A DNA stretch of 64,000 nt, taken from positions 744,001 to 808,000 of the forward strand of contig NZ_JAOVZO020000003.1 of the NCBI RefSeq assembly GCF_025717065.2. Reading direction: 5' to 3'. The notes beneath the pieces are model-generated. The model worked only from the letters and a program-made list of their open reading frames with translations. It was not told where the DNA came from and made no database searches. Positions 1 through 64,000 of the stretch are shown here, piece by piece; the first letter of the stretch is position 1; every line of letters starts with the position of its first letter. The stretch comes from Tahibacter soli (lineage in GTDB: Bacteria; Pseudomonadota; Gammaproteobacteria; Xanthomonadales; Rhodanobacteraceae). Made by a program: the position numbers and the translations under genes.

Positions 1-552
1 CGTTTCGAAGATCACCGCGCGGTTGAACAGTGGCAGCACGTCGATTGTGCGATTGTCCGGCGACCGCGGATCGGAATGCAGCTGCAGCGTGCCGCCCCAG
101 TCGAGTTCCCATTCGTGGTTGAAGTACACGATGAGGTTGAGGCGGCGATGCCACGGTTCGATCGGATGGCGGTTGAAGTCGACATGCGCGTCGAGATCCT
201 GCCCGTTGCGGCTCTCGTGCGTGCCGCCGCCGAAGTACCACGGGTCGTACAAGAGGTTCGGAATGCCGGTGATGCGCGAAATCGTCTTGAGGAACGCGTC
301 GGACTTGATTAGATCGTCGAGCGCGGCGTAGGCGCCGCCGAGCTCGCGGATCTTTTCAATCGTGGATTTGTTGCCGAGCGTCCCGTTTTCGGATCGCGCG
401 TTGCCGCGCTCGAAATCGGGAAACTGCGCCAGCAGGCTGTCGGCGCTCTCGGGCGCGAAGAAGTTTTCGATGACGATGTGGCGAAACGGGTCGCGTTGCT
501 TGAATTGCGCGGCGTATTCATCCGCGCGGGCGACTACGGTGGGGTCGAGCAT
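1..552 (-). CDS. 2-oxoglutarate/Fe(II)-dependent oxygenase, prolyl-hydroxylase-like (3' end cut by window edge)
   Basis: An open frame of 184 codons runs from an ATG at 552 off the left edge, so the C-terminus is missing. Residues 120-147 carry the Fe(II)-binding HxD motif (H123, D125, in DAHVDFN) followed by LNLIVYFN, the usual first half of the double-stranded beta-helix of prolyl 4-hydroxylase-like oxygenases. The distal His and the Arg that binds 2-oxoglutarate would lie outside the window. A GGAGACG ribosome site precedes the ATG. It lies 66 bases downstream of ptsI on the same strand and could be read through from it, but nothing ties it to the PTS. The substrate (protein side chain or small molecule) cannot be told. 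Family call good, role unknown. Confidence 0.8.
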   Translation of the reverse strand, partial: MLDPTVVARADEYAAQFKQRDPFRHIVIENFFAPESADSLLAQFPDFERGNARSENGTLGNKSTIEKIRELGGAYAALDDLIKSDAFLKTISRITGIPNLLYDPWYFGGGTHESRNGQDLDAHVDFNRHPIEPWHRRLNLIVYFNHEWELDWGGTLQLHSDPRSPDNRTIDVLPLFNRAVIFET

Positions 553-618
553 GGCGGCGGTCGTCTCCGGTTTGCGGCGCGATGATGCCACAGGACCTCT
601 GCGGCTCGGCGCGGCGTT

Positions 619-2382
619 TTACGACGACGCGCGACTGCGCAAGTTCCCCCGGTTCGCGCCGGCGAGCAGCGCGGCGATCTCGTCGTGGCTTTCGGCCTTG
701 AGCAGGCGCGGGGCGAGCCGGCGCAGGCGCGTACGGTCGCAGCGCGCGAGCGCGTCGCGCACTTCGAGGATCGCGCCCGAATGCATGCTGAAATCGGTCA
801 GGCCGAGCGCGACGAGCAGCGGCGTGAACGTCGTGTCCGAGGCCATCTCGCCGCACAGGCAGACCGGCTTGCCGGCCTTTTCGCCGCAGCGGATCGTGTC
901 GGAGAGCAGTCTGAGCACCGCCGGATGCAGCGGGTCGTACAGGTCCGACACCGCGTCGTTGTTGCGGTCGGCCGCGAGCGTGTACTGCACGAGGTCGTTC
1001 GTGCCGATCGAGACGAAATCGACGAGGCGGATCAGCGCCGGCAGCGCGATCGCGGCGGCCGGCACTTCGACCATCGCGCCGAGTTCGAAGTGGTCGGCGA
1101 TTTCGTGGCCTTCGCTGCGCAGGTCGCGCGCGCAGATTTCCATCAGCCGGCGCGTCGCGCGGATTTCCTCGGCGCGCGACACCATCGGCACGAGCACGCG
1201 GATCGGCCCGTAGGCCGAGGCGCGCAGGATCGCGCGCATCTGCGTCGCGAACAGCGCCGGCCGGCGTATCGACAGTCGTACGCCGCGCATGCCGAGCGCG
1301 GGATTCGGCTCGCGCGTGAGTGCAAGGCCGGTCGTGTCGGCCTTGTCGGCGCCCAGGTCGAGCGTGCGCACCGTGACCGGCAGGCCGCCCATGCCGAGCA
1401 CGAGGTCGCGGTACGCGTGGAACTGCTCGTCCTCGTCCGGCAGATGATGGCGTTGTAGAAAAAGAAACTCGGTCCGGTACAGGCCGATACCGGCCGCGCC
1501 GTGCGCGCGCGCCTGCGCGACCTCGGCCGGCAGCTCGGCGTTCGCGTACAGGCGCATCGACGTGCCGCAGGCGGTGAGCGTCTGCGCGTGCGCGAGCTGC
1601 GCGAGGCGCTGGCCTTCGCGCTGCATGTCGCGCGCGTGCTGGCGGTAGCGCGCGAGATCCTGCGCGGTCGGATGCACGACGACTTCGCCGTGTTCGCCGT
1701 CGATCATGACGAGGTCGTCGTCGTGGATCTGCGCGAGCGCGTCGTGCGCGCCGACGACCATCGGCAGCCGCATGCTGCGCGAGAGGATCGCGCTGTGCGA
1801 CAGCGGACTCGACCCGGTGCAGACGGTGCCGAGCACGCCCTGTTCGGCCAGGTGCGTCATTTCGGCCGGCGCGATCTGGTCGCTGACGAGGATCGTGCCG
1901 ACGCGCGCGGCGATCTGGCGTTCGGCCGGACTCGTTTCGCGCGACAGCGCGGCCTGCACGCGGCCGATGACGTGGTCGATGTCTTCGCGGCGGCTGCGCA
2001 GGTACGGATCGTCCATCGCCTCGAACACCGCGGCGAGGCGGTCGCGCTGCATCTTGAGCGCCGCGCTGGCGCGGTAGCGTCCGCGCCGCACGAGGTCGAA
2101 CAGCCCCGAGACGAGTTCGGGGTCGGACAGCAGCAGGCTGTGCGCGTCGATGAATTCGCCGATTTCGCGGGCGAGCGCGCCGTGCAGCTTCGCGCGGATC
2201 ACCTTCAGTTCGGCGCGCGCGGTTTCCAGCGCGCCTTCCAGGCGGGTGGCCTCGGCGTCGATCTCGTTCGGTTCGAGCCGCGTCTCGTCGACCAGGAACT
2301 GGCTGGGCTGAACGAGGCGCGCGCGTCCCAAGGTCATGCCGCGCGAGGCGCCGATGCCTTTGAGGACGATGCGCATGCTCAC
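619..2382 (-). CDS. ptsI: Phosphoenolpyruvate-protein phosphotransferase (PTS enzyme I)
   Basis: Cytoplasmic enzyme I of the PTS: it autophosphorylates from PEP and passes phosphate to HPr. 587 residues, about the size of canonical EI, with no N-terminal GAF domain, so it is not the nitrogen-type PtsP. The phospho-histidine is H196 in SPLSHSAILSR, followed by the MVVG swivel-domain end. The PEP-binding barrel follows, with LYRTEFLF, RTLDLGADK and the active-site Cys in CLCGEMASD near residue 505. Two close starts exist (MSM); I keep the first. It is the last PTS gene of the block, 41 bases after ptsH. No sugar permease (EIIBC) gene is present, so the phosphorelay is probably regulatory. Confidence 0.97.
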   Translation of the reverse strand: MSMRIVLKGIGASRGMTLGRARLVQPSQFLVDETRLEPNEIDAEATRLEGALETARAELKVIRAKLHGALAREIGEFIDAHSLLLSDPELVSGLFDLVRRGRYRASAALKMQRDRLAAVFEAMDDPYLRSRREDIDHVIGRVQAALSRETSPAERQIAARVGTILVSDQIAPAEMTHLAEQGVLGTVCTGSSPLSHSAILSRSMRLPMVVGAHDALAQIHDDDLVMIDGEHGEVVVHPTAQDLARYRQHARDMQREGQRLAQLAHAQTLTACGTSMRLYANAELPAEVAQARAHGAAGIGLYRTEFLFLQRHHLPDEDEQFHAYRDLVLGMGGLPVTVRTLDLGADKADTTGLALTREPNPALGMRGVRLSIRRPALFATQMRAILRASAYGPIRVLVPMVSRAEEIRATRRLMEICARDLRSEGHEIADHFELGAMVEVPAAAIALPALIRLVDFVSIGTNDLVQYTLAADRNNDAVSDLYDPLHPAVLRLLSDTIRCGEKAGKPVCLCGEMASDTTFTPLLVALGLTDFSMHSGAILEVRDALARCDRTRLRRLAPRLLKAESHDEIAALLAGANRGNLRSRASS

Positions 2383-2423
2383 CGGGGCCTGGCTCCTTGG
2401 TCTCTACGAGGGATGCGACGCGA

Positions 2424-2693
2424 TTACTGGCCCTCGTCGAACTTGCGGTTGAAGAGGTCCGCGACCGCGTCGAGCGCGGCCGCTTCGTCGGGGCCTTCGG
2501 CCTTGAGTGTAACCGCAGTGCCGAGGCCTGCCGCGAGCATCATCACACCCATGATGCTCTTGGCGTTCACTTCGCGTCCGCGGCAGCGCAGCCAGACGGT
2601 CGACTGGTAGCTCTGCAGGAGGTGCACCAGCTTGGCGGAGGCGCGGGCGTGCAGCCCGAGCTTGTTGCTGATGACGACGTCGCGCTCAAGCAT
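2424..2693 (-). CDS. ptsH: Phosphocarrier protein HPr
   Basis: Small cytoplasmic phosphocarrier (89 residues) that takes phosphate from enzyme I and gives it to EIIA proteins. H15 in GLHARA is the phosphorylated histidine. S46 in AKSIMGVM is the regulatory serine recognised by HPr kinase; hprK lies a few genes upstream, so both sites are meaningful here. The first 8 bases overlap the end of the upstream EIIA(Man)-like gene, so the two are translationally coupled. Confidence 0.97.
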   Translation of the reverse strand: MLERDVVISNKLGLHARASAKLVHLLQSYQSTVWLRCRGREVNAKSIMGVMMLAAGLGTAVTLKAEGPDEAAALDAVADLFNRKFDEGQ

Positions 2694-3078
2694 GATCGAT
2701 GCAGATGCCGCCGCGGCCGCCGCTCGCGGCGGTCTGGGCGAGCTCGTCGAGATCCTGGTTCGGGTAGTTGAGCACGCGCAGCAGCATCGGCAGGTTCAGG
2801 CCCGACACGCAGTGCGTGCGAAAGCCCAGGCCCGACAGGCGTTGCGCGATATTGCACGGCGTCGCGCCGTACAGGTCGGACAGCACCAGCACGCCTTCGC
2901 CCTGGTCGAGCTCGCGCGCGCATTGCGACGCGTTGCCGAGCGCGGCGTCCGGGTCGGCGCTGGCCGGCACCTCGAGCACTTCGAGCGGCAGCGCGAACTG
3001 GCCCATCACATGGTGCGCCGCCGTGACCAGCGCGTCGCCCATCGCCTCGTGAGTCAACAGCAGGATGCCGACGCTCAT
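2686..3078 (-). CDS. PTS EIIA component, mannose (ManX/EIIA-Man) family
   Basis: 130-residue single-domain EIIA of the mannose family. The N-terminal strand ends in LLTHEAMGDAL with H10 as the phospho-acceptor, and LSDLYGATPCN is the typical second motif. No EIIB, EIIC or EIID partner is encoded nearby, so in this cluster it most likely acts as a regulatory phospho-sink/sensor rather than in sugar uptake. It overlaps ptsH by 8 bases. The 186 bases separating it from rapZ hold no gene I can recognise. Confidence 0.93.
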   Translation of the reverse strand: MSVGILLLTHEAMGDALVTAAHHVMGQFALPLEVLEVPASADPDAALGNASQCARELDQGEGVLVLSDLYGATPCNIAQRLSGLGFRTHCVSGLNLPMLLRVLNYPNQDLDELAQTAASGGRGGICIDHA

Positions 3079-3264
3079 GACAGTTTCACCGCCTTCCAGG
3101 GCTTACCGATCCCTACGCGACCTGCGCCGCGCTGGTCCCCCTCGTCGGTGTCGCGCTCGCTGCGCGAACCCATGTCAAACAGTGCCATCGCGTTACTCAC
3201 GATAAAAAACGGAAACTGAAACTTCCCTGCAAGAAAGCTGCCGGGAAACCGCGGCTTCGTGCCG

Positions 3265-4161
3265 TCATTCTAACTCTCTGTGAAACGTCAGTACCTGTTC
3301 CCGCGTGCTGCGGAAATGTTCGGCCAGACGCTCGGCCAGATATACGGATCGATGTCGTCCGCCGCTGCAGCCGATACAAATCGTCACATAGGAACGGTTG
3401 TCGGCTTCGAAGCGCGGCAGCCATTCCTCGAGAAACCCCTTCAACTGCTCCAGAAAGCGCTCGACTTCCGGCTTGCCTTCGAGCCAGGCGCGCACGGCGG
3501 CGTCCTTGCCCGACAGCGGCCGCAGCGGCGCGTCCCAGTGCGGATTCGGCAGGCAGCGCGCGTCGAACACGAAATCGGCGTCGATCGGCAGGCCGCGCTT
3601 GTACGCGAACGATTCGAACAGCAGCGACAGCTCGCCGCCGACCATGCCGAGTTCGGTCGCGATCAGGCGGCGCAGCTGATGCACGTTCAACTCGCTCGAA
3701 TCGACCACGCGGTCGGCGATCGCCGCGAGCGGGCGCAACAGCTTGCGTTCGAGCGCGATCGCGTCGTTCAGCGGCAGCCCGTCGGCCGACAGCGGGTGGC
3801 GCCGGCGCGTGTCGGAAAACCGCTTCACCAGCACGTCGTCGCGCGTGTCGAGAAAAATCAGCTGATAGTCGATGCCCAGGCGCGCGAGATCGGCCAGCAC
3901 TTCGGGCAGGCGGTTCAGGTCTTCGGCGCGGTTGCGCACGTCGACGCCGACCGCGATGCGGCGATGCCCGCCGAGGCTCACCGCGTCGACCAGCGACGGC
4001 ATCAGCGCCGCCGGCAGGTTGTCGACGCAGTAGAAATCGAAATCTTCCAATGTGCGCAAAGCGATCGTCTTGCCGGCGCCCGAAAGGCCGGAAAGCACGA
4101 CGAGCCGGGTCTGCGCCGGCGCCGGATGGCCGGCCGCTTCGTCGCCGACTTTGATCACCAT
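3265..4161 (-). CDS. rapZ: RNase adapter / nucleotide-binding protein RapZ
   Basis: 298 residues, the normal family length. The N-terminal P-loop GLSGAGKT is at residues 25-32, followed by DFYCVDNLP. The conserved C-terminal domain carries [13 protein letters not shown], the region that in E. coli RapZ binds small RNA. In E. coli RapZ guides RNase E to GlmZ and controls glucosamine-6-phosphate synthase; in this lineage the target is not established. The start overlaps the hprK stop by a few bases, the usual linkage of hprK, rapZ and ptsN in proteobacteria. Confidence 0.96.
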
Positions 4162-5105
4162 GGCGCTGTGCGTCTCAATTGATGGGCCTGCCGGTCCATG
4201 AACGTCTGGGCCGGGTCGATACCCTTGCTTTTCAGCATATGGCTGCGCACCGCGGCTTCCACAAGTACCGCCAGGTTGCGGCCCGGCGCGACCGGTATCG
4301 CGATCTGCGGAATGCGCACGTCGAGAATCTCGCGGTAGCCGACGTCGCCGGTCAGGCGCTTCATGCCGTCGAGGTCGTCAGCGGCGTTGAGCGGACGCAG
4401 GTGCACGACGAGGCGCAGGTATTTGGACGGCTTTACGGCCGTGTGGCCGAACATCTCGCGCACGTTGAGCACGCCCAGGCCGCGCACTTCGAGCAGATCC
4501 TGCAGCAGTTCCGGACAGTGGCCGTCGATGACGTCGGGTGCGATCTGCGTGAATTCCGGCGCGTCGTCGGCGACGAGGCGGTGACCGCGCGTCAGGAGTT
4601 CGAGCGCGAGCTCGCTCTTGCCCGAGCCCGACTCGCCGGTGATCAGCACGCCGATCGAATACACCTCCATGAACACGCCGTGCAGGGTTTCCTTGCGCGC
4701 CAGCAGCCGCGCGAGGTGGTACTGCAGATAGGTGAAGATCTCGTGGCCGCGCTTGGGGCTGTGCCACAGCGGCGTATCGGATTCGTTGGCGGCGTCGCGC
4801 AGGTCGCTCGGAATCGGCTGGTCTTTCGTGACGATCAGCGCGGTCGGGCGGTAGTTGATGATCTTCTGGACCGTTTCCCAGCGCTGGCGCGAATCGAGGC
4901 TGTCGAGGTAGTTCAGTTCCTCGGTGCCGATGATCTGCACCTTGTTCGGGTAGATCACGTTGAGATAGCCGACCAGCGACGGGCGCCGCGCGTGGTTGTC
5001 GCCGGGCTCGATCGCGCGTTCGTCGCCGCGCACGCCGGCGACCCAGCGCATGGCCATGCGTTCGCTCAGGCTTTCGTACAGCTGGCGGGCGGTGAGTCGG
5101 TCCAT
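4155..5105 (-). CDS. hprK: HPr kinase/phosphorylase
   Basis: Bifunctional enzyme that phosphorylates HPr on Ser46 with ATP or removes that phosphate. The Walker A motif GESGSGKS is at residues 157-164 counted from the ATG, and the family signature [15 protein letters not shown] lies downstream. A conserved LHGV sits just before the catalytic domain. I chose the ATG at 5105 ([11 protein letters not shown]), which matches the usual family start; a TTG at 5135 would add ten residues, and neither has a strong ribosome site. It overlaps rapZ. HPr Ser46 is intact, so the kinase has its substrate in the same cluster. Confidence 0.95.
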
Positions 5106-5252
5106 CGGACGGCTAATGGCGGCCTTTCGCTGCAAAATCGTTCGAACGTTCGCGTCCCGCGGCCGGCAGGTGCCGGGCCGGCGCGAGCGCGATAGTACCC
5201 ACTATCGGGCGCGACAGGGTCATCGTGCGTTCATCGACGTTCCGAAGTCTCA

Positions 5253-5702
5253 TCAGTTCGCGTGCCCCCAGCGGGCGAGTTCGGCGCGCAGCGCGGCGGC
5301 GTCGGGCGCGCGGCGCAGCCGCTCGACGCTCGCGGCGTCGGACGCGCGCGTGGCGATGTCGGCCAGCAGCGACAGGTGCGCGGCGGTGAAATGCGTCGGC
5401 GTGACGATCGCGGCGACGAGATCGACGGGCGGGCCGCCGTCGCCGAACGGAATCGGCCGGGCAAGTCGCACGAACGCGCCGGCGGGTTCGGCCAGCTCCG
5501 CGCAGCGGCCGTGCGGCAGTGCGATGCCGTTGCCGAGCGCGGTGGAGCCGAGCGACTCGCGTTCGGTCAGCGCTTCGAGCACGGCGAGATCGGCGCCGGC
5601 CGGCGCCACGAGGCGCGCCAGTGCTTCGAGCAGCGCATGACGCGACGTGACGCGCAGGTCCGCGACGATGCTGTCCGGGCGCAGGAGGTCGGTAAAACGC
5701 AT
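5253..5702 (-). CDS. ptsN: Nitrogen regulatory PTS protein EIIA(Ntr)
   Basis: 149-residue EIIA of the fructose/nitrogen class. H64 in ALPHGR is the phosphorylated histidine. EIIA(Ntr) controls potassium transport, sigma-54-dependent genes or stress responses through protein contacts in other proteobacteria. Its place between hpf and hprK, close to rpoN, is the classical rpoN-hpf-ptsN arrangement. A 219-base gap with a strong hairpin separates it from hpf upstream, so it may have a promoter of its own or be attenuated. Confidence 0.96.
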   Translation of the reverse strand: MRFTDLLRPDSIVADLRVTSRHALLEALARLVAPAGADLAVLEALTERESLGSTALGNGIALPHGRCAELAEPAGAFVRLARPIPFGDGGPPVDLVAAIVTPTHFTAAHLSLLADIATRASDAASVERLRRAPDAAALRAELARWGHAN

Positions 5703-5776
5703 GCCGCCGGGTATCGGGTAGCCGAAAGGCGGCGATTCTACAGCGGGGAAAGTGGAGCGGGGCGACTAAATGTTGC

Positions 5777-5872
5777 TTTGCAACACCCGACCAAGGTCCA
5801 GGGGCGCTTTGCGGTGCCGCGGCGCGCGATCGGTGCGGGTTTTGCAACACCCCGGCGAAGGTCCGGGAGCGG
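5777..5872. repeat. Imperfect direct repeat in the ptsN-hpf gap
   Basis: Two related stretches about 30 bases long, at 5777-5806 and about 5841-5872, share TTTGCAACACCC, then AAGGTCC, then a G-rich end. They lie in the noncoding gap between ptsN and hpf. The second copy holds the left arm of the hairpin at 5848-5888. I cannot tell whether these are duplicated protein-binding sites or a decayed mobile repeat. Confidence 0.6.
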
Positions 5873-5888
5873 ATCGTTCGCCGGGGTG
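5848..5888. other. Perfect 12-bp inverted repeat (stem-loop) between hpf and ptsN
   Basis: CACCCCGGCGAA at 5848-5859 pairs exactly with TTCGCCGGGGTG at 5877-5888 across a 17-base loop. Read on the minus strand it follows the hpf stop (5922) by about 33 bases. There is no run of U after it, so it is not a textbook intrinsic terminator. It may be a transcript-end stabiliser or an attenuator that sets the hpf/ptsN ratio. Confidence 0.7.
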
Positions 5889-5921
5889 CCTGAATCTCGA
5901 AGGGACTTGGACTGCCGGCGA

Positions 5922-6254
5922 TCAGCCCGCCATGCGCGCGGCCTGGAGGACGGCGTCGCTCTTGTGGTGGTCGGTCAGCTTTTCCTTGTGCTTGCGGATC
6001 TGGCCGTCGAGCTTGTCGGCGAGCGCGTCGATCGCGGCATACATGTCCTCGGCGATCGCCTCGGCATGGATTACCTTGCCCGCGGCGGCGTGCAGGTTGG
6101 CATCGGCCTTGTGCGTCAGCTTCTCGACGCTGAGCGTGACGCTCACGCCGTGAAGATGGTCGAAGTGGCGCAGGATGCGTTCGAACTTGCTTTCAACATA
6201 GCTCCTGAGTGCCGGGGTGACGTCGACCTTGAGCCCGCTGACGTTGATCTGCAT
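5922..6254 (-). CDS. hpf: Ribosome hibernation-promoting factor, short form
   Basis: 110 residues starting MQINVSGLKVDVTPAL, with a single S30AE domain and no C-terminal dimerisation extension. It therefore belongs to the short HPF/YfiA class that binds the 30S decoding site in stationary phase. It sits between rpoN and ptsN as in most proteobacteria. The ATG at 6254 begins directly with the first domain strand. Confidence 0.95.
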   Translation of the reverse strand: MQINVSGLKVDVTPALRSYVESKFERILRHFDHLHGVSVTLSVEKLTHKADANLHAAAGKVIHAEAIAEDMYAAIDALADKLDGQIRKHKEKLTDHHKSDAVLQAARMAG

Positions 6255-6473
6255 GGTGCTTCTCCTCGTTGTTGCCGGACCGTCAAGCCTGCGGCTCCTG
6301 CCGCGGGCTCGAGAATCGCGCAGGGATGCTGCGCTACCGCGTTCCCTCCCTGGACCGCACCGCCGCGTCGCCGACGCGGCGGCCGCGCTCGCCGTGGGGA
6401 GGCGGCGCGAAATTCGATGGTGAAGGCATGGACATGGTCTGATCGTGAGGGTTCCCCGGCCGGATGCAAGACC

Positions 6474-7943
6474 TCAACTGATGCGACAACGCTCGTTCGA
6501 CGCGGCGATGTTCATCGCCTCGCGGTACTTCGCGACCGTACGGCGCGCCACGTTGATGCCGCGGCGATTGAGCTCCTCGGCGAGCACCTGGTCGGACAGC
6601 GGCTTGTGCGACGGCTCGCCCTCGATCAGCTTCTTGATCATGGCCTGGATCGCCGTCGCCGACGCGCTGCCGCCGTCGACCGTCGAGACGCCGCTCGAGA
6701 AGAAGTGCTTGAACTCGAACGTGCCGCGCGGCGTGTACAGGAACTTGCGCGTGGTGACGCGCGAAACCGTCGATTCGTGCATGCCGATCTCCTCGGCCAC
6801 GTCCTTGAGCACCAGCGGGCGCATCGCTTCGGGGCCGTAGTCGAGGAACGCGCTCTGCGCCTGCACGATCGCCTGGGCCACCTTGAGGATCGTCTCCGCG
6901 CGCGTCTTCAGGCTCTTGATCAGCCAGCGGGCCTCCTGCAGCTGCCCGCGCAGGTACGACGCGTCGTCGCGCTGCGCGCGCGCGATCAGCGATTCGTAGT
7001 GCCGGTTGATCGCCAGGTGCGGCTGGCAGCCGGGCGCGAGGCTGACCTGCCAGCGGCCCTGCGAGCGGAACGCGTACGCGTCGGGCGCGACGTACTCGGG
7101 CGCGGCGCTCGACACGCTGGCGCCCGGTTTCGGGTCGAGCGCGCGGATCAGTTGCACCGCGGTGTCGATCTGCTCCGGCGACGCCTTGACCGCCCGCGCG
7201 AGCTTGGCGCGGTCGTTCTTGGCGAGGCTTTCCAGGTGGTCGGCGACGATCGCGCGGGCGATCGCGAGGCAGTCGACGTCGGGCTCGAACGCGTCGAGCT
7301 GCACGAGCAGGCATTCGCGCAGGTTGCGGCTGGCGACGCCGATCGGATCGAACCGCTGGATGCGATGGCGCACCGCCTCGATTTCGTCGGCCTCGACCGC
7401 GTACAGCATGGCCAGGCCCTGCTGGATCGCCTCGACCGGTTCGTGGAAGTAGCCGTCGTCGTCGATCGCCTCGATCAGCGCGACCGCGATCGCGCCGTCG
7501 CGCGCCGACATCGGGGTCAGGTTCAGCTGCCACAGCAGGTGATCGCGCAGATCCTGGCGTTCGGGCTCCTGCGGTTCGAAATCGTCGTCCGAAGCCGGGC
7601 CGCGCGGCATGCTGTCGAACGAGCCGTCGAGCGCCTCGTAGCGATCTTCCTCGCGGTCGCGATCGGGCGCCTCGGTCGTCGGGGCTTCGGATTCGCCGGT
7701 CGCGCGCGGCGGCTCGTATTCGGTACTGCCGTTGCCGTCGGCGCTGCCGTTTGCCGGCGCGTCGCCGTTCGGGGCGGATTCCTGCTGCTCATCCGGCAGC
7801 TCCAACAGCGGGTTGGATTCGAGCGCTTCGCGCAATTCCATTTCCAGCTCGACGCTGGACAGCTGCAACAGGCGAATCGCCTGTTGCAATTGCGGCGTCA
7901 GCGCGAGCTGCTGATTCAGACGAAGGTTTAACGCAGGCTTCAT
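6474..7943 (-). CDS. rpoN: RNA polymerase sigma-54 factor
   Basis: 489 residues from the ATG at 7943, which has a good GGGAAGA site ahead of it; the open frame extends 15 codons further upstream, but that stretch looks untranslated. The N-terminal activator-interaction region MKPALNLRLNQQLALTPQ is rich in Q and L. An acidic spacer of roughly 80 residues follows. The core-binding region is next, then an HTH, and the RpoN box ARRTVAKYRE lies at about residues 466-475. It directs transcription from -24/-12 promoters with enhancer-binding proteins. It lies 218 bases upstream of hpf. Confidence 0.97.
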   Translation of the reverse strand: MKPALNLRLNQQLALTPQLQQAIRLLQLSSVELEMELREALESNPLLELPDEQQESAPNGDAPANGSADGNGSTEYEPPRATGESEAPTTEAPDRDREEDRYEALDGSFDSMPRGPASDDDFEPQEPERQDLRDHLLWQLNLTPMSARDGAIAVALIEAIDDDGYFHEPVEAIQQGLAMLYAVEADEIEAVRHRIQRFDPIGVASRNLRECLLVQLDAFEPDVDCLAIARAIVADHLESLAKNDRAKLARAVKASPEQIDTAVQLIRALDPKPGASVSSAAPEYVAPDAYAFRSQGRWQVSLAPGCQPHLAINRHYESLIARAQRDDASYLRGQLQEARWLIKSLKTRAETILKVAQAIVQAQSAFLDYGPEAMRPLVLKDVAEEIGMHESTVSRVTTRKFLYTPRGTFEFKHFFSSGVSTVDGGSASATAIQAMIKKLIEGEPSHKPLSDQVLAEELNRRGINVARRTVAKYREAMNIAASNERCRIS

Positions 7944-8083
7944 GTTCTTCCCAAGTCTGAGCGCGTGTGAACCCGCCCCCGTAGGCATTCACACCCGACT
8001 CACGCCCCCATCCTAATGCGGAAATCGCCGCGCGGGAACCGGGCGACCGAACCGCGTGTTGCGCAACGCGTCGCATAACGCAC

Positions 8084-8107
8084 GACGCCCGGCATCGGCC
8101 GGGCGTC
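8084..8107. terminator. GC-rich stem-loop after lptB
   Basis: GACGCCCGGC (8084-8093) and GCCGGGCGTC (8098-8107) form a perfect 10-bp stem with an ATCG loop, 34 bases past the lptB stop and before rpoN. No U-tract follows on the minus strand, so termination would need Rho or be partial. It probably separates the lpt transcript from rpoN. Confidence 0.55.
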
Positions 8108-8141
8108 CTGGGGCTCAAACGAACGTTCGCGCGGTGCCGCG

Positions 8142-8861
8142 CTACATGCGAAATTCCTTGCCGAGGTATACTTCGCGAACTTTTTCATTCGCCAGCACCG
8201 TGGCCGGCGCGCCTTTGGCAAGAACGCCGCCTTCGCTCAAGATATACGCGCGGTCGCAGATGCCGAGCGTTTCGCGCACGTTGTGATCGGTGATCAGCAC
8301 GCCGATCTTGCGTTCCTTCAGATGCCGGACGATGCGCTGGATTTCGCCGACCGAGATCGGATCGACGCCGGCGAACGGCTCGTCGAGCAGCATGAAGCGC
8401 GGCTCGGCCGCGAGCGCGCGCGCGATTTCGACACGGCGGCGCTCGCCGCCCGACAGGCTCTGGCCGCGCTGGCCCGCGATGTGCGAAATCTGCAGTTCGT
8501 CGAGCAGCTTTTCGAGTTCGGCCTCGCGCTGCCGCGGCGTCAGCGCCGCGCGCAGTTCGAGGATCGCCAGGATGTTGTCGGCGACGGTCAGGCGGCGGAA
8601 CACCGACGCCTCCTGCGGCAGGTAGCCGACGCCCAGGCGCGCGCGCGCGTGCATCGGCAGGCCGGTGATGTCGGTTTCGTCGATGCGGATCGCGCCGGCG
8701 TCGGCCGCGACGAGGCCGACGATCATGTAGAAGCAGGTCGTCTTGCCGGCGCCGTTCGGACCGAGCAGGCCGACCACTTCGCCCTGTTCGACCTTGCAGC
8801 TGAAGTCGCGCACGACTTCGCGCTGCTTGTAGCGCTTCTTGAGGCCGGTGGCGGACAGCAT
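8142..8861 (-). CDS. lptB: LPS export ABC transporter ATP-binding protein
   Basis: 239 residues. Walker [10 protein letters not shown] is at residues 34-42, the ABC signature LSGGERRR near 140, and Walker [13 protein letters not shown] after it. The DHNVRETL switch-region motif is typical of LptB rather than other small ATPases. It powers LptFG to move LPS from the inner membrane into the LptC-LptA bridge. The ATG overlaps the lptA stop (ATGA), so the pair is translationally coupled. Confidence 0.97.
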
Positions 8862-9433
8862 CAGGGTTTCTTGTCGGGCGCCGCGGCGGGCTTGTCGGCG
8901 GCGGGCTTGTCGGCCGCCGGCTTCTTCGGCTGCGGCAGCGCCTGCATCGTCACGCGGCCGCCGCCTTCGACGCCGCCGGTGATCTCGCCCGATTCGGTGT
9001 TGTAGACGATCCGCTCGGCGCGGAACGTGCCGCGGCCTTCCTGGATGACGACCGCGTTGCCGGTGAGGATCGCCGTGCTCGTGCCGTTGTTGTAGTCGAT
9101 GGTCGCGGCCGACGAGCGCATCATGCCGCCGTCGCCATCGAGCTTCTGGTCGAGCTTCGCCGGCTTGCCGTCGAGCACGACGCGGGTGATTTCGTTGTTC
9201 TCGTTCTGGTGCACCGTGCCCTTGTCGGCCTCGCCCTTGATCGAGCCCTGGTCGAGCTTGACCGCGCCGGTGAGCACCGTGACGTGCTTGGTCTGGTCGG
9301 TCTGGAACGTGTTCGACGAGACGTTGAGCGGCTGGTCGCGGTCGGTTTTCAGCGCGTGCGCGGCTGGCGCGGCCAGCGCGGCAGCCAGGATCAGACTAAG
9401 GCTTGCGCTTGGGCGCGAACGTGGCGTGGACAT
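8861..9433 (-). CDS. lptA: Periplasmic LPS bridge protein LptA
   Basis: 190 residues with a signal peptide cut after AHA at about residue 27, followed by an OstA-type beta-jellyroll. The Lys/Pro/Ala-rich tail repeats KPAAD and is probably disordered. LptA forms the periplasmic oligomer that carries LPS from LptC to LptD. The start at 9433 lies inside lptC (38-base overlap) and has GGAG ten bases before it, which supports this start despite the overlap. Confidence 0.94.
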
Positions 9434-9977
9434 CGGCGAGCAGCTCCAGTTGGTGCGTGTTGAGATCGGCCTTCATGCCGGTGCCGCGCAGTATAGAGCC
9501 CGGCTGCGTGATCGTGGCAGGCGCTTGGGTTTCGAGCTTGTTCTGTTTCGGCCAGGCGGTGACGTCGTGCGTGTCGACCTGCGCCTGGCGCTTGGGATCT
9601 TCGGTGTCGCGGTGCATCTGCACCTTGCCCGCGAGCAGCATCTTCGTGCCGTCCTTGGTCACCCAGGCGGAATCGGAAACGCCTTTCCAGTTCTCGCTGC
9701 CGTCGTTGCTCGTGATCGTGAAGTTCGGCGCGTCGACCCACAGCGAGCCGTCGTCGTTGCGGCGCGCGAGCGCGGGCGCGACGATCGTGAACGACAGGCG
9801 GCCCTGGTCGTCGAGACTGTTCAACGTGAAATCGGCGAGCGAGTAGTTCGAGCGCGGCGGACCGACGAACGCCGGCGGCTCGGGCGTCGGACGCACGAGC
9901 CAGACGAGCGCCTGCGTCGCGATCGCACCGAGCGCGAGCAGCGCGACGAGAAGGACCGGACGTTCCGTCAAAGCCAT
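9396..9977 (-). CDS. lptC: LPS export membrane anchor LptC
   Basis: 193 residues. A single N-terminal membrane helix (about residues 7-28, LLVALLALGAIATQALVWLV) is followed by a periplasmic jellyroll domain. LptC takes LPS from the LptB2FG transporter and passes it to LptA. The ATG at 9977 overlaps the kdsC end; an open frame continues further upstream but runs inside kdsC and looks fortuitous. The order kdsD-kdsC-lptC-lptA-lptB is the classical proteobacterial LPS block. Confidence 0.94.
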   Translation of the reverse strand: MALTERPVLLVALLALGAIATQALVWLVRPTPEPPAFVGPPRSNYSLADFTLNSLDDQGRLSFTIVAPALARRNDDGSLWVDAPNFTITSNDGSENWKGVSDSAWVTKDGTKMLLAGKVQMHRDTEDPKRQAQVDTHDVTAWPKQNKLETQAPATITQPGSILRGTGMKADLNTHQLELLADVHATFAPKRKP

Positions 9978-10516
9978 TGCGCGAGCTCGGCCTCCGCCTT
10001 GCCTTGCGCGGCGATCACGAGGTCGCAGACCTCGCGCACGGCGCCATGGCCGCCGTCGCGGCGGGTGCGCCAGTGCGCATGCTCGCGCACCCACGGATGC
10101 GCGTCGGCGACCGCGATCGACAGGCCGACGTGGCGCATCGCGCGCAGGTCGGGCAGGTCGTCGCCGGTGTAGCTGACGGCGTCGAGCGCGAGTCCCAGCG
10201 CTTCGCACAATTGCCGCAAACACGCCAGTTTGTCTTTTTGACCCTGGTATACATGCGCGACGCCGAGCTCGGCCATGCGCTCGGTGACGAGATGGCTCAT
10301 GCGCGCGGTGATGATCGCTACCTCCACGCCGTTCTCGAGCAGGCGCTTCAGGCCGAAGCCGTCGTGCACGTGGAACGCCTTGATCTGCCGCTGGTCCTCG
10401 GCGTACAGCAGCGTGCCGTCGGTCAGCACGCCGTCGACGTCGAACACGGCGAGCTTCACGCGCGCGGCGCGTTCGCGGATGTCTTGCGGCAGATCGTTCA
10501 GTGGCGAATAGGGCAT
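9968..10516 (-). CDS. kdsC: 3-deoxy-D-manno-octulosonate 8-phosphate phosphatase
   Basis: HAD-superfamily phosphatase of 182 residues that releases phosphate from Kdo-8-phosphate. The nucleophile motif DVDGVLTDG lies near residues 25-33, motif II is ITARMS, and motif III/IV is GDDLPDL. The small size and lack of a large cap fit the tetrameric KdsC class. It lies 82 bases after kdsD and overlaps lptC. Confidence 0.95.
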   Translation of the reverse strand: MPYSPLNDLPQDIRERAARVKLAVFDVDGVLTDGTLLYAEDQRQIKAFHVHDGFGLKRLLENGVEVAIITARMSHLVTERMAELGVAHVYQGQKDKLACLRQLCEALGLALDAVSYTGDDLPDLRAMRHVGLSIAVADAHPWVREHAHWRTRRDGGHGAVREVCDLVIAAQGKAEAELAQWL

Positions 10517-10598
10517 GGCGCGGTCGGGACGCGGCGAAGGACGCGCCAGTGTAACGGCGATTGGGTGAACGGCGCCGCCCGTGAGGCGGCGCGATCGG

Positions 10599-11624
10599 TC
10601 AGACGACCCGGGCGCGCAGCAGGTCGTGAATGTTCAGCGCGCCGACGAGCGCGCCGGAAGCGTCGACGACGAGCAGCGCGTGGATCTTGAAGTCTTCCAT
10701 CAGCCGGGCCGCCTCGATCGCGAGCTTGTCGGGCTGGATCGTCTTGGCGCGCGTCGTCATGAGATCGCCGAGCTTCGCGGCGCGCAGGTCGACCTCGTGG
10801 TCGTCGAGCGCACGGCGCAAGTCGCCGTCGGTGAACACGCCGAGCAGACGGTCGTCGGCGTCGACCACGGCGGTCATGCCCAGGCCCTTGCGCGTCATTT
10901 CCACGAGCGCCTCGGACAGGCTCGCGCCGATGCCGACCTTCGGAATCTTGTCGCCGGTGTGCATCACGTCGCTGATGTGCAGCAGCAGGCGGCGGCCGAG
11001 GCTGCCGGCCGGATGCGAGCGGGCGAAGTCTTCGGCGGTGAAGCCGCGCGCTTCGAGCAGCGCGATGGCGAGCGCGTCGCCCATGACGAGCGCGGCGGTC
11101 GTCGAGGCGGTGGGCGCAAGGCCCAGCGGGCACGCTTCGGCCGGCACGCTGACGTCGAGGTGCACGTCGGCGAGGCGCGCGAGCGACGACGAATCGTTGC
11201 CGCTCATGGCGATGAGCGGGATGCCCTGGCGCCGGATGACCGGCAGGATCATCAGAAGCTCGTCGGTTTCGCCGGAATTGGACAGCGCGATCACGACGTC
11301 CTTCTGCGTGATCATGCCGAGATCGCCGTGGCTGGCTTCGCCCGGGTGCACGAAGAACGCCGGCGTGCCGGTCGAGGCCAGGGTCGCGGCGATCTTGCGG
11401 CCGATGTGGCCCGACTTGCCCATGCCCGACACGACCACGCGGCCGGGACATTCGAACATCAGCTGGCAGGCGCGCAGAAAATTGTCGTCGATGCGCGATT
11501 TGAGCAGTTCGATCGCGCGGGCCTCGGTATCGACGACCTGCAGGGCGCTCGCGACGAGCGCGGCAGTATCGAGCAGGGGATGACTGATCGCGGAGCTGGT
11601 CAAGGGCAGGATTTGGGCGTTCAT
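10599..11624 (-). CDS. kdsD: D-arabinose 5-phosphate isomerase
   Basis: 341 residues from the ATG at 11624. It makes arabinose-5-phosphate from ribulose-5-phosphate, the first step to Kdo. The SIS domain shows SGMGKSGHIGRK and FVHPGEASHGDLGM, and two CBS domains fill the C-terminal third (LLGVFTDGDLRR, LVGALNIHDLLR). A longer frame starts at 11702, but a -10-like TACAAT just ahead of it would make that start leaderless, so the inner ATG, which begins typical family sequence, is preferred. Confidence 0.95.
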   Translation of the reverse strand: MNAQILPLTSSAISHPLLDTAALVASALQVVDTEARAIELLKSRIDDNFLRACQLMFECPGRVVVSGMGKSGHIGRKIAATLASTGTPAFFVHPGEASHGDLGMITQKDVVIALSNSGETDELLMILPVIRRQGIPLIAMSGNDSSSLARLADVHLDVSVPAEACPLGLAPTASTTAALVMGDALAIALLEARGFTAEDFARSHPAGSLGRRLLLHISDVMHTGDKIPKVGIGASLSEALVEMTRKGLGMTAVVDADDRLLGVFTDGDLRRALDDHEVDLRAAKLGDLMTTRAKTIQPDKLAIEAARLMEDFKIHALLVVDASGALVGALNIHDLLRARVV

Positions 11625-11713
11625 GAGCAGGGCGGGGTGGAGCAGGGAAACCGGACGGTCGTCGTCCGGCACGTTTTGGCGCCAGCGGATTTTCGGTACC
11701 ATGCGCGACCCCT

Positions 11714-11719
11714 ATTGTA
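11714..11719 (-). promoter_or_regulatory. Putative sigma-70 -10 element for kdsD
   Basis: The minus strand reads TACAAT, one change from TATAAT, about 90 bases before the kdsD start. The best -35 candidate (CGGACT, 16 bases upstream) matches only weakly. This would start the kdsD-kdsC-lpt transcript from the short gap shared with the divergent bolA-like gene. Confidence 0.4.
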
Positions 11720-11829
11720 GCCGGTTATGCCTTCCAGTCCGCTCTGGACGGGCGAAACCCGGCGATCGTCGCGCCCGCGCCCCGATCCGGATCGCGACTG
11801 CCCTCAAACCGCCATGGTTCCCGCCCCCT

Positions 11830-12069
11830 ATGGATAGCCAGACCATCAAGAATCTGATCGAACAAGGCCTGCCGGGCGCTCGCGCCGAGGTCAACGGCGC
11901 CGACGGCGTGCATTTCGACGCGGTCGTCGTCGCCGCCGATTTCGCCGGCAAGCTGCCGCTCGCGCGCCATCGCATGGTCTATGCGACGCTGGGCGATCTC
12001 ATGGGCGGCGCGATCCACGCGCTGGCGCTCAAGACCCTGACGCCGGGCGAAGCCGCCAAGGCGGGCTGA
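11830..12069 (+). CDS. ibaG: BolA/IbaG family protein
   Basis: 79 residues from MDSQTIKNLI. It is a compact BolA-fold protein with VHFDAVVVAADFAGKLPLARHRMVYATLGD, broken here into VHFDAVVVA, the invariant LARHRMVY helix and the C-terminal ALALKTLTP. The length and position just before murA match E. coli IbaG (YrbA) rather than BolA itself. Such proteins pair with monothiol glutaredoxins in Fe-S handling. An upstream in-frame extension to 11623 overlaps kdsD and is not believed. Confidence 0.9.
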   Translation: MDSQTIKNLIEQGLPGARAEVNGADGVHFDAVVVAADFAGKLPLARHRMVYATLGDLMGGAIHALALKTLTPGEAAKAG

Positions 12070-12077
12070 GCGGTTGA

Positions 12078-13391
<1,314 letters not shown>

Positions 13392-13453
13392 CGCTGCGCT
13401 GGGTTTTTTCTTCTGCTGTCGCCTCAGCGGACGCTGGGGTCCAGCTTGTGACT

Positions 13454-13885
13454 GTCGCTTTGTAGTTTTTGCCTGGCTTTGGACAAAGCGTTCCGCCCGC
13501 CTGCCGGCGGCCGTCCTGTTTTCTTTGTGATCGCCTCGCGTTGAACAAAGCGTTCCGCTCGCTGCCGCGAGCGGGCAGGGAGAGGTTGCTTGCCCAACCC
13601 CTCCCTGCACCCTCCAAGGGCACCCCGACGGCCGCGGTTTGCGGGCATCCGTGCCCGCAAACTCCGCGAGATCGCTCCGGGGTTCGTTGATGGGCCATCC
13701 ATGGCCCGTCAACGAACTGCGCACATCCTGTGCGCACCCGCTGCGCGGGCTTTTCCTCCGCGATCTCGCCGCGACCGACGGGGCCCCGGGTGAAGCGGGC
13801 GGCTTCCTGCCGCCAGAAGCAACGGCCGATGCTCGGCGATTCCTGAGCTCGTCATTCCAGCGCAAGCTGGAATCCAGCTTTTGGG
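13454..13885 (+). repeat. Hairpin-rich dispersed element, copy A (sense, 3' of murA)
   Basis: Noncoding. It starts GTCGCTTTGTAG and contains an ordered series of stem-loops. Hairpin a is at 13638-13661 (stem TTTGCGGGCA, loop TCCG). Hairpin b is at 13683-13716 (16-bp stem with one G-U, loop CC). Hairpin c is at 13718-13736 (TGCGCACA, loop TCC). A short CCCGC/GCGGG stem and GGCGGC/GCCGCC follow, then a REP-like palindrome (CCAGCGCAAGCTGG) near 13855. Copy B at 23534 has the same order and about 300 bases of near identity; copy C faces it on the other strand. Short frames here have no family resemblance. Confidence 0.85.
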
Positions 13886-13904
13886 GCGTCAAGAACAACA
13901 GCAA

Positions 13905-14271
13905 AGGCTGGATCCCAGCTTTCGCTGGGATGACGAACGTGGGGATCGCCGCTTCTTGCTGTTGCCGTTGCTTCTGGCGGCAGGAAGCCGCCCGCTTTCC
14001 CCGGGGCCCCATCTGCCGCGAGCAAGTGCCCGGCGATCAGGCCCGACAGGGGACGCACAGGGATGTGCGTCGTCCGTCGTGGTCCATGGATGGACCATCG
14101 GCGGACCCCGCCGGGCGCTTGCGGTCCCCGCAGGGCAGTATGCCCGGAGGGGCGCGGCAGCTGGGGTGGCCTTCTTTGGTTACTTTCTTCGGCCAGTCGA
14201 AGAAAGTGACTCGGCCGCCGGCAGGCGGGCGAAACGCTTTGTCGAAAGCCGGGCGAAAACTACAAAGCGAC
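13905..14271 (-). repeat. Hairpin-rich dispersed element, copy C (antisense to copy A, 3' of DUF3108 gene)
   Basis: Read on the minus strand this repeats the plan of copy A. The 60-base start at 14212-14271 matches 13454-13513 with four differences. Then come hairpin a (14133-14145, GGGCA/TGCCC), hairpin b (14080-14097, TGGTCCAT/ATGGACCA, loop CC), hairpin c (14053-14070, ACGCACA/TGTGCGT), a 41-base block at 13970-14010 matching 13780-13820 with two differences, and a REP-like palindrome near 13915-13935. An additional hairpin (CACTTTCTTCG type) lies at about 14180-14210. Copies A and C are tail to tail between convergent genes. Confidence 0.82.
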
Positions 14272-14330
14272 GACAAGGTCAAAATTACCGGAACGAAAGA
14301 AGAACACCGGCGAGAGCCCGAGCGCAGCGA

Positions 14331-15020
14331 CTACCTGATAGAAACCAACTCCATCACGATAGTCCCGCCGTCCCCCTGCACCTGCTCGATCTTCACCGGC
14401 GCCGGCACATCCGCCGAAATCCACGAACGCCCCTTGTTCGCGACGTCGACGCGATCGATGCGCCGCGCCGCATAGCTGCCCGCCGGCACCTTCACGTTCT
14501 CGTTCGCGGCGACCGTGAAGCGCTGGTCTTCCAGGTGGTCCTTCGTCGCGACGATCAGCGTCGTTTCCTTCGCCTCGCCCGCGAGCGCCTGCACCAGCGC
14601 GACGCCGACGGCGTGCCGGTCCATCGTGCCCGGCCGGATCGGATAGCGGAACTGTTCCTTGTTGTCGACGACGCGCACTTCGCCGGCCTTCCAGTCGAAA
14701 TCGGTGTGGCGCTGCTTCGACTTGAACGTCGCATCCTGCTTGAAGTCGTATGCGACGCCTTCGGGTTTGCCGTCCTTCCAGCGGAAGTTCGACTCCTCCT
14801 TCACGTCGAGCCCGAGCATGCGCGCCATGCCGGCCGTGCCCTTCGTCTGGCTCGTCAGCGTCCACGTGCCGTCGCCGCGATCGGAGAGCGTCATCGTCGT
14901 TTCGCCGACGGGCTTACCGTTGCGTATGACGTTGTAGGTGGCCGCGAACGGTTTCGGCGCGGCATGGGCCGCGAGCGGCAGCAGGGCGGCCAGCAGCAGG
15001 GCGTATCGATCCAGGCGCAT
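14331..15020 (-). CDS. Secreted DUF3108 family protein
   Basis: 229 residues with a signal peptide (MRLDRYALLLAALLPLAAHA, cut after AHA), then an all-beta domain of the DUF3108 family. Its usual neighbour in this lineage is purN/purM, as here. Family members are periplasmic or outer-membrane associated and lack a proven role. The gene is 67 bases downstream of purN on the same strand and may share its transcript. Its 3' side runs into repeat copy C. Confidence 0.88.
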   Translation of the reverse strand: MRLDRYALLLAALLPLAAHAAPKPFAATYNVIRNGKPVGETTMTLSDRGDGTWTLTSQTKGTAGMARMLGLDVKEESNFRWKDGKPEGVAYDFKQDATFKSKQRHTDFDWKAGEVRVVDNKEQFRYPIRPGTMDRHAVGVALVQALAGEAKETTLIVATKDHLEDQRFTVAANENVKVPAGSYAARRIDRVDVANKGRSWISADVPAPVKIEQVQGDGGTIVMELVSIR

Positions 15021-15087
15021 GAGGGTCTCCGAACGAATGGCGCGAGTCTGAACGTACTCGCCTGAACGTTTGCCGGAGCCCGCGGGT

Positions 15088-15723
15088 TTACACGACGAGC
15101 GGCGGAACGTCCCGCGCGACGCCGTCGACGTGCACGCGTTCGCCCGCGAGCGCGACCTTGCCGTCCGCGATCCACGCGACGCACTGCCGCAGCAGCCGAT
15201 GCTCCAGCGGCAGCAGCCGCGTCGCGAGCGAGTCGGGCGTGTCGCCGGGTTCGATCGCGAGGTCGACCTGCGCGATCACCGGACCGCCGTCGAGTTCGGC
15301 GGTGACGTAGTGCACGCTCGCGCCGTGCCGCGCGTCGCCGGCCGCGAGTGCGCGCGCATGCGTCTTCAAGCCGGCATATTTCGGCAAAAGGGAAGGGTGG
15401 ATATTGATGACGCGGCCGATCCACGGCGCCAGCGCGGCCGGATCGATCACGCGCATGAAGCCGGCGAGCACCACGAGATCCGGCGCGTACTCGCCCAATC
15501 GTTCGAAGAATTCGCGATCGTAGCCCGCGCGATCGGCGTAGCCCGCCGGATCGAGCGCGAATGTCGCGATGCCGGCCGCTTCGGCGCGGCGCAGTCCTTC
15601 GGCCGCGACCTTGTTGCTGCCGACGACGACGATGTCGACGGCCAGTTCCTTCGCCGCGACCGCGTCGATCAGCGCCTGCAGGTTCGAGCCGCGGCCCGAT
15701 ACGAGCACCGCGACGCGCAGCAT
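15088..15723 (-). CDS. purN: Phosphoribosylglycinamide formyltransferase
   Basis: 211 residues from the ATG at 15723. It transfers formyl from 10-formyl-tetrahydrofolate to GAR in purine synthesis. The SGRGSNLQAL phosphate loop is at residues 9-18. Catalytic residues are N107, H109 (INIHPSLLP) and D145 (ELDGGPVI). It starts two bases after the purM stop, so the two genes are coupled. Confidence 0.97.
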   Translation of the reverse strand: MLRVAVLVSGRGSNLQALIDAVAAKELAVDIVVVGSNKVAAEGLRRAEAAGIATFALDPAGYADRAGYDREFFERLGEYAPDLVVLAGFMRVIDPAALAPWIGRVINIHPSLLPKYAGLKTHARALAAGDARHGASVHYVTAELDGGPVIAQVDLAIEPGDTPDSLATRLLPLEHRLLRQCVAWIADGKVALAGERVHVDGVARDVPPLVV

Positions 15724-15725
15724 GG

Positions 15726-16763
15726 TCAAGCGATCGACACGCGCTCGTCGCCGCTCGCCGCGACGATTTCGCCGATCTGGCGCGACGCAAGGCCCAGCGC
15801 CGCGAGCGCGGCGATCGTCGACTCGGCGTCGTCGCGCGCGACGATCACCGTATAGCCGATGCCGCAGTTGAACGTGCGCCACATTTCGTCCTGCGGCACC
15901 GCGCCTTCGCGCATGAGCCAGTCGAACAGCGGCGGCAGCGTCCAGCTCTTGGCGTCGAGCGCGATGCCGAGCGCCTCGGGCACCACGCGGATGATGTTTT
16001 CCTTCAGGCCGCCGCCGGTGATGTGCGCCATGCCCTTGATCGGGTGCGCCGCGAGCAGTTCGAGAATGGGTTTGACGTAGATCGTCGTCGGCGCGAGCAG
16101 CGCGTCGGCCAGTTTCACGCCGCCGACGTCGAGATCGAACGGGTTGCCGGCGCGCGCCACGATGCGGCGGATCAGCGAATAGCCGTTCGAATGCGCGCCC
16201 GACGAGTCGATGCCGATGATCGCGTCGCCGGCCACGAGCGAATCGCCGCTGACGAGCCTGGATTTTTCGACCGCGCCGACCGTGAAGCCGGCCAGATCGT
16301 ATTCGCCGGGCGGATACATGTCGGGCATTTCCGCCGTTTCGCCGCCGATCAGCGCGCAGCCGGCGAGTTCGCAGCCCTTGGCGATGCCGCCGACGACCGC
16401 GACCGTGGTGTCGACGTGGAGCTTGCCGGTGGCGAAATAATCGAGGAAGAACAGCGGCTCGGCGCCCTGCACCAGCACGTCGTTGACGCACATGCCGACG
16501 AGGTCGATGCCGATCGTGTCGTGGCGGTCGAGCGTCTGCGCGAGCTTGAGCTTCGTGCCGACGCCGTCGGTGCCGGAGACGAGCACGGGCTCCTTGTAGC
16601 GCCCCGCCAGCTCGAACAGCGCGCCGAAACCGCCGAGGCCGGCCATCACTTCCTTGCGGAACGTGCGCGCGACCAGGGGTTTGATGCGCTCGACGACTTC
16701 GTTGCCGGCGTCGATGTCGACGCCCGCGTCGCGGTAGGTCAGGGCTTGCTTGTCGGCGGTCAT
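15726..16763 (-). CDS. purM: Phosphoribosylformylglycinamidine cyclo-ligase (AIR synthetase)
   Basis: 345 residues from the ATG at 16763; the frame extends seven codons upstream to a TTG, which is less likely. It closes the imidazole ring of purine precursors with ATP. Visible motifs are [29 protein letters not shown] (split here as VGMCVNDVL and [11 protein letters not shown]), [11 protein letters not shown] and [17 protein letters not shown] -10-like box on the minus strand at 16795-16800 would give a leader of about 25 bases. Confidence 0.97.
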
Positions 16764-16882
16764 TGCGTAGGGAAGGTCGCACAAAAGGGGCGCAATGATA
16801 GCAGCCGCGACGGCCTCGGGTTGGACGCCGCCCGGCGGTTTCGGCAGACTTGGCCCGCCCGCCCGCCGACCAGGGACTGTCC

Positions 16883-17953
16883 GTGCGTTATTTTCGACCG
16901 CTCGTTTTCGCCTTCGTCCTGCTCGCGCTCGGCCAGGGACTCGTGTTCGCGCAAGGCGCGACGAGCCTCTACGCCGGCGAGGTGCCGGTGACGGACCAGT
17001 CCGACGGGCAGCGCGTCGAGGCGCTCAAGAACGCGCTGGCGCAGGTCGTCGTGAAGCTCACCGGCGACAAGGGCGTGCTCGCGAACGAGGCCGTCGCGAA
17101 GGCCGTCGGCGAGGCCGAACGCTACGTGCAGCAGTACCAGTATCGCCAGGAAGTGGTCACCGAGAACGGTGCGCCGGCGATCCGCCTCTCCCTCATCGCG
17201 CAGTTCGATCGCGGCGCGGTCGACCGTCTCGTGCGCGAACGCGGCCTGAAAGTGTGGGCCACGGCCGCGCGCGCGCCGATACTCACCTGGATCGCGCTCG
17301 ACGACGGCAACGGTCCGCGTCTCGTCGCCGACGCGAACGACGCCGGCGCCCGCGCGATGGCGCAGGCCGGCGAACGCCGCGGCGTAGCGCTCGCGTGGCC
17401 CGCGCTCGCCGACGACGCGCAGAACGCGCTCGCGACGCAGTCGGTCTGGGACGGCGACGTCGCCGGACTTTCCGCCAGCGCGTCGCGCTATCAGACCGAC
17501 AGCATCCTGATCGGCCAGTTGCGCCGCGTCGGCGACACCTGGGTCGCACGCTGGACGCTCGCGATCGGCGGCGTGGCGCAGCCCTCGTGGGAGTCGCGCG
17601 ACGCCGATCTTGCGACCGCGCTCGCCGTCGGCGCCGACGGCGCGGCCGACCGCGTCGGCGGCCGCAGCGCCGCGGTGCCGGAAGAACGCCGCATCACGTC
17701 GGCGCGCGTGTGGATCAGCGGCCTGCATTCGGCCCAGGACTACGCGCGCATGTACGAGGCGCTCGGCCGCAACGACCTCGTGCGCGAATTCGTGCCCGAG
17801 CAGGCGCGCGGCGACGGCCTGCTCGTCAAGATGACGCTGAACCTCTCGCTCGACCGCTGGATTTCATATCTGCCGCCCGACGGCGCGCTGCGCCTCGTCA
17901 GCGCGCAGCCGCCGGTCGATGGCGTGGAGGCCACCCTGGCGCTGAATCCGTAG
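16883..17953 (+). CDS. DUF2066 domain secreted protein
   Basis: 356 residues from a GTG at 16883, preceded by AGGGA and giving a clean signal peptide ([22 protein letters not shown]). A TTG 33 bases earlier is open but would spoil the n-region. The rest is a DUF2066 domain (periplasmic, function unknown), usually found between purM and the CDP-alcohol transferase/hda genes in xanthomonads. It is divergent from purM with a gap of about 120 bases and runs into the next gene two bases after its stop. Confidence 0.85.
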
Positions 17954-17955
17954 GC

Positions 17956-18522
17956 ATGCGTCACCTGCCCAACATTCTGACGTTCCTGCGCATACTGCTG
18001 ACGGTGCCGCTCGCGTGGCTGTTGCGCGACGGGCGTTACGACGCGGCGCTCGCCGTCGCGCTCGTGGCGGGCCTGACCGACGCCCTCGACGGGTTTCTCG
18101 CCAAGCGCTTCGGCTGGCAGAGCTGGCTCGGCGGCGTGCTCGATCCGATCGCCGACAAGCTCCTGCTGTTCGTCTGCTTCATCGGCCTGGCGCACGTCGG
18201 CGCGCTGCCCGTGTGGCTCGCGTGGCTCGTCGTCGGCCGCGATGTCGTCATCGTCGCGGGCGCCGTTGCGTATCACAATCTGATCGGCCCGCTCACCGCG
18301 CAGCCGAGTTCGCTCTCCAAGCTCACCACCTGCCTGCAGATCGCGCTCGTGCTCGCGTGCCTCCTGCACCTGTCGCGTTTCGGCGACTGGCCGGCGTGGG
18401 TCAACACGGCGATGTTCTGGACGGTCGCCGCGGCGACCGTCGTCAGCGGCCTCGACTATGTCGTGCACTGGGGCACCAAGGCGTGGCGCGAAGGCCGCGC
18501 GTCTTCCGGAGACAAGCGATGA
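17956..18522 (+). CDS. CDP-alcohol phosphatidyltransferase family membrane protein
   Basis: 188 residues and several membrane helices. The CDP-OH-P motif is DALDGFLAKRF, then GGVLDPIADK, giving the D-G, A-K/R, G and paired D residues needed for metal and CDP-alcohol binding. It is probably a phosphatidylglycerophosphate synthase-like enzyme of phospholipid synthesis, but it could use another alcohol acceptor, and another PgsA may exist elsewhere. The stop overlaps the AI-2E permease start (ATGA). Confidence 0.9.
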   Translation: MRHLPNILTFLRILLTVPLAWLLRDGRYDAALAVALVAGLTDALDGFLAKRFGWQSWLGGVLDPIADKLLLFVCFIGLAHVGALPVWLAWLVVGRDVVIVAGAVAYHNLIGPLTAQPSSLSKLTTCLQIALVLACLLHLSRFGDWPAWVNTAMFWTVAAATVVSGLDYVVHWGTKAWREGRASSGDKR

Positions 18523-19706
18523 ACGCTACCGAACGCTGGCAATGGATCTTCCTCGTTCTCGTGCTCGGCGGGCTCGTCTACCTGCTCGCGCCGGCGCTCA
18601 CGCCGTTCGCGATCGCCGCATTGTTCGCCTACCTGTGGGACCCTGTCGTCGATCGCCTGGAGCGCCTGCGCGTATCGCGCGACTTCGCGGTGACGCTCGT
18701 GTTTCTTCTGATCATCGTGCTCGTCGTGCTGATCGTGCTGCTGCTGATTCCGTACCTCGAGCGGCAGGTCGCCAAGCTGATCGAACAGCTGCCGCGTTGG
18801 CTCGCGTGGGTGCAGGCCGAGGCCGCGCCGTGGGTCGAGCAGCGGTTCGGCGTGACGCTCGATTTCGCCGATCCGCAGAAGCTCATCGACATGCTGAGCG
18901 GCCATTGGCGCGAAGCCGGCGGTCTCGCCGCGACCGTGCTCGCGAAGGTGTCGAAGTCGGGCTTCACGGTGATCGGCTGGGTCGCGCAGCTCGTGCTGAT
19001 TCCCGTCGTGACGTTCTACCTGCTGCGCGACTGGGACGTGCTCGTCTCGCGCGTGCACGAACTCTTGCCGCGCAAGGTCGAACCGACCATCGCGAAGCTC
19101 GCGCGCGAATCGGACGAAGTGCTCGGCGCGTTCCTGCGCGGGCAGCTGAGCGTGATGGTCGCGCTCGGCGTGCTGTACGGCGTCGGGCTGTGGCTCGTAG
19201 GCCTCGATGTTGGTCCGCTGATCGGCATGATCGCGGGTCTCATCAGCTTCGTGCCGTACCTGGGCGCGATCGTCGGCGTGGCGATGGCCCTCATCGCCGC
19301 GCTCGTGCAGTTCGGCGACTGGCAGCACGTCGTGATGGTGCTCGCCGTGTTCGGCGTCGGCCAGACGATCGAAGGCTACGTCCTCGTGCCCAAGCTCGTC
19401 GGCGACAAGATCGGCCTGCATCCGGTCGCCGTGATCTTCGCGATCCTCGCCGGCGGCGAACTGTTCGGCTTCCTCGGCGTGCTGCTCGCGCTGCCGGTCG
19501 CGGCGGTCGTCATGGTCGTGCTGCGCTACCTGCACGAACGCTACACCGCGAGCCACCTGTACAACGCGGGCGCCGCGCCGCCGGGCGAACTCGTGCCGAC
19601 CGTGATCGTCGCCGGCCACGAAGCCGACGCGGCGCCCGCGCCGGCCGACATCGCGCTGATCACTGCCGATGCGCCGCCGCCCGCGGAAACCAGGCCGGTC
19701 GATTGA
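18519..19706 (+). CDS. AI-2E transporter (PerM/YhhT) family permease
   Basis: 395 residues with about seven to eight membrane helices. Paired N-terminal helices come first, then a periplasmic/cytosolic insert of about 100 residues (LERQVAKLIEQL and onwards), and a C-terminal bundle including the family motif GLISFVPYLGAIVG and LVPKLVGDKIGLHP. The Pro/Ala-rich tail is likely flexible. Members export small molecules or act as Na+/H+ antiporters; the substrate here is unknown. It sits before hda, as in many gammaproteobacteria. Confidence 0.92.
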   Translation: MNATERWQWIFLVLVLGGLVYLLAPALTPFAIAALFAYLWDPVVDRLERLRVSRDFAVTLVFLLIIVLVVLIVLLLIPYLERQVAKLIEQLPRWLAWVQAEAAPWVEQRFGVTLDFADPQKLIDMLSGHWREAGGLAATVLAKVSKSGFTVIGWVAQLVLIPVVTFYLLRDWDVLVSRVHELLPRKVEPTIAKLARESDEVLGAFLRGQLSVMVALGVLYGVGLWLVGLDVGPLIGMIAGLISFVPYLGAIVGVAMALIAALVQFGDWQHVVMVLAVFGVGQTIEGYVLVPKLVGDKIGLHPVAVIFAILAGGELFGFLGVLLALPVAAVVMVVLRYLHERYTASHLYNAGAAPPGELVPTVIVAGHEADAAPAPADIALITADAPPPAETRPVD

Positions 19707-19707
19707 C

Positions 19708-20397
19708 GTGCAGCAGTTACCGTTAGGCTGGCGCTGGCCGGCGCAACAGCGATTCGAGACGTTTCATGTCGGCGCGAACGGCATCGCCGTCGCGGCGATG
19801 ACGCGCGCGGCGACCGAACCCGACGCACCGTGGCTGTTCCTGCACGGCCCGGAAGGCAGCGGTCGCACGCATCTGTTGATCGCCGCGTGCCAGGCCGCGA
19901 GCGAGGCCGGATCGAGCGCGCAATACCTGCCGCTCGCGGCGCTGCCCGCGCCGCGCGCCGACGCGATCCGCGGCTTCGGCGGCAGCGACCTGCTCGTGCT
20001 CGACGACGTCGACGCGATCGCCGGCGAACGCGAGGCCGAGCACGCGCTGTTCGATCTGTACAACCGCTGCCGCGCCGAACGCTCGACGCTCGTGTTCGCC
20101 GCGACCGCGCCGCCGGCGCAGATCGGCATCACGCTGCCCGATCTCGTTTCGCGGCTGTCCAGTTGTACCCAATTGCCATTGAAGACGCTCGACGACGCCG
20201 AGCGCCGCGACGTGCTGCGCGCGCGCGCCGAAGCGCGCGGCATTGCGCTCGACGAGGCGGTGCTCGATTTCCTGTTCACGCGCTACGCGCGCGACCTCGG
20301 CAGCCTTGGCGCGCTGCTCGACCGCGTCGACCGCGAATCGCTCGCGGCGCAGCGGCGCGTGACCGTGCCGTTTCTGCGGCAGCTGCTCAGGTCGTAG
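19708..20397 (+). CDS. hda: DnaA regulatory inactivator Hda
   Basis: 229 residues from a GTG one base after the upstream stop. The N-terminal QQLPLGWRWP holds the QLPL clamp-binding motif that ties Hda to the DNA polymerase sliding clamp. The AAA+ P-loop GPEGSGRT is at 47-54 and Walker B is DLLVLDDVDAI. It stimulates hydrolysis of DnaA-bound ATP after initiation. A longer upstream start overlaps the permease and would bury the clamp motif, so the GTG is preferred even though its ribosome site is poor. It ends one base from the convergent DUF454 gene. Confidence 0.94.
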   Translation: MQQLPLGWRWPAQQRFETFHVGANGIAVAAMTRAATEPDAPWLFLHGPEGSGRTHLLIAACQAASEAGSSAQYLPLAALPAPRADAIRGFGGSDLLVLDDVDAIAGEREAEHALFDLYNRCRAERSTLVFAATAPPAQIGITLPDLVSRLSSCTQLPLKTLDDAERRDVLRARAEARGIALDEAVLDFLFTRYARDLGSLGALLDRVDRESLAAQRRVTVPFLRQLLRS

Positions 20398-20398
20398 T

Positions 20399-20788
20399 TC
20401 AGGCTTCCGCGCGCGGCGCGGGACGGCTCAGCACGTACGCCGCGCACAGCACGAACACCGCGGTGCCGCCGATGCCGAGCCACAGGCCCGGCCGTGCGAA
20501 GAACCAGAACGAGGCGACGCCCAGTGCCATGCCGGCGCACGCGAGCGTCTTGCCGCGCGCACTGATCGCGCCTTGTTCGCGCCATTGCCGTATCGTGGGA
20601 CCGAAGTGCGGATGCGCGAGCATCTTCGCTTCGAGGCGCGGCGAGCTGCGGCCGAAACACGCGGCCGCGAGGATCAGAAAAATCGTGGTCGGCATCAGCG
20701 GCAGTACGAGACCGATCACGCCGAGCGCGAGCAGGACGCAGCCGAGTACGAGATAGCCGATGCGCACCGCGCGGGCCGAATAAGACAT
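20399..20788 (-). CDS. DUF454 (YbaN-type) inner-membrane protein
   Basis: 129 residues from the ATG at 20788. Helices lie at about residues 8-40 (GYLVLGCVLLALGVIGLVLP, then MPTTIFLILAAACFGRSSP), with a second pair near 85-125. The PLMPTTIFLILAA and CFxRSSPRL motifs are typical of DUF454. Function is unknown. It converges on hda with a one-base gap, so neither has room for a private terminator. Confidence 0.9.
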   Translation of the reverse strand: MSYSARAVRIGYLVLGCVLLALGVIGLVLPLMPTTIFLILAAACFGRSSPRLEAKMLAHPHFGPTIRQWREQGAISARGKTLACAGMALGVASFWFFARPGLWLGIGGTAVFVLCAAYVLSRPAPRAEA

Positions 20789-20862
20789 GCGCGGCAGTGT
20801 ATACGAACGGCCGCCGGGCTCCACCCGCCTTGCGGCGGGCGAGCCCGGGCCTCGCTCGACGA

Positions 20863-21159
20863 TCAGCCCGCCTTGTCCTTCGCCGCCGGCTTCGGCGCGC
20901 CTTCGACGAGGATGAACTCGCGGTTGAGTTCGACCGTCTTTTCGCCGATGCCCTTGACGTTGACCAGGTCGTCGGCGGACTTGAACGCGCCGTTCGCTTC
21001 GCGGTACGCGACGATCGCCTCGGCCTTCGATTCGCCGACGCCGCGCAGCGCGGTGGCGAGCGTCGGCGCGTCGGCCGTGTTGATGTTGACCGGCTGCGCG
21101 GCGAAGGCCGGGAACGCGGCGGCGAGGGCGAGGGCGAGCGACGAGATCAGCTTGAACAT
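20863..21159 (-). CDS. Secreted helix-hairpin-helix protein, ComEA-like
   Basis: 98 residues with a signal peptide (MFKLISSLALALAAAFPAFA), then a tandem helix-hairpin-helix domain (VNINTADAPTLATALRGVG, and NVKGIGEKTVELNR). The Lys/Ala tail may help bind nucleic acid. This is the ComEA periplasmic DNA-binding class used in natural transformation, but without the membrane anchor. A strong AAGGAG site precedes the ATG. It is a good candidate for DNA uptake or retention in the periplasm; no other competence gene is in the window. Confidence 0.9.
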   Translation of the reverse strand: MFKLISSLALALAAAFPAFAAQPVNINTADAPTLATALRGVGESKAEAIVAYREANGAFKSADDLVNVKGIGEKTVELNREFILVEGAPKPAAKDKAG

Positions 21160-21318
21160 GACGTTTCTCCTTGGGTTGGGTTGGTGTCGCACCGGGTTCG
21201 GTGCCGACGTGAACAGGTTAGTTTTCGCAGCTCCTTCGCGCGTCGGGCGAATGCCGCTTCGTTGCCTGCGAAACCGCCGCGACGTCGCCTCGGATTTCTC
21301 CGAAAGCCGCGCCGGGAC

Positions 21319-21324
21319 TACAAT
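21319..21324 (+). promoter_or_regulatory. Putative -10 element for the M20 peptidase gene
   Basis: TACAAT lies 33 bases before the ATG at 21358, with TTCTCC 17 bases upstream as a moderate -35 match. The gap separates this gene from the divergent helix-hairpin-helix gene. Confidence 0.45.
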
Positions 21325-21357
21325 CGCGGCCTTTGCTTCGGTACGGATGGAAACCGC

Positions 21358-22836
21358 ATGAACCACGAACAGCTCGCCGCCTTCGTTTCGGCCAAGTGGG
21401 ACGACGACATCGTTCCGCGTCTCGTCGACTACATCCGCATCCCGAACAAGTCGCCGATGTTCGACGCCGACTGGCAAAAGCACGGCTACATGGACCAGGC
21501 GGTGGAACTGCTCGCCGGCTGGGCGAAGGCGCAGAGCGTGCCGGGCATGACCGTCGACGTCGTGCGCCTGGAAGGCCGCACGCCGCTGATCTTCATCGAC
21601 GTGCCGGGGCAGGGCGACGACTGCGTCGTGCTGTACGGCCACCTCGACAAGCAGCCGGAAATGACCGGCTGGGCCGACGACCTCGGCCCGTGGAAGCCGG
21701 TGATCAAGGGCGACAAGCTGTACGGCCGCGGCGGCGCCGACGACGGCTACGCGATCTTCGGCTCGCTCGCGGCGATCCTCGCGCTGCAGGCGCAGGGCAT
21801 CCCGCACGCGCGCTGCGTCGTCATGATCGAGGCGTGCGAAGAATCGGGCAGCTACGACCTGCCGTACTACGTCGACCATCTGGCCGACCGCATCGGCAAG
21901 CCGTCGCTCGTCGTGTGCCTCGACTCGGGCTGCGGCAACTACGACCAGTTGTGGCTCACCACGAGCCTGCGCGGCCTCACCGGCGGCAACCTCACGGTGC
22001 AGGTGCTGACCGAGGGCGTGCATTCGGGCGACGCGTCCGGCGTCGTCGCCTCGAGCTTCCGCGTGTTGCGCAAGCTGCTCACGCGCCTGGAAGACGAAAC
22101 CAGCGGCAAGATCCGCGTCGACGATTTCTACGTCGACATTCCCGCGCAGCGCGTGGAACAGGCGAAGGCCTCGGCCGGCGTGCTCGGCGATGCGGTGTAT
22201 TCCAAATTTCCGTTCGTGGACGGCATGCATCCGATGAACGACGATCTTGCCGAACTCGTGCTCAATCGCACGTGGCGGCCGGCGCTGTCGGTCACCGGCA
22301 TCGGCGGCATGCCGGCGCTCGACTCGGCCGGCAACGTGCTGCGCCCGTTCACCGCGGTGAAGCTGTCGTTGCGCATTCCGCCGACGCTCGAAGGTCATGC
22401 GGCCGGCGAGGCATTGAAGGCGCTGCTCGAACGCGATCCGCCGTACGGCTGCAAGGTGACGTTCGATCTGGAAAAAGCATCGACCGGCTGGAACGCGCCG
22501 CAGCTGTCGCCGTGGCTCGAGGCGTCGGTCGACGGCGCGTCGAAGGCGTTCTTCGGTCCGGCGCCGGCGTACATGGGCGAAGGCGGCACGATTCCGTTCA
22601 TGGGCATGCTCGGCGAGAAGTTCCCGGGCGCGCAGTTCCTCATCACCGGCGTGCTCGGCCCGCACTCGAACGCGCACGGCCCGAACGAGTTCCTGCACAT
22701 TCCGACCGGCAAGCGCGTGACGCAGTGCGTGGCGAAGGTCATCGCCGATCACTATGTGGCGAGCGGTCAGGGACTGACGACCGGCGTCGCGGCGAGCGCG
22801 GCGCATACGCAGCACGGCGATCACGGCTGCTGTTGA
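21358..22836 (+). CDS. M20 family zinc dipeptidase/peptidase
   Basis: 492 residues, the length of the M20 group with carnosinase-like and CNDP-type dipeptidases. Metal-binding positions are visible: the H of LYGHLDKQPE, the D of GRGGADDGY, the EE of EACEESGSYD, the D of VCLDSGCGN, and the H of GPHSNAHGPNEFLHI near the end. A dimerisation lid lies in the middle. It has no signal peptide, so it should be cytoplasmic. Unusually, the last residues are HTQHGDHGCC, a His/Cys-rich tail not needed for the fold. The PAP2 gene follows one base after the stop. Confidence 0.92.
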   Translation: MNHEQLAAFVSAKWDDDIVPRLVDYIRIPNKSPMFDADWQKHGYMDQAVELLAGWAKAQSVPGMTVDVVRLEGRTPLIFIDVPGQGDDCVVLYGHLDKQPEMTGWADDLGPWKPVIKGDKLYGRGGADDGYAIFGSLAAILALQAQGIPHARCVVMIEACEESGSYDLPYYVDHLADRIGKPSLVVCLDSGCGNYDQLWLTTSLRGLTGGNLTVQVLTEGVHSGDASGVVASSFRVLRKLLTRLEDETSGKIRVDDFYVDIPAQRVEQAKASAGVLGDAVYSKFPFVDGMHPMNDDLAELVLNRTWRPALSVTGIGGMPALDSAGNVLRPFTAVKLSLRIPPTLEGHAAGEALKALLERDPPYGCKVTFDLEKASTGWNAPQLSPWLEASVDGASKAFFGPAPAYMGEGGTIPFMGMLGEKFPGAQFLITGVLGPHSNAHGPNEFLHIPTGKRVTQCVAKVIADHYVASGQGLTTGVAASAAHTQHGDHGCC

Positions 22837-22837
22837 G

Positions 22838-23521
22838 ATGAATCGCGCCGTCGTCACCGACAACTGGTCGCGCCGCCTCGTTGTCGGTGTCGCGGCGCTC
22901 GCGCTGCTGGGGCTCGCCGTCTCGTCGCTGCTCGCCGAGGGCGGCGGCCATGCGTTCGACCGCGCGATCATGCTCGCGCTGCGCACGCCGGGCGCGATCG
23001 ACGATCCGATCGGGCCGAACTGGTTCGAAGACGTGATGCGCGACATGACGGCGCTCGGCGGCATCGCGGTGGTCGTCGGCGCGGGGCTGGTGTTCGCGGG
23101 CTATCTCGCGTTGCGGCGGCGACTCGCCGACGTCGCGATACTCGCGGCGAGTCTCGCCGGCGCGCAGGCGATCAGCGCGATCGCGAAGTTTCTGATCTCG
23201 CGGCCGCGGCCCGATCTCGTATCGCACGAGGCGGAGATCTACAGCGCGAGTTTTCCGAGCGGGCATACGCTGATGGCGACGGTGGCTTATGTCACGTTCG
23301 CGATGTTGATCGCTGCGGATTTTTCCGATCGTCGCGTTCGCGATTATCTGCTCGTTGTCGCTTGGGTGGTCGCCTTGGCGGTTGGCGCGAGCCGTATTTA
23401 TCTTGGCGTGCATTGGCCCAGCGATGTTTTGGCGGGGTGGGCTGTCGGCGCTTTGTGGATGATTGCGCTCCGCTCCTGGGTGCCGCGGTTGCGGGGGACG
23501 TTTGCGCACGCTCGCGCGTAG
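22838..23521 (+). CDS. PAP2 family membrane phosphatase
   Basis: 227 residues with about five to six helices. The three phosphatase motifs are present: KFLISRPRP (KX6RP), SFPSGHT (PSGH) and SRIYLGVHWPSD (SRX5HX3D). It probably dephosphorylates lipid phosphates such as undecaprenyl pyrophosphate, phosphatidylglycerophosphate or phosphatidic acid on the periplasmic face. A loop of about 45 residues follows the first helix. It is coupled to the M20 gene and followed by repeat copy B. Confidence 0.93.
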   Translation: MNRAVVTDNWSRRLVVGVAALALLGLAVSSLLAEGGGHAFDRAIMLALRTPGAIDDPIGPNWFEDVMRDMTALGGIAVVVGAGLVFAGYLALRRRLADVAILAASLAGAQAISAIAKFLISRPRPDLVSHEAEIYSASFPSGHTLMATVAYVTFAMLIAADFSDRRVRDYLLVVAWVVALAVGASRIYLGVHWPSDVLAGWAVGALWMIALRSWVPRLRGTFAHARA

Positions 23522-23533
23522 TTGTTGCTCGTC

Positions 23534-23981
23534 ACCCCAGCGCAAGCTGGGGTCCAGCTTTTTCTTTGTCGCTTTGTAGCTAACGCATCGTGTTGAACAA
23601 AGCGTTCCGCTCGCTGCCGCGAGCGGGCAAGGAGAGGTTGCTTGCCCAACCCCTCCCTGCACCCTCCAAGGGCACCCCGACGGCCGCGGTCTTAAGGGCA
23701 TCCTGCCCTCCGACTCCGCGAGCTTGCTCCGGGGTTCGTTGATGGGCCATCCATGGCCCGTCAACGAACTGCGCGCATCCCTGCGCGCACCCGCTACGCG
23801 GGCTGATCCTCCGCAATCTCGCCGCGGCCGACGGGGCCCCGGTGAAGCGGGCGGCTTCCTGCCGCCAGAAGCGACGGCAACGGCCGAAGCGTGGCATTTC
23901 TACTCCAGAAGCGACGGCAACGGCCGAAGCGCGGCATTTCTACAAAGCCGTCATACCGGCGAAGGCCGGTATCCAGCTTTT
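23534..23981 (+). repeat. Hairpin-rich dispersed element, copy B (sense, 3' of PAP2 gene)
   Basis: It begins 13 bases after the PAP2 stop with a REP-like palindrome (CCCCAGCGCAAGCTGGGG). It then matches copy A closely from GTTGAACAAAGCGTTCCG (about 23592) to GCCGCCAGAAGC (about 23872). Hairpin a is 23695-23709 (AGGGCA/TGCCCT), hairpin b 23735-23768 (identical to copy A), hairpin c 23770-23789 (TGCGCGCA on both arms). It ends in another palindromic unit (ACCGGCGAAGGCCGGT, 23956-23971). Stems a and c differ from copy A by paired changes that keep pairing. The whole 23522-24342 gap has no recognisable gene. Confidence 0.85.
23865..23943. repeat. 40-bp tandem duplication inside copy B
   Basis: The unit starting CCAGAAGCGACGGCAACGGC occurs at 23865-23904 and again at 23905-23943, with one base difference. 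Copy A has only one such unit, so this is a local recent duplication by slippage or unequal exchange. Confidence 0.9.
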
Positions 23982-24024
23982 TGTGCAAAGTAAACACGTG
24001 GACGACAAGCTGCGCCGTGCATAG

Positions 24025-24056
24025 CCCTCTCCCCCAAAAGCTTTTGGGGGAGAGGG
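24025..24056. repeat. Perfect 32-bp palindrome of the CCCTCTCCC family
   Basis: CCCTCTCCCCCAAAAG is followed at once by its exact reverse complement. Related palindromes with different loops occur at 33551, 33613, 60284 and 60385. Such repeats are scattered between genes in many high-G+C proteobacteria; their role is unsettled. Here the unit lies between copy B and the symE leader. Confidence 0.9.
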
Positions 24057-24176
24057 TTGGGTGAGGGGGCGACGCGTCGGTCTTCGTTGTCGTTTCGTCC
24101 GGCGAGAAGCCGAAGCTCGCGACGTTGAGCTCAATACAAAGCTCGCTGCGGTCGTCTCAGCCTGGCACCGTGCTCA

Positions 24177-24224
24177 GGCCGTCAAGGACTGCGCAAGTTC
24201 GATAAGACCGAATCCTTGACGGCC
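24177..24224. promoter_or_regulatory. 12-bp inverted repeat in the symE leader (distal)
   Basis: GGCCGTCAAGGA at 24177-24188 pairs exactly with TCCTTGACGGCC at 24213-24224 over a 24-base loop. It lies 119 bases ahead of the symE ATG. It may be an operator or part of an antisense-RNA locus; no LexA box of CTGT-N8-ACAG type was seen. Confidence 0.6.
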
Positions 24225-24281
24225 TTCCGCGCGGTGCTCTCTGAAAGTCGCCCGCAGCGACCAATTGCTCAAAGGCAAAGC

Positions 24282-24311
24282 GCGAACGGCGTGTCTCACC
24301 ACGCCGTTCGC
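24282..24311. promoter_or_regulatory. 12-bp stem-loop just upstream of the symE ribosome site
   Basis: GCGAACGGCGTG (24282-24293), loop TCTCAC, CACGCCGTTCGC (24300-24311): a perfect stem ending 24 bases before the AGGTGG ribosome site region. In the mRNA it would be very stable. It could limit ribosome loading or, read from the other strand, close an antisense RNA. Confidence 0.65.
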
Positions 24312-24342
24312 TAACCACAACCCACTTCTCTACAGGTGGATC

Positions 24343-24552
24343 ATGGTCAAGCGCCAGCATAAATCATCCGCATCTTCCACAAAGCGCATCCGCATCGGTA
24401 CGTCACTCTATTCCACCAACGGCGGCTTCACCGAACGTCTCGTCCCCTACATCCGATTGCGTGGCGACTGGTTGTCGAACGCCGGCTTCGAACCGAATGA
24501 AGACGTCGTCATCCGCATCACGCGCGGCCGCCTCGTCATCACTCCCGCCTGA
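24343..24552 (+). CDS. symE: SymE-family toxin-like protein
   Basis: 69 residues from an ATG with AGGTGG ahead. The core LVPYIRLRGDWLSNAGF is followed by EDVVIRITRGRLVITPA and matches the SymE_toxin family, an AbrB-like fold. In E. coli SymE is an SOS-induced protein held down by the antisense RNA SymR. An upstream in-frame start at 24265 would include the hairpin at 24282 and is unlikely. The leader carries two perfect inverted repeats. No immunity protein is seen, as expected for a type I-like system. The function of distant homologues is not proven to be toxic. Confidence 0.78.
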   Translation: MVKRQHKSSASSTKRIRIGTSLYSTNGGFTERLVPYIRLRGDWLSNAGFEPNEDVVIRITRGRLVITPA

Positions 24553-24611
24553 CGCATTTCCAGCGGAAGCCTCGGCTTCGAGGCTTCCGCCGGCCACCCG
24601 AATCGACACCG

Positions 24612-25517
24612 CTACACCCCCTTCAATATTTCTTCGACGAACTCCACGAACGCCCGCACCTTCGCCGCGCGATGCAGCCGCGACGGCGTCACCGCGTACA
24701 GCGGAAACCGCTCGTCCGACCACTCCGGCAACAGCTCGATCAGCCGACCGCTGCGCAACAAGTGCTTGCAGCCGATCTCCAGGATCTGCGCGATGCCGGC
24801 ACCCGCTTCGCACGCGGCGATGAGCGTCGCCGAATCGGCCGTCATCAATCGCCCGCGTACGCGCAGCGGCACTACGTGTTTGCCGCGCCGCATCTCCCAC
24901 GCGTACGGCTGTCCGTGGGCCGCGTCGTAGAAGTCGATGCAGTCGAATCGCTCGATGTCCTTCGGGTTTTTCGGCCGGCCGTGTTTCTTGACGAAGCCCG
25001 GCGACGCGACCGTGATCACGCGCGTCTCGCTGAGCTTGCGCGCGACGAGCGAACCGACCGGCGGCTCGTCGAAGCGCACCGCGAGATCGAAGCCGTCGGC
25101 CACGAGGTCGCCGACCGACGCGCGCATGATGAGTTCGAGCGACAGTTCCGGATGCCGCGCGAGAAACGTGCCCAGATGCGGTGCGAGCACCGCGCGCGAG
25201 AAGTGCGCGTCGAGATTGACGCGCAGCCGCCCGCGCACCTTGCTCGTCGACCCGGCGACGTCGATCGTCGCTTCCTCGATGCCGGCCAGATGCGGACCGA
25301 CCTGTTCGTAGAAGCGCCGCCCTTCGTCGGTCAGCGACAGCGAACGCGTCGTGCGCGCGAGCAGTCTTGCGCCGACGCGCGCTTCGAGACGCGCGAGCGC
25401 GCGGCTCACGCCCGACGGCGACACGCCGAGCGCTTCGGCCGCCCGCGCGATCGTGCCGGCTTCGACGACCGCGAAGAACACCGAAACGCCGGAAAGCAGC
25501 CTGCTGTCGAAGGTCAT
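24612..25517 (-). CDS. LysR-family transcriptional regulator
   Basis: 301 residues from the ATG at 25517. The N-terminal winged HTH reads FFAVVEAGTIARAAEALGVSPSGVSRAL (shown in parts: AGTIARAAEAL, VSPSGVSRAL, LARTTRSLSLT). A LysR substrate domain of the CrgA/DmlR type follows to the C-terminus. It faces the NmrA-type gene across 115 bases, the usual layout of a regulator and its target. The start is set by the family N-terminus; the open frame continues upstream but is meaningless. Confidence 0.93.
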   Translation of the reverse strand: MTFDSRLLSGVSVFFAVVEAGTIARAAEALGVSPSGVSRALARLEARVGARLLARTTRSLSLTDEGRRFYEQVGPHLAGIEEATIDVAGSTSKVRGRLRVNLDAHFSRAVLAPHLGTFLARHPELSLELIMRASVGDLVADGFDLAVRFDEPPVGSLVARKLSETRVITVASPGFVKKHGRPKNPKDIERFDCIDFYDAAHGQPYAWEMRRGKHVVPLRVRGRLMTADSATLIAACEAGAGIAQILEIGCKHLLRSGRLIELLPEWSDERFPLYAVTPSRLHRAAKVRAFVEFVEEILKGV

Positions 25518-25632
25518 CGCGATTCCTGCCGATTTGTCATGATTGTAAGCACAGAAGCGCTGTTGAAGCACGAATGCGTCGCGCCGAAGATGCCGCCACG
25601 CCGCCGCCCGGCGGCACCTTCGGAGATTTGCG

Positions 25633-26505
25633 ATGAATCGTCCTTTTGCGATTACCGGCATCACCGGCAAGGTTGGCGGTGCTGTTGCGCGCACGCTGCT
25701 CGACACAGGACTTCGTGTACGCGCAGTCGTGCGCGACGCCGCGAAAGCGCACGACTGGGCCGCGCGCGGCTGCGACGTCGCGGTCGCCGACATGACCGAC
25801 GCCGCCGCGCTGGCGGCCGCGTTCGACGGCACGGCCGGCGTATTCGTGCTGCCGCCGCCGGAATTCGATCCGGCGCCGGGCTTTCCCGAAGCGCGCGCGA
25901 CGATCGACGCGCTCGTCGCAGCGATCGAGCGCGCACGGCCGCCGAAGGTGGTCTGCCTCTCGACGATCGGCGCGCAGGCGGGCGAGACGAACCTCCTGAC
26001 CCAGCGCACGCTGCTCGAACGCGCGCTGTCCGCACTCGATCTGCCGGTCGCGTTCCTGCGTCCGGCGTGGTTCCTCGAGAACTATGCGTGGGACGTCGCG
26101 TCGGCGCGCGGCGGCGTCATCGACAGCTTTCTGCAGCCGCTCGACCGGCAGATTCCGATGGTCGCGACCGTCGACGTCGGTCGCGTCGCCGCGGAACTCC
26201 TGCAACAGACGTGGACCAGCGTGCGCGTCGTCGAACTCGAAGGCCCGCAACGCGTCGCGCCGCGCGATGCCGCCGCGGCGTTCGCGCGCGTGCTCGGCCA
26301 TGCGGTCGACGTGCGCGCGGTGCCGCGCACGTCGTGGGAGGCGCTGTTCGTCGCGCAGGGCATGCGCCATCCGCAGCCGCGCCTGCGCATGCTCGACGGC
26401 TTCAACGAAGGCTGGATCGCGTTCGAGGGCGATGCGTCGACGGTGCGCAAAGGCTCGACCGGCCTCGAATCGGTGCTGCGCGATCTCGTCGCGCGCGCCA
26501 CGTGA
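25633..26505 (+). CDS. NmrA-like NAD(P)-binding family protein
   Basis: 290 residues. The N-terminal Rossmann fold has ITGITGKVGGAVA (a GxxGxxG variant) at residues 7-19, with R30 and R34 placed for NADP contact. It belongs to the atypical short-chain/NmrA group that includes quinone oxidoreductases and redox sensors; no catalytic YxxxK is evident. It is divergent from the LysR gene and probably controlled by it. The substrate is unknown. Confidence 0.88.
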   Translation: MNRPFAITGITGKVGGAVARTLLDTGLRVRAVVRDAAKAHDWAARGCDVAVADMTDAAALAAAFDGTAGVFVLPPPEFDPAPGFPEARATIDALVAAIERARPPKVVCLSTIGAQAGETNLLTQRTLLERALSALDLPVAFLRPAWFLENYAWDVASARGGVIDSFLQPLDRQIPMVATVDVGRVAAELLQQTWTSVRVVELEGPQRVAPRDAAAAFARVLGHAVDVRAVPRTSWEALFVAQGMRHPQPRLRMLDGFNEGWIAFEGDASTVRKGSTGLESVLRDLVARAT

Positions 26506-26613
26506 AGCGAGCGCATCGGCCGATGCAGGAGCCGATTCATGGACCTCGTGCACAATGCTCCCGCGACCCGCCGCCCGCGTTCGCTCCGCACGAACCGCAT
26601 CGAAGGAAACCGC

Positions 26614-28143
26614 ATGGCCCTGTTCGAAAGCCTCCTGCTTCTGCTGCTGCTCGCGATCGTCTCGCTGCAGCTGTCGCGCCGCCTGCGCGTTCCGTATCCG
26701 GCGATGCTCGCGGTCGCCGGCATCGGCGTCGCGATGCTGCCGGGGGCGCCGCATATCGCACTCGATCCGCATCTCGTGATGGCCCTCTTCATCGCGCCGG
26801 CGATCCTCAACGCCGCGTTCGATTTTCCGCCGCGCACGCTGCGCCGGCACTGGCTGCCGCTCGTCGCGCTCGCGGTCGTCGCGGTGCTGCTGACGACGGC
26901 GGCGGTCGCCTGGGTCGGCGTCGCGTTCGCCGGACTGCCGCTCGCCGCGGCCGTCGCGCTCGGTGCGATCGTTGCGCCGCCCGATGCGGCCGCCGCCGCG
27001 GCGATGCTCGACCGCGACGGCATGCCGCGAACGACCGCGACCGTGCTCAAGGGCGAAAGTCTTCTCAACGATGCCGTCGCACTGCTCGTGTTCAGCGCTG
27101 CGCTGCGCTTCGTCGAGGCCGGCGACGAGGTGCTCGCCGTCGTGCCGCAGATCGCGCTCGCCATTCCCGGCGGCCTCGTCTTCGGCATCGCGATGGGGCG
27201 CATCGCCGCCGTGGTGCAGCCGCTGCTCGCCGGCACGCTCGGCGGCATCGCGCTGCAGTTCGTGTGGACTTTCGCGACCTGGATATTCGCCGAACGCCTC
27301 GGGCTGTCGGCGATTCTCGCGATCGTCGCCGCCGCGATGACGGTCGCGCACTACGACCGCCAGTCGGCGCGCGACCGCGTGCACGCGTTCGTCGCGTGGG
27401 ATTTCGTCGTGTTCGTGCTGAACGTGCTCGCGTTCCTGTTCATCGGCCTCGAGGCGCGCACGATCGTGCTCGCGCTCGACGGTCCGCAGCTGCGCCATGC
27501 GGCGGCTTTCGCGGGGCTCGTGCTCGCGACCGTCATCGGGGTGCGCATCGTGTGGACGCTGATCTACAACCGCCTCGTGCAGCCGGTGTACCGGCGGCTC
27601 GGACGCGGCGACGCACCGACGCTCAAGCAGGGCATCGTCGCATCGTGGTGCGGCATGCGCGGCATGGTGACGCTCGGCGTCGCGCTCGCGCTGCCGGCGT
27701 CGTTTCCGCAGCGCGACCTCGTCGTGCTCGCCGCGCTCGCGGTCGTGCTCGGCACGCTCGTGATCCAGGGGGCGACGCTCGAACCGCTGATCCGGCTGCT
27801 GCGCTTTCCGCCGGACGATTCGCACGGCGAGGCGCTGATGCGCACGCGCGAACGGCTCGCCGACGTCGCGTGCGCGGTGCTCGCCGATCGCGACGACCGC
27901 GCGGCGCGGACGGTACGCGACGAACTCGACGCCGAGCGCCGCGAAGCGCATGCCGATCCGGCGAGGCTCGCCGACATCGACAAGCTGCGCCTCGCGACGA
28001 TCCGCGCGCGACGCGAAGCGCTCGAAACGCTGCGGCGCGACGGCGACGTCGACGACGACGTGTACATCGAACTGCAGCAGGAACTCGATCTGAGCGAGAT
28101 CGCCGCGCTGCGGCGCAAGGCGTTCGATCTCGCGAACGGCTGA
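26614..28143 (+). CDS. Na+/H+ antiporter, CPA1 (NhaP/YjcE-like) family
   Basis: 509 residues from an ATG with AAGGAAA ahead. About twelve helices are expected. Key motifs are GAIVAPPDAAAAAAMLDR (ion-binding Asp), KGESLLNDAVALLVF and WCGMRGMVTLGVALALP. A charged cytoplasmic tail of about 100 residues (ERREAHADPARLADIDKLR) ends the protein. It exports Na+ or K+ in exchange for protons. It converges with the next gene, nine bases apart. Confidence 0.94.
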   Translation: MALFESLLLLLLLAIVSLQLSRRLRVPYPAMLAVAGIGVAMLPGAPHIALDPHLVMALFIAPAILNAAFDFPPRTLRRHWLPLVALAVVAVLLTTAAVAWVGVAFAGLPLAAAVALGAIVAPPDAAAAAAMLDRDGMPRTTATVLKGESLLNDAVALLVFSAALRFVEAGDEVLAVVPQIALAIPGGLVFGIAMGRIAAVVQPLLAGTLGGIALQFVWTFATWIFAERLGLSAILAIVAAAMTVAHYDRQSARDRVHAFVAWDFVVFVLNVLAFLFIGLEARTIVLALDGPQLRHAAAFAGLVLATVIGVRIVWTLIYNRLVQPVYRRLGRGDAPTLKQGIVASWCGMRGMVTLGVALALPASFPQRDLVVLAALAVVLGTLVIQGATLEPLIRLLRFPPDDSHGEALMRTRERLADVACAVLADRDDRAARTVRDELDAERREAHADPARLADIDKLRLATIRARREALETLRRDGDVDDDVYIELQQELDLSEIAALRRKAFDLANG

Positions 28144-28152
28144 TCGCGCCGC

Positions 28153-28794
28153 TCAGCGCGGCGCGTCGACGATCGAGAACCCGTTCGCGGTTGCCGCGAT
28201 CCACGCGACGCGCGCCGGCGGCTCGCCGCGCGGCGCGAGGTTCGCCGTATAGACGGTGTCGGTCGGGCGTCGTTCGGCATCGACGAACGGCAGTTGCCGG
28301 ATCGCATCGATTTTCAACGGTTCCGCGCGGTCGGCGCCGAGGTTCAACGCCCAGTCGTCGGGTTCGTGCACCGCCTCGGGCGGCTGCGGAATGCCGAGCA
28401 GCACGCGTTGCTCGCCGTCGCGGCGCACGATGAACGACGTGTTGTGCCGGTCGCCGGTAAACGTCAGTTCGCCCGTCAGCGCGATGCTGTCGCCGTCGGC
28501 ATGGATCAGCATCGCGTGCACCGCCATCATGCCGCCGCCCCACGACGACCAGCCGAGCAGCACGACGTCGTGCTCGCCGACCGGATGCTGCGGCCCCGGC
28601 ACCGGCCGCAGCACGCCTTCGGCCGCGTTCGACGTCAGCACGAGTTCGGCGCCGCCGTAGCGCAGGCCGAGCCGGTCGACGTAGTGCATCGTCCCGGTGT
28701 TCTGGTCCGTCATCTGCGTTTCGACCCGCAGCTCCGGTGGCGCGGCCGTCGCACCGACGCAAAAGCCACACAACCACAGCGCGAGTCGACGCAT
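28153..28794 (-). CDS. Hypothetical secreted protein
   Basis: 213 residues with a short signal peptide (RRLALWLCGFCVGATAA). The mature part looks all-beta, with no motif I recognise. GWSSWGGGMMAVHAML is a distinctive Gly/Met segment. It is separated from the cytochrome b561 gene by 62 bases on the same strand and may be part of that transcript, which would hint at an envelope redox role, but this is only context. Confidence 0.7.
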   Translation of the reverse strand: MRRLALWLCGFCVGATAAPPELRVETQMTDQNTGTMHYVDRLGLRYGGAELVLTSNAAEGVLRPVPGPQHPVGEHDVVLLGWSSWGGGMMAVHAMLIHADGDSIALTGELTFTGDRHNTSFIVRRDGEQRVLLGIPQPPEAVHEPDDWALNLGADRAEPLKIDAIRQLPFVDAERRPTDTVYTANLAPRGEPPARVAWIAATANGFSIVDAPR

Positions 28795-28856
28795 CGCAGA
28801 TGTCCGTCCGGTGAGCCGTGACGATCAACGCCGCAAGGCACGGCGGCCGAACACGC

Positions 28857-29396
28857 TCAGTCTCGCCGCCCGAACCGCGCCATGCTGCCGAACACGCCGT
28901 CGCGCCGCACCCATGCGTGAAACAGCGCCGCGGCAACGTGCAGCAGCACCGTCGCGAACAGCAGCCGCGCGGCCCAGCCGTGCGCGTCGCGCAACCATGC
29001 GTACAGCGCGGGGTCCTGCGGCGCGATCGCCGGCAGGTGCACGCCGCCGAACAGCACGATGGGATAGCCGCCGGCCGACAGCATCGCCCAGCCGGCGAGC
29101 GGCATCGCGAGCATCAGCGCGTACAGCAGCCAGTGCGACGCGAGCGCGGCGAGCACCTGCCAGCGCGGCAGGTCGGCCGGCAGCGGCGGCGGCCGGTGAC
29201 GCAGACGGTTGACGAGCCGCACGACGACGAGCACGAGGATCGCGATGCCGAGCGGGCGGTGAAGGTCGATCAGCCACGGCCGGTTCGCGACCGACGCCAC
29301 CATGCCGACGCCGACGAACAGCATCGCGACGATCAGCGGCGCCATCGTCCAGTGCAGCACGCGCGCGGTCAGGTTGAAACGCTCGTGGCCGTTCAT
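28857..29396 (-). CDS. Cytochrome b561 family membrane protein
   Basis: 179 residues and four helices with His residues in the expected places: H15 (VLHW), H46 region (DLHRPLG), HWLLY and LLHVAAALFH. These are di-haem b561 ligands, as in YodB/CybB. It shuttles electrons between the quinone pool and a periplasmic partner. It overlaps the catalase-like gene by four bases (ATGA), so the two proteins are probably made as a unit in which b561 feeds electrons to the peroxidase. Confidence 0.93.
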   Translation of the reverse strand: MNGHERFNLTARVLHWTMAPLIVAMLFVGVGMVASVANRPWLIDLHRPLGIAILVLVVVRLVNRLRHRPPPLPADLPRWQVLAALASHWLLYALMLAMPLAGWAMLSAGGYPIVLFGGVHLPAIAPQDPALYAWLRDAHGWAARLLFATVLLHVAAALFHAWVRRDGVFGSMARFGRRD

Positions 29397-30562
29397 TGCG
29401 CACCTCCCCGGCCGGTCGCTTCCGGCGCGCGGCCGTGCGCGATCTCGCGCTCGCGGCGGTTGAACGACTGCGAATAGACGGCCGAACGTGCGGCGAGGAT
29501 CGGGTCGTCAGATCCGGCGATACCGGTCGGCAGTATCAGTGGGTCGTAGTTCACATCGCGGCATCGCCCGCTCGCCTGCGGTTCGGCGCGCGTGAGTTCC
29601 AGCGTGCCGGCGACGACGCGCTCGCGATCGTCGGGCCACGCCTGCGAGGCGTCGTTCACCGCGTCGCCGGGCGCGGCGATCGTCAGCACCATGTCCCAGG
29701 CGAGCGGCGCCGCGATCAGCCGCGCGTTGAGATCGTCCGCGAGAAAATCGGCGTCGGCCTGGTCGCGCTGCGCGGATTCGAGCGGCGCGAACGGCAGCTG
29801 CGGGCGCATCGACCAGCGCACGTAGCGCGCGCTGCCGTCGGCCGCGGTGAAGACAAACGCGTTGACGCCGTTGTACTCGGTATTGCCCCAGCTGTTCGAC
29901 CACGGCGCCGACGCGGCCCATGCCTGGAATTTTTTCACTTCGGGATATTGCGCAACGAACGCGGCGAGCTTCGCCGGGTCGGGCTTGCCGGTCTTGGGGT
30001 CGGGCGCGGACGCGAGCGACTGCGCGTGGAAGCCTTCCGGCGTCGCGACCGGAAAGAACGGAAAACTGTTCATCGCCGTGCGCCATTCCTGCCCGTCGTC
30101 GGTGCGCAGGAGCAGCGCGAGGCTGCGCACGCGCGCCTTCGCGTCGGCGCCGTGCGGATCGCCGCCGGCGATCGAGAATCGGCCGAGCACCGGCGTTTCC
30201 TTCTGCGCGAACACGCGCGCCGACGACAGCGCGACGGCCGCGCCATTCGCGCGAAACGTGCCGTACACGCACACGCCTTTCGCATGCGCGCGGCGAAAAC
30301 CCGGGTGCGGCGCGCCGATCGCTTCGATCGCGTCGGTCATGCGCTGCGCGGTGAGGCCGCCGCCGATCCAGCCGGCCGTCCAGGCGAGCGCGCCGGCCGC
30401 GGCGAGCACGATCGCGCCGATGCCGAGCAGGGCGGGAGCGGGATTCGGCGAACCCGGCGGCGCGCTTTCGTCGGGCACGGCCGCGGGCGAGGCGTCGACG
30501 GGCGGCGGGGCTGCGGGCACATCGGGATCGGTCGGCAACGACGGCGGATCGGGCTCGTGCAT
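29393..30562 (-). CDS. Membrane-anchored catalase-family peroxidase
   Basis: 389 residues. A Pro-rich cytoplasmic N-terminus (1-42), one membrane helix (about 45-66) and then a catalase-fold domain shorter than true catalases. The distal His is H93 in RRAHAKGVCVYGTF, the distal Asn is in RTAMNSFPFF, and the proximal haem Tyr is Y363 in ARSAVY (RxxxY). Such short catalase-like proteins act as peroxidases, here facing the periplasm and coupled to cytochrome b561. The first gene of the short operon 30562 to 28153. Confidence 0.9.
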   Translation of the reverse strand: MHEPDPPSLPTDPDVPAAPPPVDASPAAVPDESAPPGSPNPAPALLGIGAIVLAAAGALAWTAGWIGGGLTAQRMTDAIEAIGAPHPGFRRAHAKGVCVYGTFRANGAAVALSSARVFAQKETPVLGRFSIAGGDPHGADAKARVRSLALLLRTDDGQEWRTAMNSFPFFPVATPEGFHAQSLASAPDPKTGKPDPAKLAAFVAQYPEVKKFQAWAASAPWSNSWGNTEYNGVNAFVFTAADGSARYVRWSMRPQLPFAPLESAQRDQADADFLADDLNARLIAAPLAWDMVLTIAAPGDAVNDASQAWPDDRERVVAGTLELTRAEPQASGRCRDVNYDPLILPTGIAGSDDPILAARSAVYSQSFNRREREIAHGRAPEATGRGGAQ

Positions 30563-31088
30563 GGCGGATTCCTCTCGCGGGCGGTGGCAGATAGACCCTG
30601 GCGGAACGTGATGTCTTTCAGGAAGCCATCGTAGCGCGCGGCCGCGCTTCAGGGGCGAGCTATGTCTGCTCCGGCATCCATGTCTACGGAAGTCCGGCTT
30701 CGCTGGAAAGACGTTCGCGAGCGCGGCCTTTCAACCAAGCCGTCATACCGGCGAAGGCCGGTATGACGGGCAAGAGCGAAGCCAAAGTTCTTCGAACGCA
30801 ACTTCAACTTCAGACGATCGCGTTGGCGGCGCACCCGGAACGAAACCAAGAGTTCAAACCCGGCTACGAGAAGTTGCGACACCCAAGGATGCTCAGCTCC
30901 CGCTTTATGACCTGGCGTACCGTTTCACCGCTTATCGAGTCGATGACGGCATGATCGACGACCGGGAGGCGCTGACGGTCCGCAGATTTTCAAACAATCT
31001 TCTCAATGTAAAGATGGAGACATTATTGCGATTCAGGGGCTGGCGATTGCATGACCTGGTAGCGGTCAGTGCTTCTTCTGTTTCTACG
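30563..31088. other. Intergenic region with REP-like palindrome
   Basis: 526 bases without a convincing gene. It holds a perfect 13-bp stem with loop GAAG at 30740-30769 (CCGTCATACCGGC), the same unit that ends repeat copy B. The stretch from about 30900 to 31085 is more A+T-rich than its surroundings (around ATTATTGCGATTC) and may include the 3' remnant of a decayed gene or a promoter; I see no frame with family character. Confidence 0.6.
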
Positions 31089-31790
31089 TTACGACGCAGT
31101 ACCGAAATCTTGCTTCGATGCCCCTCCGTCTCCTCCATTCTCGGCCTCAGACCACTGCGCCGTCGCCACCAGCCCATTCGCCAGCAAGAACTCCCGAAAG
31201 TCCGTCTCGGCATGATCCCCGACGAGCTGCCGTTCCCAATGCTGCACCAGCGCAGGCAGTTCCGCCTCGCGTCCAAGCAGCGTCGCCAGGGCCACGACCT
31301 TCATCGCGCGAACGCCGAGCGACGGTGCGTGCAGCGAAACGGTCGGATGGTCGAACGACAGCAGATCGAACGCCGCTTGCGGGTCCGAATAGGTCGCCCA
31401 GTACGACAATGCGTAGCGTTCGACGCCGTCGACGATCGCCTCGACGGTCGGCGTGACGTCGGCGGCTTCGAACACCGGATGGCTGGCCCAGGCTCCGAGC
31501 GCGAGATTGCCGAGTTCGATGCCCAGCGTCGATGTCTCCTTGCTGCGCGCATCGATCAGTCGCGTGGGATGCGCGGCGATGTACTGCATCACCGCGTCGA
31601 GCCGGATCGACGCCGCGACGTTGACGGTGAAGTAGCCCGCGTAGTTGGCGATCAGGATATGCAGCACCTGCCTGCCGCCTGGCGTCTTGCGATAGCACGC
31701 GCGTGACTTCGGCCGGAGCACGAATCCGTACGGCGCGACGCCACGGCCGATGCCTTCGACGACGGCATCGCGCAGTTCCTTCAGCGACAC
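31089..31790 (-). CDS. Hypothetical protein, weakly DUF4304-like
   Basis: 233 residues, no signal or membrane segment. The N-terminal half (LRDAVVEGI, GFVLRPKSRACYRKTPGG, VLHILIANY) resembles DUF4304-type proteins in pattern only. Helices with many Ala follow. Such proteins are often found near toxin-immunity or defence genes, but no partner is visible here. The call is tentative. Confidence 0.6.
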   Translation of the reverse strand: MSLKELRDAVVEGIGRGVAPYGFVLRPKSRACYRKTPGGRQVLHILIANYAGYFTVNVAASIRLDAVMQYIAAHPTRLIDARSKETSTLGIELGNLALGAWASHPVFEAADVTPTVEAIVDGVERYALSYWATYSDPQAAFDLLSFDHPTVSLHAPSLGVRAMKVVALATLLGREAELPALVQHWERQLVGDHAETDFREFLLANGLVATAQWSEAENGGDGGASKQDFGTAS

Positions 31791-31833
31791 GGGCGGCTCC
31801 TCGCTTCGACGTTTGGTGTTTACCCCGATCGAC

Positions 31834-31980
31834 TCAGTGCGCGAAGAACCCGAGCAGCAACATGACGGGCACGATAGCCGCGATCAACGCGAAGAGTGCG
31901 AAAAGCACCAGTACGACGGTCTGCATCGACGAGCGTTCCAGCGCCGTACGAACTATTCGCTCGAAGAGGTATTCAATCAT
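31834..31980 (-). CDS. Small single-helix membrane protein
   Basis: 48 residues. MIEYLFERIVRTALERSS is amphipathic and basic, then one strong helix (VVLVLFALFALIAAIVPVML) ends near the C-terminus. No clear ribosome site is present. It lies 43 bases upstream of the hypothetical gene at 31790 on the same strand and could lead that transcript. The hydrophobic stretch and good codon use argue for a real gene, but small size leaves doubt. Confidence 0.5.
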   Translation of the reverse strand: MIEYLFERIVRTALERSSMQTVVLVLFALFALIAAIVPVMLLLGFFAH

Positions 31981-32188
31981 GGTTGTGCAGGTGCGCAGTC
32001 GTCGGCATGGCGGGCACAGTGCCAGTCCGGGACGACTGCAGCAAGCCTCGTCGCTGCCGATGCCGCGAGCCTTGGCTTCGCGCAAATTGGAGTTGCAACG
32101 ACGACGCAGGCGGCGGATCGCGCCCTGGCGTTCCGCCGGGCCGGCAAGCAGAATCGTCCGCAGCCGATCTACGCCACGAGCCTTCGCC

Positions 32189-32560
32189 ATGTCCCGCGCC
32201 ATCGCCCCCGCACAAATTGCCGATTCCCTCACCGAGCTGTGGTCGCCGCGCGTGGTCGCGGAACTCGACGACTCGTACGTCAAGGTCGCCAAGGTCCACG
32301 GCGCGATCGGGTGGCACAGCCACGAGCACGAGGACGAATTGTTCGTCGTGCTCAAGGGCCATCTGCGCATCGACATGGAAGACGGGCCGGTGGATCTGCG
32401 CGACGGTGAGCTGTTCGTCGTGCCCAAAGGCGTGCGCCACAATCCGAGCGCGCAGGAGATATGCCTCGTCATGCTGATCGAGCGCAAGACGACGCTGCAT
32501 ACGGGCGATGTCGTCAACGACAAGACGCGCTCGCTCGCAGAGCAGTTGCGGCCGGTGTAG
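32189..32560 (+). CDS. Cupin-domain protein
   Basis: 123 residues, one cupin barrel. Motif 1 gives H43, H45, E50 and G57 (WHSHEHEDELFVVLKG); motif 2 gives P79, G81 and H84 (VPKGVRH). All four metal ligands are therefore in place. Single-domain cupins of this type include small isomerases and dioxygenases; the substrate is unknown. The ATG at 32189 was chosen because the cupin begins shortly after it; a longer frame has no support. The 208 bases before it appear empty. Confidence 0.88.
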   Translation: MSRAIAPAQIADSLTELWSPRVVAELDDSYVKVAKVHGAIGWHSHEHEDELFVVLKGHLRIDMEDGPVDLRDGELFVVPKGVRHNPSAQEICLVMLIERKTTLHTGDVVNDKTRSLAEQLRPV

Positions 32561-32595
32561 ACGCGGGATTGCGGCGAATGCCGCGCATGCGCATG

Positions 32596-32637
32596 GCCGT
32601 CATGTAGCGCCGCGATGATGGCGCCCGACATGACGGC
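32596..32637. terminator. Two-part stem-loop between cupin and cupredoxin genes
   Basis: GCCGTCATGT (32596-32605) pairs with ACATGACGGC (32628-32637), with an inner GCGCC/GGCGC stem and loop GCGATGAT. It lies 35 bases after the cupin stop and 13 before the cupredoxin ATG. No U-run follows, so it may be a Rho-assisted terminator or a leader structure of the downstream gene. Confidence 0.5.
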
Positions 32638-32650
32638 GCGCGGGGGGCGC

Positions 32651-33418
32651 ATGAAACCGGCAAAGTATCGATGGTTCGCGGCGTCGGCGTTCGCGCTGGC
32701 CGGTTCTGTGGCGACGGCCGCCGACCACATCGTCGAAGTCGGCCGCGACGGGCTGACGTTTACGCCGGGGCTGCTGACGATTCGCCGCGGCGACACGGTG
32801 ACCTTCGTCAACATCATCGGCAACCACAACGTGGTCGCGTCGAGCGGCGCGTTCCGCTGCGCGAACGGCTGCGACGGCGCCGGCGGCAACGGCAATCTGT
32901 CGGTTGACCTATGGCGCGCGACGGTGCAGTTCGATCGCGTCGGCACGTTCGGCTATTACTGCCAGGCGCACGGCGATCCCGACGGCGGCGGCATGTACGG
33001 TTCGATCACCGTGGTCGACGACGCCCCGGCGTTCGCGATCACGCCGGCGATCACCGGCAACTGGTACGACCCGGCGCAGAACGGCCACGGCTTCCAGCTG
33101 GAGATGATCTCGCCGACGCTGGTCACGGCGTTCTGGTTCACGTTCGACAACGCGGGCAATCCCGCGTGGCTCGTCGGCAGCGGCACGGTGGACGGCGATC
33201 GCATCGTCATGGCCGTGAACCGTTCGACGGGCGGCCGTTTTCCGCCGAACTTCGACGCGGCGGCGATCGTGAATCGGCCTTGGGGCACGTGGACGTTGAC
33301 GTTCGGCGGGTGCGACGCGGGAAGGGTGGAGTGGGTGACGAGCGATCCGTCGTTTACGACGCCGGGGGTGTTGTCGTTGAAGCGGCTGACGCAAATTCAA
33401 GGGGTGGGTTGTTTGTAG
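32651..33418 (+). CDS. Secreted cupredoxin fused to a GNWYDP-type beta domain
   Basis: 255 residues with a signal peptide (about 1-24, ending TAA). The plastocyanin/azurin-like domain (25-122) has type 1 copper ligands H59, C104, H107 and M115 in IIGNHN and GYYCQAHGDPDGGGM. The C-terminal half (about 130-255) starts GNWYDPAQNGHGFQLE, a domain common in secreted proteins of this lineage with no known role. The ATG at 32651 starts the signal peptide; a longer frame from 32615 is not needed. It probably shuttles electrons in the periplasm or outside. Confidence 0.88.
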   Translation: MKPAKYRWFAASAFALAGSVATAADHIVEVGRDGLTFTPGLLTIRRGDTVTFVNIIGNHNVVASSGAFRCANGCDGAGGNGNLSVDLWRATVQFDRVGTFGYYCQAHGDPDGGGMYGSITVVDDAPAFAITPAITGNWYDPAQNGHGFQLEMISPTLVTAFWFTFDNAGNPAWLVGSGTVDGDRIVMAVNRSTGGRFPPNFDAAAIVNRPWGTWTLTFGGCDAGRVEWVTSDPSFTTPGVLSLKRLTQIQGVGCL

Positions 33419-33550
33419 TCGTCTCGCCGGTATGACGAGCCGGGCAAATGCACGATCGAGCGCTGGATTCCGGCGTTCAAGACCAAGGCGTCACGGTAGC
33501 GACGAAAACCAAAACTCGACGAGATCATGCGCGCCGCCCCCTCATCCCAA

Positions 33551-33644
33551 CCTTCTCCCCCAACGCGGTTGGGGGAGAAGGCGCCGAGGATTCAGGCGTC
33601 GCGGTGCTTTAGCCCTCTCCTCCAAGCTTGCTTGGGGGAGAGGG
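33551..33644. repeat. Two CCCTCTCCC-family palindromes
   Basis: 33551-33581: CCTTCTCCCCCAAC with its complement, loop GCG. 33613-33644: CCCTCTCCTCCAAGC with its complement, one G-T mismatch, loop TT. They occupy the 33419-33769 gap between the cupredoxin gene and the DUF11 terminator, in which I see no gene. Confidence 0.88.
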
Positions 33645-33769
33645 TTGGGACAGGGGGCGACGCCGAAGTCTTCGTTGCTCTGACGGAAAAATACACTCGC
33701 CGCCACTGTGAACATTTATTCCGGACGGCAGTGGGTTTTTGCCGGGATGACGAGCTAAGAAAAGTCGAT

Positions 33770-33804
33770 TTAAAAAAGGCGATATGGATTCCTCCATATC
33801 GCCT
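33770..33804 (-). terminator. Rho-independent terminator of the DUF11 gene
   Basis: On the minus strand AGGCGATATGGA, loop GGAA, TCCATATCGCCT, then TTTTTTAAA. A perfect 12-bp stem with a U-tract, beginning seven bases after the stop at 33811. It is the clearest intrinsic terminator in the window and is placed to end a very long transcript. Confidence 0.93.
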
Positions 33805-33810
33805 CATTGT

Positions 33811-36800
33811 TTACCCGGATAAAGCGACGGCCTGGATCGCTCGCCTCCTGCGCTGCCGCACCCCGCCTGCAACCACCAGCCCCAGCACCAGCATCATCAA
33901 CCCGAACGTTCCGAGCCCCGGCACCGCCGTGACGTTGTTCGCCGGAATCATCGGGGTCGTGTCGGTCGCGCTGTTGTCGGTCGGGTCCGGGTCCGGCGTG
34001 TCGCTGGTCGCCGTCGCCGTGTTCGTGACCGTGAGGCCGCCCGTGTAGCTCATCGGCACTTCGTACACCGCGCTGATCGTGGCGGTGGCGCCCGCCGCCA
34101 GCGTGCCGAGCGTGCATGGGAATCCGGCATTGCACGGCGCGCTCGCCGAGACGAACGTCAGGCCCGCCGGCGTCGGGTCGGCGATGCGCGCGTTCAGCGC
34201 GTCCGACGGTCCCGCGTTCGACACCGTCACCGTGTACGTCACACGACCGCCCTGCCGCACCGTCACGCCGCCGTCCGATTTGGTCACCGTGAGGTTCGCC
34301 GAACCCGTGCCGAGCGGCGTCGGAATCGTGCCGCTGTTGTTGTTCGGGTTCGGGTCGGTCGTCGGGCTCGTGACGTTCGCCGTGTTCACGATCGGGTTCG
34401 GGCCCGTGTACGACGCCGGCACCCCGAGCACGAGGGCGATCGTGCTGCTCGCGCCGTTCGCGAACGTCGCCCGCGTGCACGTCAGCGTCGTGCCCGCGAC
34501 GCCGCACGACCAGCCCGCGCCCGTCGCGCTGACGTAGGTGAGCCCGGCCGGGAACGGATCGACGACGCTCACGTTCGACGCGTCGCTCGGTCCCGCGTTC
34601 GACACGGTCAGCGTGTACGCGATCGTGCCGCCGGGGCCTGCCACGCCGTTGCCGTCGTCCTTGACGATCGAGAGGTCGGCCGCTTCGCCCACCGGCACGT
34701 CGACCGTGCCGCTGCAGTGCGTCGCCTGCGGACAGCTCGCGTCGCCGCCGCCGGTGACGGTCGCGGTGTTCGTCACCACGCCGACGGCCGAGGCGATCGG
34801 CGTCACCGGAATCGTGAAGCTCACGCTCGCGCCGGCGGCGAGGCCGGCCGGTATCACGCACGTCACGCTCTGGCCGGTCGCGGTGCAGCCTTGCGGCGTC
34901 GCGCCGATCGCGAGCGACGCCGGCACCGGATCGGTCACGCTCGCCGCGGCCGTGGTCGCGGCGCTGCCGGCGTTCGTCACGACGATCGTGTAGCTCGCCG
35001 CTTCGCCGACGGTGAAGTTCGCCACGCTCGCGGTCTTGACGATGTTGAGCAGCGGCGCGTCGACCGGTGTCGCCGTGTCGCTCGCGCAGTGCGCTTCCTG
35101 CGGGCAGCTCGGATCGCCGCCGCCCGACACCTGCGCGACGTTGACGAGCACGCTGCCGCTCGCGGCCGGCGTCGGCGTCACCGGGATGACGAACGCGACC
35201 GGCGCATTCGGCGCGAGGCCGGCGGCGATCGTGCACGTCACCTGCTGGCCGCTCGCGCCGCAGCCGGCCGGTATCGCGCCGAGCGCGAGGCTGCTCGGGA
35301 CGTTGTCGGTCACCGTGGCGATCTGCGTCGTCGGCGCGCTGCCGGTGTTCGTCACGGTCAGCGTGTAGCTCGCGGGCGTGCCGACGACGAAGACGCCGGC
35401 GCTCGCGGTCTTGACGATCGTGAGCTGCGCCGCGTCGACCGGCACCGTGACCGAACCGGAGCAGTGCGCCGCGGCAGGGCAGGTGGGATCGCCGCCGCCC
35501 GACACGCTCGCGACGTTGACGACGCTCGTGCCGCTCGCCGCGGCCGTCGGCGTCACCGTCAGCGTGAAGCTCGCGCTCGCGTTGGGCACGAGGCCCGCCG
35601 CGATCGTGCACGTCACCTGCTGGCCGCTCGCGCCGCAGCCGGCCGGCACGTTGCCGATCGTCAGCGTGCCCGGCACGTTGTCGGTGACCGTCGCCGCCGC
35701 GGTGGTCGCCGCGGAGCCGACGTTCGTCACGACGATCGTGTAGCTCGCGCCCTGGCCGACGACGAACGCGTTGGCGCTCGCGGTCTTCGTCACGTTCAAC
35801 TGCGGCGCGTCGACCGGCACGTCGATGCTGCCGCTGCAATGCGCCGCGGCCGGGCACGTCGGATCGCCGCCGCCCGAAACCGTCGCGGTGTTCGCCACCG
35901 TCGTACCGCTCGCGGCGGCCGTCGGCGTCACCGGTATCACGAAGCTCACCGGGCTGTTCGTCGCCAGGCCCGCGGCGATCGTACAGGTGACCGTCTGGCC
36001 CGCGGCGGTGCAGCCGGTCGGCAGCGTGCCGATCGCGAGCGACGCGGCGATCGTGTCGCTGATCGTCGCGGGCGCGGTGGTCGCGGCGCTGCCGGTGTTG
36101 GTCACGGTCAGCGTGTAGCTCGCCGCCGCGCCGACGACGAACACGCCGCCGCTCGCGGTCTTGACGAGCGTCAGCTGCGGCGCGTCGACCGGCGTGTCGA
36201 CCGTGCTCGAACACGTCGCCGCGCCCGGGCACGTCGGATCGCCGCCGCCGGTCACCGTCGCGGTGTTCGTCAGCGTCGAACCGCTCGCGGCGGCCGTCGC
36301 GGTCACGGGGATCGTGAACACCACCGGCGTGTTCGTCGGCAGGCCCGCGGCGATCGTGCAGGTAACCTGCGAACCCGTCGCCGTGCAGTTGGACGGCAAA
36401 GTACCCAATGTCAAATTGGCAGGAATATTGTCGCCGACCGTGATCGCCGTCGTGGTCGCGGCGGTGCCGGTGTTCGTCACCGTGAGGCTGTAGCTCGCCG
36501 GCACGCCGACCACGAAATTGTTGCTGCTCGCGGTCTTCACGATCGTCACGCGCGGCGCGTTGACCGGCGCGACGACCGTGCTCGAACAGCGCGCGGCGGC
36601 CGGGCAGCCCGGATCGCCGCCGCCGTTGACCGTGGCGGTGTTCGAGAGCGTCGAGCCGCTCGCGGCGGCCGTCGGCGTCACGGCGATCGTGAACGCGACC
36701 GGCGAGCCCGTCGCGAGACCCGCGGCGATCGTGCACGTGACCGTCTGACCCGCGACCGCGCAATCGGGCGACACCGCGCCGATCGTCAGGTTGCCCGGCA

Positions 36801-39800
36801 CCGTGTCGCTGACCGTCGCGGCCTGCGTCGTCGCGGCGCTGCCGGTGTTCGTCACCGTCAGCGTGTACGAGGCCGGTACGCCGACGACGAAGCTCGGTGC
36901 GCTCGCGGTCTTGACGATCGTGAGCGCCGGCGCGTTGACCGGCGTCGTGACCGTGCTCGTGCAGTGCGACGCGCCCGGACAGCTCGGATCGCCGCCGCCG
37001 TTGACGGTCGCGGTGTTGACGAGCTGCTGGCCGTTCGCGGCGGCGGTCGGCGTGACCGGAATCGTGAAGCTCGCCGGCGTGCCGGTCGCGAAGCCCGCGG
37101 CGATCGTGCACGTCACGGTCTGGCCCGACGCGGTGCAGCCGGCCGGCAGCGTGCCGATGACGAGGTCTGCCGGAATCGTGTCGCTGACGGTGGCCGCGCT
37201 CGTCGTCGCCGCCGAACCGGTGTTCGTCACCGTGAGGATGTAGTCGCCGGGCACGCCGACGACGAAGTTCGTCGGATTCGCGGTTTTCACGAGCGTCAGT
37301 TGCGCGGCGTTGACCGGCGTCGTCACCGTGCCCTGGCAGCGCGTCGCGAGCGGACCGCCGGTCGGGCAGCCCGGATCGCCGCCGCCGGACACGGTCGCAT
37401 CGTTCGTCACCGACAGGCCGTTCAAGCTCGCCTGCGGCGTGACCGGAATGTCGAACGTCACCGGCGCACCGCTCGCCAGGCCCGCGGCGATGGTGCACGT
37501 CACGGTCTGCGCGACCGCGCTGCAGGCGGCCGGCAGCGTGCCGATCGTCAGGCCGCCCGGCAGCGTGTCGCCGATCGTCGCGACGGTCGTGGTCGCCGCC
37601 GTGCCGTTGTTCGTCACGGTGAGGCGGTACGCAGCCGGCACGCCGACGACGAACGTCGACGGCAGTGCGGTCTTGACGATCGCGAGCTGCGGCGCCGACA
37701 CGGTGTTCGACGTCGTGCCGGTGCAATGCGCGTCGATCGGACACGTCGCGTCGCCGCCGCCGTTCGCGACGGCGCTGTTGGTCAGGTTCTGACCGTCGAC
37801 GCTCGCCTGCGGCGTGACCGGAATCGTGTACGTCAGTGCGTTGCCCGGCGAGACGCCGGCCGGAATCGCGCACGTCACGACCTGGCCGATGCTCGTGCAT
37901 TCGGCCGGCAGGATGCCGAGCGTGAGGCCGGTCGGAATCGTGTCGGTCACGGTGCCCGCGAGCGTGTCGGCCTGGCCGTTGTTCGTCACGGTGATGACGT
38001 ACGTCGTCTGCACGCCGACGACGAAGCTGCCGGTGAGCGTCTTCGTCACGTCGAGACGCGGCGCGTTGACCGGCGTCGTGACGGACGCCGAACAGTGCGC
38101 GGCGGCCGGGCAGGTGGCGTCGCCGCCGCCCGAGGCCGTGGCCGTGTTGACGGCCGGCGAAGGCGTGCCCGGCGCGATGGCCACCGGCACGCCGATCGGT
38201 TGCGCGTTCGAACCCGGCAGCAGCACCACGTTCGACGTGCACGACACATTCGTCGTCGTGCTCGCCGCGCAGTTCCAGCCGGCGCCCGTCGGCGTGCCGC
38301 TCGCGGTGATGCCGGCCGGCAGCGGATCGTCGATCGTTATCGCGCCGCTCGTGCTCGACGTGCCGGCGTTGCGCACCTGCAGCGTGTAGCTCGCCGGCTG
38401 GCCGACGGCGAACGTCGTCGGCGTGGTCGTCTTGGTCACGGCGAGCTGCGGTGCGCCGCTGTCGCTGTTCGTGACGGTCGAGCTGCGCGTGCACGGCGGC
38501 GCGGTGCATGTCGCCGTCGCCGGCGGCGTGACCGTCGCGGTGTTCGCGATCGTGCCGGTGGCCGACAGGTCGACCGTGCCGTTGATCGCGATGGCGAGGC
38601 TGTCGCCCGCGCCGAGCGCGACGTTCGCCAGCGCGATGGCGTTGCCGGTACCGGTCGCGCCGGTGCCGCTCGCCGTCGTGTCGCAGTCGGCGCCCGTGCC
38701 GGTCGCCGTGCACGTCCAGCCGCTGACCGCGACGATGCCGGGCACCGTGTCGACGACGCCGACGCCCGCGAGCGGACTCGGCCCGTTGTTCACGACGCTG
38801 ATCGTGTACGAGATCGCCTGGCCCGGCAGGTACGTGCCGTTCGGCGTCGCGGTCTTGGTGATGACGAGATCGGCGACGACCGTCACCGGCACGTCGACGC
38901 TCGAGCCGCAGTGCGCCGCGCCGGGGCACGACGGATCGCCGCCGCCGGCGACGGTCGCGCTGTTCGTCAGCGTCGTGTTGCCGGCAGCCGCGGTCGCGGT
39001 GACCGGCAGCGTGAAGCTGGCCGACGCACCGACGGCGAGGCCTGCCGGAATCGTGCACGTCACGGTCGCGCCGGCGTTCGTGCAGCCGGCCGGCAGCGTG
39101 CCGAGCGTGAGGTTCGCCGGCAGCGTGTCGGTGACCGTCGCGGCGGCGTTCGTCGCGGCCGTGCCGTTGTTCGTCGCGGTCAGCACGTAGCTCGCCGGCA
39201 CGCCGACGACGAACGTCGTCGGGTTCGCGGTCTTGACGAGGTCGAGGCGCGGCGCGACGACCGGTGTCGTGGTCGTGCTCGTGCAGTGCGCGGCGGCCGG
39301 GCAGCCCGGATCGCCGCCGCCGGAGACCGTCGCGGTGTTGCTGAGCGACTGGCCGTTCGCGGCGGCGGTCGGCGTGACCGGGATGACGAATGCCGTGTTC
39401 GCACCGGCCGCGAAGCCGCTCGCGATCGTGCAGGTGACGACGTTGCCGGCGTTGCTGCAACCCGCGGGCATCGCGCCGAGCAGAAGCGTGCCGGGAACGG
39501 TGTCGCTGATCGTCGCGGCCTGCGTCGTGGCGGCCGTGCCGCTGTTCGTGACGGTCAGCGTGTAGCTCGCCGGTACGCCGACGACAAAAGTTCCACTACT
39601 GGCGGTTTTGACGATATCCAGTTGTGGCGCATTGGTCGGTGTCGTCGTGGTGCTGGTGCAGTGGCCGGCGCCGGGGCAGGTCGGATCGCCGCCGCCGGAG
39701 ACGGTCGCGGTGTTGGTCAGCGTCGTGCCGTTGGCGGCGGGCGTCGGCGTGACCGGGATGACGAAGCTCGTGTTCGCGCCGGCGGCGAAGCCCGCGGCGA

Positions 39801-42800
39801 TCGTGCAGGTGACGGTCTGTCCCGCGGCAGAGCAGCCGGCCGGCATCGTGCCGAGCGTGAGCGAACCGGGAACGGTGTCGCTGACGGTCACTGTCGCAGT
39901 GGTCGCGGCGGTGCCGGTGTTCGTTACCGACAAGGTGTACGACGCCGGCACGCCGACGACGAAGTTCGCCGCGCTCGCGGTCTTGACGATCGTGAGCTGC
40001 GCGGCCTGCACCGGCGTGTTGACGGTGCTGGTGCAGCGCGTCGCGGCGGGGCAGGTCGGATCGCCGCCGCCCGAAGCGGTTGCGGTGTTGGTCAGCGTCG
40101 TACCGTTCGCGGCGGCGGTCGGCGTCACGGGAATCACGAAGCTCGTGCTCGCACCGGTGGCGAGACCCGCGGCGATCGTGCAGGTGACGTTCTGGCCGGC
40201 ATTGGTGCAGCCGGCCGGGATCGCGCCGAGCGTGAGGTTCGTCGGGATCGTGTCGCTGACCGTCGTCGCGGCAGTCGTCGCCGCGGTGCCGTTGTTCGTG
40301 ACGGTCAACGTGTAACTCGCCGGCACGCCGACGACGAAGTTCGGCGCGCTCGCGGTCTTGGTGATCGTCAGCGCAGGCGAGTTGACGGGGGTATTGGTCG
40401 TGCTGGTGCAGCTCGGGTCGCCGGGGCAACCCGGATCGCCGCCGCCGGAGACCGTCGCGGTGTTCGACAGCGACTGGTTGTTGGCCGCGGGCGTCGGCGT
40501 GACCGGGATGACGAAGCTGACCGGCGTGCCGGTCGCAAGGCCCGCGGGGATCGTGCAGGTGACGAGATTGCCGGTGGCCGTGCAGCCGGCCGGTAGCGTG
40601 CCGAGCGTCAGCGACGCCGGCACGTTGTCGGTGATCGTCGTCGCGGCGGTCGTCGGCGCGGTGCCGTTGTTGGTGACGGTCAGCGTGTAGCTGCCCGGCA
40701 CGCCGACGACGAAGTTGCCGCTCGCGGTTTTGACGAGGGTCAGTCGCGGCGCCTGGACCGGCGTGTTGGTGGTGTCGGTGCAGCGCGCGTCGGCCGGGCA
40801 GGTCGGATCGCCGCCACCGTTCACCGTCGCGGTGTTCGTCAGCGTCGTGCCGTTCGCGGCGGCGGTCGGCGTGACCGGAATGACGAAGCTGACCGGCGTG
40901 CCGGTCGCGAGACCCGCCGGGATCGTGCAGGTGACGACGTTACCGGCGGCGGTACAGCCGGCGGGCAGCGTGCCGAGCGTGAGCGTGGCCGGGACGTTGT
41001 CGGTGACCGTCGTGGCGGCCGTGGTCGCGGCCGTACCCGTGTTCGTGACGGTCAGCGTGTAGCTCGCCGGCACACCGACGACGAAGTTCGAACCGCTGGC
41101 CGACTTGTCGATCGAGAGCGCGGGTGCGTCGACCGGCGTCGTCGTGGTGCTCGAGCAATGCGGCTGGCCCGGGCAGCTCGGATCGCCGCCGCCCGACACC
41201 GATGCGGTGTTCGACAGGTTCTGGCCGATCGCGGCAGCGGTCGGCGTCACCGGAATCACGAACGACGTGCTCGCACCGTTCGCAAGACCCGCGGCGATCG
41301 TGCACGTCACGGTCTGGCCGGTGCGCGTGCAGCCGGCCGGCAAGGTGCCGATGACGAGATCGCCGGGGACGACGTCGCTGACGGTCGCGGCCGAGGTCGT
41401 CGGTGCCGTGCCGTTATTCGTGACGGTCAGCGTGTAGGTGCCTTGCACGCCGACGACGAAGTTGCCGCTGGCGGTCTTGACGATGTCGAGGCGCGGCGCG
41501 TTGACCGGCGTGGTGACGCTCGGCGTGCAGCGCGACGCGAACGGACCGCCGGTCGGACAGCTCGGATCGCCGCCGCCGGACGCCGTCGCGGTGTTGTTGA
41601 CCGACAGGCCGTTGACGCTCGCGTCCGGCGTGACCGGGATCGCGAACGCGACCGGCGCGCCGGTGGCGAGACCCGCAGGCACGGTGCACGTGACGACCTG
41701 GCCCGCAGCGCTACAGCCGGCCGGCAGCGTGCCGATCGAAAGACCGGTCGGGATCGTGTCGGTGATCGTCGTGATCGCGGTGGTTGCCGCGGTACCCGTG
41801 TTCGTCAGCGTCAGCGTGTAGTTCGCCTGGACGCCGACGACGAAGGTGCTCGGCGCGCTCTTGGCGAGCGTGAGCTGCGGCGCGTCGACGGTGTCGGTCG
41901 TCGTGCCGTGGCAGTGCGCCGCGGCCGGGCAGGACGGATCGCCGCCGCCGTTGACGACGGCGTTGTTCGACACGCTCTGGCCGGTGATCGAGGTCTGCGG
42001 CGTGATCGGAATCGTGTACGACACCGAACCGCCGACCGAGATGCCGGCCGGGATCTGGCAGGTGACGACTTGTCCCGCACTCGTGCAGCCGGCCGGCAAC
42101 ACACCGAGCGTCAGGCCGTTCGGCACGGTATCGGTGATCGTGCCGGCAAGCGTGTCGGCGAGACCGTTGTTGGTGACGGTCAGCACATAGTTCGTTGGTA
42201 CACCGACGATCAGGTTGCCTTGCAGGGTCTTCACGAGATCCAGGCGCGGCGCGTTGATCGGCGTCGTGACGGAGCCTTGGCAATGTGCAGCAGCCGGGCA
42301 CGTCGCATCGCCGCCGCCCGACGCGGTCGCGGTGTTGACCGACGGTTGCGCGGCGCCGGCGTTGACCATGACCGGCACGCTGATGACCGGCGCGCTCGAC
42401 CCCGGCGGCAGCACGGCCGTCGTGGAGCACGAGACGGTGGTCGTGGTGCTCGCGGCGCAGTTCCAGCCGGTGCCGCTCGGCGTCGCGGTGATCACGATGC
42501 TCGCGGGCATCGGATCGTTCACGCTGATGGTGCCCGACGTGCTCGACGTGCCGGTGTTGGACACCTGGATCGAGTACGTGCCGGCCTGGCCGATGGCGAA
42601 GGTCGTCGGCGTCGCGGTCTTGACCAGCGACAACTGCGGCGTGCCGCCGTCGCTGTTCGTCGTCGTGGACGTGCGCGTGCAGGGTGGCGTCGTGCAGCTC
42701 GCCCCCGCCGGCGGCGTCGCGGTCGCGGTGTTGACGATATTGCCGGTCGTCGTCAGCGCGACGGTGCCGTTGACGGTGATCGTCGCGGCGGCGCCGGCGG

Positions 42801-45702
42801 CGAGTGCCACATTGTTCAAAGCGATGCCGTTGCCGGAACCGCTCGCGCCGGTGCCGGCCGCGGTCGTGTCGCAGTCGGAACCCGCCGGGGCCGCGCAGGT
42901 CCACGTCGTGCCGGTGACCGACGCCGGCACGGTGTCGGCGATCGATACGCCGCTCACGGCCGCCGCGCCGGTGTTCGTCACGACGATCGACCAACTGATC
43001 GGCTGACCGGCGAGATAGGTGCCGCTCGGCGTCGCGGTCTTCGTGATGGACAAATCCACGAGTGCGGTATTGGTAAACGTACACGCGATGGTCGCGCCGG
43101 CCGCGATCGCGGCGGCGTTCAGCGCGACGCTGCGCGTACCGAGGTTCGGCGTCGCGGTGCCGCCGCCGAGGCCGGTGCAGCTGATGCCCGACAGCGTGAA
43201 GCCCGGCGTCGCCGTTTCGGTGATCGTCGTCGCCGTGCCGACCGCGGCGAGCGTCTGCGTCGCGCCGGCGACGCCGGTGCCCGGCGTCACGGTCGTGATC
43301 GTCTGCGTCGCAAAGCCGTTGGTGCCGGTGAAGGGGAACGCGCCGACGCCGCCGTTGCTCACTTTCGTGATCGTCACGCGCGGCAGGCGCGTATTCGTGA
43401 ACGTGCAGGTGACGTTCGAGCCCGGCATCGTGAACGAACCCGACGCGCTGGTACCCGACCCCGCGCCGCCGGTGCACGACCAGCTCGACGCGTAGTCGGC
43501 GAGCGAGGTCGCGGTGCCGGCGACCTCGGCGATCGTCACGGTCGCGCCGGCCGGGATGTTGTTGAGCGTGCCGGTGCCGCTGTTGCCGACGTTCGTGGCT
43601 ACCGTCGTGCCGTTGACCGACAGTGTGAACACGCCGGTGTCGGTGGTCGGCGCGAGCGTCTTGACGAGCGTGACGTTGCCGACGCGGCCGTTGGTGTAGG
43701 TACAGGTGTAGTCGGTGCCGGGCGTGACGCTGCCGGCCGGAATCGTGTACGTCGTGCCGCTGAGCGAACCGACCGTCGCGACGCCGTCGCTGCACGTCGC
43801 GGTCGCGAGCAGGAAGCCCGCCGGAATCGCCGTTTCGTTGATCGTGATCGCGGTGCCCGGCGCGCTGACGCCGTAGGGCTGCGTGCCGGCCGCAGCGTTG
43901 CCGTCGACCTGCACCGGCGTGCCGGCGGTCGCGGTCGTCGCGGTGCCGGCGGCCTGCGCGGTGTTCGTCAGTGCAAAAGTGAACGGGCCGCCGGTGCCGC
44001 CGACGGTGGTCTTGCTCAGCGTCAGGCAGCCGGGGTCGATCGCCACGCTCGCGCTGTTGTTCGCGCTGCCGCCCGGGGCCGGCGTGGTGAAGCCGGCCTG
44101 CGCCGAGTTGCCTTCGGCGAAGACGCCGGTCAGCGTCGCCGATGCGGTGTTGGTGGTCGCCGCGCACGCCGACGTGCCGACGGTACCGGTGATCGTATAG
44201 GTCAGCGTGCCGCCGGCCGCGCCGGCGTTGCCGGCCGGCAGGATCGCGGCCGCGCCGATCGCGCCGGTGCCGCTCGCCGCGGGGCAGGTGGGCGCGGGCG
44301 TGCCGGTCGCGGCGCACGTCCACGAGAATGCGGTGAAGCCGGCCGGCAGCGCGTCGGCGAGCGTGACCGTCGCGTCGTGCGCGGTGAGGTCGCCGGTGGT
44401 CGGGCGCGCGGTGTGGTTGCGGTACGTCACGGTGAACGTCGTGGTGCCGCCCGGCGCCGGGTTTGCGTTCGACGCGCTCTTGGTCGTGCGCACGTCGACG
44501 TCGTTGTCGAGGATGACGACCGTGGCGGTCGCCTGCGCCGCCGCGTTGCACGTCGTCGTCGAGCTGAGCACGTAGCCCGGCGAGGTGCCGACCGTGAGGT
44601 TGATCGTTTCGTTGTCTTCGACGACGTCGTCGTCGAGCACGTCGAGCACGCCGGTCAGCGGGATCGCGGTCGGCGTCGAATAGCTGCCGGCCGGGATCGT
44701 GAACGCGGTGTTCGCGGTGAAGTCGGTGCCGAGCGTCGCGGTGCCCGCGGCGACGTTGATCACGAGCGGCAGTCCGCCGGCCGGTACGGTGCCGACGATC
44801 GTGATCGTCGGCTGGGTCGTCGGCTGGCCTTCGCGCGTCGTGAACGTCGACGACGTGAGCTGCAGCACGGGTTTGAGCGTGATGTCGATGTCGTCGAGGA
44901 AGTTGCCGACGGTGACGTCGCCGCTGCCGGTGCTGATCGATTCGAAACCGACGCTGTGGTTGCCGGTCGTGCCGGTGAACGTGAACGTGCCGGTGTAGCG
45001 GCGCCAGCCGTTGCCGGCGGTCGCCGACGAGCACGACGGCGACGCGATGGTGCCGTCATTCGCCCCGCTGACCGGCCCGTTCGTCGCGGCCATCGTCGTG
45101 CCGCCGCACTGCGTGACGCCGCCGGTGCCGTTGGACGTCGTGCTCGCGCGCAGCACCGAGTTGGCGTTGCTGTCGATGTTGAACTCGGCGACGTCGACGA
45201 CGGAGGTGCTGCCGCGACCGCGGTGGCCGAGCGTGAAGCCGACCGATTCGCCGTTGATCATGCAGACGGTCTGGAACAGGCGCGAACTCGCGCTGGCGTT
45301 CAGTTCCGCGTGCTGCAGGCCGGCCAGCGAGGTGACGCCGTTGAAGCCGCCGGACCAGACTTCGATCTGGCCGCCGGTCGTGACGCCCGGCGTCGCGGCC
45401 GTGATGTTCGGCGCGCAATAGTTGTTCGTGCCCGGCGCCGGATGCGTCGACGACCAGCCGTTGATCGCGTCGCCGCCGACGATGAAGAAGCAGCTCGTCG
45501 CGGCGGCGGGCTGTTCGAAGCTCAGGTTGACGAAGCTGCGTTGGATCTGGGCCGAGGCCGGCAACGCCAGCGCGAGCGCGGCGAATGCGGCCAGGCATCG
45601 TGCCGAGCGGGATCGCAGGGCGTGACGCGGGGTTCCCGAAAAAAACGCAAAACCCCACCGAGCCGCCGGCTTTGCGCCGGAGCTGTTGCAAGAATCCAAC
45701 AT
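33811..45702 (-). CDS. Giant secreted DUF11-repeat protein with C-terminal sorting tail
   Basis: 3963 residues. Ribosome site AGGGGTG precedes the ATG. A long basic n-region and signal peptide end at ALPASAQ (about 51). A beta-sandwich lectin-like domain (about 52-280) is followed by a Calx-beta-like domain (about 285-395), a first DUF11 domain (about 400-530), and three short prealbumin/SpaA-like segments (LSKTTVGG, LVKTLAPT, ITKVSNGG). Residues 883-3675 hold 22 DUF11-type domains, and two more run to about 3920. The tail VPGLGTFGLMMLVLG...RQRRRR (3927 on) is an IPTL/PEP-CTERM-like signal: motif, helix, Arg cluster. Most central domains share AGC...VTC and GGGDP.CP...HC cysteines. It is probably a surface or exported fibre; ligand unknown. 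Confidence 0.93.
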   Translation of the reverse strand: MLDSCNSSGAKPAARWGFAFFSGTPRHALRSRSARCLAAFAALALALPASAQIQRSFVNLSFEQPAAATSCFFIVGGDAINGWSSTHPAPGTNNYCAPNITAATPGVTTGGQIEVWSGGFNGVTSLAGLQHAELNASASSRLFQTVCMINGESVGFTLGHRGRGSTSVVDVAEFNIDSNANSVLRASTTSNGTGGVTQCGGTTMAATNGPVSGANDGTIASPSCSSATAGNGWRRYTGTFTFTGTTGNHSVGFESISTGSGDVTVGNFLDDIDITLKPVLQLTSSTFTTREGQPTTQPTITIVGTVPAGGLPLVINVAAGTATLGTDFTANTAFTIPAGSYSTPTAIPLTGVLDVLDDDVVEDNETINLTVGTSPGYVLSSTTTCNAAAQATATVVILDNDVDVRTTKSASNANPAPGGTTTFTVTYRNHTARPTTGDLTAHDATVTLADALPAGFTAFSWTCAATGTPAPTCPAASGTGAIGAAAILPAGNAGAAGGTLTYTITGTVGTSACAATTNTASATLTGVFAEGNSAQAGFTTPAPGGSANNSASVAIDPGCLTLSKTTVGGTGGPFTFALTNTAQAAGTATTATAGTPVQVDGNAAAGTQPYGVSAPGTAITINETAIPAGFLLATATCSDGVATVGSLSGTTYTIPAGSVTPGTDYTCTYTNGRVGNVTLVKTLAPTTDTGVFTLSVNGTTVATNVGNSGTGTLNNIPAGATVTIAEVAGTATSLADYASSWSCTGGAGSGTSASGSFTMPGSNVTCTFTNTRLPRVTITKVSNGGVGAFPFTGTNGFATQTITTVTPGTGVAGATQTLAAVGTATTITETATPGFTLSGISCTGLGGGTATPNLGTRSVALNAAAIAAGATIACTFTNTALVDLSITKTATPSGTYLAGQPISWSIVVTNTGAAAVSGVSIADTVPASVTGTTWTCAAPAGSDCDTTAAGTGASGSGNGIALNNVALAAGAAATITVNGTVALTTTGNIVNTATATPPAGASCTTPPCTRTSTTTNSDGGTPQLSLVKTATPTTFAIGQAGTYSIQVSNTGTSSTSGTISVNDPMPASIVITATPSGTGWNCAASTTTTVSCSTTAVLPPGSSAPVISVPVMVNAGAAQPSVNTATASGGGDATCPAAAHCQGSVTTPINAPRLDLVKTLQGNLIVGVPTNYVLTVTNNGLADTLAGTITDTVPNGLTLGVLPAGCTSAGQVVTCQIPAGISVGGSVSYTIPITPQTSITGQSVSNNAVVNGGGDPSCPAAAHCHGTTTDTVDAPQLTLAKSAPSTFVVGVQANYTLTLTNTGTAATTAITTITDTIPTGLSIGTLPAGCSAAGQVVTCTVPAGLATGAPVAFAIPVTPDASVNGLSVNNTATASGGGDPSCPTGGPFASRCTPSVTTPVNAPRLDIVKTASGNFVVGVQGTYTLTVTNNGTAPTTSAATVSDVVPGDLVIGTLPAGCTRTGQTVTCTIAAGLANGASTSFVIPVTPTAAAIGQNLSNTASVSGGGDPSCPGQPHCSSTTTTPVDAPALSIDKSASGSNFVVGVPASYTLTVTNTGTAATTAATTVTDNVPATLTLGTLPAGCTAAGNVVTCTIPAGLATGTPVSFVIPVTPTAAANGTTLTNTATVNGGGDPTCPADARCTDTTNTPVQAPRLTLVKTASGNFVVGVPGSYTLTVTNNGTAPTTAATTITDNVPASLTLGTLPAGCTATGNLVTCTIPAGLATGTPVSFVIPVTPTPAANNQSLSNTATVSGGGDPGCPGDPSCTSTTNTPVNSPALTITKTASAPNFVVGVPASYTLTVTNNGTAATTAATTVSDTIPTNLTLGAIPAGCTNAGQNVTCTIAAGLATGASTSFVIPVTPTAAANGTTLTNTATASGGGDPTCPAATRCTSTVNTPVQAAQLTIVKTASAANFVVGVPASYTLSVTNTGTAATTATVTVSDTVPGSLTLGTMPAGCSAAGQTVTCTIAAGFAAGANTSFVIPVTPTPAANGTTLTNTATVSGGGDPTCPGAGHCTSTTTTPTNAPQLDIVKTASSGTFVVGVPASYTLTVTNSGTAATTQAATISDTVPGTLLLGAMPAGCSNAGNVVTCTIASGFAAGANTAFVIPVTPTAAANGQSLSNTATVSGGGDPGCPAAAHCTSTTTTPVVAPRLDLVKTANPTTFVVGVPASYVLTATNNGTAATNAAATVTDTLPANLTLGTLPAGCTNAGATVTCTIPAGLAVGASASFTLPVTATAAAGNTTLTNSATVAGGGDPSCPGAAHCGSSVDVPVTVVADLVITKTATPNGTYLPGQAISYTISVVNNGPSPLAGVGVVDTVPGIVAVSGWTCTATGTGADCDTTASGTGATGTGNAIALANVALGAGDSLAIAINGTVDLSATGTIANTATVTPPATATCTAPPCTRSSTVTNSDSGAPQLAVTKTTTPTTFAVGQPASYTLQVRNAGTSSTSGAITIDDPLPAGITASGTPTGAGWNCAASTTTNVSCTSNVVLLPGSNAQPIGVPVAIAPGTPSPAVNTATASGGGDATCPAAAHCSASVTTPVNAPRLDVTKTLTGSFVVGVQTTYVITVTNNGQADTLAGTVTDTIPTGLTLGILPAECTSIGQVVTCAIPAGVSPGNALTYTIPVTPQASVDGQNLTNSAVANGGGDATCPIDAHCTGTTSNTVSAPQLAIVKTALPSTFVVGVPAAYRLTVTNNGTAATTTVATIGDTLPGGLTIGTLPAACSAVAQTVTCTIAAGLASGAPVTFDIPVTPQASLNGLSVTNDATVSGGGDPGCPTGGPLATRCQGTVTTPVNAAQLTLVKTANPTNFVVGVPGDYILTVTNTGSAATTSAATVSDTIPADLVIGTLPAGCTASGQTVTCTIAAGFATGTPASFTIPVTPTAAANGQQLVNTATVNGGGDPSCPGASHCTSTVTTPVNAPALTIVKTASAPSFVVGVPASYTLTVTNTGSAATTQAATVSDTVPGNLTIGAVSPDCAVAGQTVTCTIAAGLATGSPVAFTIAVTPTAAASGSTLSNTATVNGGGDPGCPAAARCSSTVVAPVNAPRVTIVKTASSNNFVVGVPASYSLTVTNTGTAATTTAITVGDNIPANLTLGTLPSNCTATGSQVTCTIAAGLPTNTPVVFTIPVTATAAASGSTLTNTATVTGGGDPTCPGAATCSSTVDTPVDAPQLTLVKTASGGVFVVGAAASYTLTVTNTGSAATTAPATISDTIAASLAIGTLPTGCTAAGQTVTCTIAAGLATNSPVSFVIPVTPTAAASGTTVANTATVSGGGDPTCPAAAHCSGSIDVPVDAPQLNVTKTASANAFVVGQGASYTIVVTNVGSAATTAAATVTDNVPGTLTIGNVPAGCGASGQQVTCTIAAGLVPNASASFTLTVTPTAAASGTSVVNVASVSGGGDPTCPAAAHCSGSVTVPVDAAQLTIVKTASAGVFVVGTPASYTLTVTNTGSAPTTQIATVTDNVPSSLALGAIPAGCGASGQQVTCTIAAGLAPNAPVAFVIPVTPTPAASGSVLVNVAQVSGGGDPSCPQEAHCASDTATPVDAPLLNIVKTASVANFTVGEAASYTIVVTNAGSAATTAAASVTDPVPASLAIGATPQGCTATGQSVTCVIPAGLAAGASVSFTIPVTPIASAVGVVTNTATVTGGGDASCPQATHCSGTVDVPVGEAADLSIVKDDGNGVAGPGGTIAYTLTVSNAGPSDASNVSVVDPFPAGLTYVSATGAGWSCGVAGTTLTCTRATFANGASSTIALVLGVPASYTGPNPIVNTANVTSPTTDPNPNNNSGTIPTPLGTGSANLTVTKSDGGVTVRQGGRVTYTVTVSNAGPSDALNARIADPTPAGLTFVSASAPCNAGFPCTLGTLAAGATATISAVYEVPMSYTGGLTVTNTATATSDTPDPDPTDNSATDTTPMIPANNVTAVPGLGTFGLMMLVLGLVVAGGVRQRRRRAIQAVALSG
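34678..38871 (-). repeat. DUF11 superblock 2 (11 domains, residues 2278-3675)
   Basis: Starts DLVITKTATPNGTYLPGQ. The domain order is one long type (with CDTTASGTGA), one SSTSGAITI type, one ADTLAGT type, one GGPLATRC type and seven standard domains. This is the same order as superblock 1. Length 1398 codons against 1395. Confidence 0.88.
38872..43056 (-). repeat. DUF11 superblock 1 (11 domains, residues 883-2277)
   Basis: Starts DLSITKTATPSGTYLAGQ, matching the start of superblock 2. Its first four domains are the diagnostic types (CDTTAAGTGA; SSTSGTISV; ADTLAGT; GGPFASRC), followed by seven standard domains. The matched order indicates that a block of eleven domains was duplicated as a unit. 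Confidence 0.88.
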
Positions 45703-45875
45703 TGGTCACCCCTGATTTGACCAGTCCGTCCGTGTCGACGTGCCACCCGCCATGGCGGATTGCGTGCCAACCGTGCGCACAGGTTTGTATTGCCCGCGTG
45801 GCGCGGAGCCTACCGAATGGGCAGACAGGAGCGAATGGATTTGAGGTAACACATTGCGCCGGATCTGTGACTTTT

Positions 45876-45891
45876 TGTGAACTGGATCACA
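45876..45891. promoter_or_regulatory. CRP/Clp-type operator upstream of the DUF11 gene
   Basis: TGTGA-ACTGGA-TCACA, a perfect match to the CRP consensus half-sites. It lies 174 bases before the DUF11 start and within the gap to the convergently placed terminator of the response-regulator gene. In xanthomonads the CRP homologue Clp binds the same motif and controls extracellular products, so control of the giant gene by Clp is a reasonable inference. More TGTGA/TCACA half-sites flank it. Confidence 0.65.
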
Positions 45892-45947
45892 GCATGAGCC
45901 GTTTCACAGAATTTGCACGCTGAGCGTCACGATTCGATGTCGCAAAG

Positions 45948-45973
45948 TGACCGGGGCGGGCTCGCCCCGGTCA
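45948..45973 (-). terminator. Stem-loop terminator after the response-regulator gene
   Basis: TGACCGGGGCG (45948-45958), loop GGCT, CGCCCCGGTCA (45963-45973): a perfect 11-bp stem 22 bases past the regulator stop. A run of five T precedes rather than follows the stem on this strand, so intrinsic termination is uncertain. It also insulates the DUF11 promoter. Confidence 0.55.
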
Positions 45974-45994
45974 AAAACGGTCACGCGGCGACCG

Positions 45995-46642
45995 CTACGA
46001 TTTCACGCCGGAGCGCCAGGCGAACACGGCGGCCTGCGTGCGGTCGTCGAGGTCGAGTTTCGCCAGCACGTTGCTGACGTGCGTCTTGACGGTTTTCTCG
46101 CCGATGCCCATGCGCGTGGCGATGACCTGGTTCGACAGGCCGTCGGCCATCAGCTCGAGCACTTCGCGTTCGCGCTGCGACAGGCGGTCGAGCGCGGTCG
46201 GCTGGGCGTCGCCGCCGGGCGAGCGTACGGCCTGGATCAGGCGGGTGGCCACGCGCGGATGCAGGATCGACTCGCCGCGGGCGGTGCGCCGGATCGCGTC
46301 GACGAGCGTATCGGCGTCGGCGTCCTTGAGGAGGTACGACAGTGCGCCGGCCTGGATCGCCTGCACGATCTGGCCGTCGTCCTCGTAGCTCGTCAGCACG
46401 AGTACCTGCGTCGCCGGGCTTTGCGCGCGGATCAGGCGCGTGGCTTCGACGCCGCCGCCGGGCATGACGAGATCGACGAGCGCGACGTCGGGCGAGAGCT
46501 CGACGCAGGTGGCGGCGGCCGACTCGGCACTGTCGGCCTCGCCGACGATGGCGAGGTCTTCGCAGGTGTCGAGGAAGGCGCGGATGCCGCGTCGGACCAG
46601 AACGTGATCGTCAGCCACGATGACACGGATCGGGGAGTTCAT
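45995..46642 (-). CDS. NarL/LuxR-family response regulator
   Basis: 215 residues from the ATG at 46642. The receiver domain has the acidic pocket DDH (11-13), phospho-acceptor D57 in ALVDLVMPGG, T in VLTSYE and K in LLKDAD. The C-terminal LuxR-type HTH (about 148-212) includes LSQREREVLELMADGLSNQVIA. It pairs with the histidine kinase encoded upstream on the same strand. The residue pattern is close to the LiaR/VraR-like group. Targets unknown; the adjacent giant gene is a possibility only. Confidence 0.94.
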   Translation of the reverse strand: MNSPIRVIVADDHVLVRRGIRAFLDTCEDLAIVGEADSAESAAATCVELSPDVALVDLVMPGGGVEATRLIRAQSPATQVLVLTSYEDDGQIVQAIQAGALSYLLKDADADTLVDAIRRTARGESILHPRVATRLIQAVRSPGGDAQPTALDRLSQREREVLELMADGLSNQVIATRMGIGEKTVKTHVSNVLAKLDLDDRTQAAVFAWRSGVKS

Positions 46643-46828
46643 GTAGGCAACCTGAGCATAGGGGGAGATCAACGAAGACGCGGCGCCGCGCTGTGCGGAC
46701 CCGTGCCTTCCCCGTGCGGCGCGCATCCTCGATGCGCTGCTGCATTGACCCGTCGCGGCCTGCGGCCCCGCGGGCGTCCGCCGCGCGGCGACGCCGCGCG
46801 TACGTCTGCGCATGCCGCCGTCGGCATG

Positions 46829-48268
46829 CTAACCATTGCACCGTACTTGCACGACGGTACCGACACCGGGCGCGCTGTCGAGTTCAAAACGGCCGCCCGG
46901 GAGGCGCTCGGCGCGCTCGCGCATGTTCGCAAGGCCCATGCCGCCGCTCGAATCGGCGCCGCCGACGCCGTTGTCGGACAGGCGAAACGCGATCTTGTCG
47001 TCGCGCCGCTGCAGCGAAATGGTCACCTTGCCGGCACCGCTGTGGCGCAACACGTTGGCGAGCGCCTCCTCGGCGATCAGCATCAGCGCCTCGCCGTAGA
47101 CCGCGCCGTCGGGCACGTGTTCGTCGAGGTCGAGCTCGACGTCGAGCCCGTTCGAGCGCGCCCAGCGCTCGGCGAGTTCGCGCAGACGCGGCGCGAGAAA
47201 GCCGCGCGGCGCGTTCGGCGTGCGCAGCTCGTCGAGCACGAGCGCCAGCTCGCGCTGGATTTCGCTGATCAGGCGCGCCGACTCGTCGAGCCGCGCCGAC
47301 GCCGGATGCGGACTCGCGCCGTTGCCGAGCAGGCGCCGCGCCGCGCCGATCTGCAGGTTCAGCGCGAACGCCTTCTGCTTGACGGTGTCGTGCAGATCGC
47401 GCGCCAGGCGCTGGCGCTCCTGCAAGGTGGCGAGGTCGGCGCGCGAGCGCATCAGGCTTTTGAGTTCCTGCGCCATGCGGTTGAGGTCGCGCGACAACAG
47501 GCCGAGCTCGTCCTGCGTATCGTCCGGTATCAGCGTCGAAAAATCGCCGCGGCTCCAGGCGGTGGCCGCATCGGCGATCGTATTGAGCCGGCGCGTGACC
47601 CAGCGCACCAGAAACAGCGCCGATGCGATGCTGAAGACGATGAGATACAAGAGCAGGATCGGCCACTCGAAGCTGGCTTCGCCGAGCATGCGCCGAAGCG
47701 GTGTCGGCACGCGGATTTCCGCGAGCAGGTAGCCGCGCGCCTGGCCGTTCGCATCGTGGATCGCCGCGAGCGAGCGACGTACTTTCTGCGGCGAATCGGC
47801 GCCGGGCAGGTCGATCGCGCCTTCGATGATCGCGTTGCGCCAGACCGCGTCGCCGGGCGCCGGCGCCTGCGCGCGCCAGCCTTCTTCGGGCGCCTGCGCC
47901 ATCAGCTTGCCGTCGGCGTCGAACACGCTGATCGCGACCGGCGCGAGCGCCAGCTCCAGCAGCACGTACGACGAACCCGGCGAAAGTCCGTCCTGCGGCC
48001 GCTCCAGCTGCAGGACGAGCGCTTCGGCGCGCGTGGCGAGTTCGGTGTGGCTCGGCGGCTCGGCGTCCTGCCAGCGCCGGCCGATGCCGTCGGCGGCGCT
48101 TTTCGTCATCTGCGCCAGGCGGCCGCGATCGACCGCGGCGAACAGCTCATGGAATTCGAACGCGACGATGCTCCATTCGACCAGAACCAGGGCCGGCAGC
48201 GACAGCGCGACGTAGAACAGCGCGAGCTTGAACGTGAGGCCCTGAAGCGGGTGACGGCGTTGGGTCAT
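46829..48268 (-). CDS. Sensor histidine kinase, HisKA_3 family
   Basis: 479 residues. Helix 1 is at about 12-32, a periplasmic sensor of about 165 residues follows, helix 2 is at 200-222, HAMP at 223-275. The dimerisation box is ERQRLARDLHDTVKQ with phospho-acceptor H293. The HATPase domain shows NVLRHS and DNGVGG and GMGLANMRERA. The family is that of NarX/LiaS-type kinases. The regulator gene starts 186 bases downstream; the gap has no gene but does have a GC-rich stretch. Confidence 0.94.
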   Translation of the reverse strand: MTQRRHPLQGLTFKLALFYVALSLPALVLVEWSIVAFEFHELFAAVDRGRLAQMTKSAADGIGRRWQDAEPPSHTELATRAEALVLQLERPQDGLSPGSSYVLLELALAPVAISVFDADGKLMAQAPEEGWRAQAPAPGDAVWRNAIIEGAIDLPGADSPQKVRRSLAAIHDANGQARGYLLAEIRVPTPLRRMLGEASFEWPILLLYLIVFSIASALFLVRWVTRRLNTIADAATAWSRGDFSTLIPDDTQDELGLLSRDLNRMAQELKSLMRSRADLATLQERQRLARDLHDTVKQKAFALNLQIGAARRLLGNGASPHPASARLDESARLISEIQRELALVLDELRTPNAPRGFLAPRLRELAERWARSNGLDVELDLDEHVPDGAVYGEALMLIAEEALANVLRHSGAGKVTISLQRRDDKIAFRLSDNGVGGADSSGGMGLANMRERAERLPGGRFELDSAPGVGTVVQVRCNG

Positions 48269-48454
48269 CGAGCGGACTGCGGCGGACGGTACCGGAAGCG
48301 GCCAAGTGTGCCGCGAGACGGCGGCTGGCGGTAGTCCGGCCCGTTGCGCCGTACGGATCGCCTCAAGGCGGAGCCGCGATCGGTCCCGGGGCGCAGCGGT
48401 AGCGCGGCCTCCGCCCGTCGAGCTTTTGTACGAAGCGCAAGAATTTCATCGCGA

Positions 48455-49276
48455 TCAGCGCGTCTGCGCGTCGGCGTCGGCCGGCGGCAGCGCGTTCGCG
48501 TGCTCCGGCAGGTTGTCGACGAGGCGCACGCCTGCGCTGCGCAGCGCGCCGTTGCCGACGTTGACGACCGCGTAGGCGTCGCGCATGTCGTCGGGTTCGG
48601 CACGCGCGCTGTTGCCTTCGATCGTCACGTCCGACAGCTGCGCGTCGCCGAGATTGAGCAGCGCCGAGGCCGTGACCACCGACGCGCGGCGGCCGGTGAC
48701 GGTGTTGCCCGCAAGGCGCGTGCGCGCAAGGTCGATGCGGCCGTAGTTGAGCACGATGCCGGCGTCGCGCGCGGCGGCGAGCACGGCGTTGTGGCTGATT
48801 TCGCTGTCGACGCCGCGCAGCGTGCCGTAGTTGACGACGATCGCGTTGGCGCCGTCCGCGGTCGAATCGGTGACGCGCACGCGGTCGACGTGCAGCACGC
48901 CGCGATTGACGATCGCGCCTTGCGCCGCTTCGGCCAGCGCGAGGTTTTCGAGCGCGAGCTTGCCGCCGCGCGCGATGCCGACCAGCGCGAACTCGGCGTC
49001 GGAATAGCGGCGTATCTCGGCGCCGTTGCCGGCGATCGTGATCGCGGTGCGCACGAGCGGCAGCGCGTAGCGGCCCTCGCCGCCGGCCGCGTCGCGCATG
49101 AGGTACATGCCGTGCGGCGCAAGTTCGATGCGATCGGGCTCGGGCGTCGCCTCCGCCTGTTCGATCGCGCGGACGAGTCCGGCGGCGTCGTGGTCGGCGA
49201 CGACGAACGTCGCGGCGGACGCGGTGCCGGCGAGCGCGGCGGTCAGGGCGAGGACGGTGTGTGCGAGTCGAAGCAT
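48455..49276 (-). CDS. Secreted parallel beta-helix repeat protein
   Basis: 273 residues with a signal peptide (MLRLAHTVLALTAALAGTASA). The body has short repeats of the type LxLENLALAEA, VLHVDRVRVTDS, TLRGVDSEISHNAV and LSDVTIEGNSA, each rung rich in G, N and V. It is a right-handed beta-helix of the kind found in secreted proteins with CSLREA-like N-termini; no pectate lyase catalytic residues are evident. Function unknown. Confidence 0.8.
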   Translation of the reverse strand: MLRLAHTVLALTAALAGTASAATFVVADHDAAGLVRAIEQAEATPEPDRIELAPHGMYLMRDAAGGEGRYALPLVRTAITIAGNGAEIRRYSDAEFALVGIARGGKLALENLALAEAAQGAIVNRGVLHVDRVRVTDSTADGANAIVVNYGTLRGVDSEISHNAVLAAARDAGIVLNYGRIDLARTRLAGNTVTGRRASVVTASALLNLGDAQLSDVTIEGNSARAEPDDMRDAYAVVNVGNGALRSAGVRLVDNLPEHANALPPADADAQTR

Positions 49277-49488
49277 GGTGTTCCCCCGGTGCGGCGCCGC
49301 GGTTACGCTGCGCTCGCGAAATAGAGCAGTCGATCTACGGCCTCGGCGGACGTGCGTACGTCCAACCCGTTGAGCGGCCGGGATTTGCTACTCGGCCCGG
49401 CGGGCGCGAGCAGGTCGGCGCCGGGCGAACGAGCCGACGAACGGCGCAAACGGCCGCGCGAACGCGCGACAGCAAGGGAGCAGACCGC

Positions 49489-50109
49489 ATGTATACGTTG
49501 TACGGCGCGCGCGGCTGCGGTTCGGCCGCGGTCGAAGCGGTGCTGGCGTTGGCCGGCATCGACTACGCACTCGTCGAGGCGTCGCCATGGGAACGCGGCC
49601 CCGGCTTCGAGGCGCTGTGCCGCGTCAGCCCGCTGCCGCGCATTCCGACGCTCGTGCTCGACGACGGCACGGTGCTGACGGAGAGTGCCGCGATACTCGC
49701 CTGGCTGGTCGAACGCGGCGGCGCCCGTGCGCTCGGCGCCACCGGCGACGCGGCGCGCGCGGCCGAGCTGCGCTGGACCGTGCATCTCGCCTGCAATGTT
49801 TACAACGCAATAAGTATTCGCGATTTTCCGGAGCGCTGGATCGGCGATCCCGCGCGGCACGAGGATCTGCGCGAGCACGGCCTCGCTCGCCTGCGCGAAG
49901 CGTGGAGCGCGATGGCGGGCCAGCTGACGCCGGCGCCGTATCTCGTCGGCGAGCGCCTGGGCGTGCTCGACGTCTACGCCGCGATGATGAGCCGCTGGTC
50001 CGACACGCGCGCGTGGCTGCGGCAGGCGCATCCGCACGTCGAGGCGTCGCTCGCGCTGACCGAGCGCGACGCGACCGTCGCACGCGTGTGGGCGCGACAT
50101 TTCGATTGA
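49489..50109 (+). CDS. Glutathione S-transferase family protein
   Basis: 206 residues from an ATG with AAGGGAG ahead. The N-terminal thioredoxin-fold domain (1-78) reads MYTLYGARGCGSAAVEAVL, with the cis-Pro loop PRIPTLVLDDG and the glutathione-contact motif LTESAAI. The C-terminal helical domain (85-206) has the buried Asp motif LGVLDVYAAMMSRW. The substrate cannot be predicted. Confidence 0.92.
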   Translation: MYTLYGARGCGSAAVEAVLALAGIDYALVEASPWERGPGFEALCRVSPLPRIPTLVLDDGTVLTESAAILAWLVERGGARALGATGDAARAAELRWTVHLACNVYNAISIRDFPERWIGDPARHEDLREHGLARLREAWSAMAGQLTPAPYLVGERLGVLDVYAAMMSRWSDTRAWLRQAHPHVEASLALTERDATVARVWARHFD

Positions 50110-50161
50110 GGCGCGGCGCGCACGGCGGCACAATCGACGGATTGCCACGCAAGAGCAAGCC

Positions 50162-50641
50162 ATGTCCCGCCGTATCGTCTCCCGCCGCTCGCCGATCCAC
50201 GGCAACGGCGTTTTCGCCGCCGTCGATATTCCCGCCTTCACCACGCTGATCGAATACAAAGGGCGTCTCCTGACGCACGTGCAGGCCGACCGCCTGTATC
50301 CGGACAACGCCGATTCCGGCCACACGTTCCTGTTCACGCTCAACGAGCGCTACGTGCTCGACGCGAACGTCGACGGCAACATCGCGCGCTGGATCAACCA
50401 CAGCTGCGATCCGAACTGCCGCGCGCTCGTCGCCGAGGATGCGCAGGGCCGCGCGAAGCGCGACCGCATCCTCATCGAATCGATCCGCGACATCCGCGCG
50501 GGCGAGGAGCTCGCCTACGACTACGGCATCGTGCTGGCGCAGCCGCATACGAAAAAGCTCAAGGCGATCTGGCAATGCCGCTGCGGCAGCCCGCATTGCA
50601 CCGGCACGATGCTCAAGCCGAAGAACGGCCGCGGCGGCTGA
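50162..50641 (+). CDS. Bacterial SET-domain protein (putative lysine methyltransferase)
   Basis: 159 residues consisting of little more than a SET domain. It has SPIHGNGVFAA (SAM-binding start), RWINHSCDPNC (pseudoknot core), GEELAYDYG (catalytic Tyr) and a post-SET zinc-site pattern CRCGSPHC. All expected motifs are intact. SET proteins of this compact type occur in some proteobacteria; their substrate is unclear, and acquisition from a eukaryote or another bacterium is possible. Confidence 0.92.
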   Translation: MSRRIVSRRSPIHGNGVFAAVDIPAFTTLIEYKGRLLTHVQADRLYPDNADSGHTFLFTLNERYVLDANVDGNIARWINHSCDPNCRALVAEDAQGRAKRDRILIESIRDIRAGEELAYDYGIVLAQPHTKKLKAIWQCRCGSPHCTGTMLKPKNGRGG

Positions 50642-50819
50642 GTCCGCCCCCTCGTCGCTGCGGCGGGCGCGCCGCGTGATCGTTCGCGGCGCCGCTTGAC
50701 GCTACGAAAAGCGATGGGCGCCGCGTTGCCGTGATACGGCGGCGGCGCCGCAGGAGTAAGATCGCTGCGCGGGGACGCATCGGCCGACCGGCCGGCAGAC
50801 GAGAGGAACGGGGGAAGCC

Positions 50820-52073
50820 ATGCCAGTCGACAAGAATCTGGTAGTCATCGGTGCGTCCGATGAAGAAACCGCGCACTTGCGCCTCCTGATCCGCAAGGCC
50901 GGCGGAAAGCTGACGCACCGCTGGCGCTGGGGCAGCGAGGCGGGCGCCGATCTCGTCGTGGTCGATCCCGAGGCGTTCGCCGGGCAGATGGCGCGTACCC
51001 GCGCGCTGGCCGGCGGCCTGCGCTGCGCCGTGATCGTCGATGAAATGCCGCCGTCGAGCGAGCTGGTGCTGCGCCGACCGCTGCGCGAGGAAAACGTCGT
51101 CGACGTGCTCAACCGCGCCGGCGGGGCGATGTCGATGGCGCCGCCGCTCGAAAAGGGGCGGGGCCACCTGTACCTCGACGACGACGCGCACGACGGTGCC
51201 GACATCGTCACGCGCATGTTCGAAGACGGCATCGCGTCGCATCCGCCGCTGACGCCGCGCTCGACCGAGCCGCCGGCGCTCGGCTTCGACGAAGTGTTCA
51301 GGCGCGACGAAGCGGCCGAAAAGCCGATGTTCCGCGTGCCTTTGAGTCTCGACGGCGACACGCGACTGGAAGTGACCGACGCGCCGAGCGCGCGCAGCGA
51401 GGCGCGCTGGGGCGAATCGGTCGACGCGCTCGCGCCGCAGCCGCGCGGGGCGGGGCCGAACGTCGCGTTGCCGGGCGTCAAGCGTGCCGCCGCCGACGGC
51501 AGCCGGCATGCGCTGCGCGCGTTCGTCGACCAGCCGCTGCTCGGCGGTCCGGCGCAGATCGTGCTCGAAGGCGTGCCGGCGCTCACGCTCGACCCGAAGC
51601 ATGCGACGTTCTACACGGTCGCGACGCTCGCCGAACTCGAACGTTACCTGCGCGAACCGCTCGCGCGCGCCGACTGGCGTGCGCTGACGACGGCGGAACT
51701 CGGCCAGGTGCGCGATACGCAGCCGGGTTGGCCGTACCGGCGGCTGGTGTGGCTCGACGTGCTGGTCAACTCCGACGGGAGGCTTGCATCGCAGCTCGAT
51801 CCGGGCGGCACGTACCGGCTCAAGCAGCGCCTGGAGGTCGGCGCCGACCACCGCGGCCACGAACGCATCGTCCGCGCGATGGCCGAGCCCGCGCGGCTCA
51901 ACGAGATCGCCGCGAAAGCCGGCGTGCCGATGGGCGCGGTGTTCGACGTCGTCAACGCGTATCACGCGATCGGCGAGGTCGAGTGGCAGTCGCGCGCGTC
52001 GCTGCGGGTGCCGGTGAAGCCGGAGGACAAGGGCGGGTTGTTGTCGCGGTTGAAGCGACCGTTCGGGCTGTAG
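50820..52073 (+). CDS. Hypothetical cytoplasmic protein with receiver-like N-terminus and winged-helix-like C-terminus
   Basis: 417 residues, no signal peptide. The first about 100 residues (KNLVVIGASDEETAHLRLL, ADLVVVDPEAF, LRCAVIVDEM, ELVLRRPL) alternate strand and helix like a receiver domain without its phospho-acceptor cluster. A central region with few patterns follows. Near the C-terminus ARLNEIAAKAGVPMGAVFDVVNAY looks like a winged-helix or dimerisation helix-turn-helix. I do not recognise a named family. It is followed seven bases later by the Imm35-like gene. Confidence 0.75.
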   Translation: MPVDKNLVVIGASDEETAHLRLLIRKAGGKLTHRWRWGSEAGADLVVVDPEAFAGQMARTRALAGGLRCAVIVDEMPPSSELVLRRPLREENVVDVLNRAGGAMSMAPPLEKGRGHLYLDDDAHDGADIVTRMFEDGIASHPPLTPRSTEPPALGFDEVFRRDEAAEKPMFRVPLSLDGDTRLEVTDAPSARSEARWGESVDALAPQPRGAGPNVALPGVKRAAADGSRHALRAFVDQPLLGGPAQIVLEGVPALTLDPKHATFYTVATLAELERYLREPLARADWRALTTAELGQVRDTQPGWPYRRLVWLDVLVNSDGRLASQLDPGGTYRLKQRLEVGADHRGHERIVRAMAEPARLNEIAAKAGVPMGAVFDVVNAYHAIGEVEWQSRASLRVPVKPEDKGGLLSRLKRPFGL

Positions 52074-52080
52074 CGCGGCG

Positions 52081-52368
52081 GTGGCGTTGCCGGACGCCGA
52101 GCAGGCGCGCGCGATCGCGCTGCGGATCGTGCGAGAGTTGTCCGGCCCGGACCAGAAACCGTTCGAGCTGATGCCGGAACGCACCCAAAGTCTCGACGAC
52201 GGCTGGGTGTTCTTCTACCAGTCGGCGGAATTCGTGCGAACCGGCGATCCGCTGTCGGCGCTCGCCGGCAACTGCCCGATCTTCGTCATGCGTGACGGAA
52301 CGGTGCATCTGTTGCCGACGTATTGGACATGGGAGCGGGGCGTCGAAAGCGTTCGTCGCGGCGGATGA
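52081..52368 (+). CDS. Imm35/YrhB-like small protein
   Basis: 95 residues from a GTG seven bases after the upstream stop. DDGWVFFYQSAEFVRTGDP followed by LAGNCPIFVMRDG is the signature of the Imm35 (YrhB) family, often immunity proteins of polymorphic toxins but also found alone. No toxin gene is adjacent, so it is an orphan or housekeeping member. Confidence 0.8.
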   Translation: MALPDAEQARAIALRIVRELSGPDQKPFELMPERTQSLDDGWVFFYQSAEFVRTGDPLSALAGNCPIFVMRDGTVHLLPTYWTWERGVESVRRGG

Positions 52369-52414
52369 CGCTGCCTGTTGCGTCAAAAGATCCAGCCGTC
52401 CGGCTTCTTGCCGA

Positions 52415-52460
52415 TGTGCTTTGTAACATAATGAATAGTATGGATAAGAATACTTGTTCC
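52415..52460 (+). promoter_or_regulatory. A+T-rich putative promoter region
   Basis: TTGTAACATAATG followed by AATAGTATGGATAAGAATAC is far richer in A+T than the surroundings, and lies 115-160 bases before the next gene. A -35 like TTGTAA and -10 like TAAGAAT are 18 bases apart. The choice of boxes is weak. Confidence 0.3.
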
Positions 52461-52575
52461 TGAGGATGCCGAATCGCATGCTTGGGCGCGCCTCGCTCAA
52501 CCGCAGTTTTCGCGAGGTACAGCGTCAATTCGATTGCGTGCGGTATGGCTTTCTTTTGGAGCAAGGAATCCAACG

Positions 52576-53115
52576 ATGAAAAGCTTTTTTTCGATTGCGA
52601 CTTTGGCTGCTTTTTTGTTTGCGTTCAGTTCCGCCACAGCGGTGCCAAGCAGCGCTTCCTTTAGCGAGACCGCCGAGTTCGTCGCTGAAAAGGAGCGTGA
52701 TGCGAGAGTTGGCGAGAGCCTGCTCTCGCCGATCCGCACGAGCGCGGAATTAAGTGCGTATTTGCAATTGCACAAGACAAGCCCGTTCAATGCGCTCAGC
52801 AAGCGTTCGCAGCAACTCTTCGTTGAAAGCTTGGTTTTTACCGAGAATGGATTGGCGAGCTACCGCTATCGCGAACTCGAGTCCGAACTCACTCCTCGGC
52901 AGGCGTTCGAATTGTTGAGTTTGTTCGGTGCACAGAAAACGCTCGGTTATCTTCAGTTCGCGCAAGCCTCAAGCGAAGAGAGCAACGCGGCGGCGAAGTT
53001 GGCGCCAGTCCTCCTGGACGACCACAAAGGCTACAGGTGCGTGCCGCCGGCGACGTGCCAGTCTTCGATGGACCACATTTGTATCGGCGCAAATTGCGGC
53101 ATGTATCCGTGGTAG
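52576..53115 (+). CDS. Secreted protein with four-cysteine C-terminal tail
   Basis: 179 residues with a signal peptide (MKSFFSIATLAAFLFAFSSATA). The middle is helical (LSAYLQLHKTSPFNALSKRSQ, LTPRQAFELLSLFGAQKT shown in part). The only cysteines are in the last 25 residues: C155, C161, C169 and C174, in YRCVPPATC and ICIGANCGMYPW. AAGGA precedes the ATG. Base composition is clearly less G+C-rich than its neighbours, with more TTT and AAA codons, suggesting late acquisition. No family recognised. The next gene encodes a thioredoxin-like protein. Confidence 0.75.
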   Translation: MKSFFSIATLAAFLFAFSSATAVPSSASFSETAEFVAEKERDARVGESLLSPIRTSAELSAYLQLHKTSPFNALSKRSQQLFVESLVFTENGLASYRYRELESELTPRQAFELLSLFGAQKTLGYLQFAQASSEESNAAAKLAPVLLDDHKGYRCVPPATCQSSMDHICIGANCGMYPW

Positions 53116-53176
53116 ACGCTGGGTAGTGGAATCCTGCGCACTGCCGGTTGAGTAGTGCGCTTTCGCAGGAGGCCGA

Positions 53177-54085
53177 ATGCATCTCTCTGTTCTATTTGCG
53201 CTGGTTGCCGCAATCGCATCTTCGCCGCCATGTCTGTCGGCCGAAGTGTTCGAAGCGCCGCTCCGACAAATGAGACGGATAGACGCCGAGTTCGCCGAAC
53301 CGTCGCAGAAAGCGCCGCTGCTCGAAAAAGAACTGACGTCGATCGTCGCGACCGCGGAAAGCAAAGGACTCGCAGCGCTCGGCGACGACGACGCGCGCGA
53401 TCTCTACGACGCGGCGCGGATGGCCGCGTACTACGGCTACGGAGCGCGCGCGGCATCGACGATGCGCCGCGCGTGGGACGAACTCGCTCGCCGGCGCATC
53501 GCGCCCCCGGGCTCGGCCGACGAGGTCGTCGAGACGCATGTCGCGGCCCGTCTGTTCGACGACGCGAGCGTCTTTCATCGTCGGCATACCCAAGCGGTGA
53601 CGATTCCGCTGCCGGCGTTCGTCGACCTGCGCGCCCGACCTCGCGGGCCGACACTGCTCGAAGTGGCAGACGACGGTTCGACCTTGCGTCGACGAGAGTT
53701 TCCCGGCGCGGCGGTCGTCGTCGTGGGATCGCCGTGGTGCGGGTTTTCGCGTGCGGCCACTACGGCGATCGAAGACGACCGCGAACTCGCGACGGTCATG
53801 GCCGGGCATGCCAGATGGCTGATCCCGCAGCAGATCGTTCGCGACGTACGCGCCGTCGCGCGCTGGAACCGCGAACACCCGACGGCTGCCATGGCGATGA
53901 TCTATCGTCGGAGCGAATGGCCTTACATCCGGTCGAGCGCGACGCCGGCGTTCTATTTTTTCCGCGACGGACAACTCGTCTCGTCGTTCAGCGGCTGGGC
54001 CGGTGCGGAGCAGAAGGCCGCGCTGCTCGCGGGGTTGCGGGCGGCGGGCGTCGTCTCAGGCGCGGAGTCGACGCAAGCCGACTGA
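53177..54085 (+). CDS. Secreted thioredoxin-like protein with single active-site Cys (CGFS)
   Basis: 302 residues with a signal peptide (about 1-22, ending LSA). Residues 25-135 are helical. The C-terminal domain resembles a thioredoxin fold: strand FPGAAVVVVGSPWCGFS with C188, then helix, and a cis-Pro segment ATPAFYFFRDG near 256-266. The second Cys of CxxC is replaced, giving the monothiol CGFS pattern known from glutaredoxins. C19 is in the signal peptide, so C188 is the only mature cysteine. It starts 61 bases after the Cys-tail gene in the same direction, so the two may act together. Confidence 0.78.
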   Translation: MHLSVLFALVAAIASSPPCLSAEVFEAPLRQMRRIDAEFAEPSQKAPLLEKELTSIVATAESKGLAALGDDDARDLYDAARMAAYYGYGARAASTMRRAWDELARRRIAPPGSADEVVETHVAARLFDDASVFHRRHTQAVTIPLPAFVDLRARPRGPTLLEVADDGSTLRRREFPGAAVVVVGSPWCGFSRAATTAIEDDRELATVMAGHARWLIPQQIVRDVRAVARWNREHPTAAMAMIYRRSEWPYIRSSATPAFYFFRDGQLVSSFSGWAGAEQKAALLAGLRAAGVVSGAESTQAD

Positions 54086-54097
54086 CGCGGCCGCCGC

Positions 54098-55183
54098 CTA
54101 CCGCTTCGCGAACCGATAATGCGCCACCTTCCACTCTTCCCCGTTGCGATAACCGAACAATTCGGCGCACGACATCCAGAACATGCGCCAGCGCTGCGCC
54201 CATAGCGCGGCGCCCGCGCGGCCGTACGCCGCTTCGAGCACCTTGAGCACCTCGCCGCGGTGCGCGTCCTGGTTCGCGAGCCAGTGGTTCGCCGTGTTGC
54301 GGTAGTGCAGCCCCGACAGTTCCCATTGCGCGTCGAGCGCCAGGTCGTGCTGGAACCGCGACAGCGTCGCGACCGACGGCATCAGGCCGCCGGTGAAGAA
54401 ATGGCGGCCCATCCAGTTGTCGTCGCCCGCCGTCTCGAACGGATACATCAGGTCGCGGTGGCAGAAGATGTGCACGAACAGGTTGCCGCCAGGCGCCAGC
54501 CACGACGCGATGCGCGCCAGCAGCGTCCGGTAGTTGCGCATGTGCTCGAACATCTCGATCGACACGGCGCGGTCGTAGCGTGCGGCGTCGAGGGTCAGCC
54601 GGTTGACGTCCTGCGTGATCACCGCGACGTTGTCGATGCCGAGCGCGCGGCAGCGCGCCTCGATGAATTCGCGCTGCGGCCGCGAGTTGGATACCGCCGT
54701 GATGCGCGCATACGGATGGCGCTGCGCCATCCACAGCGTCAGCGAGCCCCAGCCGCAGCCGAGCTCGAGAATCTCCTGGCCGTCGGCGAGTCCCGCGCGC
54801 TCGCCGTACAGCGCGAGCATCGCGTCTTCGGCCTGCGCGAGCGTCTCATCGCCGCGCGGGTAGTACGCGCTCGAGTATTTCAGGCGCGGCCCGAGGCACA
54901 GCTCGAAGAACCGGGCCGGCAGTTCGTAGTGCTGCTCGTTCGCCGCATCGGTGTGCAGCGCGAGCGGGCTGCGGTCGAGTTCGGCCAGTCGCGCCTCGAA
55001 GCGCGCGCGCACCGCCTCGTCGCCGCCTTCGCGCTCTTCGCGCAGGCGCTGCGCGCAGCGGCGGCGGATGCCCAGGCGCGTCATCGCGTCGGGCAGGTAG
55101 CCGCGTTCGCACAGGCCGAGCAGTCCCGCCGCCGGCCGGTCTTTCGCCAGTTGCCGCAATGCCGCGTTCGCGCTGTGCGTCAT
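54098..55183 (-). CDS. CFA-synthase-like SAM-dependent methyltransferase
   Basis: 361 residues. It is related to cyclopropane-fatty-acid synthase but diverged: the SAM-binding LELGCGWGSLTLW motif, VSIEMFEHM and a C-terminal amphipathic region are present. It lacks the first about 60 residues of canonical Cfa. It is the last gene of the six-gene lipid operon and overlaps DUF1295 by four bases. A second CFA-like enzyme (57245) is in the same operon, so the two probably add methyl groups to different lipid intermediates. Confidence 0.88.
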   Translation of the reverse strand: MTHSANAALRQLAKDRPAAGLLGLCERGYLPDAMTRLGIRRRCAQRLREEREGGDEAVRARFEARLAELDRSPLALHTDAANEQHYELPARFFELCLGPRLKYSSAYYPRGDETLAQAEDAMLALYGERAGLADGQEILELGCGWGSLTLWMAQRHPYARITAVSNSRPQREFIEARCRALGIDNVAVITQDVNRLTLDAARYDRAVSIEMFEHMRNYRTLLARIASWLAPGGNLFVHIFCHRDLMYPFETAGDDNWMGRHFFTGGLMPSVATLSRFQHDLALDAQWELSGLHYRNTANHWLANQDAHRGEVLKVLEAAYGRAGAALWAQRWRMFWMSCAELFGYRNGEEWKVAHYRFAKR

Positions 55184-55962
55184 GACGCCCTCCGCTTCGG
55201 AAACCAGGGAACGAAGATGCTGGTGCGGCGCTGGTAATCGCGGTAGTCGTCGCCGCGCGAACGCAGCGCCTGCGCCTCGACGAACGGTATCCCCGTGATC
55301 CAGCATAGCGCGACGAGCATCAGCGCGGGGCCGAGCCACGCCAGCCACGCGTGCGGCGCCCCGACCGCGAGGCAGACGTACGCGAACCAGTGCAGCCACT
55401 CGAAGAAGTAGTTCGGGTGCCGCGAATAGCGCCACAGGCCGGCGCGGCACGTTCTGCCGCGGTTGCGCGGATCGCGGCGGAACTGCGCCAGCTGCATGTC
55501 GGCGACGGTTTCGCCGCTGACCGCGAGCGCCCACACGACGACGCCGGCGGCGATCCACGGCGTGACGTACGCGTCCGGGTTGCCGGCGGCGGCGAGAAAC
55601 GGCAGCGAGAACAGCGCGACGAGCACCGCCTGGAACTGAAAAAAGAAAAAGAACTTCAGCTGATCGTCGCGCCAGTGCCGGCGCAGGTGGCGGTAGCGGC
55701 CGTCCTCGTGTTCCGTGAGCACGCGCGCGAGCACGTGCATGCACAGGCGAAAGCCCCAGAAGCCGCCGAGCACGGCGACCGCGAAGCGCGCGACGACGCC
55801 GCCCTCGGCGACGCCGGCGTAGAACAGCGCGGCGAAGCTCATGCACGCGGCCCACACCGCGTCGACGACGCCGGCGTTGCGCGTGCGCCGCTGCAGCAGC
55901 CAGGCCGCGAGCATCGCGACGGCCGACACGGCCCAGACGACGGCGACGGGCTCGAAGTTCAC
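55180..55962 (-). CDS. DUF1295 membrane protein (steroid 5-alpha-reductase/ICMT-like)
   Basis: 260 residues from a GTG that overlaps the cfa stop by four bases. About six helices are expected. WRYSRHPNYFFEWLHW near the C-terminus is the NAD(P)H/SAM-pocket motif shared by DUF1295, ICMT and steroid reductases. FFFFFQFQAVLVALFSLP is a striking Phe-rich segment. It probably reduces or methylates a lipid product of its neighbours. Confidence 0.9.
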   Translation of the reverse strand: MNFEPVAVVWAVSAVAMLAAWLLQRRTRNAGVVDAVWAACMSFAALFYAGVAEGGVVARFAVAVLGGFWGFRLCMHVLARVLTEHEDGRYRHLRRHWRDDQLKFFFFFQFQAVLVALFSLPFLAAAGNPDAYVTPWIAAGVVVWALAVSGETVADMQLAQFRRDPRNRGRTCRAGLWRYSRHPNYFFEWLHWFAYVCLAVGAPHAWLAWLGPALMLVALCWITGIPFVEAQALRSRGDDYRDYQRRTSIFVPWFPKRRAS

Positions 55963-57245
55963 GCGCGCGCCAGCCCCGGTACGAACGCCTCGCGCCGGTT
56001 GCCCGGCCGCGCGAGCAGCATCTGCGCCGTGCCGATCGAACGTTCGCGAAAACCGCCCTCGCAGTACGCGAGGTAGTACTCCCACAACCGGATGAAGCGC
56101 TCGTCGAAGCCTTGCGCGCGCACGTCGGCCAGACGCGACATGAAACGCTCCCGCCACGCCTTGAGCGTCAGCGCGTAGCTGGTGCCGATGTCCTCGAGGT
56201 TGACGAGCCGCAGGTCGCCGGTGCGCGAGAGCGCGCCGACGATCGCGCCGACCGACGGGATGAAGCTGCCGGGAAACACATAGCGCTTGATGAAATCGAC
56301 CGACCTCAACGCCTGCGCGTAGCGGTGCTCTTCGATCGTGATCGCCTGGATCAGCGCGAGGCCGTGCGGTTCGAGCCGGTCGACGAGGCGGCGGCAGTAG
56401 GTATCGAGATACTGGTGGCCGATCGCTTCGATCATTTCGATCGACACGAGCTTGTCGTAGCGGCCTTCGAGTTCGCGATAGTCGCGATTGAGCACGGTCA
56501 CGCGATCGGCGAGGCCGGCCGCGGCGACGCGCGCGACGGCGAGCTCGTACTGCTCGCGCGAGATCGTCGTCGTCGTGACGTGGCAGCCGTGGCGCGCCGC
56601 CGCGTGCAGGGCGAAGCCGCCCCAGCCGGTGCCGATCTCGAGCACGCGGTCGCCGGGTTTCAGGTCGAGCTTGGCGCAGATGCGGTCGAGCTTGCGCGTC
56701 GACGCGGTGTCGATCGATTCGTCTTCGTGCGCGAACAGCGCCGATGAATACATGAGATCGTCGGACAGGAACAGCCGGAAGAACGCGTTGCCGAGGTCGT
56801 AGTGCGCCGCGATGTTGCGCCGGCTGCCGGCGTGCGTGTTGCGCCTGAGCGCGTTCCACGCGCGCATCATGAGGCCGCCCCAGCGTGCGAGCCCCGTTTC
56901 CATCGCGTCGAGATGGTCGCGGTTGCGCACGAGCATGCGCACGAGCGCGACGAGATCGTCGCACTCCCACAGCCCGTCGATGTACGCCTCGGCGGCGCCG
57001 ACGCTGCCGTTCGCGGCGACGCAACGATAGAACGCCGGGTCGTGCACGCGGACGCGCGCCCGCAGCGTGTCGGCGCCGGCCGGCGCGTCCACGCCGAGTT
57101 CGGCGACGCCGAGCGCGTCGGTCATCGTCAGTCGCGATTGCGAGAGCGTACCCATCTGTTGCAGCAGCCGGTGGCGGAGCGAGCGGTCGAATGCGCCGTA
57201 GCGCGTCGAAAATGCAACGGCGGCGACCTTCGTGGTGTCGTTCAT
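55959..57245 (-). CDS. cfa: Cyclopropane-fatty-acyl-phospholipid synthase family methyltransferase
   Basis: 428 residues from an ATG with AGGAG ahead. An N-terminal lipid-binding domain (EAYIDGLWECDDLVALV) precedes the SAM domain with VLEIGTGWGGFALHAA and SIEMIEAIGHQY; the catalytic carbonate-binding region is in FIKRYVFPGSFIPS. It adds a methylene or methyl carbon from SAM to unsaturated acyl chains of phospholipids. Context with a desaturase and a flavoprotein favours methylation followed by oxidation (furan or branched chain) over plain cyclopropane. Confidence 0.94.
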   Translation of the reverse strand: MNDTTKVAAVAFSTRYGAFDRSLRHRLLQQMGTLSQSRLTMTDALGVAELGVDAPAGADTLRARVRVHDPAFYRCVAANGSVGAAEAYIDGLWECDDLVALVRMLVRNRDHLDAMETGLARWGGLMMRAWNALRRNTHAGSRRNIAAHYDLGNAFFRLFLSDDLMYSSALFAHEDESIDTASTRKLDRICAKLDLKPGDRVLEIGTGWGGFALHAAARHGCHVTTTTISREQYELAVARVAAAGLADRVTVLNRDYRELEGRYDKLVSIEMIEAIGHQYLDTYCRRLVDRLEPHGLALIQAITIEEHRYAQALRSVDFIKRYVFPGSFIPSVGAIVGALSRTGDLRLVNLEDIGTSYALTLKAWRERFMSRLADVRAQGFDERFIRLWEYYLAYCEGGFRERSIGTAQMLLARPGNRREAFVPGLARA

Positions 57246-58054
57246 GCACGCTCCTGCGATTTGGCGGGGTGAGGGTAAACCGGATTGCGTCGTAGAAAGA
57301 TCAAGAGCGCCTGCCAGTGGATCGCCGCGACCACGCGCAGCGTCATCGCCGGAAACCGCCACAGCACGCGGCGCAGGTTCGCCGCGGTCCACGGGCGGCG
57401 CTCGAGCACGAGCGTCGCGTCGAATTCGCGTTCGCCGCCGTCGGTCACGTTCATGTGCACGCGCAGCATCTCGCCAGGCTCGGTGAAGCGCCATGCGTAG
57501 TCGCGTGCGAGCGGAAGGAACGGCGAGACGTGGAACGCCTTGCCGAAATCCCAGCGCAGCGCGCTGCCGCGGCGATCGGCCGCGTCGACCGCGAGCACGT
57601 AGCTGTGACGTTCGCGCCACGGCGTGTTCGTGATTTCGGCGACGATGCAGCGCAGCAAACCGGCCTTGTCATAGCAATAGTAGAAAGTCACCGGATTGAA
57701 GCAATGTCCCAAATAGCGCAGATGCGTGAGCATTCGAATCACGCCGTCGGGCCGCGCGCCGGTCGCTTCAAAAACGCGCTGCCGCACGGCTTCGTCCAGC
57801 GGCACGGCCGGGTCGCCGAGGTAGTCGGCGCGGCGAAACTCGACGACGTTGCGCCGGCCGACCGAGAACAACCGGCGCTGCGCGAACAGCGCGTCGATTT
57901 CGGCGAGGTCGAGGTACATCAGGCACAGGCGATAGCGGAACGCGTGCGGGTGCGGCGCGTAGCGGCGATGGCGCACCCAGCCTTCGTAGACGGCGCTGGC
58001 GGGCGTCTTGCCGGCGTCGCTGCGATCGTTGCGGCTGTTCTCGTTCACGGTCAT
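57242..58054 (-). CDS. DUF1365 family protein
   Basis: 270 residues. The motif VYEGWVRHRRYAPHPHAFRYRLCLMY (in parts: GWVRHRRY, HPHAFRYRL) and LGHCFNPVTFYYCYD are DUF1365 hallmarks, rich in His and Tyr. DUF1365 is almost always found between a flavoprotein and a CFA-type synthase, and its activity is unproven. It overlaps both neighbours by four bases. No membrane signal at the N-terminus. Confidence 0.93.
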   Translation of the reverse strand: MTVNENSRNDRSDAGKTPASAVYEGWVRHRRYAPHPHAFRYRLCLMYLDLAEIDALFAQRRLFSVGRRNVVEFRRADYLGDPAVPLDEAVRQRVFEATGARPDGVIRMLTHLRYLGHCFNPVTFYYCYDKAGLLRCIVAEITNTPWRERHSYVLAVDAADRRGSALRWDFGKAFHVSPFLPLARDYAWRFTEPGEMLRVHMNVTDGGEREFDATLVLERRPWTAANLRRVLWRFPAMTLRVVAAIHWQALLIFLRRNPVYPHPAKSQERA

Positions 58055-59298
58055 CGCCCGCTCGCGAACTCCTCGGCGACGGCGTGCGCGCTGCGCATGC
58101 CGTCTTCGTGAAAGCCCCAGCCCCAGTATGCGCCCGCGAACCACGTGCGGCGGCGCCCCTGGATCTCGTGCAGGCGCGCCTGCGCCGCGACCGCGCCGGC
58201 GTCGAACACCGGATGCGCGTAGCGCATGCGCGCGATGACCTGCGCCGGATCGATCGCGTCGGTGCGGTTGAGCGTGACGACGAGCGGACGCGGCGAGTCG
58301 ATGCCTTGCAGGAGGTTCATGCAGTAGCTGACGGTGCAGTGTTCGCCCGGCCGCGCCGGCACGAACGCGTTCCAGGCGGCCCAGGCGCGACGGCGACGCG
58401 GCAGCAGGCGCGCGTCGGTGTGCAGCACCGTGTCGTTCGTCTGCCAGCCGATCGCGCCGAGAATCTCGCGCTCGCGCGCGTCCGCGTCGGCGAGCAGCGC
58501 GAGCGCCTCGTCGCTGTGGCAGGCGAGCACGACGCGGTCGTAGCGCTCGTCGCCGGCCGCGCTGGCGACCGTGACACCGGCGTCGTCGCGGCGCACCGCG
58601 CGGACCGGACAGCCGACGCGTTCGGCCACGCGCCAGCGCGCGCGCAGCGCGCGCACGTAGGTCGACGAACCGCCGCGCACGACGCGCCACTGCGGCCGCT
58701 CGTCGACCTGCAGCATGCGGTGGTTGGCCATGAACGCGACGAGATGGCGCATCGGAAATTCGAGGATGCGCGAGGCCGGCGACGACCACAGCGCGCTCGC
58801 CATCGGCACGAGGTGATCGTCGCGGAACGCCGCGCCGTAGCGGCGCGCGACGAGCCAGTCGCCGAGCGACGGTCCCGGGCCGGCGCCGTTGGCGCCGAGC
58901 AGCACCGGCGCTTCGCGGTAGAAGCGCAGGATGTCGCGCACCATGCCCCAGAAGCGCGGGCTGACGAGGTTGCGCCGCTGCACGAACAACCGGTTCATGT
59001 CGGTCGCGTTGTATTCGAGCCCGCTCGCCTCGTTGCGCACGGCGAAGCTCATCGTCGTGGGCTGCGAGGCGACGCCCAGTTCGTCGAACCAGCGGCACAG
59101 CAGCGGATAGTTTTCGGGGTTGAACACGATGAAGCCGGTGTCGACCGCGTAGCGCATGCCGTCGAGTTCGACGTCGTGCGTGTGCGTGTGGCCGCCGAGA
59201 CGGTCGTTCGCCTCGAACAGCGTGACGTCGTGTTCGCGCGAGAGCAGCCACGCGCTCGCCATGCCCGCGACGCCGCCGCCGACGACGGCGATCTTCAT
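58051..59298 (-). CDS. FAD-dependent oxidoreductase (amine-oxidase-like fold)
   Basis: 415 residues. The N-terminal FAD motif MKIAVVGGGVAGMASAW is at 1-17, with E34 in LFEANDRLGGHT ending the dinucleotide fold. RVVLACHSDEAL and a C-terminal WAGAYWGWGFHEDG hold the flavin. The same family member sits beside DUF1365 and a CFA-like gene in many proteobacteria, including the furan-fatty-acid loci of Rhodobacter, where a homologue is a methylated-lipid desaturase. That role is inferred here. Confidence 0.92.
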   Translation of the reverse strand: MKIAVVGGGVAGMASAWLLSREHDVTLFEANDRLGGHTHTHDVELDGMRYAVDTGFIVFNPENYPLLCRWFDELGVASQPTTMSFAVRNEASGLEYNATDMNRLFVQRRNLVSPRFWGMVRDILRFYREAPVLLGANGAGPGPSLGDWLVARRYGAAFRDDHLVPMASALWSSPASRILEFPMRHLVAFMANHRMLQVDERPQWRVVRGGSSTYVRALRARWRVAERVGCPVRAVRRDDAGVTVASAAGDERYDRVVLACHSDEALALLADADAREREILGAIGWQTNDTVLHTDARLLPRRRRAWAAWNAFVPARPGEHCTVSYCMNLLQGIDSPRPLVVTLNRTDAIDPAQVIARMRYAHPVFDAGAVAAQARLHEIQGRRRTWFAGAYWGWGFHEDGMRSAHAVAEEFASGR

Positions 59299-60260
59299 CG
59301 CGTCACCCGGCGCAGGCCGGCCGGCACGGGCTTGAGATCCCACACGAGGCCCATCGCCGCGAGCGCGCGCAGGCCGCAGTAGGTGAGGTCGAACTCCCAC
59401 CACGCGAAACCCTGGCGCGCCGAACCGGGAAAGTGGTGGTGATTGTTGTGCCAGCCTTCGCCGAACGTGATCAGCGCGAGCCACACGTTGTTGCGGCTGT
59501 CGTCGTCCGTGTCGAAGCGGCGCGTGCCGTAGCGGTGGGCGAGCGAGTTGATCGTCACCGTGGCATGGAACAGCACGACGGTCGAGACGAAGAAACCCCA
59601 GATCAGCAGCTGCGCGGCGCTCGTGCCCGACGCCGGATGATGCCGTTCGAGCCAGCCGCCGAGGACGAACAGCCCGGTTGCGAGCGCGATCGGCACGAAT
59701 ACGTCGTAGCGGTCGAGCAGGCGCAGTTCGGGATAGCGCGCGAGGTCGGGGATGCGGTCGAAATCGGTGCGAAAACCGCGACGCGTCAGGAACCAGCCGA
59801 CGTGGCTGCGCCAGAAGCCGAGCCGGCGCGGCGAATGCGGATCGTGCTCGGTATCGGCGTGGCGATGGTGGTTGCGGTGGTGCGCGGCCCACCACAGCGG
59901 CCCGCGCTGCACGCTCGCGGCGCCGACGAGCGCGAACGCGAACTGCAGCGCGCGCGACGTGCGAAACGCGCGGTGCGAGAAATAGCGGTGGTAGAAGCCG
60001 GTGATCGCGAACATGCGCACCGCGTACAGCGCGAGCGCCGTCCACAGCGCGAACGGCGAGACGCCGACGAAGAACACGCCCAGGCACATGACGTGCATGC
60101 CGAGAAACGGCACGACGCGCAGCCAGTCGATCGCGCGGTCGTCGCCGCCGGCGGCGTCGGCGCCGGTCGTGTCGGTACCCGTGGTGTCGAACCAGCGCGA
60201 AAGCGCGAGCGCGGCGCGGCGCCACCAGGGACTTTCCGTTGTACGTTCGACAGACGACAT
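59295..60260 (-). CDS. Membrane acyl-lipid/acyl-CoA desaturase
   Basis: 321 residues from an ATG with GGGGAG ahead. The three His boxes of delta-9-type desaturases are intact: HRYFSHRA (about 93-100), HHRNHHRH (about 130) and HNNHHHF (about 275). Four helices are expected in the pattern of the SCD family. It introduces the double bond that the CFA-type enzymes then need. It is the first gene of the operon; a longer upstream frame runs through a palindromic repeat and is not coding. Confidence 0.94.
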   Translation of the reverse strand: MSSVERTTESPWWRRAALALSRWFDTTGTDTTGADAAGGDDRAIDWLRVVPFLGMHVMCLGVFFVGVSPFALWTALALYAVRMFAITGFYHRYFSHRAFRTSRALQFAFALVGAASVQRGPLWWAAHHRNHHRHADTEHDPHSPRRLGFWRSHVGWFLTRRGFRTDFDRIPDLARYPELRLLDRYDVFVPIALATGLFVLGGWLERHHPASGTSAAQLLIWGFFVSTVVLFHATVTINSLAHRYGTRRFDTDDDSRNNVWLALITFGEGWHNNHHHFPGSARQGFAWWEFDLTYCGLRALAAMGLVWDLKPVPAGLRRVTR

Positions 60261-60283
60261 GCGTTGCTCCCCGGGTGCTTGAA

Positions 60284-60416
60284 CCCTCTCCCCCAAGCTT
60301 GCTTGGGGGAGAGGGCAGGGTGAGGGGGAAGCGCCTGGCGCCGCCGTGAGCCCGACGTAGCGCCACGCGCTTCCCCTCACCCTGCCCTCTCCCCCGCGCG
60401 AGCGCGGGGGAGAGGG
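60284..60416. repeat. Paired palindromes in an inverted arrangement
   Basis: 60284-60315 is a perfect palindrome (CCCTCTCCCCCAAGC, loop TT). 60385-60416 is CCCTCTCCCCCGCGC, loop GA, also perfect. Between them GGGCAGGGTGAGGGGGAAGC and GCGCTTCCCCTCACCCTGCC are complementary, so the two units form a larger inverted repeat. The region lies between the desaturase start and the convergent OsmC end, with no gene. Confidence 0.9.
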
Positions 60417-60506
60417 AGTCGTCAGGCTTACGCGTGTCGCGGGCGTTTCGGATGCACCATTCCCCGTTGGTCGCAATGGGCAACTGCACTTCTTTACTTG
60501 TCGAAT

Positions 60507-60953
60507 TTACAGTTTCAGCTCGACCTTCGTCGTTACCGAGTTCGCGATAAAGCACGCCGCGTGCGCGCGCTCGTGGAACTTCGCGTAGTCGTCGGCGCCC
60601 GGCTGCTTGTCGCCCGCGAACGTCACCGTCGGCGCGAGCACCGCGCGCGTCACGGCCATCTTGCCGTCGGCGTTCTTGTCGAGGATCGCCACGGCGTCGT
60701 CGGCATAGCTGTCGACGACATAGCCGCGATTGGCCACGACCGCGAGAAACGTCAGCATGTGGCAGGTCGACAGCGCGGCGAGCAGCAGCTCCTCGGGATT
60801 GCTCGCGGCCGCGTCGCCGCCGTATTCGGGCGCGGCGGAGTTGCGCACGGCCTGGCCGCCCTCGAAGCGCACTTCGTGTTCGCGCGGATAGTTGCCGCGT
60901 TCGAACGCGGCGTCGTTGCGCCGCCAGCGGACGCTGACGCGATGGTCGGACAT
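60507..60953 (-). CDS. OsmC/Ohr-family peroxiredoxin
   Basis: 148 residues from the ATG at 60953. Redox cysteines are in LSTCHMLTFL and HAACFIANSV, as in OsmC-type hydroperoxide reductases; the fold is completed by VSVRWRR and VTTKVEL strands. It detoxifies organic peroxides. It sits 48 bases from the divergent pseudouridine synthase gene. Nothing links it to the lipid operon beyond proximity, but protection of unsaturated lipids would fit. Confidence 0.93.
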   Translation of the reverse strand: MSDHRVSVRWRRNDAAFERGNYPREHEVRFEGGQAVRNSAAPEYGGDAAASNPEELLLAALSTCHMLTFLAVVANRGYVVDSYADDAVAILDKNADGKMAVTRAVLAPTVTFAGDKQPGADDYAKFHERAHAACFIANSVTTKVELKL

Positions 60954-61001
60954 GGATCGATCCTCTTTGACTGCGAGCGACGGATGCGGCAGCGTTCGCC
61001 G

Positions 61002-61742
61002 ATGCCCCGAAAGTATCCCGATTCGCGTTCCGCCCCAAGACTTGACGAGCCGCGCCACGGCGTGGCCCGCGCGATTTCCCGGCGAGGCTGGTGCTCGCGC
61101 AGCGCCGCGGCCGAACTCGTGCGCGCCGGCCGCGTCGCCGTGAACGGTCGCGCCGTGCGCGATCCGGAACATCCGACGTCGCCGCGCGACCGCATCGCCG
61201 TCGACGGCGTCGAGGTCGCCGCCGCGCCAACCGTCTGGCTGATGCTCAACAAGCCGCGCGGCTACGTCACGACGGCATCGGACGAGCGCGGCCGCGACAC
61301 CGTCTACGCGCTGATCGACGACCCGGCGCTGCCGTGGCTCGCGCCGGTCGGCCGGCTCGATCAGGCGAGCGAGGGATTGCTGCTGTTCACGAACGACAGC
61401 GCCGCCGCGGCGCGGCTCGCGGCGCCGGAAAGCCACGTCGACAAGACCTACCACGTGCAGGTCGACCGCATCCCCGACGAGGCGCTCCTCGCGCGCCTGA
61501 CCGACCGCGCGACCGACGGCGCGGCGAAGACATGCCGCGTGCTGCGCGCCGGCGAGAAGAACGCGTGGCTCGAAATCGTGCTCGACGAGGGCCGCAACCG
61601 GCAGATCCGGCGCCTGCTCGGCGCGCACGGCGTGGCCGTGCTGCGGCTCGTGCGCGTCGCGATCGGCGGCCTCGCACTCGGCGATCTGCCGAAGGCGCGG
61701 TGGCGCGCGCTTGACGACGCCGACCTCGCGTTACTGAAATAA
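61002..61742 (+). CDS. RsuA/RluB/E/F-family pseudouridine synthase
   Basis: 246 residues. An N-terminal S4-like RNA-binding segment (ISRRGWCSRSAAAELVRAG, RVAVNGRAV) is followed by the catalytic domain with D120 in VGRLDQASEGLLLFTND, and KTYHVQV, EGRNRQIRRL. It modifies rRNA uridines. The exact target (23S or 16S) cannot be told; RluE-like size but with an S4 domain argues for RsuA/RluB. The start is the ATG at 61002; other ATGs upstream overlap the OsmC leader. Confidence 0.9.
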   Translation: MPRKYPDSRSAPRLDEPRHGVARAISRRGWCSRSAAAELVRAGRVAVNGRAVRDPEHPTSPRDRIAVDGVEVAAAPTVWLMLNKPRGYVTTASDERGRDTVYALIDDPALPWLAPVGRLDQASEGLLLFTNDSAAAARLAAPESHVDKTYHVQVDRIPDEALLARLTDRATDGAAKTCRVLRAGEKNAWLEIVLDEGRNRQIRRLLGAHGVAVLRLVRVAIGGLALGDLPKARWRALDDADLALLK

Positions 61743-61814
61743 GCCGGAGGAAATCGCGCCGCGTTGCGTATCCCGTCGTCGCCACCGGTCCGGTGGCGTC
61801 AACGGAAGGCGGCA

Positions 61815-63116
61815 ATGAAAAGGATGCGGGTCATTTTCTGCGCGGCGCTGGCCGCGCTCGGGCTGAGCACGGCGGCGTTCGCGCGCAGCGAAATCGACGA
61901 GACGTTCGGCTACGTCGGATTCATCCGCTATGGCTTCGGCGCGGTACCGGGCGGCACGCTCGACGACCGCGGCGTCGTCGCGTGTCCGGGACCGCTCGGC
62001 AGTCTCTACGTCGCGGGCACGGCGTCGGGCGACCGGCGCATCGTCAGCGCCTGGCTCGACGAGAGCGGCGGCCTCGATACGCGCTTCTCGGACGATGGCA
62101 AGGAGTCGTTCGACCTGCCGCCCGCGGTGCGCACCGCGTACGGCGAAACGGGGCTGTGCCAGAGCGACGGCAAGGTCGTCGTCGCGATGGAATTCGCCGA
62201 CGCGAACGACGTCGGCACGCTGATGCTCGTCAAGCTCGACCCGGCCACGGGCAAGCCCGACCCGGCGTTCGGCGCGGCCGGCTGGGTGTCGTTCGACGTC
62301 AGCGCGCAGGTCGGCGGGCTGAACAAGATCGAAGTGCCGACGCTCGTCAGTCCCGGCCGCGACGGCGACATCCTCGTCGGGGGCTGGTACGACGACGTGC
62401 GCGGCCTGCGGCACGGCTATCTCGTGCGCGTGACGCGCAACGGCGTCGTCGCGGCGTTCGCGTCGGCCGCGGCGTTCGACGTCACCGCGTCGATGTTCGG
62501 CGCGGCGGTCGCGTCGCCGGACGGCGCGATCTGGGCGGCGACCGTGCATGCATCGTACCCGGGCATGCCGTCGACGCTCGTCAGGCTCGACTACGCGACG
62601 TTGAAGTTTCAGGAAAAACTGCAGGCGTCGCTCGGCGCGGGTTTCGTGCCGCGCAGCGGCCGGCTCGTCGACGACGCGCTGGTGCTCGCCGGCGCGACCG
62701 GTACGACGCCGGTCGTGTCGATCGTGCGCGAGCGCGGCTACACGCAGACGCCGCTGCCGGCGATTCCGGGCGCGAACGCCGTACGGTCGGCGCAGGTCGT
62801 GCCGCGCGCGAACGGCAATCTCCTCGTTGCCGCGCACGTGCTCGACGCGCGCGATTTCGGCTTCGGCTACTACTTCGCCTCGCTCGTGCGCGCACCCGAC
62901 GACGCGCTGGCGCCCGATCCTGCGTTCGGCGTCGGCGGCGTGTCGTTCACGACGCCGACGATCGTGACCGGCTGCACGCCGGTCGGTCCGCAGTTCGCGC
63001 GCATGACGCTGTGGAACGACCGCCCGGTATGGGTCGGTTCGGCCACCGTGTGCGATCCGGGCCGTCCGGCGCACCTCGACTATCTCGTCCTGCGCCTGAA
63101 GGCGCCGGGGGCCTGA
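61815..63116 (+). CDS. Secreted delta-60-repeat (beta-propeller) protein
   Basis: 433 residues from an ATG with GGAAGG ahead. A signal peptide (about 1-24, ending AFA) is followed by units of about 60 residues of the delta-60/DUF5122 type: the pattern D-x-F-G-x-G-x and DTRFSDDGKESFDLP, KPDPAFGAAGWVSFD, APDPAFGVGGVSF. Such domains form beta-propellers. A second copy of the gene begins 47 bases downstream. Function unknown; likely extracellular. Confidence 0.85.
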   Translation: MKRMRVIFCAALAALGLSTAAFARSEIDETFGYVGFIRYGFGAVPGGTLDDRGVVACPGPLGSLYVAGTASGDRRIVSAWLDESGGLDTRFSDDGKESFDLPPAVRTAYGETGLCQSDGKVVVAMEFADANDVGTLMLVKLDPATGKPDPAFGAAGWVSFDVSAQVGGLNKIEVPTLVSPGRDGDILVGGWYDDVRGLRHGYLVRVTRNGVVAAFASAAAFDVTASMFGAAVASPDGAIWAATVHASYPGMPSTLVRLDYATLKFQEKLQASLGAGFVPRSGRLVDDALVLAGATGTTPVVSIVRERGYTQTPLPAIPGANAVRSAQVVPRANGNLLVAAHVLDARDFGFGYYFASLVRAPDDALAPDPAFGVGGVSFTTPTIVTGCTPVGPQFARMTLWNDRPVWVGSATVCDPGRPAHLDYLVLRLKAPGA

Positions 63117-63122
63117 CGCTGC

Positions 63123-63150
63123 GCGCCGCCGCCGTTCGCGGCGGCGGCGC
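63123..63150. terminator. Stem-loop with TTCG loop between the paralogues
   Basis: GCGCCGCCGCCG (63123-63134), TTCG, CGGCGGCGGCGC (63139-63150): a perfect 12-bp stem with a UUCG tetraloop, six bases past the stop of the first gene and 13 before the next ATG. No U-run follows. It could halt RNA decay or lower expression of the second gene. Confidence 0.6.
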
Positions 63151-63163
63151 CTGGGAGACGAAC

Positions 63164-64000
63164 ATGCAAAAGTTCATCGTATACCTGTGGCTTCTCGCCG
63201 CCGGCACCGCGGGCGCCGCGAGCGACCCCGACCTGTCGTTCGGCAGTTCCGGCGTGATGCGCTACGGCTTCGACGCCGTCGGCGGCGGTCGCAACGATCG
63301 CGCCGGTGTCGCGTGCCCCGGACCGCGCGGCAGCCTGTTCGCGGTCGGCACGGCGTCGAGCGACCGCCGCGTCGTCAGCGTCTGGCTCGCCGAGAACGGC
63401 GCGCTCGACCCGAGCTTCTCGGACGACGGCAAGCAGTCGTTCGACCTGCCGGCCGCCTGGCCTACTCTCTACGGCGAAACGGGCCTGTGCGGCAGCGACG
63501 GCAAGGTGACGTTCGCGTTCGAAAGCGCCGATGCGAACGACGAGGGCCGGCTGACCCTGCTGCGCATCAATCCGGCCGACGGCCTGCCCGACGCGTCGTT
63601 CGGCACCGGCGGTCGCGTCGACGTCGATCTCGACGCGTACGCGACGGGGCTCGGCGAGATCGAATCGATCGTCGCGGTGAACCCGGGCCGCGACGGCGAT
63701 CTGATCGTCACGGGCTGGTACGACCGGCCGGGTGACGCGTCGAGCGGTTTCGTCGTGCGGATCACGGCGACCGGCGGCGTCGCGGCGGTCGCGTTCGCCG
63801 AAGCGTTCGATGCGACGAGCCACCAGTTCGTCGCGGCGATGCCGTCGCCCGACGGCGCGCTGTGGGTCGCCGGCACCACCGACGGCGCGCCGCGCGGCGG
63901 GCGCGTGTACCGGCTCGACTACGCGACGCTCGCCTGGCTCGGCACGGCCGCGACGCTGCCCGCGGGTTTCGAACCGCGCAGCGGGCGCGCGCTCGACGCC
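63164..64000 (+). CDS. Second secreted delta-60-repeat protein (3' end cut by window edge)
   Basis: 279 codons are in the window and the frame is still open at the edge. GGGAG precedes the ATG. A signal peptide (about 1-19, ending GAA) is followed by units nearly parallel to the first gene: LDPSFSDDGKQSFDLP, LPDASFGTGGRVDVD, and the shared opening DLSFGSSGVMRYGFD. It is a tandem paralogue of the gene at 61815, probably formed by duplication. Not reported by simple ORF calling because its stop lies outside. Confidence 0.85.
   Translation, partial: MQKFIVYLWLLAAGTAGAASDPDLSFGSSGVMRYGFDAVGGGRNDRAGVACPGPRGSLFAVGTASSDRRVVSVWLAENGALDPSFSDDGKQSFDLPAAWPTLYGETGLCGSDGKVTFAFESADANDEGRLTLLRINPADGLPDASFGTGGRVDVDLDAYATGLGEIESIVAVNPGRDGDLIVTGWYDRPGDASSGFVVRITATGGVAAVAFAEAFDATSHQFVAAMPSPDGALWVAGTTDGAPRGGRVYRLDYATLAWLGTAATLPAGFEPRSGRALDA

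Follow-up and report, generated by a model that had tools for sequence, protein, structure and literature searches.

Dispersed bacterial repeats are usually regarded as short palindromes or as decaying debris of mobile elements. HEARO and other structured RNAs of mobile elements combine a complex fold with many copies, and telomerase RNA contains an H-type pseudoknot in which a third strand runs along one stem. A pseudoknot triple helix is described for the guanidine-III riboswitch (PMC5696562). REPINs and BIMEs are intergenic and palindromic, occur in tens of copies and in inverted pairs, and often lie after genes; REP sequences have been linked to RAYT transposases (PMC3686654). CsrB/CsrC and RsmX/Y/Z/V/W are decoy RNAs with several GGA-loop hairpins. 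The target of CsrA is given as ANGGA in hairpins (PMC7366521). Two papers describe rsmB-type RNAs as missing in Xanthomonas (PMC3937308; PMC7694677), and the second of these later reported RsmU of Xanthomonas campestris, an RsmA-binding RNA with GGA motifs that comes from a gene 3' end, being processed to 80-120 nt from comEA mRNA.

Here we describe a family of repeats (arms) of ~290 nt, three copies of which (A, B and C) lie in the window, a 64,000-nucleotide stretch of the Tahibacter soli genome. In the predicted fold, an arm as a single strand can form hairpin 1 at one end and hairpin e at the other; between them come an H-type pseudoknot, with a mirror-symmetric third strand to its stem, and a multibranch core (P1/P2) that bears hairpins a-d. 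The arms share the listed traits of REPINs and BIMEs, and REP sequences flank many of them, but they differ in their length, in having a P1/P2 core, a pseudoknot and a third strand that mirrors the stem, and in end palindromes that vary between genera or are absent. With the decoy RNAs they have in common several GGA-loop hairpins, in the arms on the reverse strand only, whereas they are multi-copy and pseudoknotted, with no promoter found and no Rfam match at threshold. RsmU, compared by its published description only, resembles them in its gene 3'-end origin and GGA motifs and differs in its size and derivation from comEA mRNA. Telomerase RNA and the guanidine-III riboswitch likewise combine an H-type knot with a third strand that runs beside a stem; the arms, in contrast, are dispersed repeats with an additional multibranch core and a triplex read solely from covariation, and no sequence relation is expected. 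HEARO-type RNAs likewise have a complex fold and many copies, but no ORF was noticed in association with the arms, nor did Rfam match at threshold. No description of the element was found in the literature searched, mostly papers open without subscription, and as far as these searches reach the family is undescribed. What the family offers is a ~290-nt fold, with pseudoknot and third strand in step, that is kept across many genera while its copies are homogenised within genomes, and hence many natural variants of one fold, including a predicted base-triple helix testable by mutation.

Three copies in the window and the wider family

The original prediction, three multi-hairpin elements each lying 3' of a gene, proved right and even understated, as the copies are members of a larger family. 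Copies A, B and C are present where it placed them, all three are matched by our covariance model R1, and the upstream genes were verified as murA, DUF3108 and PAP2. The stem changes quoted for hairpins a-c are found in the sequence; the element, however, is larger than these hairpins and includes a 5' hairpin, a pseudoknot stem and a 3' hairpin outside them. A and C are both real copies; they are the two arms of a single convergent pair, with two REPs between them. The features, by position in the window, are as follows.

12132-13391, +, EPSP-synthase family gene (MurA type), upstream of copy A
13418-13445, +, degenerate REP-like palindrome before copy A (sequence reading)
13555-13574, +, copy A 5' hairpin 1, CCGCTCG/CGAGCGG (RNAalifold of own copies)
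13575-13622, +, copy A pseudoknot (alignment of copies, S2 test)
13575-13588 with 13595-13608, +, copy A stem S1
13591-13595 with 13618-13622, +, copy A S2, loop TGCCC pairing with GGGCA
13609-13617, +, copy A third segment, of pyrimidine type, which partly mirrors the S1 3' strand (by-eye reading only)
13621-13786, +, copy A multibranch core (R1 match 154.5 bits, E 2e-28; covariation)
13623-13637/13769-13783, +, copy A P1
13637-13662, +, copy A hairpin a
13666-13675/13760-13769, +, copy A P2
13682-13717, +, copy A hairpin b
13718-13736, +, copy A hairpin c
13737-13750, +, copy A hairpin d
13798-13814, +, copy A 3' hairpin e, GGCGGC TTCCT GCCGCC (sequence and alignment)
13851-13878, +, REP after copy A (sequence; repeated elsewhere in the genome search, query 394-432)
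13908-13934, -, REP after copy C, inverted relative to that of copy A (sequence)
13976-13992, -, copy C 3' hairpin e (sequence)
14004-14168, -, copy C multibranch core (R1 match 122.3 bits, E 5e-22)
14166-14210, -, copy C pseudoknot (mirror scan, which finds the mirror at 14191, -)
14170-14177, -, copy C third segment, which mirrors the S1 purine strand exactly, GAAGAAA / AAAGAAG (class included in the tract-based mirror test)
14179-14191/14198-14210, -, copy C S1; loop 14192-14197 pairs with 14166-14171
14214-14231, -, copy C 5' hairpin 1 (sequence and alignment)
14331-15020, -, DUF3108 gene, upstream of copy C
22838-23521, +, PAP2 gene, upstream of copy B
23531-23558, +, REP before copy B (sequence)
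23607-23674, +, copy B hairpin 1 and pseudoknot (alignment): hairpin 1 23607-23626, S1 23627-23640/23647-23660, S2 partner 23670-23674
23673-23839, +, copy B multibranch core (R1 match 146.0 bits, E 1e-26)
23850-23866, +, copy B 3' hairpin e (sequence)
23950-23977, +, REP after copy B (sequence)

BLAST located 59 family places in the T. soli genome, 41 A-type and 18 C-type; the alignment of own copies holds 51 complete cores, of which 36 are A-type and 15 C-type, eight partial places being left out. Run on the genome and its relatives, R1 matched 94/117 genomes of the bacterial family, 32/151 of the order and, weakly, nine more among 143 genomes of the class. Pattern-scan matches in Bordetella, one alphaproteobacterium and one proteobacterial bin were taken as chance because no nhmmer match accompanied them. 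Rfam found nothing at gathering score in the window, and a loose Rfam search of 7 loci returned 11 weak matches, all below threshold, among which only RsmW was related (one locus, 30 bits against a threshold of 52, E 0.14).

The own A-type (36), own C-type (15) and T. harae (9) copies form three separate clades despite two syntenic places; the copies thus evolve in concert, their sequence being homogenised within each genome. By eye, whole hairpins differ blockwise between copies, and the alignment of own copies has variable short tandem repeats 3' of hairpin e.

Covariation of the fold

Two-sided changes occur at 44 of the 49 core pairs (102 distinct arms), filling 1226 cells against 364 when shuffled. 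None of 500 shuffles reached four of the five covariation measures; the fifth, the number of further pair types, was reached by 39. In hairpin 1, a C/T change is paired with a G/A change among the own copies. Core pairs, pseudoknot and third strand all covary, which strongly supports the proposal that structure is under selection. The structure itself is firm, and retention of the predicted fold while its letters change suggests that the fold has a function. The covarying pseudoknot, the covarying mirror third strand and the convergent arm pairs are new here.

Paired changes could instead stem from mutation, through hairpin-templated quasi-palindrome correction and gene conversion, in a plain repeat whose fold is not selected. 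The concerted evolution into three clades and the blockwise hairpin differences would fit such an origin, but palindrome correction would be expected neither to yield a mirror repeat nor to make three segments change together, and the loop motifs of three hairpins are kept while the stems change, in far genomes too. This explanation is already disfavoured and we give it hardly any credence.

The pseudoknot and its third strand

A pseudoknot of at least 4 bp can form in 96 of the 102 distinct arms, compared with a mean of 43 and a maximum of 57 when partners are swapped. Downstream, the purine strand of the pseudoknot stem S1 is repeated in mirror image, and the repeat covaries with the stem. 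Among 29 distinct asymmetric combinations of the third strand, 24 were mirror, 4 direct and 1 a tie (three of the four direct ones, judged by eye, look like over-long tract trimming and were kept in the count). Mismatches numbered 22 as mirror and 86 as direct, the permuted mean being 76.7 with 0/2000 permutations as low. This tract-based test replaced a cruder whole-strand comparison in which the signal was weak (28 mirror, 18 direct and 8 tie of 54 distinct). A wider locus set gave 188 mirror, 29 direct, 3 tie and 67 symmetric arms, with overlapping loci counted twice, or 16 mirror, 4 direct and 2 tie as distinct combinations. For far genomes the result was 12 mirror, 1 direct and 2 symmetric in 15 of 20 rows; an earlier tract definition, which placed a third-strand purine in the turn and was redefined for these 15, had given 7 mirror, 7 direct, 3 tie and 3 symmetric over all 20. 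The five omitted rows comprise three direct (the tract thought misread by the pattern), one repeated mirror and one symmetric.

Such a mirror repeat is a signature of base triples, and judging from covariation only, a three-stranded helix is likely. In the reverse-strand arm the pyrimidine loop would occupy the long stem's major groove. The purine pattern is absent from 29/151 arms, own A-type arms included. In the alignment the own A-type arms have purine and pyrimidine strands swapped, so that a reverse-strand triplex of theirs would not be of the type that suits RNA. An alternative-pairing switch for the third segment was rejected for most arms, because the segment is a mirror and not a direct repeat.

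Strand preference

An A-C cell on the forward strand is a G-U pair on the reverse strand, so an A-C excess points to the latter. S1 has 71 A-C cells, from 20 genomes, and 3 G-U cells, from 3 genomes; P2, counted by genome and pair, has 29 against 3. The S1 cells come largely from one position, which is C-A in 58/115 arms, and other S1 mismatches fill 63 cells. A strand-neutral core gave 93 A-C against 33 G-U, where the same test on the true strand of RNase P gave 17 G-U against 8 A-C. Core wobble is rare on either strand (62 G-U, 1.3%, and 91 A-C, 1.9%, of 4907 cells; RNase P on its own structure, 5.0% and 1.1%). By genome the reverse-strand excess of the core is modest, 63 to 37, with hairpin c opposite (3 to 10) and b even. 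The sign also follows the structure used: in forward letters, the forward structure gives 173 G-U against 106 A-C, and the predicted reverse-strand structure 100 against 136. The signal is weak in own copies (A, 22 A-C against 7 G-U; C, 4 against 4).

TCC, which is GGA on the reverse strand, occupies loop a in 83, loop b in 102 and loop c in 96 of 106 arms, and 73/106 c loops contain TCCNT, reversed ANGGA. Of 26 far arms, 25 have one or more TCC loops and 22 have two or more. Read on the reverse strand, the hairpin-loop UCC would thus present GGA, the RsmA/CsrA core motif. Against the reverse strand, it is on the forward strand that the loops of hairpin d are UNCG-like and the pseudoknot loops have the usual lengths.

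Position relative to genes

The predicted location 3' of genes in sense is supported in the own and other genomes. Own A-type arms are sense to the upstream gene in 33 cases and antisense in 8 (31 to 4 with only upstream genes of caller score >40, six rows being dropped), and own C-type arms in 9 and 8, with one uncalled. Other genomes gave 97 sense to 30 (94 to 28 without 3 duplicate loci), and their single arms 31 to 3 (30 to 3 without duplicate loci); all counts come from a simple gene caller, and copies within one genome are not independent. Single arms being sense to the upstream gene, the message of that gene would carry UCC, not GGA, loops. Wobble pairs partly favour the reverse strand and gene orientation the forward strand; wobble, triplex chemistry and loop motif lean towards the strand opposite to that of an RNA acting in sense.

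Transcription of the arms on the reverse strand from a promoter of their own, as a gene family of trans-acting RsmA/CsrA decoys of the CsrB/RsmY type, would account for the roughly three GGA-loop hairpins per core, two or more of which persist in most far arms, and for the wobble excess in S1 and P2; it would also suit the reported lack of rsmB-type RNAs in Xanthomonas (PMC3937308; PMC7694677). Yet no sigma-70-like promoter was found in 31 pair centres searched with the sigma-70 consensus only (best match 6.45/12, against 7.05 in shuffles), no U-run follows hairpin 1 by eye, and dozens of copies with a pseudoknot are unlike known decoys. We consider such a family quite improbable.

Convergent arms occur in 48/85 loci of other genomes. 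One other genome has both arms in all 16 loci retrieved, and 14 aligned units there are bounded by inverted REPs. At 24 loci of other genomes the end palindromes are different or none is obvious; the predicted REP-like palindromes thus do flank the copies in the window but are not part of the core.

An element acting as DNA is, in our judgement, somewhat unlikely. Single-stranded or supercoiled DNA would adopt the fold (hairpins, knot, intramolecular mirror triplex of H-DNA type). This would serve either transposition, RAYT moving the units in the manner of REPINs, or topology, with the arms absorbing supercoils where genes converge. Purine/pyrimidine mirror repeats form DNA triplexes whichever strand holds the purines, which would accommodate the swapped own A-type tracts. 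Nearly all pairs are Watson-Crick, with less G-U than in RNase P, the REP-bounded pairs resemble such units, and the genome has seven Y1-transposase matches, four above the family cut-off. No arm, however, lies within ~1.5 kb on each side of these seven, S1 and P2 wobble is asymmetric between strands, single arms hold one orientation to the upstream gene, and the end palindromes change or vanish in other genera.

Mobility, also part of the original prediction, is supported at murA, where the own genome alone of 30 loci has an arm (none in the 29 others); two loci of T. harae, however, correspond in synteny to copies of the own genome. A SINE-like element borne by RNA, whose structured transcript an RT of the host or the element would copy into DNA and insert after genes with the telomerase-like knot as handle, would agree with this single insertion, with the one orientation to genes, with the variable tandem repeats after hairpin e and with the one RVT_1 gene in the genome. 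That gene, though, is ~15 kb from the sole arm on its contig, and no arm pair was seen around an RT gene; we attach very little weight to this origin.

Discussion

Our preferred reading, held tentatively and at somewhat less than even odds, is that dispersed arms at gene 3' ends, often in convergent pairs, act in RNA through the knot and the GGA hairpins. The folding molecule would be RNA from read-through of the flanking genes, and a transcript across a pair would carry one arm per polarity. In reverse polarity an arm would expose hairpins with RsmA/CsrA-type GGA loops, and at its end would lie the pseudoknot, with a major-groove triple helix of the pyrimidine motif. Acting at transcript 3' ends, its knot could block 3' to 5' decay while the GGA hairpins would bind RsmA/CsrA, either locally or as a decoy to which dozens of copies contribute.

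A bolder version, which we think unlikely, is that Lysobacterales and relatives carry RsmA/CsrA-binding RNAs that spread by themselves across the genome: reverse-strand arms with three or more GGA hairpins, a telomerase-like pseudoknot and a C+.G-C / U.A-U major-groove triple helix. Together these would act as a buffer for free RsmA and might represent a missing antagonist system of the order. The T. soli genome contains one csrA gene.

Copies of the element in Tahibacter soli

The original prediction placed three copies of a multi-hairpin element in the window, and reading the sequence bore these out as described:

13454–13885, plus strand, copy A
13905–14271, minus strand, copy C
23534–23981, plus strand, copy B

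A search of the own genome returned 118 matches to copy A and 99 to copy C, which merged into 59 places within 272 kb of own sequence, 41 of them A-type and 18 C-type; 51 of the 59 (36 A and 15 C) contain complete cores. Of all 18 C-type places, 12 are, as read from coordinates, convergently paired with an A copy, the same arrangement as in the window.

Other repeats were also seen. A 40-base unit is present in two tandem copies 3' of copy B (23865–23943), and AACGGC-like hexamer runs occupy that post-arm position in other copies. The palindrome CCCTCTCCC..GGGAGAGGG (24025–24056) is a separate REP-like repeat, also found near arms in other genera. A tandem array of 165-base period (genome and contig G000:C20, 794609–795196) has a unit consisting of a REP and the 5' arm part, without the core. 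A 375-base unit repeats about 19 times in tandem (34797–41950) within a reverse-strand ORF of ~12 kb (33811–45702) encoding a giant repetitive protein.

Core fold, pseudoknot and third strand

RNAalifold predicted, both for the own copies and for a set of 32 diverse sequences, an outer stem P1, hairpin a and an inner stem P2 enclosing hairpins b, c and d; the own copies additionally have two 5' hairpins and one 3' hairpin. Over 106 matches (102 distinct), 95.4% of core pair cells are paired and 44 of the 49 core pairs show two-sided changes. The covariation score was 0.628, compared to 0.178 for shuffled data and 0.05–0.11 with the partner shifted by 1–3 columns.

Stem S1 was identified in 151 of 157 distinct arms, and its loop pairs with the segment immediately 5' of P1 to form a pseudoknot. 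Loop/partner variants are TGCCC/GGGCA, TGTCC/GGACA, TGGCC/GGCCA, TGCTC/GAGCA, TGTG/CACA, TGCG/CGCA, CGTG/CACG and others. At least 4 bp form in 96 of 102 distinct combinations; with swapped partners the number averages 43 and never exceeds 57.

The S1 purine strand reappears 3' of the stem as a mirror image, and the purine pattern was found in 122 of 151 arms.

S1 purine strands and their mirrored third strands
AAAAGAGAA: AAGAGAAAA
AAAGGAGAA: AAGAGGAAA
GAGAGAAA: AAAGAGAG
GAAGAAA: AAAGAAG (class of copy C)

Among 29 distinct asymmetric combinations, the mirror fits better in 24 and the direct repeat in 4, with one tie, and mismatches sum to 22 as mirror versus 86 as direct repeat. Permuted third strands gave a mean mirror mismatch of 76.7, with 22 or fewer in 0 of 2000 trials. 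Far genomes yielded 12 mirror, 1 direct and 2 symmetric rows (15 of 20 rows; the five left out were three scored direct, whose tract the pattern probably misread, one repeated mirror and one symmetric). Intramolecular triplexes require mirror repeats, which are not produced by simple duplication or palindrome repair. As read from the alignment, own A-type arms carry pyrimidine tracts with the mirror limited to the turn-proximal part, and a cruder whole-strand comparison did not favour the mirror in most A-type rows.

Strand and loop motif

With a strand-neutral structure, wobble cells of the element number 33 G-U versus 93 A-C; this A-C excess on the forward letters becomes a G-U excess when the reverse strand is read. 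For RNase P of 30 relatives, read on its true strand, the counts were 17 G-U versus 8 A-C, a rough control because the two sets diverge to different degrees (mean identity 0.865 versus 0.656 for the element). In S1, 71 cells are A-C (in 20 genomes), 3 are G-U (in 3 genomes) and 63 are other mismatches.

Wobble cells counted by genome (A-C : G-U)
P1, 17 : 15
P2, 29 : 3
Hairpin a, 6 : 0
Hairpin b, 8 : 8
Hairpin c, 3 : 10
Hairpin d, 0 : 1
Whole core, 63 : 37

Predicted folding averaged -105.9 for the reverse and -99.1 for the forward strand, the forward strand being lower in 2 of 32 foldings. On the forward strand, hairpin d loops are UNCG-like, and the pseudoknot has the commoner knot geometry. 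With wobble low overall, the folding molecule may also be DNA.

TCC is retained in the loops of hairpins a (83 of 106), b (102 of 106) and c (96 of 106) although the stems vary. Read on the reverse strand, these loops give CA(N)GGA(Y)G, the RsmA/CsrA consensus site. Eight of the ten hairpins with CA(N)GGAYG loops in the window lie within the three copies; window-wide, other cores in the CA(N)...YG frame are equally common (GCG 15 and CGC 11 versus GGA 10). PMC7366521 names ANGGA within hairpins as what CsrA targets.

Gene context and possible function

Genes were called with a simple in-house caller. Upstream genes in the own genome are sense versus antisense at 33:8 for A arms and 9:8 for C arms, with one uncalled. 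In other genomes we typed 85 loci, mostly omitting repeat and low matches (three repeat loci were found later), and obtained 47 convergent pairs, one triple and 37 one-direction-only loci, the last including most from genome G084. The gene facing the arm 5' side is sense in 97 cases and antisense in 30. Pairs with both flanking genes called comprise 21 convergent, 17 tandem and 5 divergent contexts, and in arm pairs the sense bias mostly reflects a tendency to sit at gene 3' ends. Orientation relative to the gene is shown by single arms, with 31 sense versus 3 antisense, and 19 versus 1 in tandem gene contexts, though some loci counted as single may have a weak second arm that was missed.

The arms may protect transcript 3' ends and could bind RsmA. 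Two findings weaken this proposed mechanism: single arms lie in sense position, and no sigma-70-like promoter was found in 31 pair centres. A rival explanation at the DNA level comes close behind.

Distribution and turnover

With copy A as BLAST query, 14 of 41 genomes (own counted) contained relatives, all within the same family. Our core covariance model R1 (163 positions, 49 pairs, built from 32 sequences), run with stricter filters, matched 94 of 117 genomes and 23 of 26 genera in the family (E up to 1e-4), 32 of 151 genomes in the order (E 1e-5) and 10 of 143 in the class (E 1e-6), namely the own genome and nine others with best E values of 5e-11 to 6e-7. A 23-base core pattern matched 103 stretches; among the 80 listed, named carriers are mainly Rhodanobacter, Tahibacter, Dyella, Dokdonella and Frateuria, of which Rhodanobacter and Tahibacter belong to the Rhodanobacteraceae, order Lysobacterales. 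In genome G079, contigs C18, C27, C48 and C75 start ~130–165 bases from an arm, which suggests that assemblies break within the repeats and that true copy numbers may be higher than counted.

Among 30 murA loci from 41 genomes, the own genome is the only carrier, the element being absent from the other 29. T. harae (82% DNA identity to the own genome over 3.3 kb) has two loci syntenic with own copies. The tree nevertheless splits own A (support 0.83), own C (1.0) and T. harae (1.0) into clades of their own, which despite synteny points either to concerted evolution or to turnover of copies at unchanged sites.

Loci L352–L371, from far gammaproteobacterial genomes, mostly retain the pseudoknot, mirror strand and hairpins b–d, with a different P1/P2 region containing repeated CTGCG..CTCG segments.
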